Shown piece after piece: positions 1-64,000 of a stretch of DNA of 64,000 nucleotides. The notes beneath the pieces are model-generated. The model saw nothing but the letters and a program-made list of their open reading frames with translations, was not told the origin of the DNA and did no database searches. A program made the position numbers and the translations under genes. Origin of the DNA: Phormidium tenue FACHB-1050 (GTDB lineage Bacteria; Cyanobacteriota; Cyanobacteriia; Pseudanabaenales; Pseudanabaenaceae); the NCBI RefSeq assembly GCF_014696925.1, contig NZ_JACJQY010000006.1, forward strand, positions 1 through 64,000, given 5' to 3'. Within the stretch, counting starts at the first letter, position 1. Each line of letters opens with the position of its first letter.

Positions 1-582
1 TTCCAAAGGGGGTACTCCCCTTTGGCAAGCGTAATGTTGCCGTCGAACAAAAATCAAGCGATAGCGCGATTTCTTGTCCGACGAGCAACATAGCTTGCGA
101 GCTGTTTTAGACATACCTCAAAGCACGGAAAATCGTTGCAGATCCGCATCGATCCGCACGATTTTGGGACAACATTGGGACGATTTTGGAACAATAAAAG
201 GTACGGTTATGGGAAACAAATTACACATGATTGTCACTCAACTGGTATAGATTTGCAACTCAAAATATAATACTTAAGACATATAAATCACTTTCTAAGT
301 ATAAAAAGTATCCAAGATAAGAATTGACTTGATACTATTTTGGTAAGCGGAATTCTTAGATTTCAGACATTGATAGGAATCACGCGGTTGTTAACAAATT
401 GTAAAAATCTCATCAAGCAAAGCAAACTAATATTCTTTCGCAATGGTTATGATTGAAAAAAGCAATAAACTGGGAGGTGATCGAACCAGTATAAAAATTA
501 ATCTGGGTCAAAGATTTCTATGTTAGGGAAGTTTTTGGCAACAGTTTAGGGAAATAAGTCCACCCAAACAGCATTTAAATCA
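1..582. other. Non-coding left end, possible oriT region
   Basis: No convincing gene lies here. A stem-loop sits at 3-25 (CCAAAGGGG and CCCCTTTGG arms). A 15-bp direct repeat, ACGATTTTGG(G/A)ACAA, occurs at 158-172 and 180-194, so the copies are 22 bp or about two helical turns apart. GATCCGCA is also repeated at 141 and 151. The region lies immediately upstream of a TraK-like HTH gene. In RP4 the traK gene adjoins the transfer origin, so these repeats are candidate binding sites for that protein. No nic consensus was recognised, so the oriT idea is inference. Confidence 0.35.
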
Positions 583-1176
583 ATGATTGAAGTTCCCTCC
601 CGCTCATCGTTAGCGGACTTAGATACGGATAAATTGGTAGCTTTATCAGAGCGATGGGTCAATGAACCCCAGAAGAAAACCAACCCCAAAACCAAACTCG
701 ATATCATCCGAACCTTGGAAAGTGGGATTAGATCTTTAATCGCTTTGGGATATACCTTTGAAGAAGTCAGCAACAAACTGACAAACGAACTACACATTGC
801 TATCTCTGGTGAGACAGTACGAAAGTATTTACAGAAGATCGATGTGGAAAATAAAAAGGCGGCAGCAAAAGCCAAACGTGATGCGACTAAAGCCGCAAAA
901 GCCTTGGGTGCTCCTGCGCTGTCAATTTTGCCGTCAGAACCCGCAAAGTTTTCGGATGATTATCCTAGTTCACCGCCTATTAATCAGAATGTTATCGGCT
1001 TGACCAAAGACATTCAACCTACAACTACCAGAATAAATTCAGACTTAAAACAGACTAATCAGGCTGAGTCTAGCAAGCCCAAAAGTATCGTCCCCAAGTC
1101 TGTCCCTGTAGACGATGACGACGATGATGACTACTTAGCACAACAGAAAATCTTGAAACACTACAATCGTTACTAG
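583..1176 (+). CDS. TraK/StbA-like HTH DNA-binding protein
   Basis: A 197-aa protein with a helix-turn-helix-like segment at about residues 50-85 (GYTFEEVSNKL, then SGETVRKYLQ). This resembles the DNA-binding part of RP4 TraK-type relaxosome accessory proteins. The remainder is a charged, probably disordered linker rich in K and A, then S/P/T, ending with a run of seven aspartates near residue 175. It is the first gene of a three-gene rightward operon with a ParA-like ATPase and a membrane protein, the same order as traK-traL-traM. It probably binds the repeats upstream. The ATG has only a weak Shine-Dalgarno sequence. A plasmid-stability (StbA-like) role is the main alternative. Confidence 0.6.
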   Translation: MIEVPSRSSLADLDTDKLVALSERWVNEPQKKTNPKTKLDIIRTLESGIRSLIALGYTFEEVSNKLTNELHIAISGETVRKYLQKIDVENKKAAAKAKRDATKAAKALGAPALSILPSEPAKFSDDYPSSPPINQNVIGLTKDIQPTTTRINSDLKQTNQAESSKPKSIVPKSVPVDDDDDDDYLAQQKILKHYNRY

Positions 1177-1187
1177 GAGGTAACCTT

Positions 1188-1907
1188 ATGGCAATTATTA
1201 ACCTGATCGATGGTGAAAAAGGTGGGGTGGGCAAAAGTTGGGTTGCTCGTACCATGCTCCAATACCTTAAGGATCGTGCCATCCCGTTAGCTGGCATTGA
1301 AGCGGATCGTAGCAATCCCACTGTCCTCAACATTTACAAGGACAGCAAGGCGGCTTTTTTCTCCGAAAATGAAAAAATGGCAGATGTCCCTGATTCTATT
1401 TTTGACTATGCGCTCAAGAAAACTGTCGTGGTCAATTTACCCGCTCAAGCTCATCGCGCGGTATCGCAATGGATTAACACCAAAGGTTTACTAGACTTGG
1501 GCAAAGAGCATGGCGTGTCTTTCATCAAGTGGTTCGTCAGTGATGGTGAAAGTGACTCAATCGAGCTATTCATTGAGTCTCTGGAACATTACCAAGGCTA
1601 CATCACCCATGTGTTTATCAAAAACTGGGGTCGCTGTGATGAATGGGGCTATTTCCATGAGCATGAAGCAATCCAGAAGGCGATCGCCGAATATGGTGTA
1701 GCCGTGATTGATTTTCCAAAATTGGGAGATGGTAGGCGCATTGAAATCAATGCTAAACGCCTAACTTTTGATGAGGCTTCTAACTACTCCGAATTTGGCA
1801 TCATTGGCAGGAATCAAATCAAAACCTTCCTCAGAGATGCTTACAAAGCCTTTGAGTCCACCAATCTCTTGCCTCAAAACGTCCAGAAAAAAGAAGCAAA
1901 ATCCTAG
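1188..1907 (+). CDS. TraL/StbB-like ParA-family ATPase
   Basis: A 239-aa P-loop ATPase of the ParA/MinD/Mrp superfamily. The deviant Walker A motif GEKGGVGKS lies at residues 9-17. The segment VVVNLPAQ near residue 85 matches the D/N-L-P-A-Q motif common in TraL, StbB and MobD proteins and separates it from ordinary ParA. The start is well supported by AGGAGG seven bases upstream of the ATG. It follows the HTH gene by 11 bp and is followed after one base by a membrane-protein gene. In the relatives this ATPase works in plasmid transfer or intracellular positioning. The exact role here is inferred from gene order. Confidence 0.75.
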   Translation: MAIINLIDGEKGGVGKSWVARTMLQYLKDRAIPLAGIEADRSNPTVLNIYKDSKAAFFSENEKMADVPDSIFDYALKKTVVVNLPAQAHRAVSQWINTKGLLDLGKEHGVSFIKWFVSDGESDSIELFIESLEHYQGYITHVFIKNWGRCDEWGYFHEHEAIQKAIAEYGVAVIDFPKLGDGRRIEINAKRLTFDEASNYSEFGIIGRNQIKTFLRDAYKAFESTNLLPQNVQKKEAKS

Positions 1908-1908
1908 T

Positions 1909-2595
1909 ATGAATAGCGATCCTCAACCCAAAACCTATCTAGATATTGCCATCCATGACTACGATCCGACTGTCAAAGCCAAAATTTACGAGATTGTGGC
2001 TAAGTCTGGCATTCCCCAGAACGATCCTTACATTGCGATTTTTCTGTCCAATGCTCAAGTGGCGGCTACGGTTGCTACTGCGCCCAACCTGCTCCAAAGT
2101 GCCTTAGCCAAAGGCTTTGATGTTGGTATCCAAAAGTTTCGCGACTTTCTAGCAACTCTGCGTGAGACTGCGGTTAAGGAGCAGGAGGTGGCAATTAGTC
2201 AGGCGATCGCGAATATCATCAAAAACAAACAGCATCAGGAATCCCAAGGTTATTGGCGGGCGATTAGCTTACCCTTCATTGGTTTCTGTGCGGGGATGTT
2301 GATGATTGGCTTAGCTGCGGGTCTGATTTCGGGATTGGCGATCGCCAAGGTTGTATCTCCTCAACCTAGTCTCAATCCCCAGACTACAAAGGATTTGGAC
2401 TGGTTAGCTAGTGATGATGGCAAACTTGCCAAGAATCTCGTGGAATGGAATCGGGACATTTTGAAGACCTGTCTGCAAGACCAGCAAAACCTTAAGGATG
2501 CTTTGATTATTCTCAATGGTAAGTACGTTACTAAAGGTTTGTGCGCTCTCTGGGTTTTGCCTGAAAGCCAGAGAGTATATGAAGATCGGCGTTGA
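1909..2595 (+). CDS. TraM/StbC-like membrane protein
   Basis: A 228-aa protein read from the ATG one base after the TAG of the ATPase gene. The N-terminal part contains SGIPQNDPYIAIFLS (residues 33-47), like the 'DDP' segment near the start of RP4 TraM. An alpha-helical region follows, with one strong transmembrane segment at about residues 117-145. It completes the TraK-TraL-TraM-like trio and probably anchors the ATPase or relaxosome to the inner membrane. The last dozen codons run into a repeated stem-loop unit, so the natural C-terminus may have been altered by that repeat. Confidence 0.6.
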   Translation: MNSDPQPKTYLDIAIHDYDPTVKAKIYEIVAKSGIPQNDPYIAIFLSNAQVAATVATAPNLLQSALAKGFDVGIQKFRDFLATLRETAVKEQEVAISQAIANIIKNKQHQESQGYWRAISLPFIGFCAGMLMIGLAAGLISGLAIAKVVSPQPSLNPQTTKDLDWLASDDGKLAKNLVEWNRDILKTCLQDQQNLKDALIILNGKYVTKGLCALWVLPESQRVYEDRR

Positions 2596-2866
2596 TTTTG
2601 TTGCGCCGATCATTAATCGAAAAAACACTATATCCAATGAATTGGTTATAGTGTTTTTTTACCAACTAAAGAGCCTCTCTAAAAATAGCTTTATTCTCAA
2701 TAATGCAAGGTTGAAACCCTTGATTTATCGTTACTATTGTCAATAATATAGAGATACCCTAAATGTTAGTGACCTCTCTGGGTATGGTGCTGAAACCCAG
2801 AGGGTATATGAAGATCAGCGTTGATTTTGGTTACGCATATCATTAATCGAAAAAAACACTATATTC
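2546..2866. repeat. Duplicated stem-loop unit
   Basis: Two imperfect direct copies of a roughly 90-bp unit lie at 2546-2634 and 2775-2866. Each has a GC-rich hairpin (CTCTCTGG/CCAGAGAG in the first, CTCTGGG/CCCAGAG in the second), then GTATATGAAGATC(G/A)GCGTTGATTTTG-like sequence, then an ATTAATCGAAAAAA-CACTAT segment. The hairpin stem is kept although its bases differ, which hints at selection on RNA or DNA structure. The first copy overlaps the 3' end of the TraM-like gene. Confidence 0.6.
2621..2660 (+). terminator. Rho-independent terminator after the Tra-like trio
   Basis: A long stem of AAAAACACTATA-CCAAT against ATTGG-TATAGTGTTTTT, with a single mismatch and a two-base loop, ends in a T-run. 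It follows the TraM-like stop at 2595 and can work in both directions because the stem is flanked by A and T runs. Confidence 0.75.
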
Positions 2867-2932
2867 AATAATCTGATTAATATGTTTTTGTAAACAAGTA
2901 ACATTTACAGCAAAAGCTATTCATAATGCAGA

Positions 2933-4069
2933 TTACTTAACCTTTGTATTTGAAATTAGCAGATCTAATGCTTTTCCAGTTGCTTCCATATTTTCGGCTG
3001 GGATGATGGCTTGCTGCTTATTTTTTTTGGGTTTCGGCTGCCTTGGTTTCATCTGGTTGCGATCGCTGTTCTCAATCCTGCCTCGCTTCCTGATTTCATA
3101 TCCATGTCTAATTAACACGGCTCTAACCGTGGAATCGCTCAGTCCAAAGACTGCGCCCACTTCGTCTAGGCTCATTGGTTTGCTATATAGCTCCCAATAT
3201 TTCTGGGCGATCGCTTGTTCTTCTTTGAAAGCGGCGGCTTTTGCTCTGCGTGCTACTTCGGAAATGTCGATTCCTGCTTGGACAATGACCCGTTCTATGG
3301 TTTTACCTGACAGGTCAAATAGCTTACCCACTTCCTCAAAGTCTAACCCGCCTTCATTTATCAGTTGCCAATATTCTTTGGCACGGTTGTAGTTCTTAAG
3401 GCGCTTGAGCTTTTGGTTATCTTCACGTCTCTGCCTGATTCGCATCAAGATCTGACGACGCTCTTTTTGTTTGGGTGTTAGTTTTGGTGTGGGTAAGCCT
3501 GCGATGCCTCCCAGCTTGTGTTTTAGCTTAAAGGTGGGACGATTTTTGGAGTCTACGCTTTGCCTAATTGGGTAGCCATTGCGCTTTAGTTCTCGCAGGA
3601 TAATTGGATGGGATACTCCAAATAGTTCTGCGGTTTCTCTTAGGGTTAAGTGGTGATCGTTATAGGCTTTGTGATACTGGGCGGCGCGATTGGCTGAGGT
3701 GACTAAATCGATCCCTCGGCGGATGGGAATGCCATGCTTTTCTAGGACTTGGTTGAGGGTCTTAGCTGAGATATTGAGCTTCTGGACTACGGCTGTCCTT
3801 GTCACTCCTGTTTGGTATAGGGCGATCGCCTGTTCTTCTTTTGACATCCTTGTATGGCTCATGCGCGCATGTTTGGGTCTAAATTCACTAAACCCTGACG
3901 CGACCATCGCGTTATATACCGTCGAAACCGATACCTGATAGTGTTTTGCTATGTCTCGAATTGGGTAGTTTGATTCTTTGTACAGCCTAATATACTCAGA
4001 TACATCGGGCATAACTCTAGGAGTCTTCACCTTTGGACTTTTCTTCTTGTCTGCTTTTTGCTTTTTCAT
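2933..4069 (-). CDS. Protein with five tandem HTH units
   Basis: A 378-aa basic protein built from five helix-turn-helix units that share the pattern Y/W-x-L-Y...I/L-x-E-V-A-x-x-F-x-V-S-x-x-T-V-x-x-V-L-x-x-x-G. Unit centres include DIAKHYQVSVSTVYNAM, AVVQKLNISAKTLNQVL, ETAELFGVSHPIILREL, EVGKLFDLSGKTIERVI and EVGAVFGLSDSTVRAVL. The first three lie in the N-terminal half and the last two in the C-terminal half, divided by a K/R-rich linker around residues 185-230. No recombinase catalytic motif is visible, so it looks like a DNA-binding protein for an extended site. It is a single leftward gene; its promoter must lie in 4070-4257. Confidence 0.7.
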   Translation of the reverse strand: MKKQKADKKKSPKVKTPRVMPDVSEYIRLYKESNYPIRDIAKHYQVSVSTVYNAMVASGFSEFRPKHARMSHTRMSKEEQAIALYQTGVTRTAVVQKLNISAKTLNQVLEKHGIPIRRGIDLVTSANRAAQYHKAYNDHHLTLRETAELFGVSHPIILRELKRNGYPIRQSVDSKNRPTFKLKHKLGGIAGLPTPKLTPKQKERRQILMRIRQRREDNQKLKRLKNYNRAKEYWQLINEGGLDFEEVGKLFDLSGKTIERVIVQAGIDISEVARRAKAAAFKEEQAIAQKYWELYSKPMSLDEVGAVFGLSDSTVRAVLIRHGYEIRKRGRIENSDRNQMKPRQPKPKKNKQQAIIPAENMEATGKALDLLISNTKVK

Positions 4070-4257
4070 TGACTAGCCCTCAATATTCAAGTGCGTTTTG
4101 TGATGTTTGACGATATCTATATGTCGAAAATATATATAAAAGGGTAGAATTTGGTAAAAGTATTCCCAAAAATAATTTTTTCTACTATGCTTTACTAAAT
4201 TAATTTTGTCAGAAATAACAATAGATGCAAATTTAGACAGGATCTATCGGCGCTATT

Positions 4258-5529
4258 ATGATCTCACATTTTATAAAAACATTTGTGCAAAACACAACAT
4301 TTTTAGACTGTGTTTTTAGATCTGTAGGAATTACTGGAATTCTTACTGGATATGGTTTTGGTGCATTATCTCCTGTAAAAGCTGAGACAATTTCCAATCT
4401 GTTAGCAACATCGGATATTAGTCTGAAAGTCTCTCCAAATGTTGGTGCTAAATTACACCAAGTCCAAACAGGAGATACTCTGTATAGCCTAACTCAGATG
4501 TATCAGGTTGATGCGGCGGCGATCGCTACTTCTAATGGTCTCAGTGCTGGGACTGCGTTGACGATAGGCACTCAACTTGTCATTCCTCCTGTTGATAGCA
4601 TTATCTACAAAGTCCATCCTAACGACACTCTCAGTCAGGTGGCAAGCTTATATCAAGTACCACAGGATGAGATCGCCAAGGCTTCAGGGCTGCTGACTCC
4701 AGATGATCTCAGCATTGAGCAACCTCTGGTCATCCCTGGAGATGTCAAAAGTCTACTCACGCACCGAGAAGAAAAAACCATACAGGATCTCACTCTCAAG
4801 CGAGATCTCCTCCGTCAAAGGCTTCAACAGATTGATAGCTCTCTTCCTGCTCTAAACAGCGCAAATACTGTGCCACCAATCCTGACTGCTAAAAGTTGGT
4901 CATCGAGATTTCATTTTCAAGCAGATAATATCCCTGCCGAGCTAGCGATACTCCCTCAATCAGAGGCTCGTATGACTACAGTAGAACTGTTTCAATTGAC
5001 TAGAGATGTGGAAAACCTTGATAGTTGGCTCAATCGTCATAAACAGGTAGCTGCCTCGAGCAAGTTTCAGGAAGCACCAGTCAATCCACCAGCTAGAGCT
5101 TCTTTAAGCATACCTACTCCTCCTGACAATTCATCTTCTCCTGATAATTCACCGATGATGATTTGGCCCACTGAAGGAACGATTTCTTCTGGTTTCGGCT
5201 GGCGTTGGGGTAGAGTCCATAAAGGTATTGATATTGCCGCGCCTGTTGGTACTCCTGTCTGGGCAGTTGCCTCTGGTGTGGTTGAGTTTGCGGGTTGGGA
5301 TGATAGTGGCTATGGCAATATGATCGATATCCGTCATCACGACGGTTTCCTTACTCGTTATGCTCATCTCAGCGATATCTATGCTCAACAAGGATCTGTA
5401 GTCAATCAGTCCCAAGTGATTGGTGCTGTCGGTACTACAGGTAACAGTACGGGTCCTCATCTACATTTTGAAATTATCCCCCTATCGGGTGTTGCGGTCG
5501 ATCCGATTTCTTATCTCGCAAAACGTTAA
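4258..5529 (+). CDS. LysM-M23 cell-wall peptidase
   Basis: A 423-aa exported protein. A hydrophobic stretch near residues 15-45 ends in ALSPVKAE and acts as a probable signal sequence. Two LysM peptidoglycan-binding domains follow, at about 64-109 (VQTGDTLYSLTQMY) and 120-162 (VHPNDTLSQVASLY). After a coiled linker comes a C-terminal M23 (LytM) domain with the zinc-ligand motifs HKGIDIA and HLHFE near residues 320-405. It should cleave peptide cross-links in peptidoglycan. On a plasmid next to Tra-like genes it could open the wall for a transfer apparatus, but cyanobacteria also carry many such enzymes for division. Confidence 0.88.
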   Translation: MISHFIKTFVQNTTFLDCVFRSVGITGILTGYGFGALSPVKAETISNLLATSDISLKVSPNVGAKLHQVQTGDTLYSLTQMYQVDAAAIATSNGLSAGTALTIGTQLVIPPVDSIIYKVHPNDTLSQVASLYQVPQDEIAKASGLLTPDDLSIEQPLVIPGDVKSLLTHREEKTIQDLTLKRDLLRQRLQQIDSSLPALNSANTVPPILTAKSWSSRFHFQADNIPAELAILPQSEARMTTVELFQLTRDVENLDSWLNRHKQVAASSKFQEAPVNPPARASLSIPTPPDNSSSPDNSPMMIWPTEGTISSGFGWRWGRVHKGIDIAAPVGTPVWAVASGVVEFAGWDDSGYGNMIDIRHHDGFLTRYAHLSDIYAQQGSVVNQSQVIGAVGTTGNSTGPHLHFEIIPLSGVAVDPISYLAKR

Positions 5530-5577
5530 ACTGAGCATTTTTTAACAAAACTATAGTTATTTTACTTAATATTAAAG

Positions 5578-8500
5578 ATGAAATCAACAACTTTAGATCT
5601 ACATTCTTTCTCTGATTTAGTTTACCGTGAATGGATTGATGGCAGTGCGATCTCGCCCGAACTTTTTACTGCTAATGTAGAAATTATAGCAGATGAAATT
5701 ATTGAAAGTGGTGGTGAAGTCAACTACCCCATTCATGAGGCTCTGAATTGGAATCCTGCTAAGTGGCGTACTGTCTGGCAATCTGGGAAACAACAACGTC
5801 CCGAGCTATTTGGAGCGCTCATTCATTCTTGGAATCCCATTCTCGGCAAGTCTGAAGTATTCCAAGTCAAGCTTAGCAATCCTCTGATCGATCAGAAAAA
5901 GGGTAAACCCCGTAAGTATGAGAATCCTGCTAAACGCGGTCAGGTCGGTGGGTTTGCTTTAGTTCCTAATTCAATTTGGCAAAAGGTCGCCGATCGCTAT
6001 GGTCTGGAGGTTGATTTCTCGGCTTTACCTGATTCTGTTAATTTTTGGTCTTGGGTAGCTGCCCATCCTGAAATTCCTATTTTCATCTGTGAGGGTATGA
6101 AAAAGGCTTGCTGCTTATTATCTCAGGGTTATGTGGCGATCGCTTTAAGTGGGATTACGATGGGGCGGATACAGGGGGCAGATGGCAAGTTGGCTCTGCA
6201 ACCCTATCTAGCTAAGTTTGCTATTCCTAAGCGTCAGGTCTGTTTCTGCTTTGATGCTGAAACTAAGGAAAAAACTAAGCATGATGTTTTTCTTGCTACG
6301 GTCAAGACGGGCAAGCTATTTGCAGATGCTGATTGTCTCGTTAAGGTACTTGAGCTGCCTTTGCTAGAAGGTACTGATAAAACTGGGGTTGATGATTTCA
6401 TTGTTGAGCGCGGTATTGATGCTTTTCATCAGGTTTACTTAGCTGCTATCTCCCTCAATACCTACACTTGGGAACATCAACAAGATTGCCAACTTACATT
6501 CAAGCCGTTTAAGAGTTTATCTATGAACGTGATGTTTCAATTGGATCGATATGAAATCCCCGATTACATTCCTAAAACTGGGATTGTGGCGCTGCAATCG
6601 GCTAAAGGGACTGGCAAGACTAAGGCAATTGCAGCGATCGTTGCGGGCACAGATAAGTTGGCTTTGCTCGGTCATCGTGTCAGTTTGGTTCGCAATCTAT
6701 GTAAGGTAATGAATGCAGATTTCAAAGGCGATCTCGATATGGCTGATGGACAGTTTATTACGGATTCTGCTTATTCTGCTCGTGTTGGAGCCTGCGTCGA
6801 TAGCTTACTTGCTTTCGATCCCCGTCAATTTGTTGATTGCGATCTCGTCATTGATGAGGTAGAGCAAGTACTCAGACATTTGATTTCAGGTTCAACCTGT
6901 AATAAGGATGGCAAACGCTCGGCTCTGCTTGCTCGTTTACATATTTTGGTAAAAGTCGCCAGACGGGTAATTGTTGCCGATGCCGATCTCTCCGATATTA
7001 GCTTGAACTATCTCCAAGCTTTGCGTGGTGATGGTTCTGATGTCTTTTTGATTAAGAATGAGTACCAAACTGAAGGCTATCCTGCAAGGTTCATTGTTGC
7101 AAATAACGATGTGCCGATTATTCAGGAGTTGCTGGCGGATGTCACTAAGGGTCATCGTGTTTTTGTGGCTACAGATAGCAAGTCTAGTAGTAAGGCGATC
7201 GCTAAGCTGGTTGAGAAAATTAGGGCGATTCGTCCCAAGATAAGAGTTTTGCTTTTCAATTCTGATACCAGTGGCGGTCGCCATGAAACGGATTTTATGA
7301 GCAATATTAATAAGCGGGTGTTCAACTACGATGTGATTATTGCCACGCCTTCGATGAGTACGGGTGTTTCCATTGAGGTCAAGCGCTTTCATAAGGTCTA
7401 TGGGTTGTTCTATGGTACGGTCACAGATGCGGATGCGAGTCAAGCTTTGTCGCGGGTTAGGGATAATGTTCCCCGCACTGTTTGGTGTGCCGAACGTGGG
7501 ATTAATTTCTGCAAAATAGACCGTTCTTCTTCTCCGATTCATCTCAAAAATACGCTCAGGAATCGCTGGGATCGCGAGGTTAGTCTTATTCGTGCGGGCT
7601 TAGGGGATTCGTTACTACCTATCGTGGATCATGCTTCTCTAGACAATCCTCACATTGACCTTTGGGCAAGTGTTGAGGCGAGAACCAATGCGGCGATGTG
7701 GGCTTTGCGAGACTATTTGCTCGAACGCCTTGTGTTTGAGGGCAATCAGGTTACGGTCGTGATGATCGGTAATGATGATTCTGGCAAGTCGATCAAGGAG
7801 GCTCTAGCTCAGACGAGGCAAGAGCGTTACCAAGCTGTCTCTAGGGCAAAAATCCTATCTCCCTCTGAACAAAAAAAGTTAATCTCAAATGAGTCTCAGT
7901 CGTATCAAGATTTATTGGATCTAGAAAAAACTGCGATCGCCAAGTTTTATTGTCTCGATCAAGTTTCTCCTGAATTGGTGGAATACGATCGCGATGGGCA
8001 ACGCCGATCGGAGATTCTTAAATTGGAAGCTTTGTTTCAATCGGATCTTGTCATTGAATCCGATGTTCGTGCGTTTACTCGTCAAGCGAAGTTTGGCATG
8101 GGTATTTTCCTGCCAGATCAGCCTTGTCATGAATTGGGGCGCTATATCAGATCGGGTTTAGGTTTGAAGGAGTTACTCAATCCTGATGTTCAATACACTG
8201 ATGCAGATCTGGAGGATTTAGGTAGTCTTTGTCGGCAGTTTGCTACGGATATCAAAAGGTACTTGGGCTTCAATGTCCCCCAAGATGCTACCAATATTTG
8301 GATTTTTCGGATTCTCTGCAATCAGCTTGGTGTCAAAATCTGTTCTAAGCGCATTCATGGCGATCAGGGAATGATTAATGTTTGTTGGCTTGATGCTGAT
8401 GCTTGGCATCAGTTGCAGGCGATTCTCGAAAGACGCTCGGCATCTCGGCAACAGGTGGCGGTTACTCAACCCGTTTCTTGCGATCGCCCCCCCCTTATAA

Positions 8501-8718
8501 CAAATGATTGTGAGGGGGCGATCGCAAGAAACGGCAAGTTTGCGATTTGGACTAGGCTGATTGCTACAGTCACTTATCTACGCCATTTACTCACATCGGA
8601 TATTTCCCCTTATCACCCTCTGTACAAGCTCAAAAAACAGCTATCAGTCTTGTTTTTCAACTTCCAAGTCATATTCAATTCAAAATTATTCTTGACTTGC
8701 TCTCAGGTCATCCCGTAA
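5578..8718 (+). CDS. CyRepA1-like plasmid replication protein
   Basis: A 1046-aa protein with two parts. Residues about 125-290 form a DUF3854/Toprim-like domain, with FICEGMKKA (E172), CFDAE (about 225) and VDDFI (271). Residues about 330-700 form an SF1/SF2-type helicase with Walker A AKGTGKT (342-348), Walker B DLVIDE (422-427) and a late motif QALSRVRD. This architecture matches the cyanobacterial large-plasmid replication proteins called CyRepA1 (Slr7037 of pSYSA is the type). It probably binds the origin and unwinds or primes it. The last 80 residues are interrupted by a palindrome at 8471-8534 and look non-native, so the ancestral stop may have been displaced. Confidence 0.75.
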   Translation: MKSTTLDLHSFSDLVYREWIDGSAISPELFTANVEIIADEIIESGGEVNYPIHEALNWNPAKWRTVWQSGKQQRPELFGALIHSWNPILGKSEVFQVKLSNPLIDQKKGKPRKYENPAKRGQVGGFALVPNSIWQKVADRYGLEVDFSALPDSVNFWSWVAAHPEIPIFICEGMKKACCLLSQGYVAIALSGITMGRIQGADGKLALQPYLAKFAIPKRQVCFCFDAETKEKTKHDVFLATVKTGKLFADADCLVKVLELPLLEGTDKTGVDDFIVERGIDAFHQVYLAAISLNTYTWEHQQDCQLTFKPFKSLSMNVMFQLDRYEIPDYIPKTGIVALQSAKGTGKTKAIAAIVAGTDKLALLGHRVSLVRNLCKVMNADFKGDLDMADGQFITDSAYSARVGACVDSLLAFDPRQFVDCDLVIDEVEQVLRHLISGSTCNKDGKRSALLARLHILVKVARRVIVADADLSDISLNYLQALRGDGSDVFLIKNEYQTEGYPARFIVANNDVPIIQELLADVTKGHRVFVATDSKSSSKAIAKLVEKIRAIRPKIRVLLFNSDTSGGRHETDFMSNINKRVFNYDVIIATPSMSTGVSIEVKRFHKVYGLFYGTVTDADASQALSRVRDNVPRTVWCAERGINFCKIDRSSSPIHLKNTLRNRWDREVSLIRAGLGDSLLPIVDHASLDNPHIDLWASVEARTNAAMWALRDYLLERLVFEGNQVTVVMIGNDDSGKSIKEALAQTRQERYQAVSRAKILSPSEQKKLISNESQSYQDLLDLEKTAIAKFYCLDQVSPELVEYDRDGQRRSEILKLEALFQSDLVIESDVRAFTRQAKFGMGIFLPDQPCHELGRYIRSGLGLKELLNPDVQYTDADLEDLGSLCRQFATDIKRYLGFNVPQDATNIWIFRILCNQLGVKICSKRIHGDQGMINVCWLDADAWHQLQAILERRSASRQQVAVTQPVSCDRPPLITNDCEGAIARNGKFAIWTRLIATVTYLRHLLTSDISPYHPLYKLKKQLSVLFFNFQVIFNSKLFLTCSQVIP
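8471..8534. repeat. Perfect 21-bp inverted repeat containing HIP1
   Basis: Arms at 8471-8491 and 8514-8534 are exact reverse complements, each carrying TTGCGATCGCCCCC or its complement, around a 22-bp A+T-rich loop. The palindrome is translated as part of the replication protein's C-terminus. It resembles the short REP- or MITE-like palindromes scattered in cyanobacterial genomes and may be a recent insertion. Confidence 0.8.
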
Positions 8719-8854
8719 TTTCAGAATTATCGAGTAACCCAGATGTTTTCACGGAAAGCTATCATATAAAAATCAGTCATTTTAGGGAGATATATCATCT
8801 CTAAGGTTTGAGGTGGGGCAATCCTTGTTTAGAAATTTTATGACGGAGTCCTAT

Positions 8855-9496
8855 ATGGGTACATTGACCGATATTTTCGTTGCTCAAAAAGAGCAACGAT
8901 TTGATTTTCTGCGTGAAAACTTTCCGCGAATTTTTTATAAGTATTATCACGATCGGTTTGCCATTAAGCAAAGGCAACTCAAACCTTTTACTACTTTTCT
9001 TGACTCTCATCTTTCTAAACCTATCGATATCAATGTCACGGCTCGGTTTCTCAAGCAACATCGTGCTGATGCTCAAGCTTTCGTCGCTACGGCTATTAAC
9101 GAAGTCGTTAAGTTTAACAATGTTCAACTTCTAGGTGGGGTTGCACCTCATTCAGCTAATCTTGTACGGGATTTATTCGCTGATGAGGATTCTTTAATCG
9201 TTAGTATCAGTCAGGATATTGTGATCGAAATTATTGATTTTCTCTGTTTAGATCCTCACTATCCCATCCTTTGTGATATTTGCTTCCCCTGCACTAGTCA
9301 AGTGATTGTGGCGGCTCGTAAAAAACGAATTCCTGTATCAGTAAGAGTTATCAGACCTCCTCTAAGTTTCAAATCCAACCGCCATCGTATCATTGCTTGC
9401 GAGAACTGGGATGTAATTGTGCAATATGCTAGTGCTGATGTTGTTCTGAAGCTATGCAGTATTCCTTGGTTAGATGAAATTCCTTGTTTCGACTAG
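8855..9496 (+). CDS. Hypothetical protein
   Basis: A 213-aa protein from the ATG at 8855, chosen because GGAG lies six bases upstream. GTG 8813 and ATG 8840 are in-frame alternatives. No known domain was recognised. The sequence is globular with no membrane segment. The middle part (about 125-165) contains a cysteine cluster, CDICFPC, within an alternating hydrophobic region that could bind metal. It sits between the replication gene and the PRTRC cluster and shares a bidirectional terminator with the latter. Confidence 0.6.
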   Translation: MGTLTDIFVAQKEQRFDFLRENFPRIFYKYYHDRFAIKQRQLKPFTTFLDSHLSKPIDINVTARFLKQHRADAQAFVATAINEVVKFNNVQLLGGVAPHSANLVRDLFADEDSLIVSISQDIVIEIIDFLCLDPHYPILCDICFPCTSQVIVAARKKRIPVSVRVIRPPLSFKSNRHRIIACENWDVIVQYASADVVLKLCSIPWLDEIPCFD

Positions 9497-9519
9497 ATTG
9501 GCTCGATCAGGAAAGAGAT

Positions 9520-9565
9520 AAGCAGTCCGCGCTGCTCTTTTTTATCGGATTAGCTCGGACTGCTT
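9520..9565. terminator. Bidirectional terminator
   Basis: Stem AAGCAGTCCG/CGGACTGCTT with T-rich flanks separates the convergent genes ending at 9496 and 9569. Confidence 0.7.
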
Positions 9566-9568
9566 GTT

Positions 9569-10408
9569 TTATTGTTGAGGCTTAGCTTTCATGTATTGTT
9601 TTGGCTTGCCAATCAATGCTGCTACTTCCTCAGGGGTGTTGAATCTAGACCATGCATTGCCATGTTTGCAATTTACATAGGTAGCAAAACGGGTCAGGGT
9701 TCCGCTTAGTAAGCGTAGGAGCATGTCCAATGCTTCATCGGCTATGCGGTGATTGATCGACATCGACTGAGCATTGGCGATCGCTGATTCTTCACAGGAT
9801 AGTACTTGCTGCATTGACTCTTGCTTCACCAGTAAATCTGGATGTTGTAGGACTGGTGATGGCAGAGCCGTACAAAATGTGGGGACATGAAAGGCTCCTT
9901 TCATACTTTCCACTGTATCTTTAGAGCCGAGGAGTACTTGCCCAGATTCGTAGTGATTGCCACAGTCTAACCAGAATGTTGTTTTTCCATTTTCTAAAAC
10001 TTTGGCTATTTCTGCTCTGGCTTCGGGATTGTCCACGGCTCCAATACAAATTGTCAGGTGTTTCCATCGCGATGTTGCCATGTCTGCTCTAAAGGATGAG
10101 GTAATAGCACTAATTTCGATGCCCCATTGCAGTCCATATCTGGCGGCGAGAACAGATGCTTTGGGTAAGCTGAGGTCACTGGGAATAAAGTTTTGGCGCG
10201 GAATATTGGTTGCTTCTACTAGATCTGGATCGATGAAAGTAACTGATACCTTTTTCCCGACCTGTTTTTGTAAATAGGCGATGCGTGGCAAGTTCACGGC
10301 TAACCATCCGCCTGTGCCGCCACAGCCGATGAGAATTAGGTCTAGTTCTTCATAGGCTGGTAGCAGAATTGGAACGGCTTCGGTAAAGGGTAATGATAGG
10401 TTTGACAT
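9569..10408 (-). CDS. PRTRC ThiF-family E1-like protein
   Basis: A 279-aa Rossmann-fold protein of the ThiF/MoeB/E1 family. The nucleotide-binding loop GCGGTGG lies near residue 28. FIDPDLVEATNIPRQNF follows, with the Asp and Arg expected for adenylation, then CIGAVDNPEAR. It should adenylate the C-terminus of a ubiquitin-like partner, probably the 70-aa protein encoded at 12826-13038. The start was set to the ATG at 10408, which overlaps the stop of the JAB gene (TAATG) and so implies translational coupling. It is the last gene of the operon. No CxxC zinc knuckles are visible, as in other PRTRC ThiF proteins. Confidence 0.82.
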   Translation of the reverse strand: MSNLSLPFTEAVPILLPAYEELDLILIGCGGTGGWLAVNLPRIAYLQKQVGKKVSVTFIDPDLVEATNIPRQNFIPSDLSLPKASVLAARYGLQWGIEISAITSSFRADMATSRWKHLTICIGAVDNPEARAEIAKVLENGKTTFWLDCGNHYESGQVLLGSKDTVESMKGAFHVPTFCTALPSPVLQHPDLLVKQESMQQVLSCEESAIANAQSMSINHRIADEALDMLLRLLSGTLTRFATYVNCKHGNAWSRFNTPEEVAALIGKPKQYMKAKPQQ

Positions 10409-11109
10409 TACCAATCCTCCACTAAGCAATCTGTTAGTTGTGCTGGTAACTCTAAGATTCCTGTGGTTGGGGTTTCGTAGAAATGTCCGTACATCCCTAC
10501 TCGCATCCTAATCTGTGGGTTGGAGAAGATTTCGCCTAGTACTCCATAGATCCGAAATCCTGTCTCATCTCGATTATCTGTGTCTGAGAAATAGGCTCTC
10601 ATGCCATGATGGGAATGGATTTCGATGATGGCTTTGCTGTAACTGCTGTTCGCACTATTGTCCAAGGGCTTGCAGGATGTGGCTGTTTGTTCTTGATCTG
10701 GAATTGCGAGCTGCCAATTTCCATTTTCAAAATATAGGTGAAATACGATCTCTACGGGGTGATTGTTGGCATCGCAAGCAATGCGTGAGGCTTCGAGCAT
10801 TTGCTCTACCAGAAATAGGGGAACTGCTGGATAGGTCATCTGCACGGATGCGGATATTGCTCTTAGTCCTTTAGCTTTGTAATAAGATACTGGCGCGATC
10901 GCTTCTAATCCTTGTCTCTTGGCTCTCACAAATGTGCCGTTGCTGCCATAGACATACTCATACATTGAGGTTGCGGCGATTTCGGGTAGGCTTTGACTGG
11001 TGGCGATGATGTGCTGAATTAATGGGGGATTGTTGTAGGCGATCGTTGTCGGTGGTGATGCGGGATTTATTGTGGCTACGTGCTTTTGGACATGTTCTAG
11101 TAATTTCAT
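10408..11109 (-). CDS. PRTRC protein A, JAB/JAMM peptidase-like
   Basis: A 233-aa protein with a JAMM signature near residues 160-180: E-I-H-S-H-H-G-M-R-A-Y-F-S-D-T-D. The two His and the Asp are the expected zinc ligands. Enzymes of this family remove ubiquitin-like tags. The start at 11109 was chosen because ATGA overlaps the stop of the E2-like gene. The longer reading frame (to 11289) lies inside that gene and was rejected. It is flanked by E2-like and E1-like genes, which fits a conjugation/deconjugation pathway. Confidence 0.82.
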   Translation of the reverse strand: MKLLEHVQKHVATINPASPPTTIAYNNPPLIQHIIATSQSLPEIAATSMYEYVYGSNGTFVRAKRQGLEAIAPVSYYKAKGLRAISASVQMTYPAVPLFLVEQMLEASRIACDANNHPVEIVFHLYFENGNWQLAIPDQEQTATSCKPLDNSANSSYSKAIIEIHSHHGMRAYFSDTDNRDETGFRIYGVLGEIFSNPQIRMRVGMYGHFYETPTTGILELPAQLTDCLVEDW

Positions 11110-11813
11110 CGGTTGATTACCATATTGATTGCTACCTGCACAGAACTGCCACATTGGACGAGATCGTTGATGGGGTAGTGGTTGCTGTTCTGCAATTGGA
11201 TCAGTTTTTCGCGGATGTCTTCTGGATGGGTAGTGGATTTGCCGTTCATGAGATGATTGTTGAACGGTGCTGTCACGAACATCTCCCATGCTTTCGCTAG
11301 TCGCTCGATCCCTTCTGTATAGTTGCTTAAGTTATTCTCAGTTCCCATACAGATCCTGCCATCTCCATAGATGTTTGGTAATGGCACATGGTAAATGGGT
11401 GCTTCGGCGGCAAAGGTTTTTCGCTTGGTTGCCCAGATATAGCAAGTGTCACCACATAGCATAAACACTATTCCCATCATGGGAATGGTTAGGGAGATTG
11501 GCTCTCCACTGCTATCTATGTTGGTGAAAGTGAATGTCGATTTTGCGGGTGGTATAAACTGTACATACCATTGTCCTTGACGGCAGATTCCCATGCGTTT
11601 TACTCCGTTGGGTATCCAGCCTGTGTCGATGCGTTCGTGCTGAAAGGCGGCTCTTACTGTGTCGGGGGATAGAAACTTATAGGTTTCTCGCTCTCCCTGT
11701 CGATATTGAAAGCAGTAATGTCCTCCTTTCAAAAACAGGAGTTTTGCCTCTGCTTCGATTAATGGATAACCATCGGGCTTTAGGGCATCTTGGAGTAGAT
11801 CTAGGGTTAGCAT
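11106..11813 (-). CDS. PRTRC protein B, E2-like (Prok-E2_D type)
   Basis: A 235-aa protein resembling the prokaryotic E2-like family found in PRTRC cassettes. The segment VPLPNIYGDGRICMGT (about residues 143-158) holds a candidate catalytic cysteine in the G-R-I-C context used by E2-like enzymes. It would carry the ubiquitin-like protein as a thioester between the E1-like and target proteins. The N-terminal half contains beta-rich sequence typical of the family. It lies 10 bp after the 250-aa gene and overlaps the JAB gene by four bases. Confidence 0.78.
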   Translation of the reverse strand: MLTLDLLQDALKPDGYPLIEAEAKLLFLKGGHYCFQYRQGERETYKFLSPDTVRAAFQHERIDTGWIPNGVKRMGICRQGQWYVQFIPPAKSTFTFTNIDSSGEPISLTIPMMGIVFMLCGDTCYIWATKRKTFAAEAPIYHVPLPNIYGDGRICMGTENNLSNYTEGIERLAKAWEMFVTAPFNNHLMNGKSTTHPEDIREKLIQLQNSNHYPINDLVQCGSSVQVAINMVINR

Positions 11814-11823
11814 TTATTCTTCC

Positions 11824-12576
11824 TCATGCCACAAGATAGTGGTTGTGTATTTCTGGATTCGTCTCTTTGCATCTGTTCCAAAGCCTGACCACCTTGATAC
11901 AATTTGCCGAGTCTTTATCTAACCATTCGATAAATTCTCGATACTTTTGCATAATTGTTTGCGCTTCTGTATAAGCTTCTCTCAGCGTATCTATTACTTC
12001 TACTGTCCAATGAGCATCTACAATGTCATTTTCATAGGAGATGTCCAGCCATAGATTGCCTGTGGACTGGGTTAGCATATCTATGGCTGTAGGTAACAGG
12101 GCGATCATTCCTCTTACCTTTTGGGCTTCCTGACTTAATTTGGGGTAATTGATATAACTCGCGACAGGGGGCAAGTCCTGTTCCAGTTCTCCCTCAATGT
12201 CATTCCATGTATCACCATCTAATCCATGAATTAGGCTCATCAAGAATTTCTCGGTTGCACCTAATTCTTCAAAGTTATCGTAATACCATGAAGTGCCAAG
12301 TGGCTCTACGGGTATATAGGAGATACGTTCTGATTCTGCTAGCAATAATGGCAATGGGAAGAATTGCTCACCTAATAAGGTCAGAAATTCCAACTCTTTC
12401 TCACTATAGGTTTCAAGGCTAGTAACTTTAACACTAGCCTTGGATTGCTGATATTCATCAGGGTAGTAATACTGATACAGTTGCAGCATTGTCGCCCTTT
12501 GCTGGATTGCTTCGAGGTACTCCACGGCTTTATCGGCGGTGCGTGCTGCTAGCCACTCGAATTTAGTTTTGTCCAT
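11824..12576 (-). CDS. PRTRC cluster protein, possibly protein F
   Basis: A 250-aa acidic, mostly helical protein with no recognised motif. It contains W- and Y-rich segments (TSWYYDNFEELG and DGDTWNDIEGELEQD near residues 95-135). It starts one base after the stop of the 83-aa gene and is followed after 10 bp by the E2-like gene, so it belongs to the operon. By position it could correspond to the accessory protein named F in other PRTRC clusters, but the sequence alone does not prove this. Confidence 0.6.
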   Translation of the reverse strand: MDKTKFEWLAARTADKAVEYLEAIQQRATMLQLYQYYYPDEYQQSKASVKVTSLETYSEKELEFLTLLGEQFFPLPLLLAESERISYIPVEPLGTSWYYDNFEELGATEKFLMSLIHGLDGDTWNDIEGELEQDLPPVASYINYPKLSQEAQKVRGMIALLPTAIDMLTQSTGNLWLDISYENDIVDAHWTVEVIDTLREAYTEAQTIMQKYREFIEWLDKDSANCIKVVRLWNRCKETNPEIHNHYLVA

Positions 12577-12577
12577 C

Positions 12578-12829
12578 TCAGAATCCTCGGATTGTCATCG
12601 GTGCGGCGATTGGGCTAGCTCTTTTCAGGTTGTCTAATGTCCTCTGGATAGACAGACTTTGTGTTTGCGATTGGGTGGTTACTTCGCTAAAGTCTTCTAT
12701 CCCGATTGCGCTTAGCTCAATTAATTGAGACCCTTGCTGTTGGTACTGTTCAATCTCCCAAAGTATTTCTAGCAAGGGGTTGATTTCTTCGGGTACTTTC
12801 ATCAAACTGGCGATCGCTGTCTCGCTCAT
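12578..12829 (-). CDS. Small PRTRC-cluster protein
   Basis: An 83-aa protein, Q- and E-rich in the middle and predicted helical. It has no recognised domain. Its start overlaps the stop of the ubiquitin-like gene by ATGA. Its first five residues (MSETA) and the underlying DNA are the same as at the start of the ubiquitin-like gene, which suggests a small local duplication of the translation-initiation region. Confidence 0.55.
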   Translation of the reverse strand: MSETAIASLMKVPEEINPLLEILWEIEQYQQQGSQLIELSAIGIEDFSEVTTQSQTQSLSIQRTLDNLKRASPIAAPMTIRGF

Positions 12830-13038
12830 ACTGTGCCTTTTGTGCCTGCGAGTTTGCAGACATCCACGAGGACATCGCCGTTGGCTTGCACGGTTCTTTC
12901 AATTTTCGAGTTCTTGATTCCTTCAAAATATAGGCTGAGAGTTGCCCTAATTTGTTCATCACTACTCCCGATTTCAGGTGGTACGGGAATTGTCTGTCCT
13001 TCAATCTTGATGTTATAGTTCATTGCTGTTTCGCTCAT
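12826..13038 (-). CDS. PRTRC protein C, ubiquitin-like
   Basis: A 70-aa beta-grasp-type protein. The sequence IKIEGQTIPVPPE, then a helix (DEQIRATLSLYF), then GDVLVDVCKLAGTKG at the C-terminus fits the prokaryotic ubiquitin-like family of PRTRC clusters, which ends in GTKG rather than GG. It is the expected substrate of the E1-like, E2-like and JAB proteins downstream. The ATG overlaps the stop of the upstream gene (ATGA). A second in-frame ATG five codons later is possible. Confidence 0.75.
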   Translation of the reverse strand: MSETAMNYNIKIEGQTIPVPPEIGSSDEQIRATLSLYFEGIKNSKIERTVQANGDVLVDVCKLAGTKGTV

Positions 13039-13355
13039 AGTAAGGTCATCTGTTCTGGTTTTGAGGATACTAAAGATCTCTTGGTGATGGCGATCGGTTC
13101 TGGCTTTTCTTCTTCAACTGTTGCGATCGGCTCTTGACTTGCTAACTCGCTGGCAGCATAGGCTTGAACGATCTCTGCTAGTGGTAATGGAATTGGTATT
13201 AGTTCAGTTAGTCTTATAGTCCGAATCAATGGCATTCCCTGCTCTCGGCAAATGGAGATGATCACCATTCTCTCGGTTGTCGAGTCTGCTTCTGGCAATA
13301 TTTCAATGCACAGCTTTAGTCTGTCTTTATCTAGATCGGTTACTGGATTGGGCAT
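13035..13355 (-). CDS. First gene of the PRTRC cluster, unknown
   Basis: A 106-aa protein with no recognised fold. The first 75 residues alternate hydrophobic and charged segments, and the C-terminal 30 are rich in E, P and S and probably disordered. It leads the seven-gene leftward operon, so its promoter should lie in 13356-13432. By position it could match PRTRC protein E, but this is not supported by a motif. Confidence 0.55.
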   Translation of the reverse strand: MPNPVTDLDKDRLKLCIEILPEADSTTERMVIISICREQGMPLIRTIRLTELIPIPLPLAEIVQAYAASELASQEPIATVEEEKPEPIAITKRSLVSSKPEQMTLL

Positions 13356-13432
13356 GGCTTTTTTGCTAATGGAATTATGGCTATCTTCGTTAGCACTGGC
13401 GCTAGCCGCTTTTAATAAGCATTAATTGAATT

Positions 13433-13478
13433 AAACTAACAGCAAAATCCTCATAGTTGAGGATTTTGCTGTTAGTTT
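13433..13478. terminator. Bidirectional terminator
   Basis: A perfect 21-bp stem (arm AACTAACAGCAAAATCCTCA) with a four-base loop lies just after the stop of the 145-aa gene at 13485 and isolates the PRTRC operon from it. Confidence 0.85.
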
Positions 13479-13484
13479 ACTCGA

Positions 13485-13922
13485 TCAGGCGGCAAGTTTT
13501 CTGTACCTTGGCTTCGCGTTAGACTTGATGCCAACTGGAATTGGGATGCGGGCTGGGAATACTCGTAGATGTTCTTGTGCAAATACTCGAAACTTGGCGG
13601 TGTGATATCTACCGCTATTGCTTACAGTCAGGTACACTCGCTCGTCTAGAATTGCTTCAATTGTTGCTTCGGGCAATTCTGGGCGGGGATATAGTGGGAA
13701 GATATCCGCATGTTCTTGCAAGAATAATTCCACCATCTCAGCAAAGTGTTGTTTAGTCTGTTCCTTGTCAAAACTAGTAATCAATTTTGTCCCAAGCCAT
13801 TGGACAAATACTTTCTGCTCAATGCTGATCGAATATTTCTTGGCTTGAGCTACCCATTCATTTCCTTGATTGGTGGTTCGATTTGATAGCAAGCATTGAT
13901 AGCCTTTGTGAGTGTAAATCAT
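13485..13922 (-). CDS. Hypothetical protein
   Basis: A 145-aa protein without a recognised domain. The N-terminal half includes W- and Q-rich beta-like segments (NEWVAQAKKYSIS, VFVQWLGTKL) and the C-terminus is basic (AKPRYRKLAA). It is a single leftward gene bounded by two strong terminators. It may be an auxiliary plasmid protein; no function can be assigned. Confidence 0.55.
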   Translation of the reverse strand: MIYTHKGYQCLLSNRTTNQGNEWVAQAKKYSISIEQKVFVQWLGTKLITSFDKEQTKQHFAEMVELFLQEHADIFPLYPRPELPEATIEAILDERVYLTVSNSGRYHTAKFRVFAQEHLRVFPARIPIPVGIKSNAKPRYRKLAA

Positions 13923-13975
13923 TGTTACTTTCTCTTTTTCTTAGCTGGGCAAGAGCCTTGAGCGATAGCGACTAA

Positions 13976-14029
13976 AAAAAGCAGAGAGCAATATTGATAG
14001 ATATCTATCAATATTGCTCTCTGCTTTTT
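13976..14029. terminator. Perfect 54-bp palindrome terminator
   Basis: Two 27-base arms are exact reverse complements with no unpaired loop beyond hairpin geometry. A and T runs at the edges allow termination in both directions. It lies three bases after the ssb stop codon. Confidence 0.85.
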
Positions 14030-14032
14030 CAA

Positions 14033-14440
14033 CTAGAAGTCATCATCGTAAATGGGCGATTCTTCATACTCTTCGTCTTCGGCAGACTTTCTCACAACAT
14101 CAATGAAGTTCAGAGATTGGGCATGAATTACTGTCCGCGCATGATGCTTCTTGTCTTTCTTGGACTTGTATTCTTCAGGCTGCGTCAGAACTCCCGTAAC
14201 TTCGACAAAGCGTCCAGATTCTGCTCGCTCTTCGGCATATTCCGCAGTTCCATTCCAGCAAACTACTTTTACCCAAAGCGGTTCTTGGTCGATCCAATTA
14301 CCATCTTTGTCGCGGCGAGGCTTAGGTTGTACGGCGAGGCTGAAGTCTAGTACATCTTTGCCGCTGGTTTTGGTTTGACGCAATTCAGATACATTACCGA
14401 CATAACCAGAGAGGACTACGAGATTAGTTGAATTACACAT
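14033..14440 (-). CDS. ssb: Single-stranded DNA-binding protein
   Basis: A 135-aa OB-fold protein. VVLSGYVGNVSELRQTKTSGK opens the fold, WVKVVCWNGTAEYAEER is the conserved central strand, and GRFVEVTGVL follows. The acidic tail ends in YDDDF, close to the usual DDDIPF tip that recruits replication and repair partners. The ATG at 14440 was chosen because GGAAGGA precedes it; the longer frame to 14500 has no such site. It probably coats plasmid single strands during replication or transfer and may work with the Sak4-like ATPase encoded at 18522-19694. Confidence 0.92.
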   Translation of the reverse strand: MCNSTNLVVLSGYVGNVSELRQTKTSGKDVLDFSLAVQPKPRRDKDGNWIDQEPLWVKVVCWNGTAEYAEERAESGRFVEVTGVLTQPEEYKSKKDKKHHARTVIHAQSLNFIDVVRKSAEDEEYEESPIYDDDF

Positions 14441-14500
14441 GAGTTTTTCCTTCCATTTAGGAATCAGGTCATGGACTTCTACGCGATAGCGTATCTTCAA

Positions 14501-14755
14501 AAAATCTTGGTACTCAACAGGTAAAGATAGGCTGGACTAGCCATTTTTCTATCTTGAAAGCAATTTATCGAACAGTACATAGTAGTTTCTACCGAATTCA
14601 ATCACCTTTTCGAGGTTCATTAAATGGGTAGGACTGCGGACTATTTGTGAAAGCTGTTCATTCTGTTATAGACGCAGGAGATGGTATTAGTCAGGTAATG
14701 GAGGATGAGGCAAAAATCTGAGTTAATCACATTTTAACAAAGCATTGACGAATAC
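14501..14755. other. Intergenic stretch with a possible gene remnant
   Basis: No full gene. On the minus strand an open frame ending at 14549 encodes SQIVRSPTHL followed by MNLEKVIEFGRNYYVLFDK, a protein-like sequence with an internal ATG at 14621. It is only 23 codons from that ATG and is probably a decayed gene end. Confidence 0.3.
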
Positions 14756-15112
14756 TTAGATTCTTACGCGGCGCTTGGTGGTAAAGTTCCAATATGTAGT
14801 AAGAATTTGATAGCTATTTAGGGTTTGAAAGCAGATGACTTGTAAGCCTCTAAGCGAATTGGTAAACTTAGCATAGGGGCTATGTTTGAGTAGGCGATCG
14901 CTAAGTGTATAAACCGTTGCACCATGATGATCAAAGCGCTTTTGACCATAGGCGATCGCTATTTGCATCATTTCGTTACTAATGGCGCGTTGCTGTTGTC
15001 GGCGTTGGAGGTGATTAAGGTCTTTTGCTTTGCAGATGGGGATGAAGTTAACTTTTGATGTTAGGCGATCATCATTGGCGGCGATTTGTTGGATTTGTTT
15101 GTGGGTGTTCAT
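14756..15112 (-). CDS. DUF4258-like small protein
   Basis: A 118-aa basic protein. Residues 38-110 (QQRAISNEMMQIAIAYG, then YTLSDRLLKHSPYAKF and LRGLQVICF) resemble DUF4258-type proteins, which share a RelE-like fold. This could make it a stand-alone toxin-like ribonuclease, but no antitoxin gene adjoins it. It is transcribed away from the NACHT gene, so the two share the divergent promoter region 15113-15253. Confidence 0.45.
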   Translation of the reverse strand: MNTHKQIQQIAANDDRLTSKVNFIPICKAKDLNHLQRRQQQRAISNEMMQIAIAYGQKRFDHHGATVYTLSDRLLKHSPYAKFTNSLRGLQVICFQTLNSYQILTTYWNFTTKRRVRI

Positions 15113-15176
15113 TGTTGTAATGAGGTGATTTGAACACTTGCAGATTAGCTAGAATATTTGGTTCATACCAGTGCAA

Positions 15177-15212
15177 AAAAGGTCAGTAGTTAGTGACCTT
15201 TTCTGACCTTTT
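15177..15212. promoter_or_regulatory. Operator-like AAAAGGTCA repeats
   Basis: AAAAGGTCA at 15177-15185 is mirrored by TGACCTTTT at 15194-15202, and CTGACCTTTT follows at 15203-15212. The three half-sites lie in the divergent promoter region just before the NACHT gene, whose product carries an HTH. Autoregulation is possible; the hairpin could also act as a terminator. Confidence 0.4.
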
Positions 15213-15253
15213 AAAATCTTGTTGGGTTGCGTAAGCTTGGGCTTGTAACTGGT

Positions 15254-18208
15254 ATGGTAATTAACAAGCTAATGACTAACACAAATCAGGCTATGGGCAT
15301 CAAAGTATCTTCTGAGATTGTTCAACAGGTTATGCTACGGATGGCTGAATTGGAATGTCCCAACGATCCATATAAAACTGGATGGACATATGAGGATCTG
15401 GCTGGTGTTTCCAATCTAGGAGTTAAGACTGTTCAAAGGTTTTTAGGTGGTAAGCCAGTCAATCGCAATACGCTGATTAAACTTATGAAAGCTGTGGGTC
15501 TAAAGCCTGAAAATGAGATTGACAATCCTTCAACTGAGACAGAGAGTGATTTTATAGATTGGCTGTCGATTTGTGGGGATGTGTTGGATAAACAACGAGA
15601 TGCTAAGGAATTGAGAAGACAGGCGACAGGACTGGGGGCAGAAAATAATGTTTATATGCCGCTTGATCTTATTGAAACTGTAGAAAAGAAGGATGATCAA
15701 TCTGTTGAGGGCGATGACAAACAGGCTAATGGAAAAACAGAAAATATAATTTATCCTCATGCTCAGTTTTTGGAAGATCTTCTTAATTGGCAGCGTGAGA
15801 ACAAACATATTGCGATCGCTGGGGAAGCAGGTGCTGGGAAAACAACTTTTTTGGTGACAATTGCTGAAAAATTAAAAGATAGCCAACATTTACCAATTTT
15901 TATTGGTTTGGCAGATTTACAGGGGCGATCGCTCAAAACTTACATCAATGATGTTTGGTTGCCCCACGCGCTGAATGAGCGAGAAGCCACTGAAGAACAA
16001 AAAGAGTCTCTATTTCAACAATTCCAAGCTGGAAAGATTTGGTTACTATTAGATGCTTTAGACGAAATGCAAGCCAAGTCATCGGCAGAGGCTTTAGATA
16101 GAATTAATCGAGAGATCAAGGAAGTTATCGGACAATCGCGAGTAGTGATGACTTGTCGATTGAATGTTTGGGAAGCTCATATCAATAGGTTGCCAAATTT
16201 CGACACGTTCAAAATGGGAGATCTATCGTCTGAGCAGGTGGACTCATTTATTAATCAATGGTTTAGCTTTGCTGAATGTCCAGAAAGTGCATCCATCTTA
16301 CAGGAAAAGCTAAATGAACCTAATCGCGATCGCATTAGGTATATGGTCACGCATCCTTTACGGTTGGCTTTGTTATGTCAGGCTTTTTATCGCAATCCTA
16401 ATAGAGATCTACCAGAGACTAAGGCAGGACTGTATGAGCTATTCGTTCGTTATTTTTATGAATGGAAGCCTAATAGTGTTGATGTGGATCTCAGAACTCA
16501 AGATTCTTTACGAGAAGATTTACATCAGGCTTTAGGTAAATTGTCGATCGCGGCTATTGATAGTGATGCAGGTTTTCGCCTATCGCGCAGTTTTGCAGTT
16601 AAGGCAATGGGCAGTAGCGATCTATTCAATCTTGCTTGTAATGTGGGCTGGCTAAGTTTGATTGATCGCCATGCTCTAATTGATCGCCATGCTCTAGATG
16701 AAGAAGTTTATTCTTTCTTTCATGCCACTTTTCAAGAATATTTTGCAGCTTTAGCGATCAACAAACACAGCTTTTTTCTCGAAAACAAACCTAATAATGT
16801 GATTTCTGGCTGTTATCAAATTTTTGAATCAAAATGGTTAGAGATTGCATTGTTTTGGATTGGAATAGATTCTAAAGAGAGTAAAGAGAAGGACAAGTTA
16901 ATTGATGAATTGGCTGAATTTGAAGAAAACAATTACTGTTTTGTTCAGTTTGGAAAATATTTTTATGGCTATCAGTCTATAGCTTTAGCAGCAAGATTAA
17001 TGGCAGAGTACATAGATTGTTCTGAGGAGAATATAAATAATGTCATGTGGCAATTGTGTCAGTATGCATTTGGATGCTTTGACAGTGAAACTCAAAATTG
17101 GATAAGATTCTTATACCCTATTCAAGAATATGCGAAACGAGCTTTAATATACTCCAATCATACAAGAGTCAAAGATGAGTTAGATTACATCAAGAAGCTA
17201 TTATTAAAAGCTGTAGAAATAGAAGATTATGATGATATTCAATCGTTTCTTGAATATAATTTATCCTGTTGTGGCATAGTTCCATCTACTGGATGTATAA
17301 AATTTTCACTCGATAGTATCGATGAAGATGAAATAGTTGAAATTTTGGGATATGTAATTAATGAAATTGAGCAACTACTTGGTCAAATTGATTGCGTGGA
17401 TGTTTACACAAGATATATATCTAACCCAACTGAGTCTAATCATCAAATAGATAAAGTTATCGAATCACTAATTAAAATTGATTTTGCGAATCCTAAAGAA
17501 ATTATCATACTTATTGATTCAATTAGAGATGATGAGATTAGAGATAGCAGCCCATTTTATCAATGGTTTCACATCAATCCTTATTTGATAAATTACTGTA
17601 TACCGAAAACAACTAAACCATCATTAGTTGAAGCAATAGTTGGCGAAGTTTCTAAATGGATTTGGAATCAAACCGAAGATAGATCTACTGAAGCTGATTG
17701 TCTTGCGTATCATTTTCTATGGCGATGCTCAGAATTGATGAATTATAAAGATTTTTACGAGTCATGGCATCGTGAAGCATTTACGGAGATATTTGATTTA
17801 AGTTATTTAGAAAATCAGTTTATAGACCGTGATGCAGTTCAAAAAGAGATTGATCGCACTACCAAACACCCTGAAATACGCTGTGTAGTCGTCGATGTCA
17901 GAGATATCGAACAAGAAAGCGATCTTAATATCATCGCCGAAGAAATCGCCATCAAAATCTTTGACTCGTTAGGGCGCGAGATTCCAGAAATTAACCGAGT
18001 CTCCAACCTAAAGCGCGAACTAATTAACCTCAGGCGCGTTCTTGGTGTCGAGAAATTTGCGATCGCCCTTTATGGCAAAAGTGCTAATGAGGCGATCAAT
18101 CAACTCTGCCAAAGCCTAACAGAGTCAATCCCAATACGCCCATTCACAGGAGGACAAACCACCCAAGAACTCATCGCTAAAATCAATGCTTGGCTATCTG
18201 AAATGTAA
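15254..18208 (+). CDS. NACHT NTPase with N-terminal HTH
   Basis: A protein of about 984 aa from the first ATG (TTG 15227 is possible; no clear ribosome site decides it). Residues about 35-85 form a Cro/C1-like HTH (WTYEDLAGVSNLGVKTVQRFL). A NACHT domain follows with Walker A GEAGAGKTTF, Walker B LLLDALDEM and sensor-like RVVMTCR. A long alpha-helical region ends in a conserved-looking C-terminal domain (IRCVVVDVRDIEQ, ELINLRRVLG, AIALYGKSANEA). Bacterial NACHT proteins of this type are known anti-phage sensors that act by abortive infection. The HTH may detect DNA or control expression. The gene stands alone. Confidence 0.82.
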   Translation: MVINKLMTNTNQAMGIKVSSEIVQQVMLRMAELECPNDPYKTGWTYEDLAGVSNLGVKTVQRFLGGKPVNRNTLIKLMKAVGLKPENEIDNPSTETESDFIDWLSICGDVLDKQRDAKELRRQATGLGAENNVYMPLDLIETVEKKDDQSVEGDDKQANGKTENIIYPHAQFLEDLLNWQRENKHIAIAGEAGAGKTTFLVTIAEKLKDSQHLPIFIGLADLQGRSLKTYINDVWLPHALNEREATEEQKESLFQQFQAGKIWLLLDALDEMQAKSSAEALDRINREIKEVIGQSRVVMTCRLNVWEAHINRLPNFDTFKMGDLSSEQVDSFINQWFSFAECPESASILQEKLNEPNRDRIRYMVTHPLRLALLCQAFYRNPNRDLPETKAGLYELFVRYFYEWKPNSVDVDLRTQDSLREDLHQALGKLSIAAIDSDAGFRLSRSFAVKAMGSSDLFNLACNVGWLSLIDRHALIDRHALDEEVYSFFHATFQEYFAALAINKHSFFLENKPNNVISGCYQIFESKWLEIALFWIGIDSKESKEKDKLIDELAEFEENNYCFVQFGKYFYGYQSIALAARLMAEYIDCSEENINNVMWQLCQYAFGCFDSETQNWIRFLYPIQEYAKRALIYSNHTRVKDELDYIKKLLLKAVEIEDYDDIQSFLEYNLSCCGIVPSTGCIKFSLDSIDEDEIVEILGYVINEIEQLLGQIDCVDVYTRYISNPTESNHQIDKVIESLIKIDFANPKEIIILIDSIRDDEIRDSSPFYQWFHINPYLINYCIPKTTKPSLVEAIVGEVSKWIWNQTEDRSTEADCLAYHFLWRCSELMNYKDFYESWHREAFTEIFDLSYLENQFIDRDAVQKEIDRTTKHPEIRCVVVDVRDIEQESDLNIIAEEIAIKIFDSLGREIPEINRVSNLKRELINLRRVLGVEKFAIALYGKSANEAINQLCQSLTESIPIRPFTGGQTTQELIAKINAWLSEM

Positions 18209-18521
18209 GACAGGCGAAATAAACTGAATACATCAACAATTGCCCTACTTATTTAAGACAGAAGAACAATAAATAGACGATTTTGCATTAATCGTTAAAT
18301 ATCTCAGTGTTGTAAATCGCTTGATTTGCAGTATCTGATAATGGTTAGCTAAAATCCCCTGTACAGTGAGAGTGAGGATAAATAGCTAAGGATAAATAAA
18401 ACTTTGTCTAGTCTATTTTTACAATGCCTAAACTCTTTCCTTTATAGCAATAAGCAACAAAACCAATGATTGTAAGGTAATCATCGGTTTTGTTGCTTAT
18501 TGGGAGCTAAACTGGTTCTTG
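18209..18521. other. Intergenic region between convergent genes
   Basis: 313 bp between the NACHT stop and the end of the Sak4-like gene. Apart from the terminator at 18449-18501 nothing gene-like is seen. Confidence 0.5.
18449..18501. terminator. Bidirectional terminator
   Basis: A 23-bp stem (arm begins AATAAGCAACAAAACC) with one G-U type mismatch and a seven-base loop separates the NACHT gene from the convergent ATPase gene. Confidence 0.8.
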
Positions 18522-19694
18522 CTAGAATTCCAGTTGGTTAGCGATGTCTTTAGCGATCTCGGCGTATTGTCCTGGATGCCGCGATGTCGATATATCAATT
18601 AGGTTTTGGGCTAGTTCGGCGGGGTATCCTTTAAGACCTAGCCATTCTCGCATCAGTGCTTCGCACACTGCTTTGATTTGCTCAGCGGTCATATTTTCAC
18701 TGTTGAATTTGGGTTTCAATCCGCTTTCATCGGCTCCATATAGGTCAATGCTGGTTTCAATCACTTTGCTGATATGTTGCTGGGTGATTGCCAATAATGC
18801 TTTGAAGGCGGCTTTGGCTGGGTTGTCGGGTTTGCTGTGATGGGTTTGGGTATTGGTAGTTGGCTTGGTTTCAATGACTGTAGCGATATGACCGTTGGTA
18901 CTAGCCATCTGGGGGATATGACCGTTGCTGCTGACGACTGCGGCTAGTTCGGACTGTTTTTGTGGCTCCTGTACGACAGGATTTACAGGTACATTGATGA
19001 TCGGGATAAAGGCATTTCTGTTAACTGGGGTTTCATCACTCAGCCATGTTTGAATCATTTCGGCAAATTTCTTGCCTGGTTTTGGGAAAATACCGTTACT
19101 AATTTCGGGACATCTACTCTTGGAGATTGTCAGGGTATTCTGGTCATCTAGTAAGCCACAGATGTCCATTTCAAATTCGCTGCCTTCCTTTTGGATAGGT
19201 GCTGTACCAATCTTGCGGACACCAGTAATTTTCTGCTTACCGCCAACTTCAGTCGTGCTGTAGTCGTACTCAATCTTTGACCGCATCGTGACAATGATGT
19301 GGCAACTCGAACTGATGATTTTGTCCCATAGTTGGCGTTCGATCGGGCGGATTCTTGCCCAGTTCCTCACGTCACTGCCCACTGCGTCTAGTTCGGCGTA
19401 CCATGCGTGGGATAGGGAGTCGATGATTAGGTAATCAAATCCTGATTCTTCGGCGCTTTCAATGGCGTTGTAATATTGGCTGGGTCCAAATTTGGTTAGT
19501 TCAAGAACTTTAAAGTTGAACAGGTTGGCATATTTACGGCTTGAACCATATTCGGTGTCGATCAGTCCAATTTTCTTGCCCAATATTGATGCTAGTTGTA
19601 GGGCGGTGTAGGTTTTGCCGCAGCCTGGGGGACCGTACAGTGCCATGCGGAGTTTGATGTTTTCTTTGGTTGCTTGCTGAAATGAGTAGGTCAT
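18522..19694 (-). CDS. Sak4/RecA-like ATPase (AAA_24 type)
   Basis: A 390-aa P-loop ATPase. Walker A is GPPGCGKTYT near residue 20, Walker B is FDYLIIDSLSHAW near 85-95, and the RecA-like core continues to about 210. This is the arrangement of phage and plasmid AAA_24 or Sak4 recombinases, which anneal single strands with SSB. A Q/T/N-rich linker (about 230-285) joins a C-terminal helical domain. The ATG is well supported by GGAGAAATATCT. Together with the ssb gene at 14033 it could form a recombination pair for plasmid repair or replication. Confidence 0.75.
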   Translation of the reverse strand: MTYSFQQATKENIKLRMALYGPPGCGKTYTALQLASILGKKIGLIDTEYGSSRKYANLFNFKVLELTKFGPSQYYNAIESAEESGFDYLIIDSLSHAWYAELDAVGSDVRNWARIRPIERQLWDKIISSSCHIIVTMRSKIEYDYSTTEVGGKQKITGVRKIGTAPIQKEGSEFEMDICGLLDDQNTLTISKSRCPEISNGIFPKPGKKFAEMIQTWLSDETPVNRNAFIPIINVPVNPVVQEPQKQSELAAVVSSNGHIPQMASTNGHIATVIETKPTTNTQTHHSKPDNPAKAAFKALLAITQQHISKVIETSIDLYGADESGLKPKFNSENMTAEQIKAVCEALMREWLGLKGYPAELAQNLIDISTSRHPGQYAEIAKDIANQLEF

Positions 19695-19768
19695 AGATAT
19701 TTCTCCTTTTGAGTAAGTGGGTTTGGTAAATACTTGGAATTTTTCCTTGCGAGCCTCGCTAGAGGAAA

Positions 19769-19807
19769 AGCCAGAAAAGGCGGCGCGATGCGCCGCCTTT
19801 TCTGGCT
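19769..19807 (-). terminator. Terminator after the VWA gene
   Basis: Perfect 18-bp GC-rich stem (AGCCAGAAAAGGCGGCGC arm) with a three-base loop, followed on the minus strand by a short T-run. Confidence 0.85.
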
Positions 19808-19820
19808 ACAAATGTTTTTT

Positions 19821-21278
19821 TTAGATGCTGTATAGACAGTCGGACACTTCACTGTCGTCTGTGAGATCTTCTATTTCCACATAGCGATCGCATAGTTTGC
19901 TGATCGTACTTTCATTGTTGTGGAGGTTTCCACTGGTAATCAAGATGCCGTAGCAACTAAATTCATACTTTTTCCTGTCTGCTTGCCATTGCTCCATAAA
20001 ATTAGATGATGGAATGTCTAGTCCGTCGGTGATTAATACCACGTCTGCTTTTTTGGTTTGTTCGTGTTGTTGGATCGATGCTAATGCTCCCGTGAGGGCG
20101 GCTGTAAAACAAGTACTGCCGCCGTTGTAGAACTTTTCGATGCAGTCAATCACGCTATTGGTATCGGGGATTTCTCCCGAGAAGTCGTCGATCCGCTCCA
20201 CTATGTCTGTAAAGTGTAAGATGCGACAATGGCGCTTTTGACTGACGGCGATACTCAATAGGGCGAGGGTGATCGCTTTGCTCCAGATTTCTGCTTGCCC
20301 TGCCATTGACCCACTTGAATCTAGACAAATGATGATTGGTCCTCTGGCTAGTGGTTCGCGGCTGATTAGTTCTCGTTGTAATAGCGATCGCTCGATATAG
20401 CCTTGGGCGAATATGGGAAATAGTGCGGGTTGGGTAAGCTTTACTAGTTCGCAGGGCAGTAGGCGCGTTAGGTCGTTGCCTGTGGTTACACCGATGATTT
20501 CGGTGCGTCCTTCTTTGACTTTGCTACGTTGCATTTTGGCGGCGATCGCGATTTTCTTGCCTGCGAGTTCAGCGATCGCTTGCAGTTTTGGCGATGCTTG
20601 AAGGCGCTGGGCGAGATGGATTTTATCGGCGATTTTGAGTTGGGTTTCTTGGCTGTAATCGCTACCTCCGCTAAAGGCTTCTATGCTTTCGGCGATCGCT
20701 TGCATTTCTGCTTCGGCTTTGGCTATGCCAATTAGCAGTGCGGTTTCGATTTCGGCATTGCTAATGGAATCAGCATAAGCTTCACTTGCTAGTCGCGCTT
20801 CTAGTCCTTTTTGTTTTAACTGTTGAATTTTTAGCATCAGCCCAGCATTGGGTGTTTGTCCTTGCAATGCTTCAAAAATACCCCGAAGCTGATTTCTGAT
20901 TACTTCTGGGTCTTCTAGTGGTTCGGTTGGTTCGGGCAGCATTTCGACAATCGCGATACATAGGGCGGTTGTGCCAATACCTGCAAGAAATTCATCTCCA
21001 TTCAGGCGGTTGCTAAATTGCTGAAATACTTCTAGTTCGCTCATCTGTTGATGGATGGCGATCCAGATTTTGTTTTCAGGTTTGATGGCGCTGTCTTCGA
21101 GTCGATTGGGTTGGCGATCGTACAGGCGATGATAGGTTTCGCTGACAAAGGTTTCAAAGTTGTAGACTTTGCTTTCGCCTTCTTCGATGACTTCACTTAG
21201 TCTTGATGATTTCTCTTTAAAGTCATTGACACATAACTCTGTCCATTTCGGGATCACATACACTAAGGGTTCTTGCAT
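19821..21278 (-). CDS. VWA-domain protein (ViaA-like)
   Basis: A 485-aa protein. The C-terminal third is a von Willebrand factor A domain with the MIDAS motif DSSGSMAG near residue 320, then GGSTCFTAAL and ITDGLD, which supply the other metal-binding positions. The N-terminal two thirds are helical and E/A-rich. Its upstream neighbour is a MoxR/RavA-type AAA+ ATPase, a pairing found across bacteria (RavA-ViaA and related) in which the ATPase remodels a target through the VWA partner. The target here is unknown. Confidence 0.8.
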   Translation of the reverse strand: MQEPLVYVIPKWTELCVNDFKEKSSRLSEVIEEGESKVYNFETFVSETYHRLYDRQPNRLEDSAIKPENKIWIAIHQQMSELEVFQQFSNRLNGDEFLAGIGTTALCIAIVEMLPEPTEPLEDPEVIRNQLRGIFEALQGQTPNAGLMLKIQQLKQKGLEARLASEAYADSISNAEIETALLIGIAKAEAEMQAIAESIEAFSGGSDYSQETQLKIADKIHLAQRLQASPKLQAIAELAGKKIAIAAKMQRSKVKEGRTEIIGVTTGNDLTRLLPCELVKLTQPALFPIFAQGYIERSLLQRELISREPLARGPIIICLDSSGSMAGQAEIWSKAITLALLSIAVSQKRHCRILHFTDIVERIDDFSGEIPDTNSVIDCIEKFYNGGSTCFTAALTGALASIQQHEQTKKADVVLITDGLDIPSSNFMEQWQADRKKYEFSCYGILITSGNLHNNESTISKLCDRYVEIEDLTDDSEVSDCLYSI

Positions 21279-21307
21279 TTTGATTCTCTATTAAGTTGAG
21301 AAAGATG

Positions 21308-21330
21308 AGAGAGCAGGTAATCTGCTCTCT
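21308..21330 (-). terminator. Short stem-loop between MoxR and VWA genes
   Basis: AGAGAGCAG/CTGCTCTCT with a five-base loop lies between the two genes. The T-run is weak, so it may attenuate rather than end transcription. Confidence 0.5.
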
Positions 21331-21341
21331 GTTGGTTGTTT

Positions 21342-22559
21342 CTATGCGCCGTACATGATTTCGCTGACTTTCGCTAGTAATGGTTTCTTCTTGGCTTCGA
21401 TTTCGGCGATCGCTTGTTGTGCTTTCTTTGCCCTGTTTGGGTGCTGAGCAATCAAGTTTTGCAGTCTGTCGATCATGTTTCGCATATCGGACAATACTCC
21501 AGAGCCTTCAGTTGCCCAATCGTCTTGCTGTTTCTTGGTGCCATAAACTGGACAGTTGCCCAAGTCTGATAGCTTTTCGGTGATGGCGGCGAGGATTTCT
21601 TGGGCTTGGATATTCACGGGGTTGCCAACTTTGGCGACGATTTTTCTGATCAACGCTTGTTCTCTAGGATGATTCCAGATCACATGGTTAAGAATTTCAA
21701 AGCTGTCTTCGCTGACTTCGGGTTCTTCTTGTAAATAAGCATAGGCTTTGAGGATGGTGACAATCTGCACGTATTTTCTGGTACTGACGATGAAGTTCTC
21801 TTTCTTCAGTTCCCGTTGCAAATCGATTAGAGAGTCGATCACTGGGGCATGAAATGGTACGTTTTTCACAGCAGTTTGGATTTGCTCTAGTTCGGCTAGG
21901 TTCAACATGGTGGTGATCTGCGGTGCGGCAATGTTGCCTGTCTTGCGGAGTAGCAATGTTCTCAGGTCTTCATCGCCTAGATAATCGACCATGTATCGCA
22001 AGCTCAGCCGATCCCAGAATGCTCCATCTTCTTCTCCATCTAGGAGTTCGTTGGAGCAGCCAATCATGGTGATTAATGGTGACTGGAGTTTGGTTTTACC
22101 GTTTAGGAATTCCCGTTCGTTCATCAGTCCTAATGCGGAGTTGCGGACAATGCTATTGGCTTTGCCAATTTCGTCCATTAGGGCTAGGTGGGCTTCGGGT
22201 AACATGGCTTCAGTGTCGCGCACGAATTTGCCTTTTTGCAGTTCGGCGAGGTCAGGTGCTCCCAATACTTCTTCAGCAACAGTAGTTTTGGTCATCAGGT
22301 AATGAAAGAAGGTGGTTCCTGTGATTGCATCAGAGACTGCTTTCGCGAGTTCGGTTTTGCCTGTTCCTGGTTTGCCTCCTAAGAAAACATGCATTTTTGA
22401 TAGCAGTCCTACCAAGATCAGGTCGATCGCTTCGCTGCGGTCTAGGTATACAGTTTTCAATTGCTCTCGCAGTTGCTGCAATTTCTCCGATGGAGAGTTA
22501 TTAGTTACGGTCAATGCTGTGATATGTCCATTTGTCTGGGCGATTTCGGTTGTCATCAT
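21342..22559 (-). CDS. MoxR/RavA-type AAA+ ATPase
   Basis: A 405-aa AAA+ ATPase. Walker A is GGKPGTGKTEL near residue 62, Walker B is LALMDEIGKAN near 130, sensor 1 is the TMIGCSN segment and an Arg-rich region FWDRLSLR follows. This is the MoxR-family order, close to RavA. A helical C-terminal region includes a QKK/Q-rich lid. It lies directly upstream of the VWA protein and downstream of a 345-aa partner, so a three-component chaperone-like machine is likely. Confidence 0.82.
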   Translation of the reverse strand: MMTTEIAQTNGHITALTVTNNSPSEKLQQLREQLKTVYLDRSEAIDLILVGLLSKMHVFLGGKPGTGKTELAKAVSDAITGTTFFHYLMTKTTVAEEVLGAPDLAELQKGKFVRDTEAMLPEAHLALMDEIGKANSIVRNSALGLMNEREFLNGKTKLQSPLITMIGCSNELLDGEEDGAFWDRLSLRYMVDYLGDEDLRTLLLRKTGNIAAPQITTMLNLAELEQIQTAVKNVPFHAPVIDSLIDLQRELKKENFIVSTRKYVQIVTILKAYAYLQEEPEVSEDSFEILNHVIWNHPREQALIRKIVAKVGNPVNIQAQEILAAITEKLSDLGNCPVYGTKKQQDDWATEGSGVLSDMRNMIDRLQNLIAQHPNRAKKAQQAIAEIEAKKKPLLAKVSEIMYGA

Positions 22560-22592
22560 TGTTGAGTTCCTCTTAATCTTTGATATTGAATG

Positions 22593-22616
22593 GGGAGTAG
22601 CGCGTTGGCTACTCCC
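22593..22616 (-). terminator. Short stem-loop
   Basis: GGGAGTAGC/GCTACTCCC lies between the 345-aa gene and the MoxR gene. It is GC-rich but followed by few T residues. Confidence 0.5.
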
Positions 22617-22627
22617 ACGATCCTTCG

Positions 22628-23665
22628 CTAGAAGCCGAGGTCAAATAGGTTGTCTGGGCTTTCTTCTGTTGTTTCTGCTAGGTTGATTTCTTCTAGTTCA
22701 GAAATAATTTCTTCTGCTTGGTTGGGCTGCTCTTCTGAACTTTCAACTGCTGTGGTCGCGATTTCGTCCAGTACGTTCAGGCAACGTTGGCGCAGTTGGG
22801 CAAGTTTATCGGTCAGTGCATCGGAGCGAAATTGCAATAGCTCGGATAGCATTTTGGTTTTGTCTTCTACTTCCCGATATACTTTGAGTTGATTTTTCAG
22901 GGTGCTGCCTTTTGTCTCTGATACTTTTTGAGGATCTAGCAGTTCGTCTAGGTAACTGGACATCGATTGCACTTCTTTTTCTAAGGATTGCCTCGCGATG
23001 ATGTCCATGTCGCCTATGCCTGCGATCGGCATCCAGCGGATGTTGTTTTCTTTGTGAATCAGGGGTAGTAGTTCGCGGAAGGCGGTTAGTTCTAATCGAT
23101 AACTACGAGCAACAAAGTATGTTCCGCCTCGTTCTCGAAATGGCACTCCTGCTTTTTTGACAAACTCCGTTAGCATGGCACGGATTTCTTTGCTGGTGAT
23201 TTCTTGGCTCCATCTGTACCATTTGTCGAAGGTAGTTCTGGCGATGTCAATCAGCGATTCATTTTCTTGGCTCCAATCTTCTCGATTCCAATTGGTGGTT
23301 TCGTTGCTTTTATCGAAGCTATAAGATGCGAGTTGGTAATAGCGCAGCTTTTTGTCTTTCTCGTTCTTGTTCTCTAGGACAAATCCATAGACTAGTACGC
23401 CGTTATTAGAGATTTGACGGATTAATAGATTGTGGTTGCTCAGCTGGGTCTGGGCTTTTGTTCTCGCATTTTTGAATGCACTTAGTTTGTTGGGGCTTTC
23501 GGGGAGGTAGCTGAAGTCGAGGTTAACTTGCTCGGCGGCTCGTTTCAACGTGGCTTCGCTTAGTCTGGTCTCGGCATTGATTGACCATGCGATTAGGTCG
23601 CCTAAGTATTCGGCTCCTTTGTCGATCAATGCTTGCTGGGTCGCGATCATCGCTGCTGTGTTCAT
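22628..23665 (-). CDS. DUF6744-like partner of the MoxR-VWA pair
   Basis: A 345-aa mainly helical protein that looks like the family annotated as DUF6744. Recognisable segments are GVPFRERGGTYFVAR near residue 175 and the acidic tail rich in E and L. The ATG is preceded by GAGGATAAACGCC. It is first in the run MoxR-VWA and could present the substrate to, or regulate, those two. The family name is from memory of the sequence pattern, so treat it as provisional. Confidence 0.5.
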   Translation of the reverse strand: MNTAAMIATQQALIDKGAEYLGDLIAWSINAETRLSEATLKRAAEQVNLDFSYLPESPNKLSAFKNARTKAQTQLSNHNLLIRQISNNGVLVYGFVLENKNEKDKKLRYYQLASYSFDKSNETTNWNREDWSQENESLIDIARTTFDKWYRWSQEITSKEIRAMLTEFVKKAGVPFRERGGTYFVARSYRLELTAFRELLPLIHKENNIRWMPIAGIGDMDIIARQSLEKEVQSMSSYLDELLDPQKVSETKGSTLKNQLKVYREVEDKTKMLSELLQFRSDALTDKLAQLRQRCLNVLDEIATTAVESSEEQPNQAEEIISELEEINLAETTEESPDNLFDLGF

Positions 23666-23792
23666 GGCGTTTATCCTCTAATTTAGATTCTGATGAGCGA
23701 TCGCCTTTTGCAGTTTGCTAGGCGATTGTTTGGTAGTAGTGAATTCGGTAGCGGTTGTTTTGGGGCTTGGGATGACTCTATTTGACCTTTGT

Positions 23793-24125
23793 TTACTTGA
23801 TTCCCGTCCCTAGTTTTCTGGTTGGTTCGGTACTCACATGGGCTGCTTCTAGCAGTTTCTTGATCTCTTGTGTATAGGGAGAATCTTTAAACAGGTTTTC
23901 GTTGAGATCTACCGTTCCGTCACTGCGAATTGTCAATGATGGGTCAAATTTGGCGTGAGTTGGTCGATCGTGATGGCATTTGAATTCTGCTCGAATATCT
24001 CCTACAAATAGGTAAGAGCCTTCTTTGCTCCGAGAGCTAATAATCTTTTTCAATTCCCAATGATATTTGCTGCAAATCTTCAGCATGGTTTTGATTTGAT
24101 GGATGTTGCCTTTGATGTTTTTCAT
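23793..24125 (-). CDS. Small hypothetical protein
   Basis: A 110-aa basic protein starting with GGAGC 10 bases upstream of the ATG. The N-terminal half (KTMLKICSKYHWELKK) is helical and the middle is beta-like (AEFKCHHDRPTHAKFDPSLT). It overlaps the 3' end of the next upstream gene by 89 bp in another frame, which is unusually long. Either both are real and coupled, or one start is wrong. No family was recognised. Confidence 0.5.
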   Translation of the reverse strand: MKNIKGNIHQIKTMLKICSKYHWELKKIISSRSKEGSYLFVGDIRAEFKCHHDRPTHAKFDPSLTIRSDGTVDLNENLFKDSPYTQEIKKLLEAAHVSTEPTRKLGTGIK

Positions 24126-24351
24126 TCAAGCTTTGCTCCTTGATAATTGGCTTCACATTTTTTGCTATTTCACAATCGCGTAATAGTATCTGCAAATGAT
24201 TTTTAGCTATTTGTAGGTCGATAGAGGTCTTCTTCTTTCCGATATTCTTGTCGAGTTTGGATTGTAGAGAAGCGATTAGCTTTTTTGTTTTTTGGATTTC
24301 TGATTCAATCTTTGCGAGATTAAAAGATTCACCAAATTGATTTGTTGTCAT
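24037..24351 (-). CDS. Small coiled-coil-like protein
   Basis: A 104-aa protein from the ATG at 24351, preceded by GAGG at nine bases. Residues 10-60 are strongly helical and K/E/Q-rich (IESEIQKTKKLIASLQSKL), consistent with a coiled coil. The C-terminal 30 residues overlap the next gene and may be non-native. No function was recognised. Confidence 0.45.
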   Translation of the reverse strand: MTTNQFGESFNLAKIESEIQKTKKLIASLQSKLDKNIGKKKTSIDLQIAKNHLQILLRDCEIAKNVKPIIKEQSLNEKHQRQHPSNQNHAEDLQQISLGIEKDY

Positions 24352-24410
24352 ATTTTTGAACCTCACAAATAGCAAATAGCTTTTGGCTAATCGCTAACAG
24401 CTATTTGCTT

Positions 24411-24590
24411 CTAAGCACTGATACTCTTCTGCTTCTTTCGCCAATATTTGCGCTGGCGACGGGTTTGGATATGGACGATTTTTGGATGCTTTTCTTCTAC
24501 GTGATGCTGTTCTGGATGGATAGCGATCGCTAGTAGCAATATTCCGCACAGGATGCTTTTGTATCTTTTTGCAGTCATATTTGACTCCAT
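24411..24590 (-). CDS. 59-aa small membrane-anchored protein
   Basis: A short frame encodes MESNMTAKRYKSILCGIL, then a hydrophobic run LLLAIAI (about residues 12-24), then a basic tail with QTRRQRKYWRKKQ. The layout is that of an N-terminal anchor followed by a charged cytoplasmic or luminal tail. The ribosome site GGGAGG is part of the stem-loop at 24599-24624, so translation may depend on opening that hairpin. No family was recognised. Confidence 0.5.
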   Translation of the reverse strand: MESNMTAKRYKSILCGILLLAIAIHPEQHHVEEKHPKIVHIQTRRQRKYWRKKQKSISA

Positions 24591-24598
24591 AACAAATT

Positions 24599-24624
24599 AG
24601 CCTCCCGATCTACATCGGGAGGCT
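24599..24624. terminator. Stem-loop that overlaps a ribosome-binding site
   Basis: AGCCTCCCGAT/ATCGGGAGGCT with a four-base loop. It lies after the stop of the 156-aa gene on the minus strand and before the 59-aa gene, whose GGGAGG is inside the stem. It may act as terminator, attenuator or translational lock. Confidence 0.55.
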
Positions 24625-24651
24625 TTTGAAGGTTGAATATTGGAGTTGGGG

Positions 24652-25122
24652 TTAGTTGGGTTTGTCTACGGCAAACTCGGCTTGTAGTCTAGCTTTATTA
24701 GCTTCATAGGCTTGTTTCGCAGTCAAGAATGGATGAGCGATTACATAGGAACTAAATCCGCCATCGGTGCGGATAAAGCAGACTACTACCTGATTGTCTG
24801 GCTTATATTCCCTAATCTGTCTCTTCTCATCCTTTTGAAATGGGTTTGGCTGTCCTGATTCGGTGGCGATGCGATCTGCTGTAGCTTGGCTCAGGTAGCA
24901 ACCATAGCTTTCGGAGTTCAGCCATTTTTGATAGGGACTGAGACCGATTTGCGATTCTTTCGATTTACTGACATCGATGACGATCGCTCCTCTGCCTTCG
25001 TTCTCATAGCCGTGCCATGCTACTGCTAGCAGTAGCTCTAGATTCACGCGAATAAATTCTACATGGCTCTGCCTTGATTCACTTCCAGTTGGTAAATCCG
25101 ACAGATTGTATTTCAAGCTCAT
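24652..25122 (-). CDS. Hypothetical protein
   Basis: A 156-aa protein. The ATG at 25122 (AAAGGATTGAACCA upstream) was preferred to the longer frame to 25305, whose first 60 residues look like translated non-coding DNA. Segments include ELLLAVAWHGYENEGRGAIV and VVVCFIRTDGGFSSYVI. No known family was recognised. It is a single leftward gene, divergent from the STAND nuclease gene, with the promoters of both in 25123-25421. Confidence 0.55.
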   Translation of the reverse strand: MSLKYNLSDLPTGSESRQSHVEFIRVNLELLLAVAWHGYENEGRGAIVIDVSKSKESQIGLSPYQKWLNSESYGCYLSQATADRIATESGQPNPFQKDEKRQIREYKPDNQVVVCFIRTDGGFSSYVIAHPFLTAKQAYEANKARLQAEFAVDKPN

Positions 25123-25421
25123 TGGTTCAATCCTTTTCCTCAAATTAATTTTCAATAAAACTCCTGCTAAGGAATTTTGACAAGCTTTACAAGCTATAGG
25201 GCTTAAATTCAGGCTGAAAGAAAGACAAAATAAAACAGAAAAGATTGTTTGTCTAACACAATTAAAGTTTAGAGTAAAACTCAATTTTCGGTGAAGTTGC
25301 ATCAAAAGGTCTTAAGGCAAAGATCCGCATAAGTTTTCTTCTTAAACCATGTCTCTAAAAGAACTACAGGTATTGATGTGGACAAGGTATAATATTAAAA
25401 ATATTATTCAATATATATTTT

Positions 25422-28400
25422 ATGTGGACTGTTAATGCGCGAGATATTATTTCATTAAGAACGCCTGGAGGTGATCGTTTCACCGAGTTTGTTGATGCTT
25501 TAATTAGAACTGAAGCATTTACGGGGGGGATATCTCAAACATTAATATCAACTAACTTACGGACAAATATTGGCGATCAAGGAGTGGATACCGAAGTTAA
25601 GCAAGCCATGTCATCTACATTTATAGACTCTCCGTCAACTCCAACTTGTTGGCAATATAAAGCTATGGGATATGCCGATGTAAGTGACACTGACTTGCGT
25701 AACGAGATCCGAAAAATCAGCACTAAGCGTAAAGATATTGCCTATGTCCATCAACTACTTCAGGCAGGCTACCGCTACTATTTCTGTATCTGTGATGATA
25801 TGCCAGCAACGAAAAGGAAGGATTGGCAAGATATCCTTCAGGAAGAAATTAGCCTGATTAATAATTCTGCCCCTTTACCAGTTGTGCTTACAGCATCACA
25901 TTTAGCAGTGTGGGCTAATAGTTTTCCAGCCATTATTATTAAATTTTTTAGACCTAATCTAGGTAATTTCTTGCATCTTAAATCTTGGGGGCAGAGTATC
26001 ACAAGTGTAACTTCTAGATATTCAGAAGTACTGGCATGGAATCCTATAAAGCGGAGAATATTGGAACATGTATTTTTTGACAAGCGGTGTAGAAGCGTTA
26101 ATATTTCAATTCAAGGTGAAGCAGGTGTTGGCAAAACTAGATTTGTCTATGAAGCATTGCTAGACATTTCAGTGTTAGGGAACCTAGTTGTTTACACAAC
26201 GGATATTTCAGCAAAAGAAATTGCACGTAATTTAGTAAATAGTGATTCTCTTAGGGCTATCTTAGTAGCTGATGAGTGTTTGCCAAAAACAAGAATGGAA
26301 CTAATTGATATTCTTCGAGGATACACTGATAGAGTTAGGATGATTTCCATTGACAATTCAGGAGAACGTCCTTCAACTGGGGCAGAAGAGCCTTGGCTGC
26401 AAAGAATTCCCGAAGATATTGTCGAAGAAATTCTTGAGCGAAATTTCCCTTCTGTTTTGCCCGATAGACTTCGTGCATATGTAGAGTTATCGAAAGGTTT
26501 TGTTCGATTAGCTGCTGATTTATGCAATCGAGACAATGAAATCGCTACTGGAAGAGGTTTTCAGCCTATATTGCCAAACATAAAAGACTATCTTAAAGAG
26601 CGATTAAATGATGAAGAGAGCCGTATTATAAATGCAATCTCTCTATTGCGTAAAGTGGGCTTTCGTGAAGATGTAAAGCAGGAATTAGATTGTCTATGCC
26701 AGATTGTTGGTATCGAAAGAATCAAGGTGACTGGAGTAGCCAATAGACTCAAAGATACACCAGGTTTCATTAGCTTCGCTGGACGATATCTTTATATAAC
26801 TCCAGAAATTATTGCCAAAGCAGCTTTTGAAAATGCTTGGCGTTACTGGATTGAACCCGATCCATCTAGTTTTCTAGAAAAAATACCCGATCAAATATTA
26901 GAGTCTTTTCTTCAAAGAGTTTCTATGAGCGCTTCTGAGGAGGTTAGAAGAGTCGTTGGCGAATTTTTTCGGGGTTGGGCTTCAAAACTTAAACCGTCTG
27001 ACTTAAGTGATATTGATACAGTCAATCGGTTTGTTATTTTGTCAGAGGCAAATCCAGAAAAGTATTTGCTAAAATTAGCTGATTTGATGTCTACTGCCTC
27101 AGTGGAAGATTTGCTACAAATTCAAGGCAGCTATTCTGGAACAAGGCGTTCTCTCGTTTGGTTAGCAGAGAAAATGTCAAGATTTGATGAGTTTTTTAAT
27201 TTGTCAGAGACAATTCTTTGGAATCTAGCATTAGCTGAAACTGAACATAACTTAGCTAATAACTCTAGTAACGTTTGGAAAAATCTTTTCTGTATTTTTT
27301 TCTCAGGTACACCAATCTCTTTTGCAAAAAGACTAGAGGTTTTGCGTAAAAAACTTTTCGAGACTAAAGGTGATTTAGCTCTAGAACTTATTCATGATGC
27401 TATAAATAAATCCTTCTCGATGGAAGGACATCGCATCGTAGGGAACTTATTAATAGCTGGCCGCATCCCTCCTGAAGAGTGGCAGCCTGCAACAGAAGAC
27501 GAAATTAGAGCATGTACGAAACTAACTTTAGATCTGTTGATTGAGAGTTCTAAGAGTGATGATATCCGCTTGCGTAATGGAGCTATGAACATAGCGATTG
27601 CTAATATTCGCACTATAATTTTAAATGGTCACATAGAGAGGGCTAAGGAGGTTTTTTCAGCAGGTCAAATCCCTCAAGACTTTCTAGTACTACTCAAGAG
27701 TCAACTTGAAGATCTTCTACATTATACGTTTGACTATGGTGCTAGCAAGATAGTCCATATTGATTTTGCGAGAAAAGAAGAAGTAAATCAATCTGATAAT
27801 ATTAATTTGGATACTAGTTCTACTCTTCCACAAGAAATTCAGAAATGGCTTTCCTTGATTGTCCCGCAAGATTTACATGGTCAGATCATTGATATTATAG
27901 GGAAGACTTCTTGGCATCACTCCTTTCAAAATAATCAAGAGGTTTGGCGTGAGAGAGTCTTAGATATTGCAAAAAAACTTTGCGAAGATACTGAACTTCT
28001 TAAACCTGAGATTAATTGGCTTTGCTCACCTCAAGCTCGTGGCGCTTGGGATCTAGGTATTGCTATGGGTGAATATGACACACAAGCAAACTGCCTTAAT
28101 ATTCTTTTGGATGAGCTAGAAAAAGTAGGTAAAGCAAGCAGTTTGGTTAGTCAGTATATTGTTAGTCTGATGATAAATCATCCTGAATATATATCAACTA
28201 TAAATAATAAGATTGACGCTCTTGAGGTTCTTCATCCTAAACTAGCCTATGATTTATTTACTGCGGGCGGCGAACTTACGCATTCTCTTGATAGAGCCTT
28301 GAGACTTGTAGATCAAGGCAAATTATCATCTGAGTTACTTGGGGTGTTTGCTCGTGGCACATGGCAAAACCCTCTAAAGATCGAACAGTTTCAGGAAGTG

Positions 28401-29204
28401 CTTCAGAGACTGGAAAAAGCACTGGATGCTAATAACAGAGTTATTGCCAAAATTGCTATGGATTTTGTAGATACTCGATTATCTAACTTTAATAATGTGT
28501 CTCAGCAAAATGTGTTGGAAGATCAAGAAATCCAAAATACAATTTGGAATATTCTCGATAGTGTTACTAAAAATGCTCTTGCAGAAACTTACACATGGAA
28601 AAAAATCTTACTCTACATGAGTCGTATTGATACTGATAGAGTAATTAAGATTGCATGTCTTGCTTTAGTTGTAGAAAAATTGACTTTAAAAGATGAGGCT
28701 CAATCAGTCCTAATTGAGATATCAAACTCTTTCCCTGAACTAGTAGTGATGAGAGTTGGTGAAACAATCCTTGACGAAAACTATAGATGGAATTTTGCGG
28801 TTGAGAAATATCGCTATCTAATTCGTTCTTTACCTCTTGAAGCTATGAAGAATTGGCTTCGTTCTGTAGGAGTGCCTGGGGCAAGACAAATTGCAAGACA
28901 ACTTGAGCTTCCTTACATTGATCAAAATGGAGAGTTAGTTTTGCCAGAACTTACCGAGTTTGTTTTGTCAGAATTTGATAATGATGAAGAGACATTTCAA
29001 AAATTTTGTATTGGAGGGCATAATATGCAAGTATATGTAGGAGATATGGTCGATCACAATCACAGGGAAATTGAAATTGCTCGTGAATTTCTTACACATC
29101 CACTTCGCAGAGTAAGAGAGTGGGCAGAATATGAGATCTCATCTCGTGAACAAAGCGCTGCTTATTGGCAGAATATCGAAGAAGAGAGGATGATTACTCA
29201 ATAG
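25422..29204 (+). CDS. PD-(D/E)xK nuclease-STAND NTPase, Avs-like
   Basis: A 1260-aa protein. Residues 1-200 look like a restriction-type nuclease: D56 in GDQGVDTEV, then Q78 and K80 in CWQYKA, the D...QxK pattern of Mrr/Cap4-type domains. A STAND-like P-loop NTPase follows with Walker A GEAGVGKT (232-239) and Walker B AILVADEC (D284, E285). The remaining 800 residues are helical repeats that would form a sensor. This is the plan of Avs anti-phage proteins, in which a phage protein bound by the C-terminus triggers nuclease activity. The gene stands alone with its own upstream A+T-rich promoter region. The exact Avs class is not clear. Confidence 0.72.
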   Translation: MWTVNARDIISLRTPGGDRFTEFVDALIRTEAFTGGISQTLISTNLRTNIGDQGVDTEVKQAMSSTFIDSPSTPTCWQYKAMGYADVSDTDLRNEIRKISTKRKDIAYVHQLLQAGYRYYFCICDDMPATKRKDWQDILQEEISLINNSAPLPVVLTASHLAVWANSFPAIIIKFFRPNLGNFLHLKSWGQSITSVTSRYSEVLAWNPIKRRILEHVFFDKRCRSVNISIQGEAGVGKTRFVYEALLDISVLGNLVVYTTDISAKEIARNLVNSDSLRAILVADECLPKTRMELIDILRGYTDRVRMISIDNSGERPSTGAEEPWLQRIPEDIVEEILERNFPSVLPDRLRAYVELSKGFVRLAADLCNRDNEIATGRGFQPILPNIKDYLKERLNDEESRIINAISLLRKVGFREDVKQELDCLCQIVGIERIKVTGVANRLKDTPGFISFAGRYLYITPEIIAKAAFENAWRYWIEPDPSSFLEKIPDQILESFLQRVSMSASEEVRRVVGEFFRGWASKLKPSDLSDIDTVNRFVILSEANPEKYLLKLADLMSTASVEDLLQIQGSYSGTRRSLVWLAEKMSRFDEFFNLSETILWNLALAETEHNLANNSSNVWKNLFCIFFSGTPISFAKRLEVLRKKLFETKGDLALELIHDAINKSFSMEGHRIVGNLLIAGRIPPEEWQPATEDEIRACTKLTLDLLIESSKSDDIRLRNGAMNIAIANIRTIILNGHIERAKEVFSAGQIPQDFLVLLKSQLEDLLHYTFDYGASKIVHIDFARKEEVNQSDNINLDTSSTLPQEIQKWLSLIVPQDLHGQIIDIIGKTSWHHSFQNNQEVWRERVLDIAKKLCEDTELLKPEINWLCSPQARGAWDLGIAMGEYDTQANCLNILLDELEKVGKASSLVSQYIVSLMINHPEYISTINNKIDALEVLHPKLAYDLFTAGGELTHSLDRALRLVDQGKLSSELLGVFARGTWQNPLKIEQFQEVLQRLEKALDANNRVIAKIAMDFVDTRLSNFNNVSQQNVLEDQEIQNTIWNILDSVTKNALAETYTWKKILLYMSRIDTDRVIKIACLALVVEKLTLKDEAQSVLIEISNSFPELVVMRVGETILDENYRWNFAVEKYRYLIRSLPLEAMKNWLRSVGVPGARQIARQLELPYIDQNGELVLPELTEFVLSEFDNDEETFQKFCIGGHNMQVYVGDMVDHNHREIEIAREFLTHPLRRVREWAEYEISSREQSAAYWQNIEEERMITQ

Positions 29205-29358
29205 ATATTTCGGAAAGATCAAACATGATAAGCGTCTCAAAGTCTTTAGTGATAAATACTTTAGATATCTAACACTTTAGAGTTTAAATATTTGCCAATC
29301 ATTTTAGTTTTTTTTACTAAAGTAGCTCCCCAAAACATCTATTAAGCATTTAACAGTT

Positions 29359-32300
29359 TTAGAACAACCAAAGTTGTTCTATCTGTTCGTTTACATTCTT
29401 ATGCGGAATCACAAGTTGTTTACCTCCTCCTTCTAGAATTGTGAATTCAGACAATGGTCTGAATTCACAATTCGATTCTGGAACCGCCAAAAACTGATCG
29501 CCATTCACAGGCAGATCGAAATCGCCCAAAAGCTGCGCGAGTTCTTCAAGCCAGTTATCAGCGTCACCTGATACCCAATCCTCAAAATGTCTCTGCCTCA
29601 ATACTTCCACGATCGCTGCTGATGGTGGCTCTAGTGGAGCGGCACTGGAGTCTCTTTCCCAGAAGATTTCTCTAGATTCTTCCAACTCTTCTCCTTCTGC
29701 ACAGTTGTCAGCTATGCTATCGTCTACAGGAGATTCATGGGCGATCGCATCAAACATCTCCTTCAGGAATCCTAACCGATTTGATTTCTGCTCGTATTCC
29801 TGAGCTTGCTCAAAGGTTTGACTGACTCGATTCTGGAGAATTGGCAGTTCTTGTCTGTCTCTTTCCAGATTTTCTTGGGCTGTGGTTAGCTTGGCGGCGA
29901 TCGCATTTCTCACCACATGCAACAGTGAACTAAAGGGTTGCTGGCACTCTGCATTAAATTCATAGCCAGAACTAACGCTCATGCCAATATACCCATTAAC
30001 CTCTGAGCCAAATCTGCTCAGAAATACGTTCAGCCCTGCAAATTGTCCGATTTGGATTTGGGACAATCGGTAGCTTTCTTTGAGCCTTTGCACTTGTTCG
30101 GTAATGTGATGATCGATTAGCACGGCTTTGTCTAGCATCACGCCGCGATCGCTGATGAATTGTTTCAGGTTTGCTTGGGCGACTATGGCTAGGTCTGATT
30201 GAATGCGCTGAATGCTGGTGGGATGGTTGGTATTTACCATGTCAGTGAGGTACTGAATCTTGGATTTGTCCCTAAATTGCATATCGTTATAGGCTTGCAA
30301 TTGCATTCCTAGTCCTTGCAATTCGGCTTCGAGGGTGGCGCGTTCCATGATTAATGGATCTCCCGAAGCGATCGCTTTCATTTGGGCAGCATTAAGAACA
30401 GTCTCATCAATGTCTTCGATGGTGCGATGAGTGCGATCGCCCGACATCACCTGCGAAATCATCCGTTGCTTGTTCTCAATCGCTTGCCATAGAAACGAGT
30501 CAAATCCTGCTTGGTTATTTCTACCTTCAGTGACATAACGGAAGATGAAGACATCGCTCCATTCGTTACCCTGACGCACTCCTCTGCCTTCGCGTTGCTC
30601 GAGATCCGATGGTCGCCACGGACAATCGATATGGTGCAAGGCAATCAGTTTGCTTTGCATGTTCACACCTGTTCCCAATTTTGATGTCGAGCCAAAGACA
30701 ATCCTAATTTTGCCTTCGTTGATGGCTTCAAACAGTTTGGCTTTCCTAGTATCCGTGTCGTAATCATGGATAAAGGCAATCTGGTCAGCGGGTATGCCCA
30801 GCATCACTAAGGTGTCGCGGATATAGCAATAGCTATTCCACCTGTCTTTTTTGGGTGCATTGCGATCGCAAAAGATTGCTTGAGTGCCTTTGGCGATCGC
30901 GGTGATTGTCCAAATTTGCCACACATTCCAAGCACAGGCTAAGAGTTTGTTGTTAATCCATTCGCTTGCTTGAGGCGATACCAATTTGGTATGCATACAA
31001 GCTTTGGCTCCATCGCCTGTAATTTTTAACATGTTGTCAATTTCAGGTTTGACTTTACGTTTTGCGACAGCCTCAGCGCGATCGCAGAGTTTGTCCATAT
31101 AGACGATTTGCTCTGGTGATGGTTTGCAGGACATCACATGGTAATGGGGTTTCGGGGTCTTGACTTCGGCAAGGGCTGCGGTCTGGATATCGGTGACTTG
31201 ACACCACATCGCCATCAGTTCGGGCATGTTAACGAATTCGCGGAGGCGGGTTTTCGATTTCAGTTTGCCTGTGGGACTGATTTCTAAGGCGGTGCTGGTT
31301 TCACAGAATCTTGAGCAGAAGCTGTCGAAGTGAGTTAGTCCTTGCTGTTGCAGCAGGTCTAGTTGCAGATAGCGCATCCACACGTCCATTTCCGCCATGG
31401 TGTTGCTCAATGGTGTGCCTGTGGCAAAGATGACTCTTTTACCATTGGTGAGTAGGTATCGCACTTTCATGAAGGAGTCATGGGCGCGTTGGCTATAACC
31501 TGTGGGAATACCTGCAACATTGTGCTGGGTGGTCAGAATTTGCAGTCGTTTGATTTGCTGTACTTCATCTAGGAAAAGCGCATCAATACCCAGTTGCTCG
31601 AAGTAAATCACGCGGTCTTTGCGATCGCTAGTTTCGATTTCTTGGATTCGCAAGGAGATTTTCTTTCGCATGGCTTCTAAGTTGCGGAAGACTTGTTTGG
31701 ATTCTTCTTTGTTGGTGGCTTCACAGATGGAGATAATTGCGGACATTTGCTCTTCGAGAAACATCAGTTCGGTTGATTCGCTAATTTGCAGGTTGAAGAA
31801 TTGTTCATAGGTGAGAATGATTGCATCGTAGTTATGGGTGGCAATTTGGCTCAGTAGGACACGACGGCGATCTTTGGCAAAGTCTTGAGCATTCGGCACG
31901 AGAATTTTGGCTTCGGGATACAGTCGTCGAAATTCTTTGCTATATCCTGGCAGGATTGATTTCATGGTTACATGCATGACTTTGTGAGCCATGCCTTTGC
32001 GTTTTAGTTCCATGCCTGCGGCGATCATCGTGGCGGTTTTGCCATATCCCACCCGATGGGCGGCAAATGATGCTCTTTGTCGTTCGACTCGACGCACAAA
32101 GTTGCGCTGGTGGCTCCGCATCTCGAAGTCGGGAGCCATATTTGGGAATGTTAGGTGCGAGCCGTCATACACGGTATCGCGGTAGAGGTTGTGGTATTGG
32201 TTGTAGTACAGACAGAGTTGCTCAGCGCGATCGCCATCACTCCAAATCCATGCTTTGAAAGCGGTTTGGATTTTGTCTTGCATTGTCCGCGAAGCGGTGG

Positions 32301-33618
32301 TGGCTTCCACATTCAGAATGCTGATGACATTGCCATGCTTGTCTTGGATATGGTCATAGATCTTGGGGTCTTTTTGGTTGAGCGCGTGTTCTATCAATTC
32401 AAGGGCAGTGTGGTTAGGGGTTCCCCATTCGGTTTTGTTTTGGGGTGAGGTTGTCAGTTTGCTGTCGCCTTTGATTACCCAAATGTTGACTGGGTCGGGA
32501 TGGAATTTGACGGTGCTGGTTCCTGCATGGCTAAGCAGTTGTTCGCTGAATTCTTTGATGACATCTTCGGGGAGCCATGTCGTTCCGAGTTTGACGCGGA
32601 TCGTGTTGTGCAATAGTAGGTTTAGCTCGTTGGTGGTCATGCCATTGACGTTGATGCCGAGTTTGACGGCGCAGCGTACTTTGATGTCTACGTCTGGGGT
32701 TTCGGGTAAACAAGGCACTGGTTGGTTGCTGCTGATCGTTTGATAGTACTTGTCGATGTTCAGCCAGTTGGGGACTCCGCTTTCTTGCCATGCGATGATT
32801 TTGTTGAATCGGTTGACGACGTTGCCACTGATGAATTCTTCTCTGGTTATCCATTCGGCATTAGTGGTTTCATTCACTGTTGTGGGTGGGATTGTGCCGT
32901 TGTAGAAGATGTCGCCTTCTAATTCAGTGATGACATGGCTAATGCTTTTGTCGATCAGATTGGCGATCCAGTCCAGGTCGATATAGCTTTTGGCATCTAG
33001 GCATTGGGCTAGAGCATCTTTGGCGTTATCGGCACGATATCTTGGGGTTGCTCTGACTGTCCTTTGATGGAAGATGGGGGCTTTGGCGGGGCTTTTGCCT
33101 TTGCCTCGGTCAATCTCTAATGCTCTCAATCGATAGTAGTTGGGGTCTTCTTGGAAGATGCTGAGGTTCTCTTTGCTGGTGAAATGTCCGAATCTAATTG
33201 CGAACTCATCATATTTTTGATTGAGAATTTGGCGCAGTTTGGCTAGTTCTTTTTCGTCTTCGTACTGCTGCATTCTCAGCACTAGGTCGAGGATCTTGGC
33301 GACAGACATAGCGGCACGAATGCGTTGTTGTTGTTTTGCGACTAGTTCTAGCTGATAGTCGGTGCGACGATAGATTTGTCCTTCATGTTCGCAGAATGCA
33401 TTGGGTAGAACTTTTTGTAACTGTGGTGGAATCTGGATTATTTTGGTTTCAGTTACTGCTGGTTCATAGAATTTAGCGATCGCTTTCCCAATCTTGCTTA
33501 TCTCTGCTCTCAAGTCAAAGTTTGCTGGGGCAGTTACGCCTAAATGCTCTCCGCCGTATAGTTTTGAGACAGTTAGTTCGCCGAGAATATTGCGGAATTT
33601 GAATGGGGTTATAGACAT
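29359..33618 (-). CDS. Large SNF2-like DEAD/DEAH helicase
   Basis: A 1419-aa helicase. The N-terminal 500 residues are unrecognised. The ATPase part has HRVGYGKTATM near residue 525, LFLDEVQQI near 684, GTPLSNTMAE soon after, and the second lobe with GTGVNMQ near 982 and EQREGRGVRQGNE near 1008. A long coiled-coil region follows. This is the helicase half of the giant methylase-helicase proteins common on phages and plasmids (P1 DarB is one example). Here the methylase is a separate gene upstream. It probably translocates on plasmid DNA, in replication, protection from restriction or transcription. Confidence 0.82.
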   Translation of the reverse strand: MSITPFKFRNILGELTVSKLYGGEHLGVTAPANFDLRAEISKIGKAIAKFYEPAVTETKIIQIPPQLQKVLPNAFCEHEGQIYRRTDYQLELVAKQQQRIRAAMSVAKILDLVLRMQQYEDEKELAKLRQILNQKYDEFAIRFGHFTSKENLSIFQEDPNYYRLRALEIDRGKGKSPAKAPIFHQRTVRATPRYRADNAKDALAQCLDAKSYIDLDWIANLIDKSISHVITELEGDIFYNGTIPPTTVNETTNAEWITREEFISGNVVNRFNKIIAWQESGVPNWLNIDKYYQTISSNQPVPCLPETPDVDIKVRCAVKLGINVNGMTTNELNLLLHNTIRVKLGTTWLPEDVIKEFSEQLLSHAGTSTVKFHPDPVNIWVIKGDSKLTTSPQNKTEWGTPNHTALELIEHALNQKDPKIYDHIQDKHGNVISILNVEATTASRTMQDKIQTAFKAWIWSDGDRAEQLCLYYNQYHNLYRDTVYDGSHLTFPNMAPDFEMRSHQRNFVRRVERQRASFAAHRVGYGKTATMIAAGMELKRKGMAHKVMHVTMKSILPGYSKEFRRLYPEAKILVPNAQDFAKDRRRVLLSQIATHNYDAIILTYEQFFNLQISESTELMFLEEQMSAIISICEATNKEESKQVFRNLEAMRKKISLRIQEIETSDRKDRVIYFEQLGIDALFLDEVQQIKRLQILTTQHNVAGIPTGYSQRAHDSFMKVRYLLTNGKRVIFATGTPLSNTMAEMDVWMRYLQLDLLQQQGLTHFDSFCSRFCETSTALEISPTGKLKSKTRLREFVNMPELMAMWCQVTDIQTAALAEVKTPKPHYHVMSCKPSPEQIVYMDKLCDRAEAVAKRKVKPEIDNMLKITGDGAKACMHTKLVSPQASEWINNKLLACAWNVWQIWTITAIAKGTQAIFCDRNAPKKDRWNSYCYIRDTLVMLGIPADQIAFIHDYDTDTRKAKLFEAINEGKIRIVFGSTSKLGTGVNMQSKLIALHHIDCPWRPSDLEQREGRGVRQGNEWSDVFIFRYVTEGRNNQAGFDSFLWQAIENKQRMISQVMSGDRTHRTIEDIDETVLNAAQMKAIASGDPLIMERATLEAELQGLGMQLQAYNDMQFRDKSKIQYLTDMVNTNHPTSIQRIQSDLAIVAQANLKQFISDRGVMLDKAVLIDHHITEQVQRLKESYRLSQIQIGQFAGLNVFLSRFGSEVNGYIGMSVSSGYEFNAECQQPFSSLLHVVRNAIAAKLTTAQENLERDRQELPILQNRVSQTFEQAQEYEQKSNRLGFLKEMFDAIAHESPVDDSIADNCAEGEELEESREIFWERDSSAAPLEPPSAAIVEVLRQRHFEDWVSGDADNWLEELAQLLGDFDLPVNGDQFLAVPESNCEFRPLSEFTILEGGGKQLVIPHKNVNEQIEQLWLF

Positions 33619-33639
33619 GGGTTTGTTCTCAATTAAAAA

Positions 33640-33671
33640 AGCGAGTCAATCCTTAATAGGATTGACTCGCT
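33640..33671 (-). terminator. Terminator between methylase and helicase genes
   Basis: A 13-bp stem (AGCGAGTCAATCC arm) with a six-base loop and a T-run on the minus strand. The helicase start lies only 22 bases further on, so the helicase needs its own promoter or read-through. Confidence 0.85.
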
Positions 33672-33707
33672 CGGTAGTTTTGGTGTGGTTACTCTCTAGC
33701 TCAGCCG

Positions 33708-34754
33708 CTAGGCTGACTCTACAAACCATTGGTTAATCATGATTGGCTCTTGATTAACTGTGTGTTTGCCTGATGGTGCTGTCTTTACCCAATCAGGATA
33801 TTTATAATTTCTTTGATTCGTGGCTCTCTGTTCTGTTTCTGTGAGTTTGCGGAAAATAAGGATATCGGCAACTACTTCGGTGTTGGCAAATCTCTTAAAA
33901 GCGATGTCTGGCAATCTAATGGCAGTCACTAGCTCTAATTTACTCGCTAGATATTTCCGAAAACTGGTATTGGCTGCATCAAGGGTGAAACAACTGGTAA
34001 TCATGGCTATCAACCCATTTTCCCTCACTAAATCTGTACATTTGGCTAGAAAGTAATTATGGATGCTTAGGTTCAGGTGGGCGTAGCGCGGATCGTAGAG
34101 TTTGTAATTGCCAAAGGGAACATTGCCGATCGCTAGGTCAAAACTGTTGTCACTTAGGCTCACTGTCTCAAATCCCTGTGCGTAAATCAGGGCTTCTGGA
34201 TATAGCAATCTCGCGATTTGGGCAAAGATTGGGTCTATTTCTATGCTGACCCATTGCGATCGCTCTCGCATCAACGTGGGCTGACATCCCATAAATGCTA
34301 GGGTGTTGCACGCTGGTTCGATGATCGCTCCTCCTGTAAAGCCGATATCGCTGAGAATATCCCACATGGCGCGGATTACTTCAAAGCTGGTTTGGTAGGC
34401 GGTTGCCGTTGCGGATTTGGCGGCTTGGATTTCGGCTTGGGTCAATAGTTGGCTCAGTTTTTCATGACATCGATACTGCCATGTGTTGCCTTGATGATTC
34501 GTTTTCACCCAGATATCGGTGAGTGTTCCCCATCCTGACGCTTTGGCGAGTTCTACCAGTTGTTCTGCTGTTGCTGATGATATTGATTTACTTAGGGCGA
34601 TCGCCTCGACGGTTGCTTCGGCTTTTACTCGCAGGGGGCTATCAAAATGCTGCTCAATTTCTGGCGTAATCTCAAATATTGGTTGGTACATTTTTGGCTT
34701 TTTCACTAGTTTTTGTTCTTGCGAACAAGCGCTAGCCAAAAATACATTAGTCAT
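33708..34754 (-). CDS. N6-adenine DNA methyltransferase-like protein
   Basis: A 348-aa protein with a SAM-binding motif I region, IIEPACNTLAFMG near residue 145, a following acidic strand end (SIEIDP) and motif IV written as GNVPFGNY near residue 210 instead of NPPF/Y. The family usually methylates adenine and is often joined to the large helicase in one polypeptide (DarB-like). Splitting it from the helicase, with a terminator in between, is unusual. The variant motif IV leaves catalytic activity uncertain. Confidence 0.75.
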   Translation of the reverse strand: MTNVFLASACSQEQKLVKKPKMYQPIFEITPEIEQHFDSPLRVKAEATVEAIALSKSISSATAEQLVELAKASGWGTLTDIWVKTNHQGNTWQYRCHEKLSQLLTQAEIQAAKSATATAYQTSFEVIRAMWDILSDIGFTGGAIIEPACNTLAFMGCQPTLMRERSQWVSIEIDPIFAQIARLLYPEALIYAQGFETVSLSDNSFDLAIGNVPFGNYKLYDPRYAHLNLSIHNYFLAKCTDLVRENGLIAMITSCFTLDAANTSFRKYLASKLELVTAIRLPDIAFKRFANTEVVADILIFRKLTETEQRATNQRNYKYPDWVKTAPSGKHTVNQEPIMINQWFVESA

Positions 34755-34823
34755 AATTCATTGTTGTTCTCACAGATGGTAAGCTGACCCCATAAGATCG
34801 TTACTAACCGCCAAGTGGATTTT

Positions 34824-35720
34824 ATGACTAATTTGCCCAATTCGTTCCAAGAAGATATTCTCGCAAATCCTAATCATAAAAGTTGGGCAGAAGTAACTAA
34901 AGATTATGTTGGAAAAGGCATAGATTCCAAGCGAACTTGGTATAGTTCGGTGGCTGATGCTTATAATCGGGTGAGACCCCGATATGCTCTTGAACTTATT
35001 TCTCGCGTTATTGAACTGACACGATTGCCCCCCAAATCAAATATTCTTGAGATTGGTTGCGGACCTGCGATCGCTACAGTTTCTTTTGCTGAATTAGGAT
35101 TCTCTTTGCTCAGTCTAGAGCCAAATTTAGAAGCATTCCAACTAGCTAGACAAAACTGTGCGGCATATCCGCAAGTGAAAATTGTTAATACTTTCTTTGA
35201 GGAATGGGAAATAGCAAAGAATGAATTTGATGCAGTATTAGCAGCGACATCTTGGCATTGGATCGATCCTGCGATCTCTTACTTCAAGTCCTTTGAAGCT
35301 CTAAAGGCGGATGGATATTTGGTTTTGTTATGGAATACACCTCCTCAACTAGATTATACAACTTACCAAATTGTTGATAGAGTTTATCAGACCCTTGCCC
35401 CTTCTGTTCCTATCTATGCTAGATATGAAGATCAGCTTACACATCAAGATCATTTCCAGAAGTTTAGCCAAGATATTCTAAGCTCAGGATATTTTGAAGA
35501 TTTATCTTATGAATCTATGGTTAACGAAGTTCAATACAGCCTTGATGACTATCTCTTGCTATTGAGTACCTTATCGCCATATATTGCGCTGGAAGAGACT
35601 ACTAGAAATAATCTATTTACAAATTTGAGAGAAGTGCTATATCGGATGCTTCATCAAGATGATCGTGATTACCTGACGCTCTATTACATATCAGCTTTTC
35701 ACGTTGCCCGAAAGGTATAA
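34824..35720 (+). CDS. Class I SAM-dependent methyltransferase
   Basis: A 298-aa methyltransferase with motif I LEIGCGPAIATV near residue 70, LSLEPN (motif II acidic residue) and AVLAATSWHWIDP near 145, as in the Methyltransf_11/25 group. The substrate cannot be told; small molecules are typical. ATG 34824 was preferred to GTG 34815. It is the only rightward gene between 29.2 and 44.8 kb and looks like a cargo gene inserted in the leftward module. Confidence 0.8.
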   Translation: MTNLPNSFQEDILANPNHKSWAEVTKDYVGKGIDSKRTWYSSVADAYNRVRPRYALELISRVIELTRLPPKSNILEIGCGPAIATVSFAELGFSLLSLEPNLEAFQLARQNCAAYPQVKIVNTFFEEWEIAKNEFDAVLAATSWHWIDPAISYFKSFEALKADGYLVLLWNTPPQLDYTTYQIVDRVYQTLAPSVPIYARYEDQLTHQDHFQKFSQDILSSGYFEDLSYESMVNEVQYSLDDYLLLLSTLSPYIALEETTRNNLFTNLREVLYRMLHQDDRDYLTLYYISAFHVARKV

Positions 35721-35777
35721 TCCATCGCTCATGACGCATTACCTTGCTCTTCTGATTAGACGACTTTACGTAAAGAT

Positions 35778-35823
35778 AAAAGCAATACATCCTTGACCTA
35801 TAGCCTAAGGATGTATTGCTTTT
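35778..35823. terminator. Bidirectional terminator
   Basis: A 17-bp stem (AAAAGCAATACATCCTT arm) with a 12-base loop serves the convergent methyltransferase and RNA-polymerase-like genes and touches the stop codon of the latter. Confidence 0.85.
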
Positions 35824-38185
35824 ATGCAGCGACCAGTTCACAAACTATGGTCTTTTGATGTGTTTTCAGCGAAGCTGTGTATTCTCCAACTAATACTTTG
35901 GCGGAGTCTTTGGCGACTAGTCCCAGTAGGTATGGCTTTTTCCTGCTTTTACGGATGACTTCTATTTGATATCTGCCATCTGCTTGGCGTTGTGATACAA
36001 GGATGGGAATACAGGCGTGTTCTCCATTTCCTGTCCATTTGGTTGAGGCAAGTTCTCCATACTGTGCGCCTACTATTTGTAAGCGCATCAGTTGATTGTC
36101 ATGGAGGCGATCGCAGATTTCGGGCAGGAACATATTGAAGACAACGCTTGCCGTGCCATGATCGCCGTTGTGACTGGCTTGCCACATGGCGGCGGCACAG
36201 GTTTGCGCTGTCTGCTCGCTTTTGTTGCGTAGTTTCTCGCCTAGTCCTTTTGCCCACTGCACTGCTGCTCTCAAGATTTTCTTGCGGGATTCCCGATCGC
36301 TTGATAGTTTCATCGCTTCCCTAATCTTGCTGGTATATTCATCACGACGGGCGATCGCTCTTTTGTAGAGGGTTTCACTCGGTTTGATAAATAGTTCGCG
36401 GAATTCGAGTAGGGTACGTTCGTGTAAATCTACGGGTTGCCAGATCTCATTTACAGATTGAATCAATAAAGAAATTGCGTCGTTATATTCACCATTTACT
36501 TCCATTGGTCTAGCAGGCATTTTGCATCTTTGTTTAGCGTCGTAGTAGCTGCCATAGACTCCTTGACGCTTGCGGTCAATTAGCCAATCTAGTTTTGGTA
36601 GGCTTTTGCCCACTTCATCGAGAAAGGCTTGGTCGTGGCTAAGATCGGATTTGAGCCGATCTACAGCGACTTGGACTTCTTGGGCTAAGCCCGCAATGTA
36701 CTGATGGTTGCCTGTTGCCCATGCGGTGGCTAGGTAATAGGTAATCAGTCCAATTTGGTTTTCAGTAGATCTGAGAGCGACTTCGGCTAATGTGCCTTGC
36801 ACTGGCACTTTGTCGGGTTTGTAGGTGGTGGGCTTGATGTGGTGTTGACGGATTTCTTTGGCGATTTCTGGTAGTTTCTGAACTGATTTCACGCAGAAAG
36901 TATCACCATCAAAGTCCATGCCGCAATAGTCACGGGCGATATCTGGGTTGACATACATGGTTCCCTGTTGGTTGAGTCCTTTGATGTGTTTGTTTGTCCA
37001 AATCTGTAAGTCATTGCGATCGCGGATGGGATAGCGGAAGCCGACATATTCGCCTTCGGGCATTTCAGGGATGCACATTTCTAGTTCTCCTAGTTCGGGA
37101 TAGGGCTGCGCCATGAAGCTAGAGAAGTTAATACCGCCACTGGTGGCTAGGGTTAACCACCTTCTTCTTACTAAGTCTTCAATCTTTCGTACTACATAGG
37201 GATGTTCTAGCAGTTGTCCGTGAATGTCGTGTTTGAGGATCTCCGCGAGGATTTTGCCGTCGGCTTCTTCTTCGCGTTCTTCTTCAGGTTCATCTGTTTT
37301 CACCCACTGTTCGGTTTGGATCAGTTGGCAGAGTTGTTGAATGTTTGATTGGGCGGCGACGAGGGTTTCGGCTTTGAGTTTAGTAGTTGGCAAGACATCT
37401 TGGGCGATCGCTTGTTGACTAAACCATTGCCAGACGGTGTAGGAGGTCTTGACTCTACGTTTTTGGGCAAAGTTAACGATTCCAAGTTTCAGATTGGCGA
37501 GTTTGTGGATACCTAGTTTGGGCTTGTGTCCTTTGAAACATGATAGAGGCAGGATTAAGTCAATTCCTGCGGGACAGTTTAGGCTGAGTTGTAAGGTTCC
37601 TTTGGCAACCCATTGATGGGCAATTCCTGCTCGAAACTGGAAAGGGGTGTTGGCTGGGATCACAAAGTCTTGGCTTTGGCGCAGTTGGTTGAGAAATTCA
37701 TGGCTGATTTTACCGTGACAGTCATCAGTGCGATGCTCTTTGTCTTGGACGATCAGGATGTTTACTCGTTCGATGCTATAGATTTTCAGGCATTCGGTCA
37801 TGAGGATGGAGCCGTAGTTGATTTGTCCCATAGAGTTGGGGAAATAGGTGGCAAAGGGGTTGAGTCCTTGACTGAAGAAGAAGTCTCCATGTTTTCTCGC
37901 TCCCGATGCTCCTGCTAGTTGGTATTTGCCTAGTCCTTTCGTTAGGGCGGCGATCGCTTGTTTCTTTAGGGGTGCAATGCTTTTAGCGGCGGTGCTGCGC
38001 TTGCTGGCGGATTTGCTGGTTTTGGCGATGGTTTCGGCTTTGGCGATCTTTTGTAAGTAGCTGGAAATGTTGCCAATGCTGAGGTTAATGTCTGGATGCA
38101 GGACTTCAAGGAGGGTGTCCCGAAATTGGATCTCGTTATCGACGATCTCTCCTGTGGCGAGGTTGGTCTTGGCGATCGTTAGCAT
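35822..38185 (-). CDS. Divergent two-barrel RNA-polymerase-like protein
   Basis: A 787-aa protein. Motifs match, in order, the double-psi beta-barrel polymerases of the QDE-1/RDR/YonO group: PFQFRAG...KG (P181, R185, K195), LPLSCFKGHK (S215, K218), YVGFRYPIRD (R384, P386) and DYCGMDFDGDT with D424, D426 and D428. In known enzymes the three Asp bind the catalytic magnesium and the lysines contact nucleotides. A helical region after DFDGD (NQIGLITYYLATAWA) could be the bridge-helix part. The N-terminal 80 residues are K/A-rich. No primase or sigma motif was seen. A catalytically active RNA or DNA primer polymerase is inferred; inactivity cannot be excluded. Confidence 0.6.
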   Translation of the reverse strand: MLTIAKTNLATGEIVDNEIQFRDTLLEVLHPDINLSIGNISSYLQKIAKAETIAKTSKSASKRSTAAKSIAPLKKQAIAALTKGLGKYQLAGASGARKHGDFFFSQGLNPFATYFPNSMGQINYGSILMTECLKIYSIERVNILIVQDKEHRTDDCHGKISHEFLNQLRQSQDFVIPANTPFQFRAGIAHQWVAKGTLQLSLNCPAGIDLILPLSCFKGHKPKLGIHKLANLKLGIVNFAQKRRVKTSYTVWQWFSQQAIAQDVLPTTKLKAETLVAAQSNIQQLCQLIQTEQWVKTDEPEEEREEEADGKILAEILKHDIHGQLLEHPYVVRKIEDLVRRRWLTLATSGGINFSSFMAQPYPELGELEMCIPEMPEGEYVGFRYPIRDRNDLQIWTNKHIKGLNQQGTMYVNPDIARDYCGMDFDGDTFCVKSVQKLPEIAKEIRQHHIKPTTYKPDKVPVQGTLAEVALRSTENQIGLITYYLATAWATGNHQYIAGLAQEVQVAVDRLKSDLSHDQAFLDEVGKSLPKLDWLIDRKRQGVYGSYYDAKQRCKMPARPMEVNGEYNDAISLLIQSVNEIWQPVDLHERTLLEFRELFIKPSETLYKRAIARRDEYTSKIREAMKLSSDRESRKKILRAAVQWAKGLGEKLRNKSEQTAQTCAAAMWQASHNGDHGTASVVFNMFLPEICDRLHDNQLMRLQIVGAQYGELASTKWTGNGEHACIPILVSQRQADGRYQIEVIRKSRKKPYLLGLVAKDSAKVLVGEYTASLKTHQKTIVCELVAA

Positions 38186-38209
38186 TTATTTTTGTTCTCA
38201 AAGTAATTT

Positions 38210-38243
38210 AGCGACTAGATCCAACGATTTGGATCTAGTCGCT
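38210..38243 (-). terminator. Stem-loop before the 787-aa gene
   Basis: A 13-bp stem (AGCGACTAGATCC arm) with an eight-base loop lies downstream of the 146-aa gene and 25 bases before the ATG of the polymerase-like gene. Confidence 0.7.
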
Positions 38244-38266
38244 TTTGGTTATTAGGTGTTGATGGA

Positions 38267-38707
38267 CTAGGCTGCTTTCTTGTTCAGGTCTTGGCGATAC
38301 ACGACAAATCCATTCTTTTGCAGTTCGTCAATGGTGGTGGGCTTTGATGGCAGAAAGTTGATCTTGCCTTCTTTGGTTGCCAGAATCTTGCAGCCATAAT
38401 GATTCTGCAAGCGTTGAATCACTTTCTCAATTGGCAGGTTGATATTCGCCAAAGCCCATCCCTTCTTTGCTTGATACAGCCACATCTTGTCTGTGCTAAC
38501 TTGTGGTTTACGAGCTTTGGGTCTGCGGCTGGTTTCAACTACTGCATTGCTGGCTGCTACTGTCTTTTCCAGTTCCTTGACTGGGATTTGCGCGTTGATA
38601 TGGACAATCAAGGCTCTGGTGGTTACATGCAGTTCTGCTTGACTCAGCTTATCAATGATTTTATCGGCAAGTTCTTCAGGGGTATCGAATCTTAGTTGAC
38701 GAGCCAT
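38267..38707 (-). CDS. Hypothetical basic protein
   Basis: A 146-aa protein. ATG 38707 is supported by GGAG eight bases upstream. The first 50 residues are helical and hydrophobic, the middle is a K/R/P linker (SRRPKARKPQVS), and the C-terminus may be a small alpha-beta fold (VIQRLQNHYGCKILATKEG). No family was recognised. Its position among polymerase-like genes suggests an accessory DNA- or RNA-binding part. Confidence 0.5.
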   Translation of the reverse strand: MARQLRFDTPEELADKIIDKLSQAELHVTTRALIVHINAQIPVKELEKTVAASNAVVETSRRPKARKPQVSTDKMWLYQAKKGWALANINLPIEKVIQRLQNHYGCKILATKEGKINFLPSKPTTIDELQKNGFVVYRQDLNKKAA

Positions 38708-38778
38708 GTTTTTAGTCTCCTGATTTTAATTTTTGGTTGACAATCGCTCACGGACTTTACGCGCTAGCGTTCTTCTTG

Positions 38779-38823
38779 CTTGTCAATGTAGATTTCTTTT
38801 TGATAGATATCTACATTGACAAG
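38779..38823 (-). terminator. Stem-loop after the SAP-like gene
   Basis: A 15-bp stem (CTTGTCAATGTAGAT arm) with a 15-base loop, just downstream of the stop at 38838 on the minus strand. Confidence 0.65.
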
Positions 38824-38837
38824 ATTGCTATTTGAAA

Positions 38838-39254
38838 CTAGGCGGTTAGGTAGAAGAGCAATTCTTTCTTCTTCAGTTTTCGCCAGTTAGGGATTCTGCG
38901 TTCTTTGGCTAGGGGTCTTAGTTCTTGAACAGTCATTTTCGTGAGTGGCTTGGTAGCGACTTCGGCAATGATTTCAGTCTTTACTTCCTTTACCGTAGCT
39001 TTCAGTTTTGGTGCTGCTTTTGCTGATGGCAAAGATACTGTTGTATCTGGAAGTAATGGGTTCGTAGCTGTTAGATGCCTGACTGTGACTTCAGGTGTTT
39101 CTATCTGAGAAGTTAGCAGTGATTGAGCCGTGGGTTCAGCCCCTAGAAATGATAGTAGGGCATAGGTTAGTGCGGTCAATAATCCCAGTAATGCAATCAG
39201 ACTCACAGTCACAAGAGCTTCGACTGCAATCTTGAAAATTGATGGTGGCTTCAT
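38838..39254 (-). CDS. Membrane protein with Rho-N/SAP-like C-terminus
   Basis: A 138-aa protein from ATG 39254, chosen for its TTAGGA site rather than TTG 39287. A transmembrane helix covers about residues 10-37 (VSLIALLGLLTALTYALL). A P/T/K-rich linker leads to MTVQELRPLAKERRIPNW plus LKKKELLFYL at the end, the pattern of Rho N-terminal or SAP-like helix-extended-loop-helix nucleic-acid-binding domains. It may tether DNA or RNA to the membrane. Confidence 0.65.
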   Translation of the reverse strand: MKPPSIFKIAVEALVTVSLIALLGLLTALTYALLSFLGAEPTAQSLLTSQIETPEVTVRHLTATNPLLPDTTVSLPSAKAAPKLKATVKEVKTEIIAEVATKPLTKMTVQELRPLAKERRIPNWRKLKKKELLFYLTA

Positions 39255-39360
39255 AGTTTTTCCTAATAATTTGTTGATTTTCTTCAATACTTGTGTGGGA
39301 CTTGGTAAGTCAGATCTCTGTCAATTCACTCGAATTTAAGCGAGATAGCTAGACTGATGT

Positions 39361-39813
39361 TTAGTTCAATTCTCTTGCTGCATTTTTTTTAGAGAAGATC
39401 TGGGGATAGTCTTCGGACAGGGTTTCCAAATGACTTGTCGCAACTTCGCGGCAATGTTGCGGATCTGTGGTGTATTCGTTCATGGCGGCTTTGACGAAAT
39501 ACTCGGCATAGGTCAACATTTCCAAGATGCTCGGATCTACTTTTGAGATTTGGTCTGGATGTTGAGCGAGGTATTCTCCTAATTCCTGGACACTTTCTTG
39601 TACTGCATCTAGGAGTAAATCCTTGGTTTGGATTGTCCGCTTTGTGCCATCTCTGAAGGTCAGGAGTTTTGTGCCATTGCCAAAATCTGTTACTTTGGCT
39701 TGCATCGATTTGGCAAGATCTATTTGCTGTTTTGTGGTCTTCAGACATCTGGCTCTCGAACGATATACCTGCACCTGTGTCTTGCCTGTCATCGCGCCTA
39801 TTGCTATTTTCAC
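39361..39813 (-). CDS. Hypothetical protein
   Basis: A 150-aa helical protein. GTG 39813 has AGGA nine bases upstream; ATG 39792 is an alternative. A short beta segment, GTKLLTFRDGTKRTIQT, lies at about residues 47-63, and the rest is helical and acidic. No family was recognised. It lies between the 1493-aa polymerase-like gene and the membrane protein gene. Confidence 0.5.
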   Translation of the reverse strand: MKIAIGAMTGKTQVQVYRSRARCLKTTKQQIDLAKSMQAKVTDFGNGTKLLTFRDGTKRTIQTKDLLLDAVQESVQELGEYLAQHPDQISKVDPSILEMLTYAEYFVKAAMNEYTTDPQHCREVATSHLETLSEDYPQIFSKKNAARELN

Positions 39814-39908
39814 GGTAGTTATTCCTACTACGTCATTGGTCGCGGACTTTAAGCGTAAGCGCTCTTACTGTTTCTACATAAACAATGAATCTGGGCATAA
39901 TATCTGTG

Positions 39909-42900
39909 TTATCGGGACTCCTGATATTCCTTTTGACTCTCTGCGATTAACTGAAGAGCGCGATCGCAATTTTTGGCATCTCTCACGGTTACTTGGCTGT
40001 GCACGATCTCTAATCCCTGCTGTACCAGAAGTGGCGAATACTGGAATTTACCTTGGTTCAAGACTTTGGCATCCAATGTCAATGTATCGGTGTCCTGTTC
40101 CCATGTGGCTCGATATTTACCTTCGTTGCCCTTACGCTCAAATACAAGTTTGCCATCTTGTGATTCTACATAGTCGCTTTTGATTGCCAAGATTTCCCGC
40201 CATTGCGAGGCGACGTGCTGGCTTAATGTGTGATGATCCTTGTGCATTGCTTGCTGTGCTTTTTCGGTGATGCTCTCGCCTGCTATCAGCTCTTGAATTC
40301 GGTCTATATATTTCTCACTCTTGCCCAAATATTCTGCTATTCGGCTCCATTCCATTAGTTGCTGAATATCGGCAACGATGGTGTTATCAGCTTTGATAGG
40401 CTCTGTCGGAAATGGCATGATTTTTCCATTTACATAGTCTCCCAGTGGCTGAAAGTGCATTCCCCATGTGTTGCTATGTCCTTGAAATGTGTTCAGTTCC
40501 TTGGCGCTATGTTTTTCCATCTGCGACCATTGTTGTTGATAGGCTGCATCATTCAGCATTTCTGGGGTGATTTTGTACTGTTTACCCACCTGAAAAGCGA
40601 CTTTCTGCTCTCCTGCGATCGCGATCGCTATGTCGCCTTCTTTAAATCCATAGGCGGCATAGGGTTCATATCTCCGCGTCGTGTGACATCTGCCATGTCC
40701 ACGCATGGCTTCAATACAGGTGTTGACTGGCAAGGGATTGACTTCTCCATGCATCTTGAGGGGATAAACCATCTTGACGGGTTTTCCTGTGATTTTTACT
40801 GGCTGTTCTGAATCAAAATGACTACGCACTGATTCCCCCAGTTGTGATTCTATCTTTTCGAGGGGATTTGCATGAGTGCTGCTTTTCTGCATCTCCATGA
40901 GGCTTTCAGATTGAGTATTAGTTTCAGTCTGGACTGTAGTAGTGGGTGTAGTAAGTGCTTCTCGATCTCGCTCTGGATCGTACTTTACCCCCATAGCGGC
41001 GAGATTCTTCCAAGACATTTCAATTAAACTTGCTTTGATTGCCTGACCTTCGTAGAGATAGGTAATCCCATTAATCCTTCCTCCTGTCTGCACTTGCGCT
41101 TTTAGTCCCACGTTCTCATCAGCAAGCCTTTCCACAAATTCAGTCATGGTCGGTTGGTTTGCCGAGGCTTTGGCGATCGCCTCTTTTAATTGCGGCGCAA
41201 TGACATCGAGGTTAACGGCTTCTTTGATTCGCTCTGATGATAGTCCGTGCCATATTTCAGGCAGTTTGAACGTACTTCTATCGATCTCTAAGTCTGCGTC
41301 TTTCTTACTGGCGGAAATATGGATATTTGCGATGAACTGACTACCAATGGGCATATAGGCTGCGTCATTGTGGACAACGCCCATATTTTGCCATTGGTCG
41401 CCTGTCTGTACTTGAATTACTCTCTTGTCATAGATGGGACTTTGGGGATTGGTTTCGATTGTCATCCTGCAATTTAGGGCTTCATGGGGTTGCCATTGTT
41501 TATCTTTGAGTTCGTTAGTTTCATACTGCAAGCCAATTATTTTGATTTTTGCTACCTGTAGTTCTTGCAGTCGCTTGGCTACAACTTCCGTAAACATCTT
41601 GCCTGCGATCGCGCGGTTGTTGTTATGCCAGAGAGCGGCGGCACGTCGCTCTCGTTCGGTTTCTGGAATTGCATCGCGTTGGGTTTCTAGATATTTCTCA
41701 GCGGCGGCAAATTTGTCGTCAACATCATTTTTGGAGATTCCCAGTTGGAATTCTAGTTTCAGGTTGCCGAAGATTTTGTCCTTTTCGATGGTTTTACCAT
41801 AGGCGGCGATGGTGGCTGGGGAGATTAATCCCACGTCGATTTTATCGCGATCGATTAGGGCAACGGCTTTGTAGGGATATTGTTTTTCGGTCTTCCAGTC
41901 CTTATTCTTTGCCATCTGGATATCGACGGTTTCTCCTTTCCTTGTCATCTCCCAAATTGGCGACTCGCCATCAGGGTCGGTGCTTATCACGCTGACGATT
42001 TCGATTTTGTTGCCTTTTGCCGAGGTTGCGGTGAGGGCGATGCCTTCTTCATGCTCTAGACGACTACGACTGGCGGCGGCTTCGGAGATAAGCTTGTTGT
42101 AGTGCGTGGCGATCCCCTTTGCCCATTCGCTATCTGCGGTGGTATGGCTGTCTTTGGGGAAGATATGGTCAAAGCGATTGTAGTTGCGATCGCCAATCAA
42201 ACTATGTTCTTTGTAGATCTGGTTGGCTTGTTCCACCATCCAGCCTACGGGGTCTTGAGTATTGGTGTTGATGCCTTCAGCACTGATATAGGCATAGCTA
42301 TTGTCTTTGTCTTTAATCCACTCCACCTGTTTGTATTTGGCGACTTTTTGACAGAATTGAAATTCATCTTCATTGACTTTTCTGGCACTTTTGGGAGTAT
42401 CGACAGCGCGTTGTAAGTTCACGGCTGCGAGGCTTTCTAGATTCCACAACAGTCTCTCGGTTTTGGCTAAACCTTGGGCTACAGCATCTGCTTTTTCTGG
42501 TTCGGGTAGATTGGGGATGGTACTGGCGATTTGACTAATCTCGGTAATTTGGTCGCGCCATGCGTCATTGAGAATGCGAAAGGGTTTCTTAGGATCTTTG
42601 TCTTCGGCAAGTAGCTTTTGGAAGTGTTTGCCTATGTCCTGCAAGTATTCGCTGCTTTCAGATTCTGGGATATATTGGGTTTCCCATCGCAAGGCTTCTA
42701 GCCTCATGCCTAGATTCGCGACTCTTCCTGTGGGGTTATCGGCAGCATTCACCGCAGCACTGGCTAGGGTGGCAAATCCATTGGCAGCATCGCGGGGAAT
42801 CTTCTTTTCCTTTTCGACTTGAATTGGTTTATTCTCTGGCAGATTCTTGTCAATGATTTCTTGGATGAGGGTCGGATACTGCTCAATGATTTTCTGGGAA

Positions 42901-44390
42901 CTGGCTTGTTGTTCGGGTGTTAGTTGACTGGGAATGATCCCCACGCGATCGCCGTCAAAGTCGATCACCAGTCGTTTTGCGTCGTTGGGGTTGATGTAGC
43001 AGACTCCTTTCTGCCGATAGGCTTCGGGATCTAGTTCACGCAGAACTGTGAGGTTATTTGTGAATACGTCAAAGTTGGCAGCATTGGCGACGGGACTGCG
43101 ATAGATGGCAACTTCGGCCCCATCGGGTAGTCCTGTAAAACTGACTTCGCCTTCTTGCAGTTGGTTGTGGGGTTGAGCGATGCCACTAGGGACGTAAACG
43201 CCGCCTGTGGCTACTTCTTGCCATTCGCTTTGTAGGAATTCTCGCAAGCGTTTGGCGATGTCTTCCATTTCTAAGATCTGGCAATGACCGCCTTCAATTA
43301 GATCAGTTTTGAGGATGTCATACAGCCAATCTTGGTATTCTTCGTTAGGTGAGGCTACTGTCTCTCGGTCAATTTCATTGGCTGTTGTGTTTTCTTGTTG
43401 GCTTAATCCCAGTTCCAGAGCCAGTTCTGGCTCTATAATTTGTGTAATGTTAGCGCGATCTAATTCCGCCTCTTGTCTCTGCTGTTGGCGCTTTTCATGG
43501 CGTTCGATATACAGTTGGGCTACCTTGCGCGGATCGGATTGGGCTTCGGCGAGTCGTTCGGCTTTGATTTTCAGCTTTGGTAGTACATCTGCTTGCACTC
43601 CTTCGGGGAAGAAAACGAGAGCTTGAGTTCCTAGTTTTTGTTCGGTGAATCTGGCATCTTCTTTTCTTGACCAGAATAGGCTGACTTCGTGGAGGCCTGT
43701 GCTGGTGGTTTTGTTGTCGCCTTTGATGCTCGATTTGGCGATAATTCCATCGACTGCTAGGGCTTGGCAGAACAAGCTAGCTCGACATGTGCCTTTGATC
43801 ATACCCTGCCATTCAGGTACGGCGGCTCGATATTGAAATGGACGGTTTAGTTCGGCTTGCAGTTGGGTTGCTAGGTCTGGAGAGATCAGGCTATAGCAGT
43901 CGCCGAGTTTGCTGGCAATGAGTCCCATCGCTTTGTCGCTGATGGTGATGCCATTGCTCAGGGTAATAGTTTGCTTTCCCCAGTCGGCTTGGTAGGTTCC
44001 TGTATCTAGATTTTTATTCAGGGTTTCATCATCGATGACGAGGATTCTGGCTTGCTCTTTGAATATTGAGGTCTTGGCTTCGGAGACGGGCAAACTGCCA
44101 TAGGCGACGGCATCGCTATGATTGGTGAAGATTTCTTGGCTTACTTTTTCGGCGATGGCGCGATCGCCAAAATAAGCAGTTCTCCCATTAGCAAGAATTA
44201 GATACAGCCCTTGCTCTTGCAGTCGCTCTATGTCTCGCTCAGTGATGCCGTCGTACATCTTGCCAACGGCAAGTTTACTTGGCTCAACAATGTCTTTCCC
44301 GATCTTCAGTTCGAGGTAGCTATGCTCAATAGTTTTCGGAGGCAAGGGTAACTCTTGCCCTGTCTTCAGGTCAATCTGTCTAAATTCCAT
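39909..44390 (-). CDS. Giant RNA-polymerase-like protein, second copy
   Basis: A 1493-aa protein with the same motif series as the 787-aa protein: RPFQYRAAV...KG (R183-R188, K199-G200), SSIKGDNK (S221, K223), AIYRSPV (R431, P433) and LVIDFDGDRV (D477, D479, D481). NPTGRVANLGMRLEALR follows at the bridge-helix position. The extra 900 residues include long helical parts and, near 1240-1350, a small domain beginning TCIEAMRGHGRCHTTRRY that resembles ASCH/PUA-like folds. It is the largest gene of the leftward module and follows a 71-aa gene by 14 bp. Catalysis and template type are unproven. Confidence 0.58.
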   Translation of the reverse strand: MEFRQIDLKTGQELPLPPKTIEHSYLELKIGKDIVEPSKLAVGKMYDGITERDIERLQEQGLYLILANGRTAYFGDRAIAEKVSQEIFTNHSDAVAYGSLPVSEAKTSIFKEQARILVIDDETLNKNLDTGTYQADWGKQTITLSNGITISDKAMGLIASKLGDCYSLISPDLATQLQAELNRPFQYRAAVPEWQGMIKGTCRASLFCQALAVDGIIAKSSIKGDNKTTSTGLHEVSLFWSRKEDARFTEQKLGTQALVFFPEGVQADVLPKLKIKAERLAEAQSDPRKVAQLYIERHEKRQQQRQEAELDRANITQIIEPELALELGLSQQENTTANEIDRETVASPNEEYQDWLYDILKTDLIEGGHCQILEMEDIAKRLREFLQSEWQEVATGGVYVPSGIAQPHNQLQEGEVSFTGLPDGAEVAIYRSPVANAANFDVFTNNLTVLRELDPEAYRQKGVCYINPNDAKRLVIDFDGDRVGIIPSQLTPEQQASSQKIIEQYPTLIQEIIDKNLPENKPIQVEKEKKIPRDAANGFATLASAAVNAADNPTGRVANLGMRLEALRWETQYIPESESSEYLQDIGKHFQKLLAEDKDPKKPFRILNDAWRDQITEISQIASTIPNLPEPEKADAVAQGLAKTERLLWNLESLAAVNLQRAVDTPKSARKVNEDEFQFCQKVAKYKQVEWIKDKDNSYAYISAEGINTNTQDPVGWMVEQANQIYKEHSLIGDRNYNRFDHIFPKDSHTTADSEWAKGIATHYNKLISEAAASRSRLEHEEGIALTATSAKGNKIEIVSVISTDPDGESPIWEMTRKGETVDIQMAKNKDWKTEKQYPYKAVALIDRDKIDVGLISPATIAAYGKTIEKDKIFGNLKLEFQLGISKNDVDDKFAAAEKYLETQRDAIPETERERRAAALWHNNNRAIAGKMFTEVVAKRLQELQVAKIKIIGLQYETNELKDKQWQPHEALNCRMTIETNPQSPIYDKRVIQVQTGDQWQNMGVVHNDAAYMPIGSQFIANIHISASKKDADLEIDRSTFKLPEIWHGLSSERIKEAVNLDVIAPQLKEAIAKASANQPTMTEFVERLADENVGLKAQVQTGGRINGITYLYEGQAIKASLIEMSWKNLAAMGVKYDPERDREALTTPTTTVQTETNTQSESLMEMQKSSTHANPLEKIESQLGESVRSHFDSEQPVKITGKPVKMVYPLKMHGEVNPLPVNTCIEAMRGHGRCHTTRRYEPYAAYGFKEGDIAIAIAGEQKVAFQVGKQYKITPEMLNDAAYQQQWSQMEKHSAKELNTFQGHSNTWGMHFQPLGDYVNGKIMPFPTEPIKADNTIVADIQQLMEWSRIAEYLGKSEKYIDRIQELIAGESITEKAQQAMHKDHHTLSQHVASQWREILAIKSDYVESQDGKLVFERKGNEGKYRATWEQDTDTLTLDAKVLNQGKFQYSPLLVQQGLEIVHSQVTVRDAKNCDRALQLIAESQKEYQESR

Positions 44391-44404
44391 ATTGTCATTT
44401 CTCG

Positions 44405-44620
44405 CTAGAATTCAAAGTCAATTTCTGCTTCTTTATTTGGTTTAGTTTCTTGTGTTTTCGGTTTTACTTTTGCCTTTTTTGGCTTTGGTTCTGCATCTTC
44501 GTCATACAGGGAATACTGTGATTCATAGCGGGCTATGTCATCGAAGCTGGCTAGTCCTTCGCTTAGTAGTTCATCGTAGGTATAGCCTGCGTCAATCTTG
44601 GACTGGATACTGTTTCTCAT
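44405..44620 (-). CDS. Small charged protein
   Basis: A 71-aa protein with GAGG seven bases before the ATG. The first 35 residues suggest two short helices (YTYDELLSEGLASFDDIARY) and the rest is a K/P/E linker ending in EIDFEF, an acidic tip that resembles protein-recruiting tails. It starts the leftward module immediately before the giant polymerase-like gene and may be its small partner. Confidence 0.55.
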   Translation of the reverse strand: MRNSIQSKIDAGYTYDELLSEGLASFDDIARYESQYSLYDEDAEPKPKKAKVKPKTQETKPNKEAEIDFEF

Positions 44621-44848
44621 TGGTTCCTCTTTAAGTGCTTAGGATTGAATACAACAGATTTGGAAAATCGATAATCTAGAGATTACATTCTATCAATTTT
44701 TCTGGATTGATGATTGAGAATATTGTTTGTACAGATTCTAGAATTGTCAATACTTCGTTGATGGTAGTTTTGTCTTCACCAGCGAATCGCTAGATTTTCC
44801 AATAGTCTCTCGTTAGCTGTATTCTGGTTTTAGTTTCATTTCTTCTGT

Positions 44849-45607
44849 ATGACCCTGCTCAATCTCAATCAAGCTGATTTGTCCGACATCCGTTTAATTG
44901 CTTCCGATGTTGATGGTACTCTTACACACAATGGAAAATTCTCTTCCGATTTCATCTCGACCCTTCTCAATTTACAATCGGCAGGAATTAAAGTCCTATT
45001 GGTGACTGGTCGCTCAGCGGGTTGGGTCAGTGCTTTGGTAAATTATTTACCTGTTGCAGGGGCGATCGCGGAAAATGGTGGTTTGTTTTTACAGCCAAAT
45101 GGTCATCAAAATTTGCTCTCTTCGATTCCTAACCTATCTAGACATCGCATTCTACTGGAAAATGCTTTCCATCACATTAAGCAGAAATTTCCTCATCTTC
45201 AGACTTCCACTGATAATCAATTCCGTATTACTGATTGGACTTTTGATGTCAATGATTTATCGACTGATGATATTCAAGTAATCTCTTCACAATGTCAGCA
45301 AATGGGTTGGAGTTTCACGTACAGCAATGTCCAATGTCATATCAAACCACCGCACCAAGATAAAGCAACTGGCTTAGAGATAGTACTCAAAAATCATTTT
45401 CCTGAACTCAATTCACAGAAAGTGCTAACTGTTGGCGATAGCCCTAATGACGAGGCTATGTTTAATCCTGTAAAATTTCCCATCTCGGTCGGCGTTGCAA
45501 ATGTGCTTCACTATCAAGACAAGATCCTGCATTTACCCCAATACGTTACCCATGCTTCTGAGTTTGCTGGTTTTTCTGAGTTAGCAAAATTATTACTACA
45601 AAAGTAA
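44849..45607 (+). CDS. HAD-superfamily phosphatase (Cof type)
   Basis: A 252-aa hydrolase with motif I ASDVDGTLT near residue 18, motif II LLVTGRSAGW, and motif IV VGDSPNDEAMF near 195. This is the C2-capped Cof/sugar-phosphatase branch of the HAD family. The substrate is probably a phosphorylated sugar or similar small molecule. It is a single rightward gene that looks chromosomal in type; its link to the plasmid functions is not evident. Confidence 0.85.
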   Translation: MTLLNLNQADLSDIRLIASDVDGTLTHNGKFSSDFISTLLNLQSAGIKVLLVTGRSAGWVSALVNYLPVAGAIAENGGLFLQPNGHQNLLSSIPNLSRHRILLENAFHHIKQKFPHLQTSTDNQFRITDWTFDVNDLSTDDIQVISSQCQQMGWSFTYSNVQCHIKPPHQDKATGLEIVLKNHFPELNSQKVLTVGDSPNDEAMFNPVKFPISVGVANVLHYQDKILHLPQYVTHASEFAGFSELAKLLLQK

Positions 45608-46318
45608 AAGCGGCGCATCGCACCGTCTCTTATTTTTTGTGAAGAACTTACGGTTTAGCGATCGCCTGTCATCAATAACAATTGCACCAGTTGCAGTGCT
45701 TCTTAGATTGCTATGGCTACACATTATTCATGATGATGCATCAATGTCTTTGTTAGCTCAGCCTCTAACGGTAGTGAAATTCTTAACTTATCTTAAACAC
45801 TATGAAGTCATTGCAATCAGTAAAGTGGTAAAAACCAGAATGGCATGGATACTGAAAGTACTCCTTGTTCAAAAATATTACCGCAGATGACATTATGGCA
45901 ATCCTGACTCGGGATCGACCCCAACTACAATAAAATTCTGAAATTTAATGCAACAGATTTTCTGCGATCGCTGTATGCTTAGTGTGTATTATTAATGTGA
46001 CGCTTTTTATCTATAGGAGATTACTAAACTAGTTTTTCCCTTCAACACCAAAAAAGCCAGTGATTCCAGCCACTAGCTCTTTGATGACCCGAAGGTTTTT
46101 AAATTGAATATCCGGAAATGGACAGATGTTGCTTTGACGAGGCAATTTTGTTCAGCGCTTCACTATATCTTAACGCAAGATATAAGTTTAGCAACAGTTT
46201 TTTATGCGAATTTTTAAAATTCAGCAAAAAACTATAATTGAAGCGTTGAAATAAACAAAAAAAATCTGCTCATTTCCTGATTGAAGCCCCTACAACCCTT
46301 ACAATCAGGACAATCTAG
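45608..46318. other. Structured leader region of the primase gene
   Basis: No convincing gene; an 83-codon GTG frame at 45639-45890 lacks a ribosome site and recognisable sequence. From about 46150 the region is rich in inverted repeats: TTCAGCGCTTC paired with GAAGCGTTGAA (one mismatch), TATATCTT/AAGATATA and GAATTTTTAAAATTC. This suggests folded RNA or an origin segment before the replication gene. Confidence 0.45.
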
Positions 46319-46402
46319 ATGACATTAAATTTGCGAGACTTGTCACAGCAGATCGAGAAAGCGATCGCCCGTGACAAGCAAACAGGAGGTCAACAAGCAT
46401 GA
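46319..46402 (+). CDS. 27-aa leader peptide coupled to the primase gene
   Basis: A short frame encodes MTLNLRDLSQQIEKAIAR, then DKQTGGQQA. Its TGA overlaps the ATG of the primase gene (ATGA), and the primase ribosome site AGGAGG lies inside its last codons. Translation of the leader would therefore pass ribosomes to the replication gene, like tap-repA coupling in IncFII plasmids. The peptide itself is helical and may have no function. Confidence 0.6.
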   Translation: MTLNLRDLSQQIEKAIARDKQTGGQQA

Positions 46403-48162
46403 CCTCGCAAAAAGATCATATTTGCAATATTTCTGATCCAAAATTTACGACCAAAGGCATAGAACCCAAATCACTAACCACAACAGAATTAGCAGCGCAA
46501 ACCTTTACCAGCTTTTTCCCATATTCGTGGAACTTTATCTATGCCAAAAATGTAGATAGGACGAGCAAACCCGAATGGAAAACCGAAACGCACTATCCCA
46601 TCACAGGAAGGCGACTATACGACTATTGGACCGACCCAGAAACCCTAATCGGCGTAAGATTCGGCAACCAAACCGAATATGCCCTCATCGACATCGACAA
46701 AGGCAGCCCCTACCACCCCAACACCAACCACGAGAAATTTAAAACCGTACTCCAAGCCCTAGAAGAAATAGGATTGGTCAGACCGCTAATCGTGCAGAGT
46801 TCGCATAGCGAAGGACTGCATATCTACTACCCCCTCTGGCAAGAAGTACCCAGCTTCGGCATCGCCTGCGCGATCAAATCCAGCCTGCAAAAAAACAACT
46901 GCGAAATCGCCGCAGGAGTAATCGAAAGCTTCCCCAACACCAAAAAATACGACTCAGAATACAACGGACATCGACTACCACTGCAAACAGGCAGTTACCA
47001 ACTCAACAACGATCTCCAGATCGTTGGACGGGATTTAAATCAATTTGTCGAAACATGGCTGACCGTACAAGAGCATCAAGACATCGACCTACTAAAACAG
47101 GCGATCGCCGAAGCCAAAGCCAACTATCAACCACCCAAAGACAACCGCAAAACGATCCAATGGCGAGAAGACCTAGAAAAACAAATCGAAGCAGGATGGA
47201 CAGGACAGGGACAATCTAACCAACTGTTATATCTAATGGGCAAATATGCCCGCGTCTTCCTAGGCTGTGAAGAAGACGAAGCGATCGCCGAATACATCAC
47301 CAAAACAGCAAAAGCCGCCGTAGGATTTATTAAATTTTGCGGAGACATCAAAAGACTAGAACAAAAAGCCAAAGACATCGCCAAATGGTGTATGAAGCAT
47401 CATTTCCCCTGGGGAAGTAAAAAGGAAGAACAAACAAACGAGGAAAGTGAAGATATAGAAAACAAAAAAGCTCAGAAACATGCAGAAAGGCTCGAGCGCA
47501 TCCGAACAACCGCAAACGAACTAAATAAAACAGGAGAAATGCCAGAAACCATCCGAGGCATGGCACAAGCGATCGCCAAAGCCGCCAAAGTATCAGTCGA
47601 AACCCTATACGAAAACAAACAGCTATGGCATCCAGAGTTTACCGAATCGCGTAACAGTCCAAATATAAACAATTCCGCCCCATCCCCCATAGCGATCGCC
47701 CCCCCGAACGAACAAGCTGAAACCCAGACAGAAAGGACTGTTACAGAAAAAGCCCTATATAAAGCGTTAGCGTGCTCTGAAACGCCCCTGCGAGGGCAAG
47801 AATTGCCAAAATTTGCCAATGTTGATTTTCAGGTCGCAACGGACTTGCCAAAGTCGCCGCCAAAAACTAGCGATCTGATGTGGATCGAGACACATGGCAG
47901 GCTAAGTCAGCCGAAAGCTGAAAATTCTAAGGTCGCAATCTCTCAAAATCCATCTACCCGTACAGCCAATGCTGACTGTTTGCGCCCCTATGAACCACCA
48001 AAATCTGAGACTATCTCGGCTATTGGAAGCAGGATTGGCTATCTGAAAGCCTTACTAGAAACGCCTATTTTGCGTAGGAGTAAATCTGCATCGGAAATTG
48101 CTAGCTTGCAAGCCGAACTGGAAAGGCTAGAGCGCGATCGGCAGACAAACTCTACTCCCTAA
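46399..48162 (+). CDS. AEP-type primase / plasmid replication protein
   Basis: A 587-aa protein. Its N-terminal domain has the archaeo-eukaryotic primase signatures: motif I YALIDID (D98, D100), motif II QSSHSEGLHIYY (S134-H136, H141) and a later GVIESFPN. A helical middle domain with GQGQSNQLLYLMGKYAR at about 275 follows. Then comes an HTH-like segment ending in SVETLYENKQLWHPEF, common in cyanobacterial plasmid replication proteins, and a disordered tail rich in S, E and P. It should prime and perhaps initiate plasmid replication. Codon use in the first 1 kb is unusually C-rich compared with neighbours, hinting at a different origin. Confidence 0.72.
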   Translation: MTSQKDHICNISDPKFTTKGIEPKSLTTTELAAQTFTSFFPYSWNFIYAKNVDRTSKPEWKTETHYPITGRRLYDYWTDPETLIGVRFGNQTEYALIDIDKGSPYHPNTNHEKFKTVLQALEEIGLVRPLIVQSSHSEGLHIYYPLWQEVPSFGIACAIKSSLQKNNCEIAAGVIESFPNTKKYDSEYNGHRLPLQTGSYQLNNDLQIVGRDLNQFVETWLTVQEHQDIDLLKQAIAEAKANYQPPKDNRKTIQWREDLEKQIEAGWTGQGQSNQLLYLMGKYARVFLGCEEDEAIAEYITKTAKAAVGFIKFCGDIKRLEQKAKDIAKWCMKHHFPWGSKKEEQTNEESEDIENKKAQKHAERLERIRTTANELNKTGEMPETIRGMAQAIAKAAKVSVETLYENKQLWHPEFTESRNSPNINNSAPSPIAIAPPNEQAETQTERTVTEKALYKALACSETPLRGQELPKFANVDFQVATDLPKSPPKTSDLMWIETHGRLSQPKAENSKVAISQNPSTRTANADCLRPYEPPKSETISAIGSRIGYLKALLETPILRRSKSASEIASLQAELERLERDRQTNSTP

Positions 48163-48796
48163 TGGGTGTAGATACAGGAATCGTGGTGCGGTGCGGTTTT
48201 GAGAAACTATCCCGTAATCGGGTGAGTGCTCTCTGGATGGTGACAAGATTTATTTCTTATAGGATTTTGCTCTCGGTGATATTCCCATACTTTGATTAAG
48301 TCTGGTGATATCACTTCTGAGGCGATGTAACCAAACTATGGCTAACGTTTCCTAGTGGACTATTTTAGATAAAACAGTCCACTAGGCGATCTGTCAAAAA
48401 GTTGTCAAGACTGACTTTACCAAGTTTTCTATTGCATTAATTTAGATGAAACAGTCCACTAGTCTGTCTTTACCAATATCCCAACAAACCTTTGCTCTCT
48501 ATAGCTACCTCCTGTTAAGGTGCAGAAATAGCGAACGTAGATAATCCATGATCATCATTGCTCAGAATAATTTGAGTACAGCTTGAGTCCGTACTTATTG
48601 CACAATTTCTTTTCATCTTTATTTTAGATCTTCTTAAGCAAATTATCAAGATTCCAGTGAGAAATCTTATTTCAAGAATCTTGATTAATGATTCTTGAAA
48701 TAAGATTTCTAGTTGTACATATCTAGTAATGACTATCTGCTGAAGCTAATTTTCTCTGCTTGCCTAAAAAAGTAAGATTTGCTTGCAGTCTAAAGC
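48163..48796. other. Gene-free region with repeats
   Basis: No gene is seen. CCTAGTGGACT/AGTCCACTAGG forms a hairpin at 48351-48385, and TTTAGATRAAACAGTCCACTAG (in part) is repeated near 48440-48463. At 48659-48709 a long inverted repeat is built from TTTCAAGAATC/GATTCTTGAAA around a TTGATTAAT loop. From about 48570 the sequence is similar to 51080-51250, the start of the segmental duplication. Confidence 0.5.
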
Positions 48797-49413
48797 TTGA
48801 TTCAAGATTCGAGATTCAAGATAGTTGAAGATAGTTCTTCCTTCGACTGGATTTCCTCCCAGTTGATCGGCATTGGTCGAAATAATTCGACCAATGCCGA
48901 TCAACTGGGTAGCTATATCGTGATCGACGTATTTGCGTCTTTTTTATCGTTATGAAATGGACGTTTCATAACCCATCCCACATTAGCTGACCAGTGCCCA
49001 ATGCTTGAACCCATACTTCCTTAGCAATCTTCTGCCCGTGCTTTCATTTACCTTGTTTCAGCAAATTATCAAGCCAGTCAATTAATTCAAGTGACAGTCT
49101 GAGATTAATTTTTCTTTTTTACCATCAATCAAGAATCATCATTCTTGATTGATGGTTCTTGATTCTTGATTAAAGATTCTTCTTCGGGTTCGGTCTTACT
49201 AAAGATACCTTGAGCTAGACGGTTGTTGCCTAATATCGATCTCTTTAGTGCCATTAATTCCCTATACGCTTTTGCTCCTATTCCGTTGGAATCGTATTCA
49301 AAAATAGAAATTCCATGACTGGGAGCCTCACGCAATTTCACCGTTTCAGGAATCACGGCTTTAAACATGCGATCGCCAGAGTGATTATGTAAGGAGTGCT
49401 GCGCCCAGTGCAA
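48797..49413 (-). pseudogene. Fused remnant of parA and its partner gene
   Basis: The 94-codon frame 49129-49413 begins with HNHSGDRMFKAVIPETVKLR, the C-terminal part of the intact ParA at 51840-52601. It then continues directly into MALKRSILGNNRLAQGIF, the start of the partner protein. A deletion of roughly 17 bp at the junction removed the ParA stop and joined the frames. The N-terminal three quarters of ParA are missing. The partner's 3' part continues, out of frame, to about 48797. Confidence 0.75.
48858..48909. repeat. Perfect 24-bp stem palindrome in the par remnant
   Basis: Arms 48858-48881 and 48886-48909 are exact reverse complements (start CCCAGTTGATCGGCATTGG) with an ATAA loop. 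In the intact copy (near 51555-51590) the corresponding sequence pairs only around CGAAATAATTCG. The perfect palindrome therefore arose in the decayed copy, probably by template switching. Confidence 0.75.
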
Positions 49414-49709
49414 TTTTCTCCGCTCATTCGTGTGTCATGCTTTGACAAATTATTAAACTAGTTGTTTAGTCTTTTTTCAAGAATCTTGATTGATGATTGA
49501 ATATTCTTGATATATTTCCTGTATGAGCTTATTAAAGATATTGTGAGGCTAGCTACTAATTATTTTGGGTTACTAAAATGTTGGCTAATCTTGCATTATG
49601 TAAGACTTTCGATATCTAAAAGTAGAATTGTTACTGTCAAGAATATTTAAACTTGAATCAAGATTCAAGTTTGAATATTCTTGAATATAGGATTTCAATG
49701 GATTTAAGC
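49414..49709. other. Gene-free stretch with CAAGAATCTTG-like repeats
   Basis: 296 bp between the par remnant and the IS element. It holds several CAAGAATCTTG or CAAGAATATT-type elements (near 49487, 49508, 49640 and 49672), relatives of the centromere-like repeats at 52655-52712, and an inverted pair AAACTTGAATC/GATTCAAGTTT near 49650-49670. Confidence 0.5.
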
Positions 49710-49736
49710 TTTTAATACGCGATGTGCAACAAAGAA

Positions 49737-50978
49737 TTAAGAATCAACCAAGTCTTCAAACTGTAAAGGATGAAGAGAATGTCGGTTGAGCCAAAAACAA
49801 ATAGTATGAGCAAGGGATACGACAACGATTCCTTCATTTAAGGGACATAAGTCCGCAATCTCATCTCTGGCATGACTTTGATAATCATCCGTTAAAAGTC
49901 TGTACCACGAAACTCAACCCATAAGACGAGTTTGGTACTGTGATTTTGTAGATGAGTTTTTTGGCACAAAAAAGTAGCTCAGAACTACCTAAAATCAAAC
50001 TCAGAGGCACATAAGGAGTTGTACCAAAAAAACGTACGTTTTTTTACTATCGTTAAAACCAGATTGGCTTGAAATAAGCCATCGACCAGACTGTTTGAGA
50101 TGTAAATCTACCCTTATGTCCCTTAAATGAAGGAATCGTTGTCGTACCCCAGCAAGGATTTTCCGATTAAGGCGACTAGAAAGGTGCCAAATGTCCCTAG
50201 CCCAAACCTTAGCAAGGTGAAAACGTCCAACTAACTGACCAATGACAGTTTCAATCAATCGACGCACCTTGACAATCAAGCGTACCCACCAACGAGGACG
50301 AGAATCATGCATATTTGAGCGCAGAGCCGTTTGTAAATCAATGGCAAATGTCTGTAAATCTTGCTTGAGGGGTTGACTGAGATACCCTTTGTCCCCAATC
50401 AGAACCCCCTGAATGTTTGAGACAAGATCCCAGAGAGTTTCACGTTCATCGCCATTAGCAGGAGTAAGAGCAAACTGCGTAATTACACCGCTACCACTAA
50501 CGAGAACATGACCATGAAAGCCATAGTAATGCATGTTCTTAGATGCACAGTAGCCATAGTTAGCAATATCTTCAAAGCAGCGACAACGGGATGCACGACA
50601 GAGATAACACAGAGGTATTGGTACTCCATCAATTAGATGTACGTCATCATCTAAAGCACCTAACTGTTCAGCTAGTTTTTGTTGCAGCATCGCTTTGTAC
50701 TGCCACAGATTGGCGGCTTGTCGGACAAAGGTAGTGCGACTTTTTAAGGCGGGAAACCAATCCCTCCAATGCTTACGAAAATATTTCCAGATCCCTACGT
50801 CAGTCTCAATACCTTGATACTCAGCCACGATTTCCATCGTTAACACTTCACTGTCACTTAAAGCTGGCTCAAACCCCTTCGCTCTGACCCGATGCTCTAC
50901 CGTTATTTCTTTGAGTAGTTCATCAATTTTGCAAAAGACGGCAATGATAAAATATTCTATAGAAAACATGATGCTCAC
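49737..50978 (-). pseudogene. IS982 transposase disrupted by a MITE
   Basis: The N-terminal 274 codons are intact, with DDE-family landmarks IDGVPIPLC, KNMHYYGFHGHVL, GDKGYLSQ and the helical end LSSRLNRKILA. After A the frame enters the MITE and ends at 50001 after 50 foreign codons. Past the MITE, at 49808-49737, the original frame resumes as HTICFWLNRHSLHPLQFEDL and stops at TAA 49737-49739. The original protein had about 298 residues. The altered 325-aa product may or may not transpose. Confidence 0.85.
49814..50150. mobile_element. 337-bp MITE nested in the transposase gene
   Basis: Terminal inverted repeats of 38 bp with one mismatch: GGG(A/G)TACGACAACGATTCC begins each end. The left arm is 49814-49851 and the right arm 50113-50150. 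A 5-bp duplication AGCAA flanks it (49809-49813 and 50151-50155). It has no transposase of its own, so it was moved by a related element elsewhere. Confidence 0.88.
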
Positions 50979-51061
50979 CGCTAATGGCGTTAGTCCTATT
51001 TTCTAACACTCTCGGCTGTGAGTTTTTTTTCTATTTCTTAGTTGCACATCACGTTTTTAAT

Positions 51062-51471
51062 ACTCAAAATAATTTGATTGCAACTTCAGTCCGACCTTAT
51101 TGCATAAATTATTTTCAATCTTTAAGTTGTTCCTTTTTGAGCAAATTTTCAAGCTAGAACTAACAATCTTGTTTCAAGAATCTTGATTAATTATTCTTGA
51201 AATAAGATTTCTAGTTGTCTAAATCTAGGAATGGCTAATCCTTTACCACTCAAAAAGTAAACACACGATTAGTCCCCAGAACAATCTTTTCCAAGGTGAG
51301 TTCCCGCCTATGTAAGTGCCTAATTTTGCTCTGAGGAGGGAGTATAGCTGAAGCGAATTGTCTCTGCTTGCTTAAAAAGTAAGATTTGCTCGAAGTAAAT
51401 CGTAAGCGATCAATATAATAATTGAATTGTCTTGTGAGTGCAAAGAACCTGCAACACAATTACAAAAGAAA
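51062..51471. repeat. Gene-free start of duplication B
   Basis: 410 bp downstream of the par operon on the minus strand. From about 51080 it resembles 48570-48790, with the same inverted repeat TTTCAAGAATC...ATTCTTGAAA at about 51172-51206. A 69-codon frame here is not supported by a ribosome site or recognisable sequence. Confidence 0.55.
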
Positions 51472-51849
51472 CTATTGATTATCTTGAAGCTTGATTCTTG
51501 ATTCAAGTTTCAATAGGGTTGAACGTAGTTCTTCTTCAGTCTGGATTTCCTCCCAGTTGATGGGCATTGCCCGAAATAATTCGAGCGCAGCTTGAACCCA
51601 TACTTCCTTAGCAATCTTCTGCCCGTGCTTTCGTTTACCTTGTTTCAGCAAATTATCAAGCCAGTCATTTAATTCGAGTGACAGTCTGAGATTAATTTTT
51701 TCTTTTTCACCATCAATCAAGAATGATGATTCTTGATTGATGGTTATTGATTCTTGATTCTTGATTAAAGATTCTTCTTCAGGTTCGGTCTTACTAAAGA
51801 TACCTTGCGCTAGTGGATTGTTGCCTAATGCCGATCTCTTTACTGCCAT
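51472..51849 (-). CDS. Partition partner protein (ParB/ParG-like)
   Basis: A 125-aa protein. The N-terminal 50 residues are flexible and rich in E, S and N. Residues 50-100 (INLRLSLELNDWLDNLL, then HGQKIAKEVWVQAALELF) look like a ribbon-helix-helix DNA-binding domain. Its ATG overlaps the last ten bases of parA, the usual arrangement for a small centromere-binding partner. It should bind the CAAGAATCTTG-type repeats upstream of parA. Confidence 0.7.
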   Translation of the reverse strand: MAVKRSALGNNPLAQGIFSKTEPEEESLIKNQESITINQESSFLIDGEKEKINLRLSLELNDWLDNLLKQGKRKHGQKIAKEVWVQAALELFRAMPINWEEIQTEEELRSTLLKLESRIKLQDNQ

Positions 51850-52601
51850 TTCATTACCTCATCAACTAATTCCCTATATGCTTTTGCTCCTGTCCCGTTG
51901 GCATCGTATTCAAAAATAGATAGCCCATGACTTGGAGCCTCACGCAATTTCACCGTTTCAGGAATCACAGCTTTAAACATGCGATCGCCAAAATGATTAT
52001 GTAAGGATTGCTGAACTTCTTTGCTCAAGTTGTTGCGTCCATCGAACCGAGTCGCAAGAGCGCCAGCAATCTGTATTGGATGTTCTAGAGAGTCTCGTAT
52101 TAATGAAAGAGCGCGTTCGATTCCCTTGATGCCAAGTAAACCCAGGTAGCTCATGTCTACGGGAATAATTACACCTTCGGCAGCCATGAGTGCATTGATT
52201 GTAAATACGCCAATGTTTGGCGGACAGTCAATCAAGATAAAGTCATATTGCGCTTCGACTGACGCGATCGCTTTCCTCAGTAACAACTCTCTACCTGGCA
52301 GTCCCGAAATTGGGATCTCTTCTTCGGCAAGGAGAATATTGGATGGAGCTACATCGACACCCGAATTAGTTTTAACAATAATTTCTGACAACTTAGCGTG
52401 ACGCTGAAGAACATCTTTTAACTGTTTTTGCAGGTGCCATATTTCAATGCCTAATGCTGCTCCAGCATTTCCCTGCGAGTCAATGTCTATAATCAAAACT
52501 CGTTTTTGGTGAAATTTAACTAGTCCTACGGCTAGGTTATAGGCAGTTGTAGATTTGCCTACTCCACCTTTCATATTGAAGACAGATAGCTTGATAGCCA
52601 T
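51840..52601 (-). CDS. parA: ParA partition ATPase
   Basis: A 253-aa ATPase. The deviant Walker A NMKGGVGKST is at residues 9-18, RVLIIDIDSQGNA is the A' motif, and DFILIDCPPNIG is Walker B. There is no long N-terminal HTH, so it is the small type (Ib-like) whose partner binds DNA. It should move plasmid copies over the nucleoid. A decayed second copy lies at 48797-49413. Confidence 0.9.
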   Translation of the reverse strand: MAIKLSVFNMKGGVGKSTTAYNLAVGLVKFHQKRVLIIDIDSQGNAGAALGIEIWHLQKQLKDVLQRHAKLSEIIVKTNSGVDVAPSNILLAEEEIPISGLPGRELLLRKAIASVEAQYDFILIDCPPNIGVFTINALMAAEGVIIPVDMSYLGLLGIKGIERALSLIRDSLEHPIQIAGALATRFDGRNNLSKEVQQSLHNHFGDRMFKAVIPETVKLREAPSHGLSIFEYDANGTGAKAYRELVDEVMKWQ

Positions 52602-52654
52602 TATTGATCTTGATGAAAGTTCAAAAGCAATAATATAGAATCTTTAATCAATAG

Positions 52655-52712
52655 TCAAGACTCTTGAAAAATATAATCAAGAATCTTGAATTAAGCCTTT
52701 CAAGATTCTTGA
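52655..52712. promoter_or_regulatory. Centromere/operator-like 13-bp palindromes
   Basis: Three copies of TCAAGA-N-TCTTGA occur at 52655-52667 (centre C), 52677-52689 (centre A) and 52700-52712 (centre T). Their starts are 22 and 23 bp apart, so all face the same side of the helix. They lie just upstream of parA, where type Ib systems keep their combined operator and centromere. Confidence 0.65.
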
Positions 52713-52740
52713 ATTTTTGCTTTTCCTATCTGTGAGCAGC

Positions 52741-53907
52741 TTAACCCAAAATAATTTGTTGAGTTTTATGCACTGCTGCAATCAAGATATTTGCCGCACG
52801 ATCAATTTCTACATCGGTTGTGAATTTGCCAATGCTAATTCGTAAGGCTCCTTCAATGAGGTTTGTGGGTAGGTTAATGGCTTGCAAAACATGAGAAGCA
52901 GCCTCAACTCCTGATGCACAAGCCGAGCCTGTCGCGATCGCTAGTTGATCGTGAATTCTAGCAATGATTGCTTTATTGGGAATATTGGGTATAGAAATAT
53001 GCAAGTTTCCCGCCAATCGGTTGAGGCGATCGCCATTGATCACAAGTTCAGGAATACTCTCTAGTAATAAATATTGGAGGCGATCGCGTTTAGCCGCAAT
53101 TACTTGTTCGTCTTCCGACATTTCTTGCTGGCGCAAGCGGCAAGCTTCACCTAGCCCAGCAATTCCTGCGACGTTGAGCGTTCCTGCTCTGATCCCTTTT
53201 TGTTGTCCACCTCCATAGATAAGTGGTTCTAGCTGATAGCCTTTACGCAAAATTAAGGCTCCAATGCCTTTAGGAGCATACATTTTATGTCCTGATAGTG
53301 TCAGATAGGTAATGCCCCAGTCTCGAAAGTTAAAGGGGATTTTGCCAACAGCTTGGGTGGCATCGCAAAGAAAGGGAATGTCATATTGTTGCGTGATCGC
53401 GCCGATTTCTTGCAGAGGGTAAATCGTGCCAATCTCGTTATTGGCTGCCATCACACAAATTAAATCTATTCCTTGAGAGCAAGTTGTTTCTAAATTTTCA
53501 AGGTCTAGTTTGCCTTGGCGATCGACTTTTAAAAAGATTATCTCGGCAAGTCCCTTTTTAGTTAAGGCATCACAAGTATCAAGAACAGCTTTATGTTCTA
53601 TGGGTAATACAGCAATTTTGAGCTTATGGGAGCTAGGTGATTTTTGAGGTAATCCTCGTAGAACCAGATTAATACTTTCGGTCGCGCCAGATGTAAAAAT
53701 TACTTCTCTAGGTACGGCTCCGACTAAATCGGCGATTTGTTTGGTGGCTTGTTTGACTGCGTGATCGGCTTTATCGCCGTAGATGTGATCTGTGCTGCTA
53801 GCATTGCCGAATGCAGTAGTCATGTAGTGTAGTACGACATCTGCTACACGGCGATCGCATGGAGTAGTGGAATGATAATCAAGGTAAATTGGGTAATTCA
53901 GCTTCAT
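52741..53907 (-). CDS. Cysteine desulfurase (IscS/NifS/DndA-like)
   Basis: A 388-aa PLP enzyme. LDYHSTTPCD opens the fold, FTSGATESIN binds the cofactor phosphate, the Schiff-base lysine is in LSGHKMYAPKGIG, and the catalytic cysteine is in ATGSACASGVE. It removes sulfur from cysteine as a persulfide. It could feed iron-sulfur cluster or tRNA modification, but beside a restriction-like island it could supply sulfur for DNA phosphorothioation (DndA or SspA role). No DndBCDE or SspBCD gene is inside the window, so that link is only a hypothesis. Confidence 0.9.
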   Translation of the reverse strand: MKLNYPIYLDYHSTTPCDRRVADVVLHYMTTAFGNASSTDHIYGDKADHAVKQATKQIADLVGAVPREVIFTSGATESINLVLRGLPQKSPSSHKLKIAVLPIEHKAVLDTCDALTKKGLAEIIFLKVDRQGKLDLENLETTCSQGIDLICVMAANNEIGTIYPLQEIGAITQQYDIPFLCDATQAVGKIPFNFRDWGITYLTLSGHKMYAPKGIGALILRKGYQLEPLIYGGGQQKGIRAGTLNVAGIAGLGEACRLRQQEMSEDEQVIAAKRDRLQYLLLESIPELVINGDRLNRLAGNLHISIPNIPNKAIIARIHDQLAIATGSACASGVEAASHVLQAINLPTNLIEGALRISIGKFTTDVEIDRAANILIAAVHKTQQIILG

Positions 53908-53915
53908 TAGTATTT

Positions 53916-54126
53916 AGGGCTTGCTGAATAAGTCTACAAAGTGAATCTAGATGCCACACAGCTCTAACAATAGTGGTTTTGGAGGTTGGGTTCAAAATTT
54001 ACCCCACGATTTTTGCCAAAATACATGGGTTTTGAGCCTCCAAATGCCATACTCTTGCACTTGGTTGGCTCAAAAAAACTTAAGACCCTTATTTGTCTTG
54101 GATTCTAGCTTTATTCAGCAATCCCT
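53916..54126. mobile_element. 211-bp MITE
   Basis: Terminal inverted repeats AGGG(C/A)TTGCTGAATAA at both ends and a 4-bp ATTT flank on each side (53912-53915, 54127-54130). No transposase is encoded. It lies directly upstream of the cysteine desulfurase start and may have changed its promoter. The rest of the gap to 54270 is A+T-rich and empty. Confidence 0.75.
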
Positions 54127-54270
54127 ATTTATATCCAAAATACCTACTTTGCAGAACTTTTAAGATTCGCAAGGTCTAGATTATAATTTAATCTATTTAT
54201 TATTGTAGTTTAGTCAGTTTCTTTTTGTGTTGTTATAGAACTTTATTCAACTCTTGAAAATATTAAAAGC

Positions 54271-55152
54271 CTACGCAAATTTTATATCTTCCAAACTTTT
54301 AAGAAATTCAGCGGTAGAACTTGGGCGACGAGATGAATTATGTTGCAGGGTTTCTAAGAGAAGTTTACCTAATGAAGGTGGACCAGACCAATCATCAATT
54401 GTTAGAATGCCAATAGGTGGACGGTGGGTCACAACAAACCAAAAAACTGATGCAAGTTGAAAAAGATCAGAGCAGCAGTTAATTTCATCTGCTAGTCCCA
54501 TTGCTTTAGAGACCGCTTCAGGTGACATCCAATATCTAGGGCCTACAGCCTCATCAGCGCGAGTTAAATGTTTTTCCTCTCCCTCTAACTGAGCACACAA
54601 ACCAAAATCAGAAATCTGCCAGATATCTCCGCTGATTAGGATATTGTCAGGTTTGATGTCGCGATGTATTGCTCTAGCTTCTGAGTGTAGTTGTTCAAGC
54701 GCCCTAGTAAGACCGACAAACTGACCATAATAATCTTCAAAACGTATTTGGGAGAGATTATTTGTAAGAAATTCTCGCAAATTAGAGTCGGCTTTACGCA
54801 TGACAACAAAAGGTTGAATACACTTTTGTTGATTATTTAGGTTTCTGAGATTAGAACTAGAGTGCTTACGGATAACGCTCATATTACCGTGAGTAATGTA
54901 GGTAATAATATGTGGATGACTCAAGCAACTGATTACTTTAATTTCTCTTTGGAATCTTTGAGATCTAGGGTATTTGGGATTTATAAGAATTTTTAAAGCA
55001 AATATTTCTCCAGTAGCAGCATTTTCACATTCAAAAACAATACCATTCCCCCCTTTCCCTAACTGCTCAGAAATTGTATATGTGCAATCATTTTCCCCTA
55101 GGATATTCTCTGGCAAAGCATATACTTCTCTGTTGAATTCAAATTCAATCAT
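54271..55152 (-). CDS. Hanks-type Ser/Thr protein kinase
   Basis: A 293-aa kinase with all key motifs: glycine loop GKGGNGIVF near residue 33, ALKIL lysine, HRDIKPDN catalytic loop near 165, DFG and a SPEA-type segment WMSPEAV. There is no transmembrane anchor or sensor domain, so it acts in the cytoplasm. Its start overlaps the stop of the DUF262 gene by eight bases, so they are coupled. It probably phosphorylates or switches on the partners encoded upstream. Confidence 0.9.
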   Translation of the reverse strand: MIEFEFNREVYALPENILGENDCTYTISEQLGKGGNGIVFECENAATGEIFALKILINPKYPRSQRFQREIKVISCLSHPHIITYITHGNMSVIRKHSSSNLRNLNNQQKCIQPFVVMRKADSNLREFLTNNLSQIRFEDYYGQFVGLTRALEQLHSEARAIHRDIKPDNILISGDIWQISDFGLCAQLEGEEKHLTRADEAVGPRYWMSPEAVSKAMGLADEINCCSDLFQLASVFWFVVTHRPPIGILTIDDWSGPPSLGKLLLETLQHNSSRRPSSTAEFLKSLEDIKFA

Positions 55153-56527
55153 AATCCAGCTCCATAGATATCTGATTAGGGTTATCTGATGATTGATGAA
55201 GTGGATCTACAATTAGCCAGCCATCAAGCTTAGCTTCTTCATCTTTAAGTTTGATGGCTTCCAAAATTTCTCTTTGAATGTACTGAGCATTTGACATTTG
55301 GAGAACATTACTTTTACCAGTCCATGCTAAGATAGAGTTCTCTGGAGTTGGAGAGAACTCTACACCCGAAAATGGGCAAGTTTCATTAGAAGGAGGACAA
55401 AGTTGCCCACCCCAAATAATGTCATATAGAATGCTAGAAAATATCTTCTCAGAGGATTTGGAAAGTTTTTGTAGATAGGTGCCACAGATAATATTTTCTA
55501 ATAAGTCAATTCTCCATCGGCGACTTGAAGCTGAGTTAGCATCTGAGACACAGCGAATCGCATACTCTCGTAAAGTCACAACATCCGAAGATGGGGCAAT
55601 ATGATAGTCAAGAATGGATAAATCAGTGCGAAGTGGTTTTAAATCTTTGCCAGTAATGCTTCCACCTTGACGGTGAAGATTGTAGATTGCTCCGAACAAT
55701 GAATAAAAGTCAGATTTTTGCCGAAACCTTGTATGACCAATAGCAGCAAGTTTTCCATGAAGTCCATCACCATCAAAGATTATTTGACAATCATTAATTA
55801 CTTGATTAAATCGTTGGATTACCTCCTCACTATCAGGCTTTGCCCAGTTCATATATTCTTCATAGACCGCATCTAACTGCTCTTTTTTATCTAAAGGACT
55901 TTCTCGAATCATTAATGCGAGTAGTTCAGATACAAACTCAACATCAGCCATGCGTCTTCGATTTGCGGGTGTAAAAACTTTAAACTCATCAAGAGTATCT
56001 GATAGTGCAAGATCTTCTGAAATCTTGAGAAAATCGCCTGGGAAGTCAGCACGTCTCAGCTCTTGCTTATTAAGCTGCTTCATGTATTTGTTAATGCGCC
56101 AATAGATTTGTCTTACTTCATCATCAGTTGCGGATGTGATTTCATTCATATCTAGTCGGTAATTTACAAACAGATCTCTATCTCTTTGCTCTAGATCCTC
56201 AAATCGCCTTCCACGAAAGCGCTCTTCACAAGGGGGAGATGTAAGAGCAAAAACACCATGTTTAAAGTCAAGAATTGCTCTAAGTCTTTGCTGACCATCA
56301 ATGACTTCTCGGAAAGTAGCATTATCTCTTACCATTCTGCGGGCATAGAATTTTGGGATTGGTATGTTTTTGAGAATAGAGTCTATGAGCATAACTCTTG
56401 CCGCCTGACTCCATACCTCACGTCTCTGAAAATCTGGTCGCAACTCAAGACGGTTTAAGTTTGTCCAGTCAAAGATATCTCCGATTGATACGTTAGTACT
56501 ATCCCAAGAAGTCATTTCATTAATCAC
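55145..56527 (-). CDS. DUF262 (ParB-like/GmrSD N-terminal) protein
   Basis: A 460-aa protein. The N-terminal domain has RPDFQRREVWSQ near residue 35 and VIDGQQRLRAIL near 75, the DGQQR signature of DUF262, which binds and hydrolyses nucleotides in GmrSD and SspE restriction proteins. The usual C-terminal HNH (DUF1524) is not clearly present, but CPPSNETCPFSG near 385-397 keeps three cysteines that could be a relic zinc site. It is 58 bp after the large nuclease-ATPase gene and coupled to the kinase gene. Confidence 0.82.
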   Translation of the reverse strand: MINEMTSWDSTNVSIGDIFDWTNLNRLELRPDFQRREVWSQAARVMLIDSILKNIPIPKFYARRMVRDNATFREVIDGQQRLRAILDFKHGVFALTSPPCEERFRGRRFEDLEQRDRDLFVNYRLDMNEITSATDDEVRQIYWRINKYMKQLNKQELRRADFPGDFLKISEDLALSDTLDEFKVFTPANRRRMADVEFVSELLALMIRESPLDKKEQLDAVYEEYMNWAKPDSEEVIQRFNQVINDCQIIFDGDGLHGKLAAIGHTRFRQKSDFYSLFGAIYNLHRQGGSITGKDLKPLRTDLSILDYHIAPSSDVVTLREYAIRCVSDANSASSRRWRIDLLENIICGTYLQKLSKSSEKIFSSILYDIIWGGQLCPPSNETCPFSGVEFSPTPENSILAWTGKSNVLQMSNAQYIQREILEAIKLKDEEAKLDGWLIVDPLHQSSDNPNQISMELDYD

Positions 56528-56585
56528 CTTAATATTTTGACAAGAATTAAAAATTCAATTGATTCAATAGTTTATAGAAAACACA

Positions 56586-59500
56586 TTAGGTCAAGTTGGC
56601 TAATGATCTCACTATATCTACTAATATAGGAAATTCTTCATCGCTCAAAAATGGAACTTGAGCGTAGATAAGTTCGGGCTCGCTAGAAAGACGGGCTACT
56701 AGATGCCCTCGACCTAGCAAATATTCTGCTCCTTTGCGTCCAAGTGCAATTTCAGATGTACCTTCATCAGCGACTTTCAGAATAAGTCGGTTGTCAAGAT
56801 TTGAGCGTAATTGCATCGGGAACACACTGTTATCAGGACGTTGAGCAGCAAAAATTAGGTGAATGCCAGCGGCTCTAGCTTTTACTCCTAAGCGTTGTAC
56901 AGCAGCAGAGATAGCATTTTTATATTCTTCAACCAGCATCCAATCAGCGAACTCATCGTGAACGAGAAAGATAAAAGGCAGTTTCTTTTCTACTTTCAGG
57001 TTATATGCTGACAAGCTGTTAACCTTTTGATCTCGGAATTGCTTGTAGCGGCGATCCATTTCTTCAACAATCTGATCGAAAATAGCGATCGCTCGTTCTT
57101 GCTCGATGATAATACCTTCAGGAAAATGAGGTAGGTCTTCAAAGGGGAAGTAGTCAGCACCTGATTTAGTGTCAATTAGGTAGATGTTGACGAGATCGGG
57201 TGAGTTTGTGGCTGCAATATCTAGGAGCAAGTTTCTTAGCAGCACTGATTTACCGCTTCCTGTTGCGCCAGCAATAAGCGTATGAGGTGCGTGCTGCTGA
57301 AGATTTTCAAAGTTACTGCCTAAGTTTAGGTACAACAGTTCGCCATCAAGTTCTTTAACTGCGATCACAAAACTCAAGTTAACTCTTGCGATTGAGCGGT
57401 TGAGCTTACGTCGCGCTAAGACTTCCCCGAGATAGATGGTCTGACGTTGGGGACGAGCGATTGCAACTTGAATTTCTCCAGGTTGAGCTGTGAGATTAAT
57501 GATTTGTAGCCCATGAGTAGTTAAGATAGGCGATCGCTTCTTCTCAATGTCTATAATTCCTAGGTTGTCAGTACCTTTAAGGCGCACAATTGCAGCATTA
57601 GGGGTAAGTCTTTGTCCCAAGACTTTTGCCTGTAAATTGTAGCCCATTAGAGCTGTTTTAAGCTTAGTGGCAGTATCAATCAACCATTGCTCAGCTACAG
57701 CATCGCTATGACTCGTTTGTGCCTGTTGCCACCATGCTACAAGTGCGGGACTAGCCCAGTTAGATTCATCTTTCGTAGTAGCAGACACAGATGTATGACT
57801 TCCAGTAGTAACATTTACCGTCGGTTCATTCTGAGATGGCGATGATGGAATCGCCTTATCGCCTACATCTTTTTTAATCTCTGGAGTAGGAATATCTTTT
57901 TCATGTTGAGCTATCTCAACACTTGTAATTTTATCGGGCATTGCACTAGTAGATTCGATGTCTAGCACCCAAGTCACTCGATTAGCAGGGAACAATGGTT
58001 GAGAAACTAACCAAGGCTTATCGTCGCCAATCAACTCACGCACTGTAAACAGAGATTGTTTAGACTCATGGGCAAGTACCAGTTTTCTCACAGACTCGCG
58101 ATCGTAGGTTTCCTGAAAACAGCGATCGACCTTTTGAATGAAAATCCTTTCGCTTTCAATATTGCTATCATTCATGCCTGAAACAAAAACGTGAGAATAA
58201 CCAGACAAGTCGATACGAATTGTTCCTGTACGTAAGCCTTCGCGCCACTGTTCGATGGGCAGCATCGTATTAGCACTAAATTCTATACCTTCTAGCATGA
58301 GATCGCTGAGACGAGATAGCCACAGATCGCGATCGAGACGACCTGGGCTAATAAAAAGAGCATCAGCAATACGATAGACTGTATCGCGAAGCTGATTCTG
58401 GGAAGTCTTACGAGCATCGGCTACCCCTGAAATATCAACATACTTGGCTTCAGCAATGACGATCTTCAGCACGGGCTGACCATCGATATACTGGGGTGAA
58501 ATTGCCATAATGTCTGCAATTTGTCCTTCTTTTTGTCCCAGCCATGAAGCGTAATCATCAAGAAAATACCAACCGATAGGATATTTCTTGCCAATTTCTT
58601 CTGTGACGATCGCTTTGCTCAATACAACTCCCATCAATTCACTTGCAAATATGCCACACTTAGCAGCCCGTAATACTATGTCGCCAGAGAGAGTATTTGC
58701 CTCATCAATAAAGCTTTGCACGAGCTTATCAATTCGATTACTCTCAATGCCAAGGTTGAGCGCTTCTAACCGCTTACGGACTAAAACCTCTAATAGATTT
58801 AGCGAAGCAGAAGAAGAGACAAGGAAATTACGCTCGTCGGTGCGATGCTGTTGATAACGAATCACCTTGACCCCTTGATTGACCAATTGTCGTCGTTCGA
58901 GTAAGTCATCGTAATTTACGACCCATTCACCCAATCGATGAGTTTCGTCAAAAATTGTTCTTGTTTGTTCGTCTTGAAAAGATATCTGACGCGCAGGCAG
59001 GAAATGTTGATTATCTTGCAAGTCCTTACCTTCGATAATACTGTAGACAGCATCAAGGTAAGCCTGCCCAACATCAAATTGTTTAGGGCATGTAAGGTAG
59101 ACGGTGGAACGCATTTCATCAGACGGAGCAGGTCGTTTACGAGACCATCGGGCAGGGAAATAGGTCAGCATGTTTGGCGAAGTTTCATCAAATGGAGTAG
59201 GTTGCCAAATAACTCGTGCTTGTCGCGAGATGGCATCCTGTAAGAAAACGATGTCAGCAAATTTCCCGTCTTGGGGATTAGCCGGTGGAATATTTTTGGG
59301 CATGACACTAATTCGCAGCCGTGCCATAAAATCCTGAGATACTTCACTAGCAATGAAAGCATCAGGATCGACATCAGAACTTTCGATCATTTGCTCATAA
59401 AGCTGTGCGAGTTTAGTTGGATCGCGGTGGCGCAAAATAACTTGACAGCGAACTTCTTCGCCTTCTTCTTGCAAAGCATCGCCGAGCTTATTGACGATTG

Positions 59501-61946
59501 CTAGTGGCAGCTTTACAGAATCAGTTTGATAGAGTACAACACTCAAGTTAGCCTTTTCATGAGGAAGGAGTTCAACATAGCGATTTATCAACCTTAATAA
59601 CTTTTCCGCAGCATCAGTTGGATCTTCATGTGTACTACGGTCTGTTTCGTCTTTGATGGGAGGTTCCATAAGGCTATAATCATTGACTGTATCGGAGACC
59701 GCAAGGATTTTTGGCTCTCGACCTTGATAGCCTACACTTACTTCTGGAGCATGGGGATGGAGTAGGTCATTCCGTAAATCGGCAAAGAATAGACGAGAGT
59801 CTCCAAAATTGACCTCAGATTCTGAAAGGATATGCCTAAGCAATCCTGCGAGTTGGCGAGTTTTAACAGCAATAGCAGCCAGTCTTAGTGGCTGCCAAGG
59901 TGCAACGATCGCCGCAGGCTTTCCTCGATCTTTTCGCATCCCACCAACACGTACGCAACCTAAATGTAGAATCGTCTGATAGAGTTCCAAGCGATTACTA
60001 TCACCTTTGGCATGGATTAGCAAAAGTGTGAGTAATTTACCATACGCTTCGCATTGGTGTATAAGAGTCGGGCTAGCAATTCCTTCACCCGTGGGTTCGA
60101 CGAGAGTAGCGATCGCTTGTTTGTAGATTGCTTTGAACTGCTCCCAAGCTTCCAGTATTTCCTGTACTGCTTCTTGGGGAAGTTTTCCTTCCTTAGCTGA
60201 TTTTTTAAGCTTGTCGGTAAGTTTATCTAGTTCGCTCTTGCGCTCATACTTCCCAATTAATGAACCGCGATCTCTGTTGTATCCAGGTGATAACGTCCCC
60301 ACATCTGAAAGAGAAATGCCTTGAAGCTTGCCTTTCTTACTAACGAGTTCGCGCTGCACCTGTGAGATTTGGAATGGAGAGTTCTCGTGTAAGCGCAGCA
60401 GGTCGCTGTAAAGCTCCATCCCGATTGCATTGGGGTTCCCTTTCCAGATTAGTTGTGTCTTAGCAATAAGGTTTCGATCTTTATCCCGCATTTCTACATA
60501 AAACTTAATTTCTATTGCCGATCTAGCAATAGAAGTATTCTCTTTGTACTTGCTTTTCTGTTTCTTTTTCTCACTTTCAAGAAGTCCATCGTATTTGAAC
60601 AACCAGTGAGTATCCCATTCAATATATGGACTTGTAAGTTTCTCAATACCACGATAGCGAGTACAAAAATACTGTCCGATATTAGCATTTAACTCCAACC
60701 AACCGCTTTTTCGAGAACTTTTTTGAGTCGAAATTGATAAGGATTTAATACTTTCATCTGAGTCAGCTTGATCGAAGAGCCGCTCGAAAGCCTGTAACAA
60801 TCCAATCAAGAAATCATTACATTCAATGGGTTGTCCGTAGACAAACTTATCCCATTTAGCCTTTAGCTTACGATTATCTTCAAGGCGAGGACGATGTGCT
60901 TCGTAAAATTCTCGATCATCGTCTAATGCTTCTTTCTTATTGCGTTTCTTGAGGGCGTTAAGATACTGTACCTCTAAGTCAGTTAAAACATCAGGAAATT
61001 CATCGCTGAAGAAGTCAATCGTTAGTGAGGCAAGATCAGTTTTTTGGGTTTGCAAACCAGAAAAAAGACTGCTAATGCTGTTGGTTTCCCACTCAAACTT
61101 TGCTAGTGCTTCAGATTCGGTATTCCAACCTGCCGAACTGTTTATGAAAGCTGAAATTGCAGGATGGGCAATTTCGGGAATATCTTCTTTGACTTTCTCA
61201 AAAGCATCTCGCAATTCCTGTTCTTCAATTGGTTTGCGGTTTGGTCGCTGCTTTTCCAATAGGCATTCTCGTTTTGATTTAAGTTCCTGAAAGGCTTTTT
61301 CCCACCGTTGAAGTTTACCTAACTGCGTTTCTGGAATTGCACCAAAGTAACCAGAGTCACATGGCAAGTGTAGTGCAGGTAAAGCTCTACCCAAGGCATC
61401 AAGGATAGGTAGACCTTCTGCTTGAATGTACGATCTTGTCTCAACCACATATTCAGCAAATTGTTCTAGACTTCGCGAAATAACCTTCTGTAAGCCCTCG
61501 ATCGCCTTACGCCAGTAATTGAGGTGGTTTTCAGAGATCGGCAAATCTCTAGCTGCACAGTCTATCCAGAGGTCAATTTGGCTTTTTAGTTCTTGCGCCC
61601 CCAAAGAAGTGATATCGCCAAGAGACTGAGCTTGATCGTCATCGCTTGTATTGGCGAGTAGAAGTGCAGAAAGTTCACAGGGAGAGTGACGCAGATGTAC
61701 AGTCCTCTCATCTGTCAGAAACGCTTCAGGAAGTCCGTAATCTCCAACAAGTGATCGCGGCACTTGAATTTTGACAAGGCACACAAGCTGAGTATCTTGC
61801 CGAATTGCATGGCAAACCGCTGCTACCTGTTGGGCAGTGAGGCGATCGAGCATATAGCGAGCGACACCTTCTGATGCCTCATCTATATTGATAGATCGCT
61901 TGAGAAATCCTGCTGCAACTTGTCCAATTAGATCGATTGCCTTCAT
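56586..61946 (-). CDS. Giant nuclease-FtsK/HerA ATPase, DptH/SspH-like
   Basis: A 1786-aa protein. The ATG at 61946 overlaps the previous stop (TAATG) and has GGAGG upstream. Near residues 1190-1220 a PD-(D/E)xK-like site is seen, with ADIMAI and then VIAEAKYVD (D...EAK). The C-terminal 250 residues are an FtsK/HerA-type motor: GATGSGKSVLL, then IYLIDTKSGADY and FIFLVHDEFADW, and AAQRPDN. The N-terminal 1100 residues are unrecognised. Size, plan and neighbours resemble the large component of phosphorothioation-dependent restriction (DptH, SspH), but this name is tentative. It should translocate on and cut unmodified DNA. Confidence 0.65.
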   Translation of the reverse strand: MKAIDLIGQVAAGFLKRSINIDEASEGVARYMLDRLTAQQVAAVCHAIRQDTQLVCLVKIQVPRSLVGDYGLPEAFLTDERTVHLRHSPCELSALLLANTSDDDQAQSLGDITSLGAQELKSQIDLWIDCAARDLPISENHLNYWRKAIEGLQKVISRSLEQFAEYVVETRSYIQAEGLPILDALGRALPALHLPCDSGYFGAIPETQLGKLQRWEKAFQELKSKRECLLEKQRPNRKPIEEQELRDAFEKVKEDIPEIAHPAISAFINSSAGWNTESEALAKFEWETNSISSLFSGLQTQKTDLASLTIDFFSDEFPDVLTDLEVQYLNALKKRNKKEALDDDREFYEAHRPRLEDNRKLKAKWDKFVYGQPIECNDFLIGLLQAFERLFDQADSDESIKSLSISTQKSSRKSGWLELNANIGQYFCTRYRGIEKLTSPYIEWDTHWLFKYDGLLESEKKKQKSKYKENTSIARSAIEIKFYVEMRDKDRNLIAKTQLIWKGNPNAIGMELYSDLLRLHENSPFQISQVQRELVSKKGKLQGISLSDVGTLSPGYNRDRGSLIGKYERKSELDKLTDKLKKSAKEGKLPQEAVQEILEAWEQFKAIYKQAIATLVEPTGEGIASPTLIHQCEAYGKLLTLLLIHAKGDSNRLELYQTILHLGCVRVGGMRKDRGKPAAIVAPWQPLRLAAIAVKTRQLAGLLRHILSESEVNFGDSRLFFADLRNDLLHPHAPEVSVGYQGREPKILAVSDTVNDYSLMEPPIKDETDRSTHEDPTDAAEKLLRLINRYVELLPHEKANLSVVLYQTDSVKLPLAIVNKLGDALQEEGEEVRCQVILRHRDPTKLAQLYEQMIESSDVDPDAFIASEVSQDFMARLRISVMPKNIPPANPQDGKFADIVFLQDAISRQARVIWQPTPFDETSPNMLTYFPARWSRKRPAPSDEMRSTVYLTCPKQFDVGQAYLDAVYSIIEGKDLQDNQHFLPARQISFQDEQTRTIFDETHRLGEWVVNYDDLLERRQLVNQGVKVIRYQQHRTDERNFLVSSSASLNLLEVLVRKRLEALNLGIESNRIDKLVQSFIDEANTLSGDIVLRAAKCGIFASELMGVVLSKAIVTEEIGKKYPIGWYFLDDYASWLGQKEGQIADIMAISPQYIDGQPVLKIVIAEAKYVDISGVADARKTSQNQLRDTVYRIADALFISPGRLDRDLWLSRLSDLMLEGIEFSANTMLPIEQWREGLRTGTIRIDLSGYSHVFVSGMNDSNIESERIFIQKVDRCFQETYDRESVRKLVLAHESKQSLFTVRELIGDDKPWLVSQPLFPANRVTWVLDIESTSAMPDKITSVEIAQHEKDIPTPEIKKDVGDKAIPSSPSQNEPTVNVTTGSHTSVSATTKDESNWASPALVAWWQQAQTSHSDAVAEQWLIDTATKLKTALMGYNLQAKVLGQRLTPNAAIVRLKGTDNLGIIDIEKKRSPILTTHGLQIINLTAQPGEIQVAIARPQRQTIYLGEVLARRKLNRSIARVNLSFVIAVKELDGELLYLNLGSNFENLQQHAPHTLIAGATGSGKSVLLRNLLLDIAATNSPDLVNIYLIDTKSGADYFPFEDLPHFPEGIIIEQERAIAIFDQIVEEMDRRYKQFRDQKVNSLSAYNLKVEKKLPFIFLVHDEFADWMLVEEYKNAISAAVQRLGVKARAAGIHLIFAAQRPDNSVFPMQLRSNLDNRLILKVADEGTSEIALGRKGAEYLLGRGHLVARLSSEPELIYAQVPFLSDEEFPILVDIVRSLANLT

Positions 61947-63499
61947 TAAGAAACCTCCGCCGCAAATGGGTTCTGAACATAAGCACAAGCATCTGATAGG
62001 CGCTTGAGCAAACCAATACTAGCTAGACGACGCTCCAACCTCAGCGCATTTGCCGTAAAATCTTCGCGATCGGCTTCACCTGAGTCGATGAAACTCTGTG
62101 CCTGCTTTTCACCAATGACAAAACCATATGTTTCATAAAGCTTTGCCAGAAACTCCTGAAATTCCATACGACGAGGTACACAAGTAAGTACAAGCGTTTT
62201 TAAAAGAGCATCTGTAGGTGCATACCTTGTACGTCTACTACTCCGTCTTGAGGAAAGTCCAATTTCTTTTGACCATGTGCCATGAAATTTGGCGAGGTGT
62301 TGTTTATGTCTTGAAACAGCCTCATCTCGAAGATTGAGTAATAGTTCATCGGGAGAATTTGCTGAGGTTTTTGTCCAAACAAAGCGTTTTTCTAAAAGCT
62401 CTTTTGCCCCTTCAAGGGGGTTAAACGATTCAAGACACTGTTGCCATTCTTCGAGTTTAGTTGTACCAAGAATGTATTCCTCGATTGCTTGCTTGGGCAG
62501 GCTGTTATTCTTTTCATACTCATTTGCCGCCATATCTCGAATGCTTGTTTTTTTCGGTGCAACGATTTCAAGGACAAAGAGCGGCTTTTGGACATCTTGA
62601 AGTACAGATTTTGCACGCTTTAACAAATAGATAATAAGGTGCAAGCCTGTAATCGTGACAATGTGGGGTAATGCATCGTAGTCAGGTAAGTTGCAACGTA
62701 AAATGCTGAGCCAATCATCTGCTAAGGATTCATATTCTGGCAGGAAGGCATAAGGCAAAAAGGGAGGACTACTACTCAATCGTTTGTCTTCACGATCTTG
62801 ATCGGGTTGAAGAGCAAGAACGAGTTGATTCCACTTCGATCCTTTATAGCTAGTAGCATATTCACTGCTAATAATACCCATTTTTTGCAAATAGGAGTGG
62901 ATTTCTGCTCCCCTGCCGCTACGACATAGCATTAAATACGCTAGTTCTCCTGTTCTGCCAAAAAATCGTCGGTCATTAGTTTTATTCGAGCCACTGATTC
63001 GTAAATCTTCGTAAAGACAATCAGGTCCATATGGGAAGACAAACTTTGAACTCCACCGTTTGTTACTATCTCCTTCAATGGCACTTGCTTGAAAAAACTT
63101 TACAATCTCAGCAAAGGTATCGAATGAAGGAAAACGACTCTTTAAGTAACTGAAATCGACAGAGTCAATACCACCCACGCTCTTCGACATTTCCTCTATC
63201 CAAGCCTCCCATCGCTCCACATCGTCAAAAAACTCTGAAGTTATTGCTTCAATATGAGGATTATTAAATAAAATATTGCGAAGATGAAGGCGAAAATATA
63301 TTGAGTATTGAAGTTTATTTTTTTCCTCTTCAATAAAGGCTTTGCCACTTACCGATTCTGATTGAACAATACATAACATTTCCAAAATGCAAAGCCAAGG
63401 GGTCTGCTCGTCATATAGTCGATGCCCCCAGATCGATTCATCAACCCACATGTTGAGTTGAGACTTTTCGATATGTGGGCGTGGTAGTGACTCTAACAT
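61946..63499 (-). CDS. Restriction-island protein, unknown
   Basis: A 517-aa protein with no known motif. The opening NMWVDESIWGHRLYDEQTPW is striking and probably family-defining. The rest is mixed alpha-beta, with a basic region SSRRSSRRTRYAPTDALLKT near 420-440. It is coupled by TAATG to both the partial gene before it and the nuclease-ATPase gene after it, so the three make one unit. The position matches the small middle component (DptG or SspG) of phosphorothioation-type restriction sets, but no sequence proof is visible. Confidence 0.6.
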   Translation of the reverse strand: MLESLPRPHIEKSQLNMWVDESIWGHRLYDEQTPWLCILEMLCIVQSESVSGKAFIEEEKNKLQYSIYFRLHLRNILFNNPHIEAITSEFFDDVERWEAWIEEMSKSVGGIDSVDFSYLKSRFPSFDTFAEIVKFFQASAIEGDSNKRWSSKFVFPYGPDCLYEDLRISGSNKTNDRRFFGRTGELAYLMLCRSGRGAEIHSYLQKMGIISSEYATSYKGSKWNQLVLALQPDQDREDKRLSSSPPFLPYAFLPEYESLADDWLSILRCNLPDYDALPHIVTITGLHLIIYLLKRAKSVLQDVQKPLFVLEIVAPKKTSIRDMAANEYEKNNSLPKQAIEEYILGTTKLEEWQQCLESFNPLEGAKELLEKRFVWTKTSANSPDELLLNLRDEAVSRHKQHLAKFHGTWSKEIGLSSRRSSRRTRYAPTDALLKTLVLTCVPRRMEFQEFLAKLYETYGFVIGEKQAQSFIDSGEADREDFTANALRLERRLASIGLLKRLSDACAYVQNPFAAEVS

Positions 63500-64000
63500 T
63501 AGACATTCACCTCAAAGGTACGAGGACTTGCTATACCATCATTATTAACTTTCAAAAGACGAAGACTCATAGACTCTTCTACATCTTCTACATTCTCAGC
63601 TTTTTTTCTAATTGCCAGATGCTTGAGTACCTGTGTCTTAAAAGCAAGAACATCTTCATAACACTCTTGAGAAAAACTGCTAGGTAGAGCACCTTCTGCT
63701 ACCCTACTAAGATACTCATATCGAGTTACCGTTAGATTAAAACTTACAGGTTCAATATCTTGTGAGAGGCGAACAACTAAAAAAGGGATTACTCTATTGA
63801 CATTGAGTTCCACAGAGACACTTTCACCTCGATCTTTCGCCACAGATATAGATTTCTCATACACCCGACTAATCTTTGCTTGAGAGTAACTCCCAGAAGT
63901 TGCAAGAATTAAATCGTCTTCATTGTTAACAAGTAGACCCGTAAAAATACGGTTAAGACCCCGCACTAGGCGGGTAACAATAAATTTAGGAAGCTTCTTT
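63499..64000 (-). CDS. Partial gene cut by the window end, unknown
   Basis: Only the C-terminal 166 residues are present; the frame is open to the edge (KKLPKFIVTRLVRGLNRIF comes first). The sequence GLNRIFTGLLVNNEDDLILA looks like the late part of a P-loop NTPase, but no Walker motif is in view. Its stop overlaps the ATG of the 517-aa gene (TAATG). It is the first known gene of the right-hand island. Confidence 0.65.
   Translation of the reverse strand, partial: KKLPKFIVTRLVRGLNRIFTGLLVNNEDDLILATSGSYSQAKISRVYEKSISVAKDRGESVSVELNVNRVIPFLVVRLSQDIEPVSFNLTVTRYEYLSRVAEGALPSSFSQECYEDVLAFKTQVLKHLAIRKKAENVEDVEESMSLRLLKVNNDGIASPRTFEVNV

Follow-up and report, generated by a model that had tools for sequence, protein, structure and literature searches.

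Two diverged genes for predicted two-barrel RNA polymerases in a conserved gene block of Pseudanabaena-type cyanobacterial plasmids

The window, the whole 64,000-nucleotide stretch of Phormidium tenue FACHB-1050 DNA that was analyzed, carries on its minus strand two genes for predicted two-barrel RNA polymerases, hereafter the short and the long protein, whose open reading frames (ORFs) lie 1.7 kb apart (Table 1). An earlier sequence-only reading had claimed that both ORFs carry the same ordered motifs. This claim held: both ORFs are present, and the short protein contains PFQFR (Q183, R185), KG (K195), SCFKG (K218), FRYP (R384, P386), and DFDGD (residues 424–428), while the long protein contains PFQYR (Q186), KG (K199), SSIKG (K223), YRSP (R431), and DFDGD (residues 477–481). 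The two proteins are homologous by BLASTP (E=6e-25, residues 155–481 of the short protein against 164–557 of the long protein), and a second BLASTP stretch joins residues 664–767 to residues 917–1016. The Pfam RdRP profile (PF05183) matched residues 415–519 of the short protein at E=4.2e-5, its 22.9 bits falling under the gathering cut-off of 23.8. The long protein gave no Pfam match of note, PF05183 included; the same holds for its last 373 residues, which lie outside the folded model (residues 1–1120). Additionally, the short protein strongly matched an unnamed PHROG, 34895 (3.7e-52).

Table 1. Window coordinates of the two polymerase genes, their assigned parts, and neighboring genes
Feature	Coordinates	Strand	Basis and remarks
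Long predicted two-barrel RNA polymerase, 1493 aa	39909..44390	(-)	ORF; homology to the short protein; model of residues 1-1120; purifying selection
Long: barrel 1 (DPBB1), residues ~185-252, with Q186, K199, K223	43635..43838	(-)	DSSP strands, invariant columns; boundaries approximate
Long: barrel 2 (DPBB2), residues ~399-487	42930..43196	(-)	Model strands; 399-488 matches designed double-psi barrels
Long: DFDGD metal-binding triad, residues 477-481	42948..42962	(-)	ORF and alignment
Long: bridge-helix-like segment, residues 660-669, Q..VD..KS	42384..42413	(-)	Invariant Q660, V663, D664, K667; role by analogy
Short predicted two-barrel RNA polymerase, 787 aa	35822..38185	(-)	ORF; model; fold; Pfam RdRP below cut-off
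Short: barrel 1, residues ~182-246, with Q183, K195, K218	37448..37642	(-)	Model strands, alignment; boundaries approximate
Short: barrel 2, residues ~353-434	36884..37129	(-)	Model strands; residues from ~347 on align to large RNA polymerase subunits
Short: DFDGD triad, residues 424-428	36902..36916	(-)	ORF and alignment
Short: bridge-helix-like segment, residues 505-514	36644..36673	(-)	Invariant Q505, V508, D509, K512; role by analogy
150-aa protein between the polymerases	39361..39813	(-)	Family 15; relatives in 11/88 loci examined, all Pseudanabaena-type
149-aa protein with C-terminal Rho_N	38838..39287	(-)	Pfam Rho_N 7e-7; family 10; relatives in 12/88 loci
146-aa protein adjoining the short polymerase	38267..38707	(-)	Family 7; relatives in 13/88 loci; no Pfam match
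N6-adenine DNA methylase (DarB-like methylase part)	33708..34754	(-)	Domain and PHROG profile searches
DarB-like / SNF2-type helicase	29359..33618	(-)	phrog_10089, 1.4e-247
Single-stranded DNA-binding protein (SSB), same-direction block	14033..14500	(-)	99% identical to annotated SSB of ABRG53b
CyRepA1-type plasmid replication protein	5578..8718	(+)	95% identical to annotated CyRepA1 of pPg_04

Conservation was read from an alignment (A2) of relatives from a genome-contig scan, IMG/VR loci, and the window; ORFs shorter than 600 aa and open-ended ORFs were left out, and the rest were clustered. Of the 42 cluster representatives, a C-terminal fragment (L023) was dropped, leaving 41 rows including both window proteins. 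At a mean column identity of 19%, the residues invariant in all 41 members (short numbering) are Q183, K195, G196, S215, K218, D320, P386, N398, D424, D426, G427, D428, G479, Q505, V508, D509, and K512. The sequence-only reading had proposed checking the Asp triad and the KG lysines in homologs; this check was run and the claim held, both barrel-1 lysines (K195, K218) and the DxDGD metal triad of barrel 2 being kept in 41/41 members. An equally invariant bridge-helix-like Q..VD..K (residues 505–512 of the short protein, 660–667 of the long protein) had been overlooked. The (F/Y)R-x-P arginine, also put forward as a shared motif, held only in part: it is present in the pair, but R384 is Arg in just 30/41 members, all 11 exceptions falling within the 880-aa clade, and the arginine is therefore not strict family-wide. 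R185 is Arg in 40/41 members and Cys in the other (L039).

A separate count with narrower patterns covered all 93 polymerase ORFs of at least 580 aa, near-identical copies included, and found DxDGD in 91, QxR..KG in 87, and the bridge-like motif in 92. The two DxDGD misses are the C-terminal fragment (L023) and a member with DYDGD (L016). The six incomplete rows comprise sequence variants (QHR in L014 and L016, longer spacing in L077, Cys for Arg in L039) and truncations (L033 without its N-terminus, and the fragment L023). Both genes are under purifying selection, with dN/dS values of 0.046–0.089 in 6/7 comparisons of the short gene, the seventh having saturated dS, and of 0.093–0.140 in 5/5 comparisons of the long gene. 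The members read range from 732 aa to 2448 aa, the largest carrying a fused RNase H.

The short protein was modeled with AlphaFold2 from the 41-sequence alignment (mean pLDDT 86.7, pTM 0.81), and residues 1–1120 of the long protein were modeled with AlphaFold (mean pLDDT 80.9, pTM 0.75). Among solved structures, Foldseek matched the short model best to RDR2 (7eu1_M, E=9.3e-15), followed by QDE-1 (2j7n, 2.3e-14); the 18 PDB chains at E<=0.001 comprise RDR2, QDE-1, Thermus-phage RNA polymerases, a crAss-like polymerase, and Pol IV chains. By VIA-align, maize RDR2 (7w82; Z 24.1, rmsd 5.5, 602 residues aligned) and Thermus-phage gp64 (8f72; Z 23.3, rmsd 5.0, 518 aligned) tie. The long model matched 7w82 at a Foldseek E of 1.7e-9 (VIA-align Z 18.4, rmsd 4.4, 589 aligned) and 8f72 at a VIA-align Z of 16.5, and the 19 PDB chains that it matches within Foldseek E<=0.001 belong to RDR2, QDE-1, Thermus-phage, or crAss-like enzymes. 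The span matched to RDR2, QDE-1, and the Thermus-phage polymerases covers residues 1–699 of the short protein and 1–945 of the long protein. Both models align along both barrels to RDR2, QDE-1, and gp64, giving two double-psi beta barrels in one polypeptide, and the second barrel of the long protein (399–488) matches designed double-psi barrels (7dww, Z 6.4, rmsd 1.7, 77 residues). A predicted fold without two such barrels would have refuted the sequence-only reading; the check was run and did not refute it. Its assignment of the pair to the QDE-1/RDR and YonO branch is supported by the fold, the invariant residues, and a profile link to YonO, while primer-independent synthesis, which it also raised, cannot be read from sequence, nor can template preference. 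In the short model, helices 478–490 and 494–509 and the invariant Q..VD..K follow barrel 2; bridge-helix geometry was not measured. Moreover, 20 viral proteins match by predicted fold at E<=0.001, the best being named 'RNA dependent RNA polymerase' (Podoviridae sp., E=6.7e-14). Sequence searches of the PDB, with each of the two proteins and profile A2 as queries, returned nothing relevant.

YonO, from Bacillus phage SP-beta, is strictly DNA-dependent as an RNA polymerase; without it, 37/148 induced SP-beta genes are silent (PMC5467207). Similar to the window proteins, YonO is a single chain encoded on a mobile element, and R.P, DxDGD, N..IG, and VDxxK lie in register by profile comparison. A DNA-binding/HU gene also adjoins it, as in one cyanobacterial clade: in the 880-aa clade, the next same-strand gene belongs to an HU-type family in 13/17 loci (identified as HU in one representative through Pfam and in a second through its annotation), and in 15/17 loci a 453-aa family stands before the polymerase. 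The gene yonO is followed by a DNA-binding gene, and the relative in phage Perkons by an HU gene. Aligned by hhalign with a five-member YonO-family alignment, A2 gave a probability of 88 and E=3e-6 over 467 columns. In contrast, identity to YonO over the aligned columns is 11%, and the barrel-1 Gln, invariant in 41/41 cyanobacterial members, is absent from 5/5 YonO-family proteins at the motif-aligned place. Profile membership is likewise not met: against the YonO PHROG (phrog_8308) the short protein reached E=0.057 and the long protein had no match, whereas YonO itself scores 1220 bits. The tie to YonO is a moderate one, inferred from sequence alone and at the profile-profile level only. YonO-like proteins in cyanobacteria have already been mentioned in earlier work; that they are the same as the present family is not established.

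QDE-1 reportedly relies on invariant Q736, K743, and K767 in its first barrel and on second-barrel aspartates that bind Mg (PMC1750930). Q183, K195, and K218 follow the same order at roughly the same spacing (12 + 23 versus 7 + 24; PMC1750930). The QDE-1/RDR (PF05183) enzymes, the closest solved folds by Foldseek, share both the Gln-Lys-Lys set and the Asp triad. The PF05183 gathering score is unmet by either window protein and exceeded by two relatives, L094 (38.2) and L069 (25.5). Unlike these enzymes, the window genes sit in a prokaryotic plasmid setting, and the match begins only at about residue 371 of RDR2 and 490 of QDE-1. The N-terminal RNA-recognition region of RDR2 is therefore not part of the match, although absence from an alignment is no proof. 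A claim of unique closeness between the cyanobacterial proteins and eukaryotic RdRPs was dropped because 1/5 YonO-family proteins matches PF05183 at 4.5e-19.

The Thermus-phage nvRNAPs (P23-45 gp64, P74-26 gp62) share the single-chain two-barrel fold, and P23-45 likewise encodes two unequal enzymes on one element, gp64 (nvRNAP) and gp96 (vRNAP) (PMC10770324). It differs in being a phage rather than a plasmid, in its gp64 chain of 595 residues, and in carrying gp96 within a 5,002-residue tail protein. Unequal two-barrel pairs thus have precedent in P23-45 and in 'many' viral genomes surveyed (PMC10770324), which corrects the earlier claim that two unequal paralogs a few kb apart on a cyanobacterial replicon are unusual. 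The crAss-like phage phi14:2 RNA polymerase (6vr4) also holds two barrels in one large chain, but it is virion-packaged, 2166 residues long, and a much weaker match (E=1.1e-5 for the short protein, 7.4e-5 for the long protein).

By tblastn, the short protein was found in 69 plasmid records and the long protein in 92, and all 60 rows listed for each are cyanobacterial. Nearly all listed places are annotated 'hypothetical protein'; the exceptions are 'ribonuclease H' (two Gloeothece records), unannotated places, and neighboring genes under joined matches. The genome-contig scan yielded 183 confirmed relatives; 77 of these loci were retained, and their titles name cyanobacteria. The scan searched with a single short peptide pattern derived from cyanobacteria, and only cyanobacterial genomes were searched with the profile; absence from other phyla is therefore not shown. 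Relatives occur in 40/386 sampled cyanobacterial genomes, some rows containing stops, and on some contigs the match lies past position 3 million, which suggests a chromosomal location for a few copies. Two viral contigs in IMG/VR carry family members. Among 50,697 phage records, tblastn with the short protein gave no match at E<=1e-3, a Planktothrix-type member had none below E=2, and a neighboring gene had no match. PF05183 was not found in 20 genomes near the source genome; 14 control genomes were equally silent, which makes this result uninformative.

In the 41-row tree, the short protein groups with the two viral-contig members and the Planktothrix/Anabaena type of 880 aa. The long protein falls in a 12-row clade (mostly 1035–1939 aa, SH-aLRT 94) beside a Nostoc-type clade of 14 rows, and the two sides are separated with an SH-aLRT of 99. 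The tree warns of long branches, and exact placements are therefore not claimed. Local duplication of one gene into two, modeled on a quick tree by holding together four rows (the Pseudanabaena short and long proteins with their nearest relatives), was rejected (AU p=7.7e-6, lnL 63 worse). The term "paralogs" in the sequence-only reading is accordingly corrected to a deeply diverged pair rather than recent local paralogs. Wherever a Pseudanabaena plasmid record contains a close short gene, it contains a close long gene too (5/5 records; in two, one copy is incomplete), and contigs C56 and C67 of the source genome each carry their own pair. Broken copies include the long gene of pPg_04, matching residues 1–1067 only, the short gene of NZ_CP112875, matching 233–787 only, and a polymerase split after residue 415 in FACHB-723 (L030), and the pair is therefore not always kept intact. 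Pseudanabaena galeata CCNP1313 has the pair on three of its five plasmids; the relevant sections of its genome paper do not mention such an enzyme (PMC11356792). No plasmid-borne pair in cyanobacteria was described in the titles and abstract openings of the openly licensed literature searched, which is no proof of absence.

The surrounding genes keep their order in the complete plasmids ABRG53a and ABRG53b: long polymerase, 150-aa protein, Rho_N protein, 146-aa protein, short polymerase, N6-methylase, and DarB-like helicase, with extra genes inserted in ABRG53a and some other loci. Farther along in the window, DUF6744, MoxR ATPase, VWA, AAA, SSB, JAB, and ThiF genes run in the same direction. 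The block extends from 44390 leftward, toward the presumed oriT, to 9569 with plus-strand interruptions at 34815–35720, 25422–29204, and 15227–18208, and the CyRepA1 gene follows on the opposite strand, as in ABRG53b. An ORF at 13485–13922 was tested as the SSB and is not one. Beyond CyRepA1, DUF6753, and MobD, ABRG53b carries mobC and a relaxase. Relaxase homologues lie at the contig ends of C56 (170184–171188 of 171283, partial) and C67 (157116–158456 of 158456); therefore, position 1 of the window probably adjoins mobC/oriT if the contig is circular, which is assumed, oriT not having been located. The candidate relaxase at 61946–63499 was refuted by comparison with the ABRG53a relaxase, whose homologue is at the far contig end. 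Counts of exact words over 86 upstream regions (48 from 84 of the 171 kb of C56, 38 from 60 of the 158 kb of C67) revealed no plasmid-specific promoter motif, a weak test; apart from AT-rich words, the sole standout was GCGATCGC, which we take to be the common cyanobacterial HIP1 word.

Based on conservation and predicted fold, both genes very likely encode single-chain, two-double-psi-barrel RNA polymerases of the kind of YonO, QDE-1/RDR, and the phage nvRNAPs; RNA synthesis itself is inferred. Enzymes behind gene silencing in plants and fungi are also of this kind. Barrel 1 would supply the Gln and two Lys of the active cleft, barrel 2 would hold the metal-binding DFDGD, and the bridge-helix-like segment would follow; by family, synthesis would be templated, with metal at the Asp triad. 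Transcription of plasmid genes is usually attributed to the RNA polymerase of the host. With two single-chain RNA polymerase genes, the plasmid may therefore make its own RNA rather than relying only on the host. The best overall reading is probably that these are plasmid-encoded, DNA-templated RNA polymerases for plasmid genes, their activity, template, and role being inferred. By analogy, we lean slightly toward a pair that uses plasmid DNA as template and transcribes plasmid gene sets without the host polymerase or ahead of it, in the way that YonO serves SP-beta, with the long and short enzymes serving different gene sets or stages, as in phage P23-45. Against a DNA template, RDR2 and QDE-1 lead the DNA-dependent Thermus-phage enzymes in Foldseek E-values, while VIA Z ties; RDR2 and QDE-1 use RNA, and QDE-1 also uses DNA. 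What emerges is a broad family of predicted RNA polymerases, carried on cyanobacterial plasmids and annotated as hypothetical in nearly every listed record, that blends YonO-like and RDR-like features. These new candidate polymerases open a way to study the origin of RNA-silencing polymerases from enzymes of mobile elements, and they raise a testable idea on plasmid gene expression upon arrival in a new cell.

Of the alternatives, it remains possible that the enzymes are primases or replication RNA polymerases that lay RNA primers on plasmid single strands, during replication or after transfer, rather than transcribing genes. The polymerases lie in a block with an SSB gene that ends near the CyRepA1 replication gene, one member, Gloeothece L013, carries an RNase H fusion (E=2e-29) that would fit with the removal of primers, and ParA and ParB relatives occur in 9/88 and 6/88 loci, respectively. 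However, two unequal enzymes exceed the need for a primase, the plasmids already have a dedicated replication protein, and the described relatives on bacterial elements (YonO, P23-45 gp64 and gp96) are transcriptases. The RNase H fusion, moreover, is clear in one member only, being marginal in L082 (0.0011) and not found in YonO, L084, or L014. True RNA-dependent RNA polymerases making double-stranded RNA, for example in silencing or defence, are unlikely. In favor, the top Foldseek matches are RDR2 and QDE-1, PF05183 matches 12/41 members at E<=0.1 (best 9.5e-10), the QDE-1 barrel-1 Gln is kept in 41/41 members here and missing at the motif-aligned place from 5/5 YonO-family proteins, and the source genome has a Piwi/Argonaute gene. 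However, PF05183 also matches a YonO-family phage protein, as described above, and the Pfam name therefore does not show the template; in VIA Z, RDR2 and the DNA-dependent Thermus-phage enzymes are tied; the alignment of the model to RDR2 starts only beyond the N-terminal region of RDR2; and the Argonaute gene is on another contig (C1), unlinked. A degenerate or structural homologue without polymerase activity is very unlikely: some copies are truncated or split, but the catalytic residues are invariant in 41/41 members and dN/dS is low.

A bolder form of the preferred reading, plasmid-encoded transcription, is that the pair is an early system transcribing the single strand that enters at conjugation, before second-strand synthesis; we consider it unlikely. 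The donor would contain the polymerases, or the recipient would make them first, and transcription of the entering strand would switch on the SSB, DNA methylase, and DarB-like anti-restriction genes. In known plasmids, by contrast, early transcription is by host RNA polymerase at Frpo hairpin promoters. A survey of leading regions reports that the enriched SSB, methylase, and anti-defence families are all T-strand-encoded and that the host RNA polymerase acts at Frpo promoters; its relevant sections name no plasmid RNA polymerase (PMC11541004). In MOBP plasmids, genes on the relaxase strand are readable from the transferred strand. In the Pseudanabaena plasmids, the polymerases are on the same relaxase side as the SSB, methylase, and DarB-like genes, and the block is readable from the presumed transferred strand.

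Strand and side were compared in records present in both the relaxase listing (60 of 596) and the polymerase listings (60 rows of 69 and of 92). These 16 records and two contigs of the source genome make 18 replicons with 25 polymerase genes, and the polymerase is on the relaxase strand in 25/25 genes and 18/18 replicons. Each group is related by descent, and the 25 genes are therefore not independent cases. In the Pseudanabaena replicons (7/7), the polymerase genes lie 31–64 kb upstream of the relaxase, probably the side expected to enter first, with oriT not located and circularity of C56 and C67 assumed. In the other replicons (11/11), they lie 6–31 kb downstream, and the leading side fits 0/11. 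The layout is thus consistent with a leading region for the Pseudanabaena replicons, but not for those of the other clade. In the two of these 11 that were opened, the genes between relaxase and polymerase are mixed, 16/23 being on the other strand in pGLO7428.02 and 6/16 in p057_B. Outside the strand-test count, the polymerase of pCHRO.01 lies about 0.8 kb downstream of another annotated relaxase, on the same strand.

Additional domains were observed in members of the polymerase family. In a Gloeothece member (locus L013:7995-15338; 2448 aa), an RNase H domain lies at the C-terminus (E=2e-29), and an RNase H domain is marginal in the member at locus L082 (0.0011). Additionally, one of the 41 representative members matches N6_Mtase (7.8e-13). 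Elsewhere in the genome of this strain, short segments of contigs C36 (1968-2132) and C80 (5660-5767) show 80-86% identity to portions of the short polymerase and are probably remnants. The same genome carries a Piwi-domain (Argonaute) gene on contig C1 (139216-140037, minus strand; E=1.3e-13), whose open frame is 733 aa and which has no linkage to the polymerase genes.

Within the window, the repeats beside the ParA gene likely constitute a partition region. The 587-aa protein has no match in a Pfam search; its motifs are tentatively reminiscent of archaeo-eukaryotic primases. The neighbour of the FtsK-type ATPase (61946-63499), compared with the MOBP relaxase of the sister plasmid ABRG53a, shows no resemblance to it. 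The protein kinase and GmrSD_N-type genes might form a defence pair.

Features of the window outside the polymerase genes
Feature	Position	Strand	Remark
Repeated elements with hairpin-forming stretch	2561-2892		two copies ~230 bp apart
NACHT-type STAND NTPase	15227-18208	+	insertion, orientation opposite to the leftward gene block
587-aa protein	46399-48162	+	
AT-rich repeats resembling iterons, plus longer imperfect repeats	48663-52013		adjoin ParA gene
ParA gene	51840-52601		
Protein kinase gene and adjoining GmrSD_N-type gene	54271-56527	-	
FtsK-type ATPase	56586-61988	-	1800 aa

What the first reader, a model, noticed from the sequence alone, without database searches (positions are those of the whole stretch)
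52741..64000. Restriction-like island: cysteine desulfurase, kinase, DUF262, nuclease-FtsK giant, unknowns
A giant PD-(D/E)xK-FtsK protein, a 517-aa unknown and a third gene are tightly coupled (TAATG junctions). DUF262 and kinase genes follow, and a sulfur-supplying enzyme lies next to them. The set resembles phosphorothioation-type defence (DptFGH or SspFGH), but DUF262 plus a coupled kinase would be a variant control layer.
Basis: partly seen in the sequence, partly recalled or inferred. Interest (0 to 1): 0.75.

Follow-up and report, generated by a model that had tools for sequence, protein, structure and literature searches.

The report
Sulfur-DNA defence with sensor-kinase cassette
This is a complete, known type of anti-phage system that marks DNA with sulfur (Ssp), but it carries an apparently undescribed two-gene cassette, an SspE-like DNA-sensor protein without its nuclease plus a protein kinase, which is swapped as a unit between such systems in unrelated bacteria and may be a third kind of weapon that reads the sulfur mark.

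Summary
The contig continues past the window, and the locus is a complete SspABCD-SspFGH phosphorothioation (PT) defence system on a plasmid-like contig of a Pseudanabaena-type cyanobacterium: sspB, sspC and sspD lie just right of the window; sspF, sspG, sspH and sspA are as observed. That part is known.

The DUF262 and kinase genes are the new part. They overlap by 8 nt and form a subfamily with a sharp sequence boundary. All 13 pair loci found (Cyanobacteriota, Alpha- and Betaproteobacteria, Bacillota) have the kinase next to the DUF262 gene and sspB (DUF4007) nearby, 14 and 42 kb away in two. None of 96 more distant DUF262 loci has either. Six of the 13 lack sspG, so the pair is not a control layer of SspFGH alone. 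In seven alphaproteobacterial loci the two proteins co-vary (r = 0.97) but vary independently of SspABCD (r = 0.02-0.10): the pair is exchanged as a cassette.

The DUF262 protein keeps the SspE/DndI-like NTPase domain and DGQQR motif but lacks a recognisable HNH nuclease; the kinase keeps all catalytic residues. Most likely it is a PT-linked sensor-kinase effector. Function is untested.

The parts
52741..53907 (-). sspA: cysteine desulfurase (sulfur donor)
   Evidence: PADLOC SspA 7e-136, DndA 3e-135 (tied); Pfam Aminotran_5 9e-70
54271..55152 (-). Protein kinase of the DUF262-kinase cassette (Kin); K54, E70, HRD-D165, N170, D182-FG, SPE all present
   Evidence: Pfam Pkinase 7e-31; alignment of 13 members; starts inside the DUF262 gene, 8-nt overlap
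55145..56527 (-). DUF262 protein of the cassette (D262): ParB/SspE-like NTPase domain with DGQQR (77-81), helical middle, small degenerate C-terminal domain without a conserved His
   Evidence: Pfam GmrSD_N 4e-18, no DUF1524; alignment; model pLDDT 87, matches BrxU, SspE, DndI, ParB
56586..61946 (-). sspH: 1786 aa, PD-(D/E)xK nuclease (about 1000-1300) plus FtsK/HerA ATPase (Walker A at 1560)
   Evidence: PADLOC SspH 2330 bits; Pfam FtsK_SpoIIIE 8e-35; invariant E-D-ExK
61946..63499 (-). sspG, 517 aa; TAATG junction with sspH
   Evidence: PADLOC SspG 9e-203; junction
63499..64000 (-). sspF, 3' part (gene runs to contig position 65331, 610 aa); TAATG junction with sspG. Further right, outside the window: Uma2 65394-65999 (-), sspD 66025-66813 (-), PemK/MazF 67475-67846 (+), sspC 67841-71359 (-), sspB 71360-72271 (-), unknown 204 aa 72274-72888 (-), TIGR04096 72888-74981 (+)
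   Evidence: PADLOC SspF 3e-236, SspD 2e-113, SspC 1490 bits, SspB 1e-120; Pfam; TIGR04096 6e-255

Best explanation
The locus is a complete SspABCD-SspFGH system. SspA mobilises sulfur from cysteine, SspD/SspC/SspB place single-stranded phosphorothioate marks on host DNA, and the SspFGH complex (SspH = PD-(D/E)xK nuclease plus FtsK-type motor) attacks unmarked phage DNA. On top of it sits an independent two-gene cassette, D262-Kin. D262 is a DUF262 NTPase of the SspE/DndI/BrxU kind whose C-terminal nuclease has degenerated. Its most likely job is to sense the PT state of DNA, or infection, through NTP binding or hydrolysis and to switch its partner kinase on or off. The kinase, instead of an HNH nickase, delivers the response by phosphorylating proteins, probably shutting down host functions needed by the phage. 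Shown here: gene content, pairing, tie to PT genes, cassette exchange, catalytic residues, predicted fold of D262. Inferred: physical contact of D262 and kinase, PT sensing, phosphorylation as the effector step, antiphage effect. I favour PT-licensed action like SspE only slightly over a guard that fires when PT marks are lost.
For: Ssp core. Pairing: 13/13 D262 subfamily loci have the kinase directly next to D262, 0/96 more distant DUF262 loci do; Fisher p = 4e-17, optimistic because loci are related. The D262 subfamily was defined by sequence alone, with a gap from 454 to 227 bits; 5 of 5 members found later obeyed the rule. PT link: DUF4007 (SspB) in all 7 member genomes checked, 0 of 14 control genomes; 0/96 control loci near Ssp genes. 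Independence from FGH: no SspG in 4 member genomes and 2 whole plasmids. Cassette exchange: L035 versus L038 are 91-97% identical in F, G, H, B, C, D but 49% (D262) and 54% (kinase); L025 versus L026 likewise; r = 0.97 D262-Kin, 0.02-0.10 D262-SspABCD; Mantel r = 0.92, 0 of 10,000 permutations. Filled and empty sites: sspH is followed 12-107 nt later by convergent sspD in three relatives, by D262-Kin in four others. D262 model: BrxU Z 8.8, SspE Z 8.3, DndI Z 6.1. Kinase residues conserved. C-terminal domain absent in L037 while the pair stays intact.
Against: No experiment shows that D262 binds PT-DNA, contacts the kinase or blocks phage. The aromatic-Gln-Arg motif that reads PT in SspE (Y30) and DndI (Y25) is kept (F33-Q34-R35), but it is equally common in unrelated DUF262 proteins, so it says nothing about PT sensing. 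Structural Z-scores to SspE/DndI are middling and ParB scores as high. D262 matches the PADLOC model NsnA of another system, and no SspE model. The 13 loci are not independent: seven are alphaproteobacterial, with similar Ssp genes in six of them.
Confidence: 0.58

Rival explanations
1. Control layer: the DUF262 protein and kinase regulate SspFGH, for example by phosphorylating SspF or SspH so that the nuclease acts only during infection.
For: In the window and six relatives the pair follows sspH directly, in the same orientation. A kinase (MAD6) also accompanies SspG/SspH-like proteins (MAD7, MAD8) in MADS (profile similarity).
Against: Six of 13 pair loci have no SspG in the genome or plasmid searched. 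D262-Kin differs strongly between loci with near-identical FGH, unexpected for a specific regulator of FGH.
Confidence: 0.14
2. Guard of the PT mark: D262 holds a toxic kinase in check while host DNA carries PT marks; loss or inhibition of marking by a phage releases the kinase and the cell arrests.
For: No D262-Kin pair was found in a genome shown to lack PT genes, as expected if an orphan is lethal. SspFGH and DndI are already known to harm PT-less cells (PMC8092258, PMC11662687).
Against: The same tie to PT genes is expected for a PT-activated effector like SspE. No toxicity data.
Confidence: 0.2
3. D262 is still the effector (a nickase by another active site) and the kinase only tunes it.
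For: SspE and DndI, its structural relatives, are nickases; the C-terminal region keeps zinc-knuckle-like cysteines and a short strand-strand-helix in most members.
Against: No DUF1524 match, no conserved His in the C-terminal domain, and the domain is missing in L037.
Confidence: 0.1
4. Passenger: an unrelated defence or toxin-antitoxin-like pair that merely sits in PT islands.
For: The islands also hold PemK/MazF, Uma2 and other accessory genes; the slot after sspH holds other genes in relatives.
Against: 13/13 versus 0/96 association across three phyla and different restriction partners is too tight for a passenger.
Confidence: 0.07

Closest known systems
SspABCD-SspFGH (Vibrio anguillarum FF-93; Wang 2021, PMC8092258)
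   Same: All seven genes present and of the right families; conserved F-G-H order; TAATG coupling here
   Different: Carries D262-Kin between sspH and sspA; that paper mentions neither a kinase nor DUF262 (word search)
SspE (PDB 6jiv, 7drs) and DndI (PDB 9jfl), PT-sensing DUF262-DUF1524 nickases
   Same: DUF262/ParB-like NTPase domain with DGQQR; encoded beside PT modification genes
   Different: No recognisable HNH nuclease; overlapping kinase gene instead; no SspE profile hit
DndF proteins with fused Ser/Thr/Tyr-kinase domains (PMC10853773)
   Same: A kinase proposed as an extra effector in a PT-related system
   Different: There fused to DndF in Dnd systems; here a separate gene paired with a DUF262 protein in Ssp systems
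MADS (MAD6 kinase, MAD7, MAD8)
   Same: Kinase resembles MAD6 (PADLOC 3e-35); SspG C-terminus resembles MAD7 and SspH ATPase MAD8
   Different: Scores far below NCBIfam cut-offs; sulfur-modification genes instead of methylation
Menshen NsnA, PD-T4-2_A
   Same: DUF262 domain (1e-44, 7e-23)
   Different: No other Menshen gene at the locus; paired with a kinase here

Membership tests
SspABCD-SspFGH | sspB (DUF4007), sspC (ATPase), sspD (PAPS-reductase type), cysteine desulfurase | tested here: met
   PADLOC SspB 1e-120, SspC 1490 bits, SspD 2e-113, SspA 7e-136; Pfam DUF4007 4e-100
SspABCD-SspFGH | sspF, sspG, sspH adjacent, SspH with FtsK-like C-terminus | tested here: met
   order F-G-H with overlapping codons
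SspABCD-SspFGH | PT at 5'-CCA-3' and phage restriction of unmodified DNA | not testable with these tools
   Needs LC-MS/MS and plaque assays
DndFGH (DptFGH) | Profile match of the three genes to DndF, DndG, DndH | tested here: not met
   No DndF/G/H model among PADLOC hits at E<=1; all Ssp; whole SspF also Ssp only
SspE / DndI | N-terminal DUF262 NTPase domain with DGQQR | tested here: met
   GmrSD_N 4e-18; D77-GQQ-R81 invariant in 13 members; fold matches SspE, DndI
SspE / DndI | C-terminal DUF1524 HNH nuclease | tested here: not met
   No DUF1524 match; no conserved His, domain absent in L037
SspE / DndI | Hydrophobic PT-reading residue (Tyr before Gln-Arg) | tested here: inconclusive
   F or Y present in all members, but also in 124 of 134 non-member DUF262 proteins
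MADS | MAD6 and MAD7 above NCBIfam cut-off | tested here: not met
   MAD6 64.5 bits (cut-off 460), MAD7 49.9 (cut-off 410)
BREX type 4 | PglZ and BrxL beside the PT genes | tested here: not met
   No PglZ/BrxL hit among the island proteins scanned; requirement from PMC12839542
Menshen | NsnA together with NsnB and NsnC | tested here: not met
   DUF262 part matches NsnA, no NsnB/NsnC hit among neighbours

The most novel reading that the evidence does not exclude
D262-Kin is a stand-alone third class of effector for Ssp phosphorothioation systems, after SspE and SspFGH: a PT-reading NTPase that signals through a protein kinase rather than cutting DNA, so that a DNA backbone mark controls protein phosphorylation. 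It is diversified by cassette exchange, plausibly under pressure from phage inhibitors, and accounts for some sspBCD loci with no known partner.
Probability: 0.42. Interest if true: 0.82.

Novelty: new variant of a known kind. Interest (0 to 1): 0.62.

Why it matters
Wang et al. 2021 (PMC8092258) report that 2,211 of 2,678 sspBCD loci have neither sspE nor sspFGH, and suggest undiscovered restriction partners. D262-Kin is a concrete candidate, with a defined sequence family, a testable boundary and natural single-partner loci (Asticcacaulis plasmids). If right, PT defence would include signalling by phosphorylation, not only DNA cleavage. Phages are known to inactivate DndFGH with a kinase of their own (cited in PMC11662687), so a host kinase in the same arena is of direct interest.

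Tried and rejected
Genome-contig scan with the single DUF262 protein found nothing; an alignment query worked. Viral-contig scan found only distant DUF262 proteins, at most 38% identity over short stretches, none a convincing member. Profile A4 found no solved structure by sequence at E<=0.01; the larger profile gave BrxU 3e-4 and DndI 0.025. The idea that F33-Q34-R35 marks PT sensing was dropped because controls have the same motif. Foldseek alone gave no match below E 0.001 for either model. BREX type 4, MADS, Menshen and DndFGH were considered and not met. Other DUF262 neighbours checked as controls (Glutamicibacter, Pseudoalteromonas, Rhizobium plasmids) have no annotated kinase beside the gene. 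Literature searches found no paper describing a DUF262-kinase pair in Ssp loci, but the library holds only open-licence papers and no preprints.

Full report
What is there. The window is contig C56, bases 1-64000, of a 5.6-Mb genome; the contig is 171 kb long. The same locus, 99-100% identical in most proteins, lies on plasmid ABRG53b of the cyanobacterium Pseudanabaena sp. ABRG5-3, so this is very probably a plasmid of a close relative.

The core is a known system. Beyond the window edge lie the rest of sspF, then a Uma2-family gene, sspD, a PemK/MazF toxin on the other strand, sspC, sspB and a TIGR04096 phosphorothioation-associated methyltransferase. PADLOC profiles call SspA, B, C, D, F, G and H with very strong scores; no Dnd restriction profile matches. 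The giant protein is SspH, with an FtsK ATPase and a region whose invariant E-D-ExK residues and predicted fold fit a PD-(D/E)xK nuclease; the structural scores alone would not prove this.

The extra pair. Between sspH and sspA are a DUF262 gene (D262) and a protein kinase gene that starts inside it (8-nt overlap). On two Asticcacaulis plasmids the same pair stands beside sspABCD and a DndB homologue with no sspFGH; SspG is absent from the whole of both plasmids. A profile search of genomes with D262 gave a clean boundary: members score above 450 bits, everything else at most 227. Every member (13 of 13; a further copy in Sphingopyxis has a truncated D262 beside an insertion element and no kinase) has the kinase directly next to D262. 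Five of these were found after the rule had been noticed. Among 96 non-member DUF262 loci, none has a kinase of this kind adjacent and none has Ssp genes in the 10 kb on either side, as far as the contig allows. The kinase model does detect other kinases, as seen at L050 and L077.

The tie to phosphorothioation. DUF4007 (SspB) is present once in each of seven member genomes checked: adjacent or nearly so in five, 14 kb away in G1179 and 42 kb away in Schlegelella; in the remaining members sspBCD is in the fetched locus. The restriction partner varies: SspFGH in seven loci, Pbe-type genes (PbeA with or without PbeC, on PADLOC profiles for two loci and on my own model for the third) in three, no other partner seen in the two Asticcacaulis plasmids, and one locus (G365) cut by the contig end. 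SspG is absent from G365, G386, G389 and G700. Thus the pair follows the modification genes, not FGH.

Cassette exchange. Novosphingobium MAG L035 and Sphingomonadales MAG L038 share 91-97% identity in SspF, G, H, B, C and D but only 49% in D262 and 54% in the kinase; Asticcacaulis L025 and L026 show the same (SspABCD 88-98%, D262 49%, kinase 48%), and the two versions match crosswise, L035 with L026 and L038 with L025 at 66-67%. Over seven alphaproteobacterial loci the pairwise identities of D262 correlate 0.97 with the kinase and 0.02-0.10 with SspA, B, C, D. Over all 13, Mantel r is 0.92 with 0 of 10,000 permutations reaching it. Three related loci show the empty site: sspH ends 12, 22 and 107 nt before the convergent sspD, where four others carry D262-Kin. 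The simplest reading is that the two proteins must match each other and are replaced together.

What the proteins look like. D262 (model pLDDT 87) has a ParB/SspE-like NTPase domain with the DGQQR motif needed for GTP hydrolysis in SspE (PMC9646914); best structural matches are BrxU, SspE and ParB-type proteins, and DndI is among them. It has no DUF1524 match. Its small C-terminal domain has zinc-knuckle-like cysteines in most members, no conserved histidine, and is absent in L037, so an HNH nickase is unlikely. The kinase has all residues of an active Hanks-type kinase.

Mechanism. By analogy with SspE, whose PT-stimulated NTPase switches its own nuclease, I propose that D262 is the sensor and the kinase the output. 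This is inference; no contact, PT binding or phage defence has been shown. The reading motif of SspE is kept but is common to DUF262 proteins generally and cannot be used as evidence. Whether PT marks activate or restrain the pair is open. Precedent: kinases fused to DndF, proposed as backup effectors (PMC10853773).

Novelty. I found no description of this pair in the open literature searched, which is limited. The Ssp core is already known; the pair makes it a new variant, possibly a new effector class for Ssp. It bears on the published observation that most sspBCD loci have no known partner (PMC8092258).

Limits. The 13 loci are not independent and seven are alphaproteobacterial; the Fisher value is therefore optimistic. 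For the Asticcacaulis strains only the plasmids could be searched. The kinase control used a model of this kinase, which also detects other kinases but may miss remote ones.

Noticed in passing
L024 (NZ_AP017562.1), 9714-10500 and 14582-19942: In Pseudanabaena sp. ABRG5-3 sspD is split into two frames and sspH into three annotated ORFs, whereas both are intact in this contig; D262, kinase, sspF, sspG and sspA are intact there. Sequencing errors or joint loss of marking and cutting.
   Followed up: no
L034 374-9853, L037 3-8830, L155 12193-19668: Ssp-type modification genes (SspC, SspB, SspD) combined with a PbeA-type PLD-DEAD helicase, and in the two Bacillota loci also a PbeC/DndD-like ATPase: an apparent Ssp-Pbe hybrid.
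   Followed up: partly
L025 22721-25048 and L026 22701-25028: A DndB-annotated protein sits beside sspABCD on both Asticcacaulis plasmids, although DndB normally belongs to Dnd systems.
   Followed up: no
L021 16395-19041: In another cyanobacterial Ssp locus the slot after sspH holds an AAA ATPase gene that looks OLD-like, a transposase and a 239-aa unknown instead of D262-Kin, and sspC is interrupted by a 486-aa ORF: the slot seems to be a hot spot for accessory genes.
   Followed up: no
contig 67475-67846 (L004 7476-7847) and 65394-65999 (L004 5395-6000): A PemK/MazF toxin gene on the opposite strand between sspC and sspD, and a Uma2-family nuclease gene between sspD and sspF, inside the ssp operon.
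   Followed up: no
contig 72274-72888 (L004 12275-12889): A 204-aa ORF with no Pfam, PADLOC or NCBIfam match between sspB and the TIGR04096 methyltransferase; at this place ABRG5-3 has XisH/XisI genes and another unknown instead.
   Followed up: partly
L031 4596-9169: In Candidatus Chlorohelix a sensor histidine kinase and a 714-aa unknown are inserted between sspC and sspD; a similarly annotated kinase/unknown pair lies upstream of sspF in Rhizorhabdus (L029 4579-8939).
   Followed up: no
L022 (G122 contig C26), 10-10767: A very divergent Ssp-like locus (SspA to SspG at 22-32% identity) in another class of the same phylum.
   Followed up: no
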